NCBI RefSeq assembly: GCF_000720175.1
Contig: NZ_JOIX01000119.1
Location: forward strand, 1-20,240
Length of the DNA: 20,240 bases
Reading direction: 5' to 3'
Origin: Streptomyces sp. NRRL S-337
Lineage (GTDB): Bacteria > Actinomycetota > Actinomycetes > Streptomycetales > Streptomycetaceae
This document shows positions 1 through 20,240 of this stretch, piece after piece; position 1 is the first letter of the stretch, and each line of letters opens with the position of its first letter. The position numbers and the translations under genes are program-made. Below the pieces are notes generated by a model. It was not told the DNA's origin and did no database searches. It worked only from the letters and a program-made list of their open reading frames with translations.

Positions 1-42
1 CTCGGCATCGCCCGCCTGCACAACCTCACCCTGGCCGGATGA
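1..42 (+). CDS. C-terminal end of an IS5-like transposase (partial)
   Basis: Frame 1 reads LGIARLHNLTLAG followed by TGA. This is the tail I remember for a common Streptomyces IS5-family DDE transposase. Only 13 residues lie in the window, so the catalytic core is not visible. A terminal inverted repeat follows about 40 bp later, as expected for the 3' end of such an element. The N-terminus of what looks like the same transposase type starts at 20189 on the same strand. Family assignment rests on recall of this short tail and on the matching repeat. Confidence 0.7.
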   Translation, partial: LGIARLHNLTLAG

Positions 43-81
43 CGGAGAAATGAGCTGCTCAAGCAGCATGCCGTAGATCAT

Positions 82-101
82 TTACGGGACAACCCTTAGG
101 G
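82..101 (+). repeat. Right terminal inverted repeat of the left IS5-like element
   Basis: The 20 bases ttacgggacaacccttaggg are the exact reverse complement of 20140-20159. The likely IS tip is the inner CGGGACAACCC. The outer TTA/GGG bases may be target sequence, since IS5-group elements favour short TA-rich targets. This end lies only about 35 bp upstream of the IS1380-type transposase start, so the IS5-like element appears to have inserted at or near the IS1380 left end. Confidence 0.8.
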
Positions 102-135
102 TCCTGTTGGCTGCAGGGAAAGAAGCACTCTCCAG

Positions 136-876
136 GTGAAGAAGCGTATCGGGTCGTACCCGCGTGTCCGCATCGAGGGCGGCGGCCGGGCGGTGGTCTC
201 GCAGGCCGGGAGCGTGCTGCTGGTCGAGACCGTCCGCAAGGCCGGTTTGGACACCGCGATATCAGCGGCGCTGACGCCGTGGCGGAAAACTCGGATGGTG
301 CACGATCCGGGCAAGACCCTGCTGGACGTGGCCCTGGCGGTCGCGCTGGGCGGGGACTGTCTCGCGGATGTCGCCATGCTGCGGGCCGAGCCGGCCGTGT
401 TCGGGCCGGTGGCCTCCGACCCGACGGTCTCCCGCCTCGTCGGCACCCTTGCAGCCTCCGGGGAGAAAGCCCTGCGGGCCATCCGTGCCGCGCGGGCTGA
501 AGTCCGCCGACCTGTCTGGCGGCTGGCCGGCCGGAAAGCGCCTGACGCGGGCGGGACCGTGACCGTGGACCTCGACGGGGTGCTGGTGATCGCGCACTCG
601 GACAAGGAGGACGCCGCACCCACGTGGAAGCGAACCTACGGCCACCACCCGCTGATGGGGTTCGTCGACCACGGACCGGGCGGCACGGGTGAACCGGTCG
701 CGGCCCTGCTCAGGCCGGGCAACGCGGGATCGAAAACGGCCGCCGACCACATCACCACCGCCCGCCTGGCCCTGGCCCAGCTGCCGAAGAAGTACCGGCG
801 CGGGCGCCGGACCCTGATCCGCACCGATTCCGCGGGCGGCACCCACGACTTCGTCGCCTGGCTCGCCCGGCGGGGA
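136..876 (+). pseudogene. IS1380-family transposase, 3' half missing
   Basis: The reading frame opens at GTG 136 with a KKRIGSYPRVRIEGGG N-terminus characteristic of actinobacterial IS1380-family transposases. About 247 residues are colinear with the family, which is usually about 450-470 residues long. The first catalytic Asp region (VTVDLDGVLV) and the second (LIRTDSAGGTHDF) are visible. After FVAWLARRG the family sequence stops abruptly at about 876, and the frame runs on to 1005 in unrelated sequence that overlaps the start of the SulP gene. The third catalytic acidic residue and the C-terminal half are lost, so the protein should be inactive. Neither terminal repeat of the element was recognised. 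The IS5-like end just upstream may have replaced the left one. Confidence 0.85.
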
Positions 877-959
877 CTTCGGGGAGGGCCGCCCCGGCCT
901 TCCTGCCTCCCCGCACGCCGTTACGACGACGTGCCCGACCACGACTGGTACTGCCCTCC

Positions 960-2364
960 TTGCCTTCTCCCGCACTGTCTCCTGCCGCGCGGCTGCGCGG
1001 CCTGAAGCCCGACTGGCTGTCCGATCCGAAGGTCTGGCGCACCGAGATCCTCGCCGGGCTCGTCGTCGCGCTCGCCCTGATCCCCGAGGCCATCAGCTTC
1101 TCGGTCATCGCCGGGGTCGACCCGGCGATCGGCCTGTTCGCCTCCTTCATGATGGCCGTCGCCCTCTCGATCGTCGGTGGCCGACGCGCGATGATCTCCG
1201 CGGCGACCGGCGCCGTCGCCCTGGTCATCGGCCCGCTCAACCGCGAGCACGGATTCGGCTACTTGGTCGCCGCCGTCATCCTGGCCGGTGTATTCCAGAT
1301 CCTGCTCGGCGCCCTCGGGGTCGCGAAGCTGATGCGGTTCGTGCCGCGCTCGGTGATGGTCGGCTTCGTCAACGCTCTCGCGATCCTGATCTTCATGGCG
1401 CAGGTCCCGGAAATGACCGATGTGCCCTGGCCGGTCTATCCACTGATCGTCGGCGGACTGGCCCTGATGGTGTTCTTCCCGAAGATCACCAGGGTGGTCC
1501 CGGCGCCGCTGGTCTCCATCGTCGTCCTGACGGTCGTCACGGTCACCGCCGGGATCGCGGTGCCGACCGTCGGCGACCAGGGCGCCCTGCCATCCTCGCT
1601 GCCCACCCCTGGCCTGCCCGACGTGCCGTTCACGCTTGACACCCTCACCACCGTCGCGCCGTACGCGCTCGCCATGGCGCTGGTGGGCCTGATGGAGTCG
1701 CTGATGACGGCGAAGCTCGTCGACGACATCACCGACACCCGCTCCAACAAGACCCGCGAGTCCATCGGCCAGGGCATCGCCAACATCGTCACCGGGTTCT
1801 TCGGCGGCATGGGCGGCTGCGCCATGGTCGGCCAGACCATGATCAACGTACGGGTCTCCGGGGCCCGCACCCACGTTCGACTGGCACTCCATCGCGCCCA
1901 AGACCCTCCAGCGGGTGCCGGCGGGCGAGATCACCGTCATGGTGCTCACCGTCGCCGTCGTGGTCGCCACCCACAACCTGGCCATCGGCGTCGTCGTGGG
2001 CACCCTCACCGCCATGGTCGTCTTCGCCAAGCGGGTCGCCCACCTCGCCGACGTCACCGCGGTCGTCGACCCCGATGACACCCAGGTCGTCTACCGGGTC
2101 ACCGGTGAACTGTTCTTCGCGTCCTCCAACGACCTGGTCGCCCGATTCCACTACGCCACCGACCCCGACAAGGTCGTCATCGACCTGTCCGCCACCCACG
2201 TCTGGGACGCCTCCTCCGTCGCCGCCCTCGACGCCATCGAGACCAAATACGCCCAACACGGCAAGACCGTCGAGATCACCGGGCTGAACGACCCCAGCGC
2301 CCACCTCGACGGCAAACTCAGCGGCGAACTCACCAACAGCCGCCGAGAGGTCGTTTTCACCTGA
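960..2364 (+). pseudogene. SulP-family anion transporter (SLC26/SulP), frameshifted by internal deletion
   Basis: The N-terminal part (TTG 960 to about 1870) encodes a SulP transmembrane domain: PKVWRTEILAGLVVALALIP, then repeated hydrophobic helices and the GGMGGCAMVGQTMIN segment. At about 1870-1876 the frame changes. The downstream frame resumes with TFDWHSIAPKTLQRVPAGE, two more hydrophobic stretches and a C-terminal STAS domain (VYRVTGELFFASSNDL, then VVIDLSATHVWDASSVAALD) ending at 2364. Relatives carry roughly 40 more residues between GART and FDWHS, so a deletion of about 120 bp that is not a multiple of three best explains the break. No Shine-Dalgarno precedes the TTG, and the native upstream region seems lost at the IS1380 junction. 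A role in sulfate or bicarbonate uptake is a family-level statement; this copy is probably non-functional. Confidence 0.85.
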
Positions 2365-2612
2365 TTTATGCGACTTCAAATGCCTCAGTGCTGCGCTCGC
2401 ATCTCTCACGTGACAGACCCATGTGCGGCGCGACGAGAGCAATCACCCATACAGCACGTCTTGGATCGAGACAGGCTTCAGGGGATGAGACTGGCAATGC
2501 GGACTCACGCCGGATCTCGCCAGCCGCATTGGCGTAGCAACACCTCGGAAGTCACACCTCGGCGGGAGAGCGATTTGGGATGAAACAGGCTTCACCGATG
2601 AAAACGACCTCT
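2346..2612. repeat. 14-bp perfect inverted repeat bounding a 267-bp segment
   Basis: agaggtcgttttca at 2346-2359 is the exact reverse complement of 2599-2612. The left arm lies inside the last codons of the SulP remnant (RREVVFT), and the right arm is in the intergenic region. The size and ends would suit a small non-autonomous element or an IS remnant. I find no matching target duplication outside the arms, so the call stays weak. Confidence 0.35.
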
Positions 2613-2748
2613 TAGACCAGCCCCGGGCAGCAGCACCAACCTATTTCCGGCAGGCAAGTTGGGTGGGCGGGGGCCGCTGCCGGCGCCCAAGGGGGACCGC
2701 CTCGCCGGCGGGACATGCCGGCGGACGACGGTCTTGGTGCAAGCACAC
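2365..2748. other. Gene-poor stretch of about 380 bp
   Basis: I see no convincing gene here. The open frames lack family resemblance and ribosome-binding sites. GC content is visibly lower than in the neighbouring genes up to about 2640. The stretch holds one arm of a 14-bp inverted repeat, a direct 10-mer acaggcttca at 2471-2480 and 2585-2594, and a hairpin at 2703-2723. Lower GC and inverted ends suggest a decayed mobile-element relic. Confidence 0.5.
2703..2723 (-). terminator. Hairpin downstream of the SpoIIE-type gene
   Basis: CGCCGGC at 2703-2709 pairs with GCCGGCG at 2717-2723 across a 7-nt loop, about 25 nt past the stop codon of the minus-strand phosphatase gene. No U-tract follows, which is common in high-GC actinomycetes. 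It may act as a terminator or an mRNA 3' stabiliser. Confidence 0.4.
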
Positions 2749-5208
2749 CTACCTCCTGGAATCAGCGGGCAGTGGCTGCTCCGTCCAGACGGTCTTGCCC
2801 TCGCGGGTGTACCGGGTGCCCCAACGCTCCGTGAGCTGGGCGACCAGGAACAGCCCGCGGCCGCCTTCGTCGGTGCTGCGGGCCCGGCGCAGGTGAGGCG
2901 AGGTGTGGCTGGAGTCGGCGACCTCGCAGATGAGGCACTGCTCGCGAATGAGCCGAAGAGTGACCGGCCCGGAGGCGTAGCGATAGGCGTTGGTGACCAG
3001 TTCGCTGGCGATCAGCTCGGTGGTGAACACCAGGGTGTCCAACCCCCACTCGGTGAGTTTGGCGGTGATCAGCTCCCTGGCCTGGGACGCGGCGGTCACG
3101 TCCACGGGCAGACCCCACGAGGCGACCCGCCGCGGGGGCAGCACCCGGGTTCGGGCGATGAGCAGGGCGACGTCGTCGGTGGGATGGTGACCGGGGACCA
3201 GCCGGTCCACTACCGCCTGGCAGGTGTGTTCCAGCGAGGTCGTGGGGCCGGTGAGCGTCTGGCGCAGCAGTGCCAGTCCGTCCTCGATGTCAGTGGGCGC
3301 GCCGTTGCGCTTGCGTTCCTGGACGAGCCCGTCGGTGTAGAGGGCAAGCAGGCTGCCCTCCGGGAGCTCCACCTCACGAGACTCGAACGGCAGTCCGCCC
3401 AGGCCCAGCGGCGGGCCAGCGGGCAGTTCGAGCAGATCCACCGTCCCGTCGGGGGTCACCACCGCCGGCGGTAGGTGACCCGCCCGCGCCATGGAACACT
3501 GCCGGGAGACCGGGTCGTAGACCGCGTACAGGCAGGTGGCCCCCGTCACCGGCGCACCGGCGGAGGGGTCTTTGCCGCTCACCTCCTGCTCGGCGGCGAT
3601 CAGGTTGACCAAGTCGTCCAGGCGAGAGAGGACTTCGTCCGGTTCCAGGTCCAGGCCGGCCAGCGTGTGGACCGCGGTGCGCAGGCGGCCCATCGTGGCC
3701 GTGGCGTGGATGCCGTGCCCCACCACATCGCCCACGACCAGGGCGACCCGCGCCCCGGAGAGCGGAATCACGTCGAACCAGTCACCTCCGAGCCCGGGAC
3801 CGACGTTGGCCGGCAGGTAACGGTGGGCCACCTCGACCGCCGGAAGGTCGGGCACCGTGCCCGGGAGCAGGCTGCGTTGCAGGGCGAGCGCGGTGCGCTG
3901 CTGCTGGGTGTAGCGGCGGGCGTTGTCGAGGCAGACGGCGGCGCGGGCGGCGAGCTCCTCGGCCAGCGTCAGGTCGTCCTCCTCGAACGGCTCCGGGCGT
4001 TGTGACCGCCACAGGCTCACCACGCCCAGCACCAGTCCGCGGGCGACCAGCGGCACCACCACCAGGGAATGGATGCCCAGGTCGAGGGCGCGCCTGCCTT
4101 GCTGCGGCGCCATGTCGTACCACTCCGGGGAGAGGGTCACGACGGGTTCGAGCAGCGGCTGCTGCCCGGCCAGACACCGGCCCTGAGGCGAGCGGGGGGC
4201 GAACGTGACCGGGGCGCCCTCGGGGAACGTGACCTCCAGCCCCTCGCGGGAGACGCCCCGGGCCGCAATCCGCACCAGCGGCCCCGTCACCCCCTGGGCG
4301 GGCTCGTCGCCGCCCGGCACGGCCTGCAGCAGGTCCACCGACGCGTAGTCGGCGAGGCTGGGCACCGCCACCTCCGCCAGCTCGCAGGCTGTCCTGGACA
4401 CATCCAACGTGGTCCCGATGCGCGCACTGGCCTCGTTGAGCAGCGCCAGTCTGCGCCGCGCCCGGTAGCGGCCGGTGATGTCCTCGATCATCTCGGTGAC
4501 CCCGAGGACGTGCCCGGCGGAGTCCTCCAGCCGGAACGCCGAGACGGACACCACCCGCTCCCGGCCGGGATCGCTGCGCAGCCGCAGGGACTGTTCCGTG
4601 GAGATCAGCGGCTTGCCGCTCTCCAGCACGCTGCGCACCCGTTTGCGGTCGGTTTCCGCGTCCTGGGCGACCAGCAGCTCGCCGGTGGACCGTCCCCGAT
4701 GCTCGTCGGTCGACATCTCGCTGATCCGCTCGACCGCCCGGTTGACCCGTAGGACCCGCAGGTCCGGGCTGTGCACGACGATCCCGACCGGTGACCGGCG
4801 GAACAGCCCGTCGAGGATGGCACGGTCCCGCTCCCACTGGGCGACGTCCTCGGCGGGCGCGCCGACCAGGAACCATTCGCACACGCCGTCGCGCACGACC
4901 ATGGAAGCCCGCAGACCCAGGTCCACCGGGTGGCCGTCGCGATGCCGTGCTGTCAGCAGCCCGGACCAGGCCCCGGCCCGTACGCGCTCCGCCAGCAACT
5001 CCCCGGTGGTCGGCACGCCGTCCGGCTTGACCAGGAAGTCGAGCGCCGGGCGGCCGATCGCCTCGTTGCTCCGGTAGCCCAGCAGCTCCTCGGCACCCGG
5101 GCCCCAGCCCACTAACGTGCCCCCGTGGTCCACCACTGCGCAGGCAGCGCGATGCAGCGCGAACGGATCCTCCGGACTCTGGCTGAACGTCGTCACCGGC
5201 CTGCCCAT
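2749..5208 (-). CDS. PAS-PAS-GAF-SpoIIE phosphatase with C-terminal HATPase domain
   Basis: This is an 819-residue cytoplasmic signalling protein of the actinobacterial PP2C/SpoIIE type. Approximate domain order: PAS at 17-122, PAS at 133-245, GAF at 255-435, SpoIIE/PP2C phosphatase at 455-690 and RsbW-like HATPase at 700-810. Metal-binding and catalytic motifs are present: GGDWFD (474-479), GDVVGHG (493-499), AGHLPP, ALYTDG and DDVALL. The HATPase N-box (SELVTNA, about 735) and G-box (GGRGLFLV, about 782) are also present. Such proteins dephosphorylate anti-anti-sigma factors, and the HATPase may act as an anti-sigma kinase; the partner here is unknown. ATG 5208 was chosen because GAGGTG lies 6 nt upstream. 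GTG 5217 (GAGGAG upstream) and ATG 5325 are alternatives. No anti-sigma antagonist or sigma gene is adjacent. It follows the PucR gene on the same strand and could be co-transcribed. Confidence 0.92.
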   Translation of the reverse strand: MGRPVTTFSQSPEDPFALHRAACAVVDHGGTLVGWGPGAEELLGYRSNEAIGRPALDFLVKPDGVPTTGELLAERVRAGAWSGLLTARHRDGHPVDLGLRASMVVRDGVCEWFLVGAPAEDVAQWERDRAILDGLFRRSPVGIVVHSPDLRVLRVNRAVERISEMSTDEHRGRSTGELLVAQDAETDRKRVRSVLESGKPLISTEQSLRLRSDPGRERVVSVSAFRLEDSAGHVLGVTEMIEDITGRYRARRRLALLNEASARIGTTLDVSRTACELAEVAVPSLADYASVDLLQAVPGGDEPAQGVTGPLVRIAARGVSREGLEVTFPEGAPVTFAPRSPQGRCLAGQQPLLEPVVTLSPEWYDMAPQQGRRALDLGIHSLVVVPLVARGLVLGVVSLWRSQRPEPFEEDDLTLAEELAARAAVCLDNARRYTQQQRTALALQRSLLPGTVPDLPAVEVAHRYLPANVGPGLGGDWFDVIPLSGARVALVVGDVVGHGIHATATMGRLRTAVHTLAGLDLEPDEVLSRLDDLVNLIAAEQEVSGKDPSAGAPVTGATCLYAVYDPVSRQCSMARAGHLPPAVVTPDGTVDLLELPAGPPLGLGGLPFESREVELPEGSLLALYTDGLVQERKRNGAPTDIEDGLALLRQTLTGPTTSLEHTCQAVVDRLVPGHHPTDDVALLIARTRVLPPRRVASWGLPVDVTAASQARELITAKLTEWGLDTLVFTTELIASELVTNAYRYASGPVTLRLIREQCLICEVADSSHTSPHLRRARSTDEGGRGLFLVAQLTERWGTRYTREGKTVWTEQPLPADSRR

Positions 5209-5373
5209 CGGCGCCACCTCGTACTCCTCGGACTCCTGGTACTGCTGTACTCCTCGTCCCGATCTTCCTACCGTTGGTGCCGGTGCGCGATAGTCCGGAA
5301 CGGCCCTATCCCCATCAGGCACCATGCGGCCCTCGCAGGTGAGGACGACCCGCCGGGGCCGGGTAGCGCCTCG

Positions 5374-6645
5374 TCACCTTCTCTTGCGGCGCAGAACCTT
5401 CGCCCCGTGCCAGCGGCAGACGTTGAGGGCGAAGTGGAGGTCGAAGGCGTCGGCGTCGAGGTTGAGGTGGTAGTGGTCGACGGTCCGTTGAACGCGGTAG
5501 TGGACAGTGTTGCGGTGGACCATCAGCTGGTCCGCGGTGGCGGCGTAGCTTCGGTGGGTGGCGAGGAAGACGCGGAGCGTCTCGCGGAGGATTGCGTTGC
5601 GGGGGTCGTCGACGGCGAGGTCGCCGAGGGTGTCGGAGACGAAGTCGGCCAGTTCGCGGGGCTCGTCGACCAGGAGGGCGACGGGGGCGACGCGGGCGAA
5701 GGCTACCGCGCGGGGGGTGCTGGGGCCCGCGGAGAGGGCGAGGGCCTTGGCGCGGGCGGCGGCGCGGGTGCTGCGGCGGAAGCCGTCGAGTCCCGGGCGG
5801 ACGATGCCGAGGGCGACCCGCACCGGTAGCGCGGCGTCGGCCAGTTCGGCGGCGATCGTGTCGGGGTCCACCGGGCAGTCGGGCCTGACGGCAAGCCAGA
5901 TCCGGGCGTCGGCCTCGTCGGTGTGTACCAGCAGGGGGCGGCCCTGGGCGCGCAGGAGGGTGCACAGCAACGAGGCCAGCCGGTCGAAGACGGCGGCGGG
6001 GTCGGTGGTGGCCGCGGTGCCGTGGAGCCAGCCCTCGACGGCCACATGGCTGCCGGACAACCGGTGATCGAGGGCGGCCTCGGCCTGCCGCAGATCGACC
6101 TGGGGGTTGTCGAGGAGCTGGCCCACCCAGTACTGGCGCAGCATGCCGCGGGTGCCCACCCAGCGTTCGCGCTCCTCCTCATACACCCGGCCGATCTGGT
6201 CGCAGACCCGGTCCAGGTAGGCCGAGGTGAGGCTGACCAAGCTGATGACGGTGTCGGCCGGATCCGGCAGCCCCAGGCGGACCGCCTCCCCGAGAACGAG
6301 GTCCAGGCTTTGCGCATGTCCCAGGCGGTAGGCGCGCAGCAGGGCCGAGAGCGGCACGTCGCGCTGGGCGAGCCGACGAGCGTACGAGACGGCCGAGGCG
6401 GGCGCGTCCACGGTCTGCGGGTCGATGCGGTTGATGACGACGTGCAGGGCAGTGACGATGTTCTCGGTGATGCTTGCTTCCAGCAGCCCGCGCAGGGATT
6501 CGTCGTGTTCCAGCTGGGCGATTTCCGCCTCGGTGGTGGCTACCAGCTTGGCGATGAACTCGTCCCGGTGCGCCTGCATCACCTGGGCCGCGAGGACGAC
6601 CGGGTCCGATGCCCCGTCCGCCGGCCGTTCCGCTGGGCCGTTCAC
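5374..6645 (-). CDS. PucR/CdaR-family transcriptional regulator with RsbRD-like N-terminus
   Basis: A 423-residue regulator. The C-terminal PucR helix-turn-helix is clear (LRETLRVFLATHRSYAATAD, then HRNTVHYRVQRTVD, about residues 352-395). The middle (about 190-330) matches the degenerate GGDEF-like domain of this family. The N-terminal helical part (QAHRDEFIAKLVATTEAEIA, about 20-155) resembles the RsbRD-type sensory domain often paired with PucR. The start is GTG 6645: its GTGA overlaps the stop codon of the oxidoreductase gene by 4 bp, which indicates translational coupling. A longer frame to 6732 would overlap the upstream gene by about 90 bp and is not needed. It is the last gene of the ligase operon, so it probably regulates that operon or is autoregulated. 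Its signal is unknown. Confidence 0.9.
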   Translation of the reverse strand: MNGPAERPADGASDPVVLAAQVMQAHRDEFIAKLVATTEAEIAQLEHDESLRGLLEASITENIVTALHVVINRIDPQTVDAPASAVSYARRLAQRDVPLSALLRAYRLGHAQSLDLVLGEAVRLGLPDPADTVISLVSLTSAYLDRVCDQIGRVYEEERERWVGTRGMLRQYWVGQLLDNPQVDLRQAEAALDHRLSGSHVAVEGWLHGTAATTDPAAVFDRLASLLCTLLRAQGRPLLVHTDEADARIWLAVRPDCPVDPDTIAAELADAALPVRVALGIVRPGLDGFRRSTRAAARAKALALSAGPSTPRAVAFARVAPVALLVDEPRELADFVSDTLGDLAVDDPRNAILRETLRVFLATHRSYAATADQLMVHRNTVHYRVQRTVDHYHLNLDADAFDLHFALNVCRWHGAKVLRRKRR

Positions 6646-8057
6646 CGGTCCAGGTACCGCAGCGCCGAGCGGGCGGCGTTCGCACCGCACATACCGTGCA
6701 CCCCGGCGCCGGGTGGGGTGGCCGCCGAGCACAGGTAGACGCCGGGGATGCCGGTGCTGTAGGGGTCAGGGGCCAGCCGGGGGCGGAGCGCGACCTGCCG
6801 TGTGGTGTTGGCACCGGCGACGATGTCACCACCGACGAAGTTCACGTTGTAGCGGGCCAGTTCGGCGGTCGAGCGCACCGAGCGCCCCACGATCCGCTCC
6901 CGGAAGCCCGGCGCGAACCGCTCGATCTGGCGCAGCACCGCCTCGGTGGCGTCACCGGGATAGCCATGCGGCACGTGCGCGTACGCCCAGATCGGGTGGA
7001 CGTCGCCGCGGGACCGGTCGGGGTCGGCGAGGTACTGCTGGCCGACCAGGACGAACGGGCGCTCGGGCATCCGCCCGCCGGCGGTCTGCGCCTCCGTGCG
7101 GACGACCTCCTCCAGGGTGCCGCCCAGGTGCACGGTGCCCGCGCGGCGGCATGCCTCATGGGTCCAGGGGATGCCTCCCTGGACGGCGAGGTCCACTTTG
7201 AACGCGGCCGGGCCGTGCCGCCAGCCACGGTAGGCCCGGCGTACCCGGCCGGGCAGCCGGTCGCCGCAGATGCGCGCCGCGGCGCCGGGCGCGGTGTCGA
7301 GCATGACGATCCGGGCGGGGGCGAGTTCGGCCAGGGAGTCCACCCGCACCCCCGTCTCGATGGTCCCGCCGAGTTCGGCGAGCATGGCGGCCAGCGCATC
7401 GGTAATGGTCCGCGACCCACCGCGGGCGACCGGCCAGCCGAAGCGGTGGGCGGCGCCGATGAGCATCAGCCCGACCGCGGAACTGGTCGGCCCGGTGAGT
7501 GGATACATCAGATGCGCCGCCGCCCCCGCGAACAGCGCCCTGGCTTCCGCACCACGCCAGCGCCGAGCCACCGCTGTGGCCGGCTGGAGCGCCCGGAGCC
7601 CGAAACGGGCCAGGGCCACCGGGTGCGCGGGCAGATGCGGCACCGGGCGCAGTACGTCCTCGGTAAGCGCCTCGAAGTCGTCCGCCAGCGGGGCGAACAG
7701 CCGCTCCCAGGCCGGGCCGTCCGCGCCGAGCCCGCGCACGGTCCGCTCCACCGAGCGGACCAGCACCCCGGCCCGGCCGCCGTCCAGCGGGTGCGCCAGA
7801 TCGACCTCGGGCCACGCCCATTCGACGCCGTACCGTTCCAGGCCGAGGGTCCGCAGGAACGGCGAGCCGACGCCCAGCGGGTGCACCGCGGAGCAGTGGT
7901 CGTGCAGGAGGCCGGGAAGGGTCAGTTCGCTGCTCCGGGTGCCGCCGCCGATGTCGTCGGCGGCCTCCAGGACGGTCACCTTGAGCCCCCGCTGGGCCAG
8001 GGCGACGGCGGCGGCCAGCCCGTTCGGGCCGGCCCCCACCACCATCGCGTCACTCAT
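6642..8057 (-). CDS. Phytoene-desaturase-like FAD-dependent oxidoreductase (CrtI/PYROXD2 type)
   Basis: A 471-residue flavoprotein. The N-terminal dinucleotide-binding motif VVGAGPNGLAAAVALAQRG is followed by VTVLEAADDIGGGTRS, where the Glu would contact FAD ribose. The C-terminal FAD-closing segment is GIPGVYLCSAATPPGAGVHG with GANAA. The length and these motifs fit the CrtI/PYROXD2-like branch. Members desaturate or oxidise lipophilic substrates, but many actinobacterial ones have no assigned reaction. The start codon overlaps the end of the DUF3556 gene by 8 bp (ATGAGTGA), and its stop overlaps the PucR start, so the three genes are translationally coupled. No carotenoid genes (crtB, crtE) are present, so a carotenoid role is unsupported. 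The neighbouring membrane protein suggests a membrane-associated or lipid substrate, which is inference. Confidence 0.88.
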   Translation of the reverse strand: MSDAMVVGAGPNGLAAAVALAQRGLKVTVLEAADDIGGGTRSSELTLPGLLHDHCSAVHPLGVGSPFLRTLGLERYGVEWAWPEVDLAHPLDGGRAGVLVRSVERTVRGLGADGPAWERLFAPLADDFEALTEDVLRPVPHLPAHPVALARFGLRALQPATAVARRWRGAEARALFAGAAAHLMYPLTGPTSSAVGLMLIGAAHRFGWPVARGGSRTITDALAAMLAELGGTIETGVRVDSLAELAPARIVMLDTAPGAAARICGDRLPGRVRRAYRGWRHGPAAFKVDLAVQGGIPWTHEACRRAGTVHLGGTLEEVVRTEAQTAGGRMPERPFVLVGQQYLADPDRSRGDVHPIWAYAHVPHGYPGDATEAVLRQIERFAPGFRERIVGRSVRSTAELARYNVNFVGGDIVAGANTTRQVALRPRLAPDPYSTGIPGVYLCSAATPPGAGVHGMCGANAARSALRYLDR

Positions 8058-9801
8058 GTGCGGCCGCCACCCCGGTCGCCGGTCGCGGTGCCCGGACGGG
8101 CTCGACGGGGATCACCGGCGCCTCGTCGTCGAGCCAGGGCTGGCGGGCCACCATGTCCCGCACGTTCACATAGCCCTCCTCGATCAGGCCGGTCGCCGCG
8201 TCCACGATGCGGTAGTGCTGGCGCGAGCGGTGCGTCGGCTGTGACTCCAGCAGGATGACGCGCAGGTCGCCCGGCGCGAAGCCGCACCGCTGCTGTACGG
8301 CGGCCACCAACTGCTCGTTGTGCAGATGGCCGTCGCCGAAGTTCCAGCCGAGGATCGCTCCCGCCACCGTCTCGCCCTCCCGCACATCGTAGGCCTCCAC
8401 GTCGTCCAGGGCCCGGGGCAGCAGTCCGACCAGCGCGCGGCCGTGGCTGTGCATCGCACGGAAGGCCAGCCCCTGGTGCAGCACCAGCTCGGCGGCCTCG
8501 GCACCGTACAGGCGGGTGAGCTGGTCGACGGGCAGTCCGGAGGCTTTGAGGATGTGCTCGTTGAGCCGGTGCTCGGTGCCCTTGCGGAAGCACCACAAGC
8601 TGGTGGCCCAGTTGCCGGCGTAGTAGCGCATCGAGGGGAGGAACGACACGAGGTCGGGGCGGACGTGGCCGAGCAGCGGGACCACCACCAGGCTCAGCAC
8701 CAGCACCGCGGCCAGCAGCGGGGAGTGCAGGGCGAAGGCGCCGACGGCCGCGTCATGGCTGAAGAGGACGAGCGCCGAGTAGATGAAGAAGACGTTCCAC
8801 TCCAGCGGCACGGCCATCGGGAAGGTCGACATGATGTGCAGATGGAAGACGACCATCACGGCCAGGGCGATCGCGGTGACGGTCCCGCCGTGCGAGAGCA
8901 CCAGGACCAGTGGCACCGCGTACTCGATGACCGTGCCGCCGTGCGCGACCGAGGCGGCGAGGGCGGACGGCCTGAGGTCGTCGGGGTAGTGACGGTAGAG
9001 CCGGCGCTTGAGCCAATCCGGGCGCATCGGACTGTTGCTGATCATCACCGCCACCACGAACGGGAAGTGGCGGTTGAGCTTGGACGAAGCGGCGCCCCAC
9101 CACAGGGCGAGCATGACCAGTTTCAGCGCGGCGGTCATGTCCGCCACCGGGAAGAGGAAGACGACCAGCGTCAGGCCGTAGTGCTCCGCGCGGGCGGCGA
9201 GGAAGACGGTCTTGTCGCGCAGCCCGAGCAGCGCGAGCAGCGTCACGAGGACGGCGACGCGCCACGGAGCCAGGACGCCGACCGCGCCCGGGCCGACCGC
9301 GCCGCCCGGTGACCAGAGCAGCCACACCGCGGCTCCCAACCCCGCTGCGTACAGCGTCACATCGGCGGCCGTCCGCCGCGTCCCCGAGGTGAACGGGATC
9401 CTGCCCGGCCACGGCGGCAGCCGTACGGTGCCCGGCCGCAGCCAGTGCAGGAAGGCGCCGACCGGCGGCAGGAAGCGTGAGCTGAGCGGGCCCGAACCGC
9501 AGCCGAGGCCCAGGACCTCGTACAGCAGCGTCCAGACGACGAGTTTCTGATAGACGATCGGCTCGGCCCACCATGAACTGAAGTGCGCGATGCTGCCGAC
9601 GCCGGGGTTCGCGGAGACGACGGCGATGCCGCCGAGGGCGTACGCCGTGATCTTCACCAGGTACAGCAGGTGCACGATGCCGGGGGTACCGAAGCCGTGC
9701 CTGACCCAGTGCTCGGCCAGCGGCCTGATGCGTTGCTGGTAGGGGCGGTTGCGCCACTGCTGTATGTCGACGTCCGCCATGTTCGGTGCGAGGAATCCCA
9801 T
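8050..9801 (-). CDS. DUF3556 family polytopic membrane protein
   Basis: A 583-residue protein that I recognise as DUF3556 from its N-terminus (IRPLAEHWVRHGFGTPGIVH) and overall layout. The family is found mainly in mycobacteria and related actinomycetes and has no established function. Hydrophobic segments lie at about residues 42-63, 86-100, 147-163, 178-194, 207-238, 288-304, 307-322, 335-349 and 360-378. A soluble C-terminal region of about 200 residues follows. GGAG lies 6 nt upstream of ATG 9801. The gene starts 19 bp after the ligase stop and overlaps the FAD oxidoreductase gene by 8 bp, so it is central to the operon. The His/Arg-containing loops (KLNRHFPF, HLHIMSTFP) could be functional, but I see no catalytic motif I can name. 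Confidence 0.85.
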   Translation of the reverse strand: MGFLAPNMADVDIQQWRNRPYQQRIRPLAEHWVRHGFGTPGIVHLLYLVKITAYALGGIAVVSANPGVGSIAHFSSWWAEPIVYQKLVVWTLLYEVLGLGCGSGPLSSRFLPPVGAFLHWLRPGTVRLPPWPGRIPFTSGTRRTAADVTLYAAGLGAAVWLLWSPGGAVGPGAVGVLAPWRVAVLVTLLALLGLRDKTVFLAARAEHYGLTLVVFLFPVADMTAALKLVMLALWWGAASSKLNRHFPFVVAVMISNSPMRPDWLKRRLYRHYPDDLRPSALAASVAHGGTVIEYAVPLVLVLSHGGTVTAIALAVMVVFHLHIMSTFPMAVPLEWNVFFIYSALVLFSHDAAVGAFALHSPLLAAVLVLSLVVVPLLGHVRPDLVSFLPSMRYYAGNWATSLWCFRKGTEHRLNEHILKASGLPVDQLTRLYGAEAAELVLHQGLAFRAMHSHGRALVGLLPRALDDVEAYDVREGETVAGAILGWNFGDGHLHNEQLVAAVQQRCGFAPGDLRVILLESQPTHRSRQHYRIVDAATGLIEEGYVNVRDMVARQPWLDDEAPVIPVEPVRAPRPATGVAAAHE

Positions 9802-9820
9802 GACTGTCTCCCGCTTCCGT

Positions 9821-11278
9821 TCAGCCGGCCGTGATCAGGGCGATGGTCCTGGCTCGGAGCGCAGGCTTGTCCGTCTTGCCGACGGGATTCCTCGGCAGTC
9901 GGTCGACGAGGGTGATCTCGGTGGGCACCTTGAACCTGGCCAGCCGGGCCCGGCAGTGGTCGAGCAGGTCGGTCGCGGTGGCCGACGCGCCTGCGCGCAG
10001 CGCCACGAAGGCCACGGGAACCTCGCCGAGCCGCTGTTCGGCGGCGCCCACCACGGCGGCTTCGAGCACAGCGGGGTGGTCGCCGAGGACGGTCTCGATC
10101 TCCTTGGGGTAGATGTTCTCGCCGCCCCGGATGATCATGTCCTTGATGCGGTCGACCAGCACCAGATAGCCGTCCTCGTCGAAGCGGCCGACATCGCCCG
10201 TGTGCAGCCAGCCGTCGACCACGGTGCGGGCGGTCTCCTCCGGGCGGCCCAGATAGCCACGCATCACGTTGGGCCCGCGCACCACCACCTCACCGGTCGT
10301 CCCCGCAGGCACGATCCGGCCCAGCGGGTCCATCACGGCGACCTGCTGGCCGGGCAGCGGCAGTCCGACCGTGCCCGGCTTCCGCGGGCCGTCCAGCGGG
10401 TTGGTGGTGGAGGCGCAGGTGCCCTCGGACAGGCCGTAGCCTTCCAGGATCGGGATGCCGTAGCGACGCTCGAACCGGTCGATCAGCGCGGGCGGCATCG
10501 GGGCCGCCCCGCAGGCGGCGAACCGCACCGACGACGTGTCGGGCGGCATCTGGCCCGGCAGTTCGGCGAGCATCGAGTAGATCGCCGGGACCGCGGAGAA
10601 GCAGGTCGGGCGGGCCGCGGCGACCACGTCGAAGAAGGTCTCGGCCCGGAACCGCCCGGCCACCGTGACCCGGCCGCCGGCCAGCAGCGGGGACAGCACG
10701 CCTACCACGATCCCGTTGACGTGGAAGAGCGGCAGGATCAGCAGGCTGTGGTCGGCCTCGGACAGCCGGGCGGCCTCGATCATCATGCCCGCCATGGCGG
10801 CGAGGTTGGCGTGGTCGAGCATCACGCCCTTGGGGCGCCCGGTGCTGCCGCTGGTGTAGATCAGCAGGGCGAGCGCATCCGCGTCCGTCTCCGGTGCGGC
10901 CGCGTCTTCGGGCCCGGCGCCCAACTCGGCCACCGTGAGCGCCCCGTCGAGCGGCGACGGCTCGGCGGTGACGACCACCGCGGCACCCGCGTCGCCGAGC
11001 TGGTATCGCACCTCGCCCTCGGTGAGCGCCGGGTTGACGGGGGTCACGGTCGCACCGAGCCGCCAGGCCGCGAAGAGCGCGACGACGAAGTCCGCCCTGT
11101 TGGGCAGCAGCAGCGCCACGACGTCCCCACGTCCGACGCCCCGCGACCGCAGGCTCGCCGCGGCCCGGCGCACCCGGCAGGCGAACGCCGCATTACCCAG
11201 AACTGACGCTTCGTCAGCGATGCAGGGGCCGTCCGCGTCCCTCCGGGCCCGCAGATCCGGCAGTTGCGCGATATGCAT
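9821..11278 (-). CDS. AMP-forming acyl-CoA ligase (ANL superfamily)
   Basis: A 485-residue adenylate-forming enzyme that would activate a carboxylic acid with ATP and then CoA. Core motifs are complete: P-loop YTSGSTGRPKG (141-151), YGLSEGT (281-287), GDVGRFDEDGY (361-371), hinge DRIKDMIIRGGENIYP (376-391) and catalytic Lys468 in RNPVGKTDK. The length is at the short end for medium- or long-chain ligases. Substrate cannot be read directly. ATG 11278 was chosen because GAGGAG sits 6 nt upstream; the open frame extends to 11536 but that part is low-complexity, Arg-rich and unlike the family. It is the first gene of the second operon, separated from the acyl-CoA dehydrogenase by a gap with strong hairpins. 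Confidence 0.92.
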   Translation of the reverse strand: MHIAQLPDLRARRDADGPCIADEASVLGNAAFACRVRRAAASLRSRGVGRGDVVALLLPNRADFVVALFAAWRLGATVTPVNPALTEGEVRYQLGDAGAAVVVTAEPSPLDGALTVAELGAGPEDAAAPETDADALALLIYTSGSTGRPKGVMLDHANLAAMAGMMIEAARLSEADHSLLILPLFHVNGIVVGVLSPLLAGGRVTVAGRFRAETFFDVVAAARPTCFSAVPAIYSMLAELPGQMPPDTSSVRFAACGAAPMPPALIDRFERRYGIPILEGYGLSEGTCASTTNPLDGPRKPGTVGLPLPGQQVAVMDPLGRIVPAGTTGEVVVRGPNVMRGYLGRPEETARTVVDGWLHTGDVGRFDEDGYLVLVDRIKDMIIRGGENIYPKEIETVLGDHPAVLEAAVVGAAEQRLGEVPVAFVALRAGASATATDLLDHCRARLARFKVPTEITLVDRLPRNPVGKTDKPALRARTIALITAG

Positions 11279-11574
11279 GTCCGCTCCTCGAAGTACGTCG
11301 ACGGCCGTCGGGCGGACGCAGTGCGCGTCCCGACGCGGGACGGATGTCCGGTACGTGAGGAGAGACGGTACGAATCTGCGGCGCCGCCGGCCCATGGGCG
11401 CGGGCGACGACGCTCGGGCCGGTACTTGTGCGCGGCGCACGAAGCCGGGTATCACGCAGGACCGGTCCGCGCCGGGGCACGTGGCTCTCGGGCCGGCGCG
11501 GCACACCCACACTGGTCCGCGCCGGCGCCGAGGCACGGTGGACTCGGGGCCGGCGCGGGGTGGGGGAGCCGCCG
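11279..11574 (-). promoter_or_regulatory. Intercistronic region of about 300 bp, probable promoter of the ligase operon
   Basis: This gap contrasts with the overlaps and 19-38 bp spacings elsewhere in the cluster. It holds the tandem hairpins in its upstream half. The roughly 180 bp before the ligase start would have to contain a promoter, but I cannot point to convincing -35/-10 hexamers. The ligase ribosome-binding site GAGGAG is at the downstream end. No gene is visible in it. Confidence 0.4.
11464..11558 (-). terminator. Two tandem GC-rich hairpins between the two operons
   Basis: CCGCGCCGG occurs at 11467-11475 and 11517-11525, and its reverse complement CCGGCGCGG at 11493-11501 and 11550-11558. 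This gives two 9-bp stems with loops of 17 and 24 nt. The two units are imperfect direct repeats (11464-11501 and 11514-11558). They begin about 17 nt beyond the stop of the acyl-CoA dehydrogenase gene, as expected for a terminator of the upstream operon. The identical arms allow alternative pairings. Confidence 0.5.
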
Positions 11575-12822
11575 TCAGACGAAGGCGCTCTCGCCTGTGA
11601 TCGCCTTGCCGACGATGAGCGTGTTCATCTCACGGGTGCCTTCGAACGAGTAGATCGCCTCGGCGTCGGCGAAGAACCGGGCGATGTCGTAGTCGAGGAC
11701 GATGCCGTTGCCGCCGAAGATCTCCCGGCACCACCCCACCACCTCGCGCATCCGCGAGGTGACGAACGCCTTCGCCAGCGAGGAGTGCTCGTCACGGAAG
11801 ACGCCGGCGTCCTGCAGCCGCGCGAGCTGGACCAGCATGCCCCAGCAGGCGGTGATGTTGCCCAGGCTCTTGACCAGCAGGTCCTGCACCATCTGGAACC
11901 GCGCTATCGGTCGGCCGAACTGCCGGCGTTCCTTGGCGTAGTCCAGCGCCAGCTCGTAGGCGCCGATCATCACGCCGAGAGCCTGCCAGGCGACCCCGCT
12001 GCGGGTGGCACGGAGGATCTCCGCCACATCGCGGAAGGAGTCGATCCGCTGCAGCCGGTTGGCCTCGGGCACCTTGACGTCGGTCAGGGTGATCTCGGCG
12101 TTCTCCACGATCCTGAACGCGATCTTGTTCTCGATCTTCACGGGGGAGAAGCCCGGGGTGCCCTTCTCCACCACGAAGCCCTTGACCTTGTCGTCCGCCT
12201 CGTCGCGGGCCCAGACGACCACCAGGTCGGCGAACGTCGCGTTGCCGATCCACCGCTTGGCCCCGTTGAGCACCCAGTTCTCCCCGTCCCAGCGGGCGGT
12301 GGTCCGCATCCCTCCGGCCACGTCGGAGCCGCCGAGCGGTTCGGTCATCGCGAAGGCGCCGATGCTCTCCAGCGCGGCCATCGAGGGCAGCCAGCGGTCC
12401 CGCTGCTCCTGGTCGCCGCCCCGGTAGATGCTGTACATTGCCAGGCCGCTGTGCACGCCGAAGAAGGTGGCGCTGGAGGCGTCGGTGCGGGTGTACTCCA
12501 TCGACAGCATGCCGATCAGCAGATTGCTCCCCGCCGGCAAGGGGTCGCCGTATCCCTCGTAGGGGACGCCGGCGAGGCCGAGCTCGCGGAACCTTCCGAT
12601 GAGCTCGGGGGGAAACTCCCCCTTGGCCCAGTACTCGTTGACCAGCGGCTTGACCTCGGTGCGCAGGAACGCCCGGGCCCGCAGCAGCAGTTCGCGCTCG
12701 TGCGGCGGCAGCAGCGACTCGAAGTCGTAGAAGTCCGCGGCCAGGCGTTCGTCGACGGAAGCCTTCGCGTATGCCTTCTGGGACGCCTTCTCGGATGCCT
12801 TCTCGGGCAGCAGGGCGGTCAT
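11575..12822 (-). CDS. Acyl-CoA dehydrogenase (glutaryl-CoA dehydrogenase/ACX4-like branch)
   Basis: A 415-residue flavoenzyme expected to oxidise an acyl-CoA to the 2-enoyl-CoA. The family signature AMTEPLGGSDVAGG (158-171), substrate/FAD segment KRWIGNATFADL (189-200), ERRQFGRPI and GGNGI are present. The probable catalytic base is Glu394 in YSFEGTREMN, the position used by glutaryl-CoA dehydrogenases. By eye, the Arg and Ser of glutaryl-CoA dehydrogenase that bind the distal carboxylate (in YRSAMSVQS) are replaced by Ala and Gly (SSATFFGVHS). A plain short-chain acyl-CoA substrate, as for plant ACX4, is therefore more likely than glutaryl-CoA. ATG 12822 has GGAG 8 nt upstream and overlaps the stop of the previous gene (ATGA). 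Residues 7-22 are a tetrapeptide repeat. It is the last gene of the first operon. Confidence 0.93.
   Translation of the reverse strand: MTALLPEKASEKASQKAYAKASVDERLAADFYDFESLLPPHERELLLRARAFLRTEVKPLVNEYWAKGEFPPELIGRFRELGLAGVPYEGYGDPLPAGSNLLIGMLSMEYTRTDASSATFFGVHSGLAMYSIYRGGDQEQRDRWLPSMAALESIGAFAMTEPLGGSDVAGGMRTTARWDGENWVLNGAKRWIGNATFADLVVVWARDEADDKVKGFVVEKGTPGFSPVKIENKIAFRIVENAEITLTDVKVPEANRLQRIDSFRDVAEILRATRSGVAWQALGVMIGAYELALDYAKERRQFGRPIARFQMVQDLLVKSLGNITACWGMLVQLARLQDAGVFRDEHSSLAKAFVTSRMREVVGWCREIFGGNGIVLDYDIARFFADAEAIYSFEGTREMNTLIVGKAITGESAFV
12757..12804 (-). repeat. Four tandem 12-bp coding repeats in the acyl-CoA dehydrogenase N-terminus
   Basis: The codons for residues 7-22 form four degenerate 12-bp units, giving EKAS, EKAS, QKAY and AKAS. 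The repeat lies in a disordered leader before the conserved fold. Gain or loss of units would stay in frame. Confidence 0.7.
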
Positions 12823-13775
12823 GACCGGTTCTCCTTCTCCACGCTGATGACGCTGTCCCGGGCGGACAGCACGGCGATCTGCTTGGCGTCGCGCTCCCGG
12901 CTGAGGTCGGCGTAGGAGCGGGAGCCGTACGCGTCCTCGACGGCCGCGACGAGCCGTTCGGTCTGTTCGGGACTCTGCTCCGGGCGGCCGAGCGAGTCCC
13001 ACATCTTCTGCATCGATACGCCGATGTGCTCGGCCATGTGCCGGTAGCCGCCGGGGCCGCCGCCGAGGTGCGCGCCGAGGAAGGGACCCACCGTCGCCCA
13101 GCGCAGGCCGAGCGAGTTCACCACGACGGTGTCCAGGTCCGCCGGGCTGACGACGCCCTGCTCGACCAGGTAGATCGCCTCCCGGCTGAGGGCGTTCTGC
13201 AGGCGGTTGCCGACGAAGCCGGGGATCTCCTTGCGTTCCACGACCGGGACCCGGCGGACGAAGCGGTAGAAGTCCACGGCCCGCGCCACGCTCTCCTCGG
13301 AGGTGCGCTCCCCCGGCACCACCTCCACCAGCGGCACCAGATGCGGCGGGTTGAAGGGGTGACCGATCAGGACCCGGTCGGCCTCCTCGATGGTGTCGGT
13401 GAACGCCGTGGCGGGGATCGCCGAGGAGGAGCTGAGCAGCAGCGCGTGTGCGGGGGCCGCGCCGACCAGGGTGGTGAACAACTCCCGCTTGAAGTCGGCG
13501 TTCTCCGGCCCGTTCTCCTGGACGACGTCGGCGTCGCGCACCGCGTCGGCGAGATCGTCGGCGATGTGCACCCGCTCGGCGAGGCCGTGCGTGTCCAGGC
13601 CCTGCGCGGCCAGATGGTCGGCCGCCCGGTCGAGCGCCTCGTTGACTGCCTCGGCCAGGTCCGGCCGCGGGTCGGTGACGCGTACCCGCATGCCGTGGCC
13701 GGCGAAGAGCGCGGCCCAGGACAGGCCGATCGTCCCGGCGCCGACCACCGCGGCGGTGGTGAATGGCTTGGTCAT
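12819..13775 (-). CDS. 3-hydroxyacyl-CoA dehydrogenase-family NAD-dependent enzyme
   Basis: A 318-residue NAD(P)-dependent dehydrogenase of the 3-hydroxyacyl-CoA dehydrogenase superfamily. The Rossmann motif VVGAGTIGLSWAALFAGHG (residues 10-28) is followed by VRVTDPRP, whose Asp suggests NAD preference. The catalytic His139 (GHPFNPPH) and Glu151 (LVEVVPG) are present, and IPGFVGNRLQNALSREA marks the C-terminal dimerisation domain. The layout also matches lambda-crystallin/L-gulonate dehydrogenase and L-carnitine dehydrogenase, so a free 3-hydroxy acid substrate is possible. In this operon it would oxidise the hydratase product to a 3-oxo compound. ATG 13775 has AAGGAAG 7 nt upstream. The stop overlaps the next start by 4 bp. 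Confidence 0.92.
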   Translation of the reverse strand: MTKPFTTAAVVGAGTIGLSWAALFAGHGMRVRVTDPRPDLAEAVNEALDRAADHLAAQGLDTHGLAERVHIADDLADAVRDADVVQENGPENADFKRELFTTLVGAAPAHALLLSSSSAIPATAFTDTIEEADRVLIGHPFNPPHLVPLVEVVPGERTSEESVARAVDFYRFVRRVPVVERKEIPGFVGNRLQNALSREAIYLVEQGVVSPADLDTVVVNSLGLRWATVGPFLGAHLGGGPGGYRHMAEHIGVSMQKMWDSLGRPEQSPEQTERLVAAVEDAYGSRSYADLSRERDAKQIAVLSARDSVISVEKENRS

Positions 13776-13813
13776 CACATGTCTTCCTTCTGCTTCCGTG
13801 GCCGTGGCCGCGC

Positions 13814-14560
13814 TCACCGCGCGGGGTGAGCCAGGTAGTCGTGGACGGGCTTGACCGGCGCCAGGGTCAGATCGGTCAGGATGTGGCTGGCGGAGACGAT
13901 CTCGCGCACCGGCAGGTCGGCAAGCGGTGCCAGCGCGTGGTCGCACAGCTGCAGCCGGGCAGGACCGGTCCAGGCGCCCTTCACCGTGATGTCGGTGATC
14001 TCGGTGCGCACCAACTGGGCCACCTGCGGCGCCCCGTCGAAGCCGGGGACCAGCTTCAGCATGTAGGTCGGCACACCGACCTGGGCCACGGCCTCCTCGA
14101 CCGGCAACTCGTAGTGCTTGTAGCCCATCGTGGCGGCGGCCACCCGAAGCGTGCCGACGTCGAGGACACCGACCAGCGCGCCGTGATCGACGTAGAGGGC
14201 AGGCGATCCTGCGGTCTTGGGGTAGGCGCTGGCCTCGCGGCCGGACGTGATGGCCGGAAGGTTGTCCAGGTACATCGCGTGCAGGTACTCGCCCCGCTCA
14301 CCCTCGTAGCGGACCGGGATCGCCTGGCCGGACTCGGTGTACGGTCCGTACCCGCTGACGTCGCCCATGCGCATGACCTCGAAGCGCACCAGCGGCTCGT
14401 CGATCTCCAGCGGTTCCGGTACCACCGCGCGCAGTGCGTCGTAGTCGGTGCGGTAGACGATGTTGAGGTACTCGCGGTTGTTGAACCGCGGTACGACCGG
14501 CGGATAGGCCGGGTGGGTCAGTGGCGTCGCGATGTGCCGGGGCACGTCCTGCTGTTTCAT
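13814..14560 (-). CDS. Acetoacetate decarboxylase family protein
   Basis: A 248-residue enzyme, close to the length of the clostridial acetoacetate decarboxylase. The Schiff-base Lys lies in REASAYPKTAGSP at residue 115, the number I remember for Clostridium acetobutylicum. Arg29 (NNREY), Glu61 (VRFEVM) and Glu76 (YTESG) also fall at the remembered active-site positions. The clostridial neighbour Lys116 is Thr here, so pKa tuning of the active Lys may differ. Expected chemistry is decarboxylation of a 3-oxo acid to a methyl ketone. Some family members instead catalyse aldol/dehydration reactions, but retention of both Glu residues argues for decarboxylation. ATG 14560 is preceded by AAGGGGA. 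It lies 19 bp after the hydratase gene and 38 bp before the dehydrogenase gene. Confidence 0.92.
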   Translation of the reverse strand: MKQQDVPRHIATPLTHPAYPPVVPRFNNREYLNIVYRTDYDALRAVVPEPLEIDEPLVRFEVMRMGDVSGYGPYTESGQAIPVRYEGERGEYLHAMYLDNLPAITSGREASAYPKTAGSPALYVDHGALVGVLDVGTLRVAAATMGYKHYELPVEEAVAQVGVPTYMLKLVPGFDGAPQVAQLVRTEITDITVKGAWTGPARLQLCDHALAPLADLPVREIVSASHILTDLTLAPVKPVHDYLAHPAR

Positions 14561-14579
14561 CGTGTTCCCCTTTCGTGTC

Positions 14580-15350
14580 CTACTGGCCCTGCCAGACCGG
14601 GGACCGGCGCTCGGTGAAGGCGGTCATGCCCTCACGTACGTCCGCGGAGGCCGCGAGCCGGGCCATCTGCTGCCCCTGCACGGCGAATGCCTCCGCCTCC
14701 GGCGCGCCGTCGGCGGCGCGGACGAGTTCCTTGACGGCGGCCAGCGCCAGCGGGGCGTTCTGCGCGATCCGCTCGGCCAGTTGCAGTGCGGTGGCGACGG
14801 TCTCCCCGGCCGCAACCACACGGTTGGCGATGCCGAGCTGTCCGGCGCGTTCGCCGGAGACCGGTTCCCCGGTCAGCAGCAGTTCCATCGCCAGGTGGTA
14901 CGGGATGCGCTGTGGCAGACGGATCACCCCGCCGCCCGCTGCGATCAGCCCGCGGCTGACCTCCGGGAGGCCGAATCGGGCGTCGTCCGCGGCGACGATC
15001 AGATCGCAGCCCAGGGCGAGTTCGAAGCCGCCGCCCATGGCCCAGCCCTCGACGGCGGCGATCAGCGGCTTGGTCGTCCGGGCCTGGGTCAGGCCGCCGA
15101 AGCCGCGCCCCGGGATCTCGGGCGATTCACCGGCGAGGGCGGCCTTGAGGTCCATCCCGGCACTGAACGTGCCCTGGGCGCCGGTGAGCACGCCGGCCCG
15201 CAGGGCGGGGTCCGCCTCCAATTGGTCGAGGGCCGCGGACAGTCCGGCGGCGACGGCCGCGTTGACCGCGTTGCGCGCCTTCGGCCGGTCGATGGTGATG
15301 AGCAGGGACGAACCGATGGTCTCGGTCCGCACCTCGGTGTTGCTGCGCAT
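14580..15350 (-). CDS. Enoyl-CoA hydratase/isomerase family protein
   Basis: A 256-residue crotonase-fold enzyme that would hydrate a 2-enoyl-CoA to the 3-hydroxyacyl-CoA. Oxyanion-hole segments FSAGMDLK (62-69) and WAMGGGFELALGCD (103-116) are present. Both hydratase acids are conserved: Glu110 in GGGFEL and Glu130 in FGLPEVSRG. The C-terminal EGMTAFTERRSPVWQG is the usual family ending. ATG 15350 has AAGGA 8 nt upstream; the open frame extends to 15653 but would overlap the CoA-transferase gene. The gap to the upstream gene is 26 bp. Having both Glu residues favours hydratase activity over isomerase or decarboxylase variants. Confidence 0.93.
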   Translation of the reverse strand: MRSNTEVRTETIGSSLLITIDRPKARNAVNAAVAAGLSAALDQLEADPALRAGVLTGAQGTFSAGMDLKAALAGESPEIPGRGFGGLTQARTTKPLIAAVEGWAMGGGFELALGCDLIVAADDARFGLPEVSRGLIAAGGGVIRLPQRIPYHLAMELLLTGEPVSGERAGQLGIANRVVAAGETVATALQLAERIAQNAPLALAAVKELVRAADGAPEAEAFAVQGQQMARLAASADVREGMTAFTERRSPVWQGQ

Positions 15351-15376
15351 GGTGTGAGTCCTTGATTGGCGGTGGG

Positions 15377-16543
15377 TCAGCGGCCTGCGGCGAGTTCCCG
15401 GAAGACCTCGTCGGTGTGCTGGCCGGGCAACGGGGCGGGCCGGCGAACCGACCCCGGGGTGGCGGAGAACCGCACCGGGATGCCGACCGAGCGGATGGCG
15501 CCCTCGCTGGGGTGGTCCACCACATCGAGCAGCCGGCCGCCGCGCACGTAGGGGTCCTCGGCGGCCCGGTCGAGTTCGAGCACGGGCGCCATCGGGATGC
15601 TGTGCTTGGCGCAGACCCGCTCCCACGCCTCGGTGGTCAGGCTCGGCGAGCACTCCCCCACCAGCTCCATCAGGGCATCGACGTCGTCATCAGCGATGGA
15701 CTCGCCGTTGACGCGCGGGTCTGCGGCGAGGTCAGCACGTTCGGCGGCGAGGAAGAAGTCCCGGAAGTTCTGCGGGTTGTACGGCATGACGCAGGCCAGG
15801 CCGTCCTCGGTGGGCACCGCGCGGTGCCCCCTCTTCATCGACAGCGGGAACCCGGTGGGACCCTCCGGCGGTTGGAAGACGTGGCCCGCCAGGTGCTCGA
15901 CGAGGTTGAACGCGATGAGCGTGTCGGTCATCGGGATCTCGATGTACTGGCCGGCGCCGGTACCGGCGCGGTGGACCAGCGCGGCGAGCACCGTGTAGAC
16001 GATGGTGAGCGCGCAGACCTTGTCGCCGATGATCGTCGGTAGGTACGCCGGGGTGCCCAGCGCCCGGTTGGCCACGTCCACCAGGCCGGAAGCGGCCTGC
16101 ACGGTCTCGTCGTAGGCCGCGTTGCCGGCCCGGTCGGAGTCGCTGCGGAAACCCTGAGCGTGGGCGTAGACCAGGCCTGGGTTGCGGGCGGCGACGTCGG
16201 CGTGGCCGAGGCCGAGGCGGGCGAGCGCGCCCGGACGCATGTTGGTGACCAGCACGTCGGCGCTATCGATCAGCTCCAGGGCCCGTGTCCGGTCGGCGTC
16301 GTCCTTCAGGTTCAACGCCACGCTGCGCTTGTTGCGGTTGACGTTGAGGTTGAGCGGGGTCATGCCGGGTGTGGTGCGGTAGGGGCCCACCCGTACCGTG
16401 TCGGACGGGGACTCGATCTTGATGACGTCGGCGCCCAGGTCGCCCAGGATCTGCGCCGCATAGGGCCCCATCACCACCGTTGACAGATCGATCACCCGCA
16501 CGCCGTCCAGCGGACCTGTGATGCCGGCGGCCGTGATATCCAT
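15377..16543 (-). CDS. CaiB/BaiF-family (class III) CoA-transferase
   Basis: A 388-residue class III CoA-transferase, normal length for the family. The N-terminal GPLDGVRVIDLSTVVMGPYA and LGDLGADVIKIESP are diagnostic. The catalytic Asp that forms the acyl anhydride is Asp145 in AYDETVQAASG. Members move CoA between two carboxylic acids without ATP; donor and acceptor are not readable here. It is the first gene of the operon, so CoA transfer may be the entry step or a CoA-recycling step. ATG 16543 was chosen because AGGAG lies 5 nt upstream; ATG 16546 and GTG 16549 are in frame and possible. Its upstream region contains a LysR-box-like palindrome and an inverted repeat ending at the ribosome-binding site. 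Confidence 0.93.
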   Translation of the reverse strand: MDITAAGITGPLDGVRVIDLSTVVMGPYAAQILGDLGADVIKIESPSDTVRVGPYRTTPGMTPLNLNVNRNKRSVALNLKDDADRTRALELIDSADVLVTNMRPGALARLGLGHADVAARNPGLVYAHAQGFRSDSDRAGNAAYDETVQAASGLVDVANRALGTPAYLPTIIGDKVCALTIVYTVLAALVHRAGTGAGQYIEIPMTDTLIAFNLVEHLAGHVFQPPEGPTGFPLSMKRGHRAVPTEDGLACVMPYNPQNFRDFFLAAERADLAADPRVNGESIADDDVDALMELVGECSPSLTTEAWERVCAKHSIPMAPVLELDRAAEDPYVRGGRLLDVVDHPSEGAIRSVGIPVRFSATPGSVRRPAPLPGQHTDEVFRELAAGR

Positions 16544-16553
16544 CATCACTCCT

Positions 16554-16607
16554 GTTCACGCAGTAATTTCATCGCGAATGTTTCCACCGGCGACGTTATG
16601 CGTGAAC
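16554..16607 (-). promoter_or_regulatory. 9-bp inverted repeat in the leader of the CoA-transferase operon
   Basis: GTTCACGCA at 16554-16562 and TGCGTGAAC at 16599-16607 are exact reverse complements, and with one bulged base the stem extends by three more pairs. In the transcript the 3' arm directly abuts the AGGAG ribosome-binding site of the CoA-transferase gene. It could be a protein-binding site or an RNA stem affecting translation. Confidence 0.45.
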
Positions 16608-16660
16608 GAGCCCAAAGGGAATGATCAACTAGCGAACAAGGGCATGACCGCAGCGGTCAT
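16593..16660 (-). promoter_or_regulatory. Candidate promoter and LysR-type operator of the first operon
   Basis: A perfect 17-bp palindrome, ATGACCGCAGCGGTCAT, lies at 16644-16660 between the LysR gene and the operon it probably controls. A possible minus-strand promoter is TTCCCT (16616-16621), a 17-bp spacer and TAACGT (16593-16598). If transcription starts near 16586, the palindrome is centred around -66, the usual recognition position for LysR-type activators. The hexamers are weak matches; the palindrome itself is certain. Confidence 0.5.
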
Positions 16661-16702
16661 ACCTGTTCCAGTAAACCCCCGAAAAGTGTGGCCGAAAGCC
16701 GG

Positions 16703-17614
16703 TCAGACGGAGATGACCTCGCTGAAGATCTGCCGCGCCCGGCCGGCGACGTCACTCAGATCTCCGTCGGCACTCGCCCGATCCCTGCGGAACAACAGCC
16801 CTGTTGTCAAGGCCGGTTGGAAGTCATCGACGGGCAGCACGGCCACGTTTTCCAGCCGGTACAGATGCATCGGACTCTCCGGCGAGAGCATGGTCATCGA
16901 GAACGCGATCCCGGAGGAAATCAATTCCGAGCTTCCGGAATAGTCCGCCATATTGATGCGGATTCTTTTCTTCACGCCGACCGAATTCAGTCGGGCGTCG
17001 ATTTCCTCGAAATATGCCGGGGTGACGTCGTTCGGTGTCGCCACATAGGACAGGTCGGCCAGCTCCTCCAGGGTCACCGACGCCCGCCCCGCGAACCGAT
17101 CAGCCGGCACCGCGGCACCCAGCCGCTCGCGCATCACCTCGATGATCTCCAACGCCGGATCGGAGACCGGCAGCCGGGCCAGCGCCATCGCCAGCCTTCC
17201 GTCGTGCACCGCCTCCGCCAGGTCCGCCGATGTGCCGGGCCAGCGCTTGAGTTCGCACACCTCCTGACAGGCGTCCTCCAGCAGGCGGACTCGCTCCCGC
17301 AACAGCGGATGCACTCCGGCGGGCATCCCGATGAACAGCCTGTCCAGCCGCGGGCGCACCGCCTCGCTCAACCGCCACGGAATCGAGTTGACCTGCTCCA
17401 GGATGTCGCGCGCCATCGGCAGCAGCGCGGCACCCGCCGTGGTCAGGTCGACCCGGTGGGTGGTGCGCTCGAAGAGCTCGTAACCGAGTTCGCGTTCCAG
17501 ATCCTTGATCCGCTGGCTCAGCGGAGAGGCCGCCATGTGCAACCTGCGTGCCGCCTGGGAGAAGTTGAGTTCCTCGGCCACGGCAACGAAATAACGCAGG
17601 TGCAGAATGTCCAC
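16703..17614 (-). CDS. LysR-family transcriptional regulator
   Basis: A 303-residue LysR-type regulator. The N-terminal helix-turn-helix is canonical (DILHLRYFVAVAEELNFSQA, then ARRLHMAASPLSQRIKDLER, residues 2-41, continuing to LTTAG). The rest is the periplasmic-binding-like effector domain. GTG 17614 gives the usual family start and has GGGTGA 5 nt upstream; GTG 17623 and ATG 17632 are possible alternatives. It points the same way as the operon and sits 159 bp upstream of it, rather than being divergent as is common for LysR genes. The intervening palindrome suggests it controls the CoA-transferase operon. The inducer is likely the pathway acid or a CoA ester, which is inference. Confidence 0.92.
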   Translation of the reverse strand: MDILHLRYFVAVAEELNFSQAARRLHMAASPLSQRIKDLERELGYELFERTTHRVDLTTAGAALLPMARDILEQVNSIPWRLSEAVRPRLDRLFIGMPAGVHPLLRERVRLLEDACQEVCELKRWPGTSADLAEAVHDGRLAMALARLPVSDPALEIIEVMRERLGAAVPADRFAGRASVTLEELADLSYVATPNDVTPAYFEEIDARLNSVGVKKRIRINMADYSGSSELISSGIAFSMTMLSPESPMHLYRLENVAVLPVDDFQPALTTGLLFRRDRASADGDLSDVAGRARQIFSEVISV

Positions 17615-17881
17615 GCCGGTCACCCTACCCATGCCAAGAGCCCCCGACGGCAGGGCGTCGAACGCAGGCCGTGGGCGGCCGCAGCCCGCGGACCGTCCAC
17701 GGGCCGTAAGTCGAGTCAGCCGGAGACCACGGGGGCGAGACGGATGAACTCCTGAAGGCGGGCAGCGCCCATCGCGACGACAGTCATCAGTACTCACCCT
17801 CCCGAATCCTGATCACGGCGGTGGCGACCCACCACGTCGCCCTCCGACAGCTACTGGACCGGGGCCGCAAGCAGGGCTTGA
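17615..17881. other. Junction between the LysR gene and the ISAs1 remnant
   Basis: This stretch holds the LysR leader, a GC-rich imperfect hairpin at 17667-17705 (CCGTGG paired with CCACGG), a possible 23-codon ORF at 17716-17787, and sequence just outside or at the end of the ISAs1 remnant. On the plus strand, 17821-17880 reads an open stretch including ALRQLLDRGRKQGLI, which might be a fragment of another gene. I could not identify it. Confidence 0.3.
17716..17787 (-). CDS. Possible 23-residue ORF upstream of the LysR gene
   Basis: The frame reads MTVVAMGAARLQEFIRLAPV plus three residues and a TGA stop. It is preceded by a purine-rich ribosome-binding sequence (GGAGGGTGAG) ending 5 nt before ATG. 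It may be a leader peptide, or the start of a gene truncated when the ISAs1 element and its neighbours rearranged. No family is recognised. The good ribosome-binding site is the only real support. Confidence 0.25.
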   Translation of the reverse strand: MTVVAMGAARLQEFIRLAPVVSG

Positions 17882-19019
17882 TCAAGTTCCGTAGGTGTCC
17901 GGATCGTTGGTGATGCCCAGGATGGGGAGTGCTCGCTTGGGTTCGTCGCGGATCGCTCGGGTGGTCTTGGATGTGGTGCGAGGAGTTCTCGATTCCCCAG
18001 TGTCCGCGGATCGCGGTGGCCAGGTCGGCAGGGCCGGCCTGGTGGGCGTGGAGGCTGGTGACCGCGTAAACGCTTTCGCGGGTCTCGCGTGCGCCGGTCT
18101 GCTTGCGGCGGCGGTGGACGCGGATGGCCAGGAGGGCGTGGGGGAAGGCGATTCCGCCGAGTCCGTCGGAGATCCCGCAGGTCTTGATCGAGCGGGACTC
18201 GCGGCGTCCGTGTCCGGTTTCGGAGGCGGTGTGCTGGACGGGGATGCCCTGCCAGGGCAGGCCCGCGATCTGGCGGTGGGCGACCGGCTGGTTGGTTTTG
18301 ATCACGGCGATGTAGTGGGCCCTCTTGATCTCGACCAGCCAGGAGATGTTCGCCTTGACCGAGTGGAGGGCGTCGAAGGTGACGACGGTGCCGGCCAGGT
18401 CCAGCGGCGCCAGCAGCGGTCGGAAATGTGAGGTCTCGTTCGTCTTGGTGCCGACCTCCACCTGGGCGAGGGTCACGACGGTGCCGTGGGTGACCGCGGA
18501 GAGCAGATGCCGGCGCGTCGCGGTCAGACGGGCTGCCCCCTTGAGGGCTTTGCCGTCGACAGCGATCACCCGCGGCAGCCTGGACGCGCAAGCCGACATC
18601 GCCTGGTCGGGTCCGGTGGCGGCGCGGTGCCGGTCGGCCAGGTAGGCGCCCACCGCGCGGTCCAGGGCATCCCCGTCGACAGCCGCCAGCACACGGCCGA
18701 TCGTGGCCGGCGACGGAGCGTGCCGCCATCCGGGCAGGTGACGTCGGATCCCGATCACTGTCAGCAGTGCGCTGGAGGCACGCTGGCCCCATTCGGCGAG
18801 CTCCTCGATGCTCCTCGCTCCCGAGACAACCGCGCAGGCACATACCAACAGGATCGCCGTCAGCGAGTACCACCGGCCGCGCCGTGCGCGCGGGTCGGGC
18901 ACCGAGTCGAAGTAGGGGCGCAGATCAGCGATCCCTCCGGCGTCCAGCGGACCCAGCTTCATCAGCACGGCAGGGATGGGAGAAGATGCAGCGGCAGGCA
19001 CGGGCAACCTCATGATCAT
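17882..19019 (-). pseudogene. ISAs1-family transposase with internal deletion and frameshift
   Basis: From ATG 19019 the frame encodes the ISAs1-type N-terminal region (DLRPYFDSVPDPRARRGRWY), the first DDE segment RVIAVDGKALKGAARL, and the later VVTFDALHSVKANISWLV and RGHWGIENS segments. After GIENSSHHI the sequence jumps to the C-terminal codons KTTRAIRDEPKRALPILG and ITNDPDTYGT, which lie in a different frame and stop at 17882. About 45 residues between the two parts are missing, and the main frame reads on out of register to 17787. The deletion removes the segment corresponding to APRAMATLRNLAIGALKTLG, which survives in the plus-strand fragment at 19128. The protein is probably inactive. 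Confidence 0.88.
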
Positions 19020-19059
19020 CGGGCTTAGTCACCACGATGATCACCAGGCCCGTGCCTGC
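18994..19059. repeat. Imperfect long palindrome at the 5' end of the ISAs1 remnant
   Basis: GCAGGCACGGGC (18994-19005) pairs with GCCCGTGCCTGC (19048-19059), and inside it GATCATCG pairs with CGATGATC around 19014-19042. The palindrome includes the minus-strand transposase start. A plus-strand ATG at 19037 begins with MITRPVPALA, resembling the MIMRLPVPAA start on the minus strand. It may be a head-to-head junction of two ISAs1 copies or a native palindromic leader. Confidence 0.55.
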
Positions 19060-19127
19060 CCTTGCTATGCGCCCCAACCGGTCACAACCCGACCACTCGG
19101 ACGCCCTTGGAACTTGCAACCGCCCTG

Positions 19128-19268
19128 ACCGCACCCCGCGCCATGGCAACCCTCCGCAACCTCGCCATCGGCGCACTGAAAACCCTCGGAGCCGACAACA
19201 TCGCCAAGACCACCCGAGCGATCCGCGACGAACCCAAGCGAGCACTCCCCATCCTGGGGCGAGGCTAA
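19128..19268 (+). pseudogene. 3' fragment of a second ISAs1-family transposase
   Basis: The plus strand encodes TAPRAMATLRNLAIGALKTL followed by GADNIAKTTRAIRDEPKRAL and PILG, the standard C-terminal end of this ISAs1 transposase. The bases 19204-19258 (55 bp) are identical, in inverted orientation, to 17916-17970 in the minus-strand remnant. The homology stops at 19258, where the expected ITNDPDTYGT ending is replaced by RG and a TAA stop. The fragment thus has lost both its 5' part and its true end. Confidence 0.85.
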
Positions 19269-19410
19269 TTGATCGTTTCAGAATGAGGTGCGGAGACATC
19301 TCAAACGAAAGCCGGCCAGAAAGAGCAAGTACGTTTTGAGGAAGCCGAGTTATTTGGTGCAGGGGCTGATCGTGTGGTTCGGCGGCCGGGCAACCGCTAC
19401 GCTGCCGATA

Positions 19411-19427
19411 GGTGACAAGGTGTCACC
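19411..19427 (+). promoter_or_regulatory. 17-bp palindromic operator-like site before the membrane protein gene
   Basis: GGTGACA-AGG-TGTCACC is a perfect 7-bp inverted repeat with a 3-bp centre. It lies 25 bp upstream of the GTG start at 19453. A possible -10 box TACGCT is at 19398-19403, which would place the palindrome at or just after the transcription start, a position typical of repressor sites. No clear -35 is visible. Confidence 0.4.
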
Positions 19428-19452
19428 GAAATAGCGGGGGCGTTGAACGGCA

Positions 19453-20130
19453 GTGGCCACTGACAAGGCGAACGACGACCGGCAAAGCATGCAGGCTCAG
19501 GACGGAAGCGGCACACATCAGGGCGGCAACGGCTGGTTGGCGGACCACAAGGCAGCCTGGATCGGTGCCGTCGCAGCCGTGGTGGCGGCGCTCATCGGGC
19601 TGCTGGGCACTGTGCTGGGTAATCAGCACGACGACGGCAGCTCCGCCGCGGACTCTCGACCGTCGGCAAGCACGACTTCCGCCGCCGCGACGTCCCCGGC
19701 CATTGGCGAGCGGTCCCCCAGCGCGAACACCGGCCCGGCCGACGTGCAGGAGAGCGGCGGGGTGCAGTGGCAGGGTGTATTGGCGCTGGACGATCAGCCT
19801 GCGGGAAACAAGGACCTGGATACGACGCAGCCGGTGTCATCGGGGAACCCACTGGACGACAAGACCGACCTTTACGGCTACTTCGGTGAGATCAGGGCCC
19901 GCAACAACGCAAAAGCGTCTCTGTGGACGGGCAGCGACCTCCCGGACTACGCGGACTGCGTCAGCACCGTGGATTCCGCCGGCGCCGAGGCGCAGCGCGT
20001 GAAGGTGGGCACTGTTCTCTGCATCAGGACCAGCGAGGGACGGGTCGGGCGGCTGAAGGCGACCGCAGCGGACGGCAGTACCACGTCTATGCAATTCGAG
20101 GGCATCGTGTGGGGCCGCGCCGCGCACTGA
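19453..20130 (+). CDS. Hypothetical membrane-anchored protein
   Basis: A 225-residue protein of unknown family. A polar N-terminal stretch of about 34 residues is followed by one transmembrane segment (WIGAVAAVVAALIGLLGTVL, about 36-55). A Ser/Thr/Ala-rich linker runs to about 95, and then a small C-terminal domain (about 100-225) contains a Cys pair (ADCVSTV and VLCIRTSEGRVGRLK). The topology suggests an N-in anchor with the C-terminal domain outside the membrane. GTG 19453 is the best start available, although the nearest G-rich tract (GGGGG) is about 13 nt upstream. The IS5-like element begins 10 bp after the stop, so the gene is complete but its downstream context has been replaced. I do not recognise a function. 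Confidence 0.7.
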   Translation: MATDKANDDRQSMQAQDGSGTHQGGNGWLADHKAAWIGAVAAVVAALIGLLGTVLGNQHDDGSSAADSRPSASTTSAAATSPAIGERSPSANTGPADVQESGGVQWQGVLALDDQPAGNKDLDTTQPVSSGNPLDDKTDLYGYFGEIRARNNAKASLWTGSDLPDYADCVSTVDSAGAEAQRVKVGTVLCIRTSEGRVGRLKATAADGSTTSMQFEGIVWGRAAH

Positions 20131-20139
20131 AGTCCTGGG

Positions 20140-20159
20140 CCCTAAGGGTTGTCCCGTAA
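20140..20159 (+). repeat. Left terminal inverted repeat of the right IS5-like element
   Basis: ccctaagggttgtcccgtaa is the exact reverse complement of 82-101. The likely tip is GGGTTGTCCCG at 20146-20156, flanked by TAA. It precedes the transposase start by about 30 bp, as expected for the left end of the same IS type seen at the window's start. Confidence 0.8.
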
Positions 20160-20188
20160 CTGCTGGTCATGGGTGAGATGATCTGGCT

Positions 20189-20240
20189 GTGTCTGGTGTG
20201 ATCACGGCGTCGGAGCCGTCCTGGATAGGACCGTTCAGCG
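20189..20240 (+). CDS. N-terminus of an IS5-like transposase (partial, runs off the window)
   Basis: From GTG 20189 the frame reads VSGVITASEPSWIGPFS and leaves the window. This is the N-terminus I remember for the Streptomyces IS5-family transposase that ends in ARLHNLTLAG, the tail found at 1-42. A GGTGAG ribosome-binding-like sequence lies at 20172-20177, rather far upstream. GTG 20198 is an alternative start. Confidence 0.7.
   Translation, partial: MSGVITASEPSWIGPFS

Follow-up and report, generated by a model that had tools for sequence, protein, structure and literature searches.

The window analysed here, a 20,240-nt stretch of DNA from Streptomyces sp. NRRL S-337, contains a beta-oxidation-like gene cluster with an acetoacetate decarboxylase and no thiolase, raising the question of what these enzymes make together and at which step CoA leaves the substrate. 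The original prediction described an operon of five enzyme families without a thiolase, and this is confirmed, with all five lying tightly packed on the minus strand at 11578-16546 (ORF calls, Pfam and NCBIfam scans). A LysR gene upstream is part of the same unit. The genes, with coordinates that leave out stop codons, are as follows.

16706-17632, minus strand: LysR-type regulator, 309 aa (alternative start at 17614; Pfam HTH_1 and LysR_substrate)
15380-16546, minus strand: CoAT, class III (CaiB/Frc fold) CoA-transferase, 389 aa (CoA_transf_3, PF02515, 312 bits)
14583-15350, minus strand: ECH, enoyl-CoA hydratase (EchA1-like), 256 aa (ECH_1, PF00378, 199 bits)
13817-14560, minus strand: ADC, acetoacetate decarboxylase, 248 aa (PRK02265)
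12822-13775, minus strand: HDH, 3HCDH-fold dehydrogenase, 318 aa (3HCDH_N and 3HCDH)
11578-12822, minus strand: ACAD, acyl-CoA dehydrogenase, ACX4/GcdH-like, 415 aa (Pfam, NCBIfam and solved relatives)
9824-11278, minus strand: acyl-CoA ligase of the AMP-forming type, encoded downstream of the cassette and not a conserved part of it (PF00501)

With stop codons counted, CoAT, ECH, ADC and HDH follow one another at gaps of 26, 19 and 38 nt; the last two genes, HDH and ACAD, share 4 nt (ATGA). Scans for sigma-70 promoters and terminators gave no signal above shuffled sequences.

This six-gene cassette of soil actinomycetes is likely to turn a small acid into a ketone by oxidation followed by loss of CO2, with CoA attached along only part of the way and no use of the thiolase that is customary in fatty acid degradation. 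With moderate confidence, we propose that the cassette is controlled by a LysR regulator and is complete in itself for oxidation and decarboxylation, with CoA swapped at the 3-hydroxyacyl stage. CoAT would load the incoming acid (R-CH2-CH2-COOH) with CoA; judging by family and conserved catalytic residues, ACAD would then desaturate the acyl-CoA and ECH would hydrate the product to 3-hydroxyacyl-CoA. CoAT would hand the CoA of this intermediate to the next incoming acid, freeing the 3-hydroxy acid, which HDH would oxidise with NAD+ to the free 3-oxo acid; this oxidation is the best supported of the new steps. Finally, the near-canonical ADC would decarboxylate the free 3-oxo acid to a methyl ketone and CO2. 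Because CoAT would recover CoA at the 3-hydroxyacyl stage, CoA would turn over catalytically, and each turn would require neither a thiolase nor ATP.

The genes are grouped beyond chance, as seen in their shared order and correlated divergence. The original prediction called for a search for conserved co-occurrence of the five families without a thiolase, and among 59 named actinomycete loci identified by way of HDH, 54 keep the order LysR-CoAT-ECH-ADC-HDH-ACAD. HDH-bearing loci occur in Streptomyces, Amycolatopsis, Crossiella, Lentzea and Actinosynnema, and in one strain labelled Nocardia. LysR lies upstream of CoAT in 56/59 related loci (median identity 60%). A cassette gene is missing from L027 (ACAD), L050 (ECH), L054 and L063 (LysR) and L062 (LysR and CoAT); L054 and L062 start near the end of the available sequence stretch. 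The six genes also diverge together: their pairwise distances give Mantel r of 0.76-0.95, against a maximum of 0.47 in 500 permutations (59 rows, window included, all six genes present).

ADC was found in all 59 HDH-bearing loci; the presence of HDH in all 59 is by construction, because the loci were found through it. An independent check therefore began from ADC, using the best-scoring 30 of 46 ADC places (41 of 394 genomes, window included). All 30 of these inspected loci have a 3HCDH-family neighbour. In 27 of the best-scoring 30 the neighbour is at least 49% identical to HDH; in the remaining three it is only 31-34% identical, and the arrangement differs, consisting of HDH-ADC only. In a class sample of 394 genomes, ADC was found at 10 places, the window among them, spread over 9 genomes. 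HDH adjoins ADC at eight of the 10 and one more has a frame-broken HDH; no HDH was seen at the last, on a 5.1-kb contig. A class III transferase is near all 10. Shorter ADC-HDH-CoAT modules without ECH also occur, which fits CoA transfer at the hydroxy acid. In a phylum sample of 296 genomes, a CoAT search under a very strict limit matched two, the one that holds the window and another, G067. In G067, LysR and CoAT are whole, the ECH match is in two pieces and a short ACAD piece follows directly; ADC and HDH are absent from this 4.2-kb stretch, and ADC was likewise not found genome-wide. The cassette is thus open to decay, in which CoAT can persist after ADC and HDH have gone.

The decarboxylase proved to be of the type originally proposed. 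ADC scores 363 bits against PRK02265 (cut-off 150) and matches PDB 3bh2 with E=9.7e-99. Lys115, Glu76 and Glu61 are present in 64/64 rows and Arg29 in 63/64, with one gap; we take Lys115 to be the Schiff-base lysine, with Glu76 and Arg29 as its active-site partners. Family score and active-site residues together make the window ADC a near-canonical acetoacetate decarboxylase, with predicted activity to match. Arg29, Glu76 and Lys115 are all kept here, which disfavours an ADC-like aldolase. Lys116, the neighbour of the catalytic lysine in three solved ADCs, is replaced by Thr (30 rows), Val (30) or Ala (4) across the 64 rows. We do not hold Lys116 to define the family, and a search of the open-access literature found no paper on this residue.

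The transferase is a class III enzyme unrelated to clostridial CtfAB, as had been stated. Asp175, which aligns with the catalytic Asp of this class, is present in 63/63 CoAT rows. The best solved relatives are SUGCT and formyl/oxalate transferases. ECH exceeds the cut-off for NCBIfam PRK08252 (377.5 bits against 282), and its presumed catalytic pair, Glu110 and Glu130, is present in 62/63 rows (one gap) and 63/63 rows, respectively. CoAT's closest solved relative is a succinate-hydroxymethylglutarate CoA-transferase, consistent with an alternative in which CoAT does no more than charge the acid from succinyl-CoA, the 3-hydroxy acid being freed by a housekeeping thioesterase; the same ketone would form, but CoA would not be recycled in the cassette. 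We consider this unlikely, though worth weighing before the other alternatives. The three-gene modules retain a CoA-transferase beside HDH and ADC. Moreover, clustering of the cassette loci at 45% identity gave no further gene family in more than 17 loci, and therefore neither a thioesterase nor a ligase appeared as a conserved member; the ORF finder missed some cassette genes, and a divergent thioesterase, ligase or transporter could escape such clustering. The original prediction also invoked the ATP-dependent ligase for priming. A homologue of the window ligase (>35% identity) lies near only two of the 59 loci (L023 and L024), and the ligase is rejected as a conserved working part; a ligase unrelated to it, encoded at another place in the genome, may still serve.

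Returning to a CoA swap at the hydroxy stage, the enzyme concerned is HDH. The original prediction had HDH make 3-oxoacyl-CoA, with CoAT then moving its CoA to the incoming acid before ADC acts. This order agrees with the clostridial precedent and with the 3HCDH fold of HDH. The best model for HDH, PRK06129, is named 3-hydroxyacyl-CoA dehydrogenase (272 of 347 bits, below cut-off), and the catalytic Ser137, His158, Asn161, Glu170 and Asn208 of human HAD correspond to identical HDH residues 118, 139, 142, 151 and 190, a conserved set. His139, Glu151, Asn190 and Arg225 are present in 64/64 HDH rows and Asn142 in 63/64 (Ser in one). Fold scores, from a structure model with a mean pLDDT of 91.6, leave the CoA-ester and free-acid dehydrogenase groups unseparated; an earlier model, poor in its C-terminal half (mean pLDDT 69.6), was left out.

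Against this order, the nearest kind to HDH is the group of lambda-crystallin, FHMPC dehydrogenase and carnitine dehydrogenase, and among enzymes of solved structure those nearest to HDH act on free acids: FHMPC dehydrogenase scores 150 bits and lambda-crystallin 147 and 127, versus 86 for a solved 3-hydroxybutyryl-CoA dehydrogenase and 74 for human HAD. Family scores are 219 bits for L-carnitine dehydrogenase (NCBIfam, 219 of 414, below cut-off), 175 for FHMPC dehydrogenase and 92 for PaaH, with 70-119 for models named 3-hydroxybutyryl-CoA dehydrogenase. Arg225 is common to lambda-crystallin; FHMPC dehydrogenase has Lys there and human HAD a gap. According to PMC3999109, Lys68 of human HAD holds the CoA 3'-phosphate. 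The aligned HDH residue is Gln58. The helix that bears this CoA-anchoring lysine is deleted in 12/64 HDHs, and of the 51 rows that have at least 18 residues in this segment, 49 lack Lys there; the two exceptions, L046 and L052, have one Lys each, and L037 has a shorter segment. Relatives of HDH pair with enzymes of free beta-keto acids: with ADC in all 30 inspected loci of the ADC-first sample and, at ~40% identity, with BKACE, which accepts a free 3-oxo acid, in 17/30 inspected loci. Judged from sequence, HDH resembles free hydroxy-acid dehydrogenases and is unlikely to make 3-oxoacyl-CoA, and the predicted order as a whole appears unlikely. Since HDH lies close to free-acid enzymes and lacks the CoA-anchoring lysine, the CoA swap is more likely to occur one step earlier. 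The original interpretation is partly supported.

A further alternative names a quaternary-ammonium substrate: gamma-butyrobetaine would be converted to L-carnitine and this to 3-dehydrocarnitine, from which ADC would release trimethylaminoacetone. This is a special case of our preferred explanation with the substrate named. The carnitine pathway offers a counterpart for each activity (CaiB, CaiA, CaiD and carnitine dehydrogenase), and the score of HDH against L-carnitine dehydrogenase is in keeping with it. Both 3-dehydrocarnitine and trimethylaminoacetone are known metabolites (PMC12482172). We regard this substrate as improbable: the matches to CaiB (110 bits; CoAT against the NCBIfam model, 110.5 of 413), CaiA (116 bits) and CaiD (197 bits) are far under the cut-offs and are not the best families, and the clustering at 45% identity showed no conserved transporter family in the cassette loci.

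The ACAD catalytic residue, Glu394, is present in 62/63 rows (one gap). The Arg of glutaryl-CoA dehydrogenases is presumably the binder of the distal carboxylate; at this position, the window ACAD has Ala118 and the rows have Ala (47), Ser (13), Thr (1), Gly (1) and one gap, giving Arg in 0/62 rows with a residue there. A glutarate route, suggested by a GcdH-like ACAD and a class III transferase, is rejected because the carboxylate-binding Arg is missing in every such row. No thiolase family match was found among nine window proteins scanned (6645-17632), and the 27 thiolase_N matches of the genome are all on other contigs, many of them weak and nine with E below 1e-20. Seven same-genome thiolases, two possibly in wrong frames and five carrying what we take to be thiolase hallmark motifs, gave no match as queries in 96 loci. 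Ordinary beta-oxidation or a glutarate route, with a thiolase elsewhere and ADC as a side activity, draws on the resemblance of ACAD to GcdH and ACX4 and on the thiolases elsewhere in the genome, but is very improbable given the missing GcdH Arg, ADC in 59/59 loci and the 96 loci without a thiolase match.

For the preferred route with a swap at the hydroxy stage, butyrate, yielding acetone, is the simplest candidate substrate. Butyrates with an omega substituent, for example gamma-butyrobetaine, are possible too; glutarate-like dicarboxylates are disfavoured. We tentatively suggest an undescribed, multi-genus actinomycete pathway from acid to methyl ketone, with catalytic CoA, a CoA ester present only during desaturation and hydration, a hydroxy-stage swap, free-acid oxidation and decarboxylation, and an ADC subfamily naturally lacking Lys116. 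What sets the pKa of the acetoacetate decarboxylase catalytic lysine is an old question, for which this subfamily provides natural variants. If the proposal is true, the cassette would be a compact, ATP-sparing acid-to-ketone route with five parts movable as one operon, would suggest a role for acetoacetate decarboxylases in actinomycetes, and would show free acids to be possible substrates of enzymes whose genes carry the annotation 3-hydroxyacyl-CoA dehydrogenase. Open-access listings, searched by title or start of abstract, gave no description of the cassette, which does not imply absence from print. Further literature sources are PMC5158114, PMC4498308, PMC10128009 and PMC3285592.

The cassette ADC is closely related to solved ADCs (3bh2), and there are parallels with several known systems. 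Clostridial ctfAB-adc acetone formation shares with the proposed route a CoA-transferase that moves CoA from an intermediate onto a free acid, and the decarboxylation of a free 3-oxo acid by ADC. The cassette differs in that its transferase is class III (PF02515) rather than the CtfAB type (family I), no thiolase supplies acetoacetyl-CoA, the 3-oxo acid would come from the acid's own oxidation, and CoA is probably swapped when the hydroxy acid has formed. A classical beta-oxidation operon differs from the cassette in the thiolase, which this cluster lacks. The frc-oxc oxalate CoA cycle also uses a class III transferase to pass the product's CoA to the incoming acid, but there an unrelated enzyme decarboxylates the CoA ester itself and no oxidation steps take part. 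The carnitine pathway (CaiABCD) shares a CoA-recycling class III transferase, an acyl-CoA dehydrogenase and a crotonase. We take DEC1 of Cochliobolus heterostrophus to be ADC-like and LAM1 to be lambda-crystallin-like. Both belong to the Tox1 genes of this fungus, which serve a single polyketide, and the title of a cited work reports that a Tox1B decarboxylase is required; Tox1 differs in that it is a locus for a fungal polyketide, that DEC1 and LAM1 lie on separate inserts, and that the genes named include no CoA-transferase. For plant MKS2, a free 3-oxo acid is likewise the methyl ketone precursor, but a thioesterase frees it from ACP and the enzymes are unrelated. The carnitine dehydrogenase LcdH is a 3HCDH-like enzyme oxidising the free 3-hydroxy acid carnitine, the kind of reaction proposed for the 3HCDH-like HDH; the cassette differs from the carnitine pathway in scoring below the family cut-offs and in passing its free 3-oxo acid, as proposed, to ADC rather than BKACE.

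Nine proteins are annotated on the minus strand of the window (6645-17632). The five enzyme genes named in the original prediction are genuine and lie side by side, with no thiolase among the nine proteins; together with a LysR regulator they form the following cassette.

Genes of the cassette in the window
17632-16706, minus strand: LysR regulator
16546-15380, minus strand: class III CoA-transferase (CoAT)
15350-14583, minus strand: enoyl-CoA hydratase (ECH)
14560-13817, minus strand: acetoacetate decarboxylase (ADC)
13775-12822, minus strand: 3HCDH-fold dehydrogenase (HDH)
12822-11578, minus strand: acyl-CoA dehydrogenase (ACAD)

Past ACAD, a 296-nt gap is followed by a further minus-strand block (5377-11278) encoding an AMP ligase, a DUF3556 membrane protein (893 bits), a CrtO/CrtI-like FAD oxidoreductase and another conserved gene (5377-6732). 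ARAGORN calls a tRNA-Trp within the oxidoreductase gene (7530-7619, minus strand), which is probably a false positive. Reading of the translations also revealed transposase-like ORFs at 17790-19019 (minus strand) and 136-1002 (plus strand), one of them directly upstream of LysR.

Evidence that the cassette is a conserved unit came from searching species genomes for HDH, which yielded 59 named loci from Streptomyces, Amycolatopsis, Crossiella, Lentzea, Actinosynnema and one strain labelled Nocardia. The complete order LysR-CoAT-ECH-ADC-HDH-ACAD is kept in 54 of these loci; ADC and HDH are present in all 59, CoAT, ECH and ACAD in 58 each, and LysR in 56. The enzyme genes are closely spaced, with medians of 9 to 47 nt between alignment ends, and the divergences of the six genes correlate across the 59 rows that have all six, the window among them. 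When the ORFs of the 59 loci were clustered, with some cassette genes escaping detection, the most frequent neighbour family after those of the cassette occurred in 17 loci. Homologues of the ligase, the DUF3556 protein and the FAD oxidoreductase follow the cassette in only two of the 59 (L023 and L024). Given this shared order and divergence and the scarcity of the ligase block, the unit consists of the six genes, with the ligase added locally. The genomic neighbourhood of the cassette varies between genera.

The cassette was also sampled independently of HDH. In the window's family, Streptomycetaceae, 41 of 394 genomes have an ADC of the cassette kind, at 46 places. Among the best-scoring 30 of these 46, a 3HCDH-family gene lies within 1.5 kb of the ADC in every locus (27 at 49-100% identity to HDH and three at 31-34%), and ECH is present in 21. 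A class-wide sample of 394 genomes gave 10 ADCs in nine genomes, with HDH adjoining in 8/10 and a class III transferase nearby in 10/10. CoAT of exactly this type is uncommon: a phylum sample searched at a very strict limit has it in two of 296 genomes. One of these two genomes has a decayed cassette (G067:C1 near 567685-568851), in which LysR and CoAT (92% identical) are whole, ECH is in two pieces, ACAD is a short piece, and ADC and HDH are absent from the stretch. At another locus (L121:10066-11109), the cassette HDH reads as frame-broken in the assembly, through either a sequence error or decay. Thiolases of the window's own genome, used as queries, gave no match in 96 loci; that genome (assembly of 9.06 Mb) has 27 thiolase_N matches, many weak and all on other contigs. 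The original observation of an operon with the five enzyme families and no thiolase is confirmed and strengthened. The window's own genome also encodes another, distantly related member of the ADC family (30% identical; G000:C7:115032-115673), around which no cassette-gene match was found.

Alignments of the window, the 59 named loci and four further cassettes show near-complete conservation of residues that we take to have the catalytic roles known for their families. These are Lys115, Glu76 and Glu61 (each 64/64) and Arg29 (63/64, one gap) in ADC; His139, Glu151 and Asn190 (each 64/64) and Asn142 (63/64) in HDH; Asp175 in CoAT (63/63); Glu110 (62/63, one gap) and Glu130 (63/63) in ECH; and Glu394 in ACAD (62/63, one gap). 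ACAD most resembles plant short-chain acyl-CoA oxidase 4 and the glutaryl-CoA dehydrogenases. The position of the glutaryl-CoA dehydrogenase Arg holds Ala, Ser, Thr or Gly instead, and a dicarboxylate substrate is therefore disfavoured.

The simplest reading of the gene content is a route in which the acid would ride on CoA solely for desaturation and hydration. CoAT would then swap CoA from the 3-hydroxyacyl-CoA onto the next acid, and HDH, followed by ADC, would handle free acids, such that no thiolase, thioesterase or ATP would be required per turn. We infer all of these reactions, along with the CoAT donor, the free-acid preference of HDH, the substrate and the product. The original interpretation is partly supported; its order of steps, in which HDH forms a 3-oxoacyl-CoA from which CoAT then transfers CoA, is possible but less likely. 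The hydroxy acid could also be freed by a housekeeping thioesterase.

The partners of HDH relatives are in keeping with the suggested free-acid steps. Relatives of about 40% identity adjoin BKACE, an enzyme acting on free 3-oxo acids, in 17 of the 30 best-scoring BKACE loci from 101 genomes of the window's genus, and in Microvirga ossetica an HDH directly abuts a BKACE. An excerpt of PMC12482172 places the BKACE step after carnitine dehydrogenase, with 3-dehydrocarnitine, a free 3-oxo acid, as substrate. This pairing and this substrate suggest that HDH-family members feed free-3-oxo-acid enzymes, BKACE or ADC by setting. The window's own genome has an apparent carnitine-type pairing, an HDH-like stretch (42%) beside a partial BKACE match (G000:C77:18335-19089). 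A third group, about 50% identical, accompanies monooxygenases instead; four such paralogues (L089, L090, L096 and L107) lie near a luciferase-like monooxygenase, FMN reductase or SARP-type regulator, in surroundings that look like secondary metabolism. Shorter modules combine ADC, HDH and a class III transferase with neither ECH nor ACAD in the cluster (L085-L088, L124 and L126 in the window's genus; L102 in Bradyrhizobium sp. 186), and in the two that were scanned about 240 other residues precede the transferase domain. A plasmid cluster of Bradyrhizobium sp. CB82 (L105:7058-12828) encodes HDH, ACAD, ECH, a hydrolase and a class III transferase, with no ADC annotated in the stretch, and is possibly a thioesterase-type variant.

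The cassette brings together enzymes of known kinds in a conserved combination, and no description of it was found among the titles and abstract beginnings listed from the open-access literature. The window's ADC very closely matches a solved acetoacetate decarboxylase, 3bh2 (E 9.7e-99). Position 116, next to the catalytic Lys115, is Lys in three solved ADCs and Thr (30), Val (30) or Ala (4) in the 64 cassette ADCs; among the best 30 of the 46 ADC-first loci, it is Lys in 0/21 with ECH and 5/9 without. Lys116 was earlier thought to lower the pKa of Lys115, a role that was later doubted. The cassette ADCs offer natural variants bearing on this role, and they may act on another substrate.
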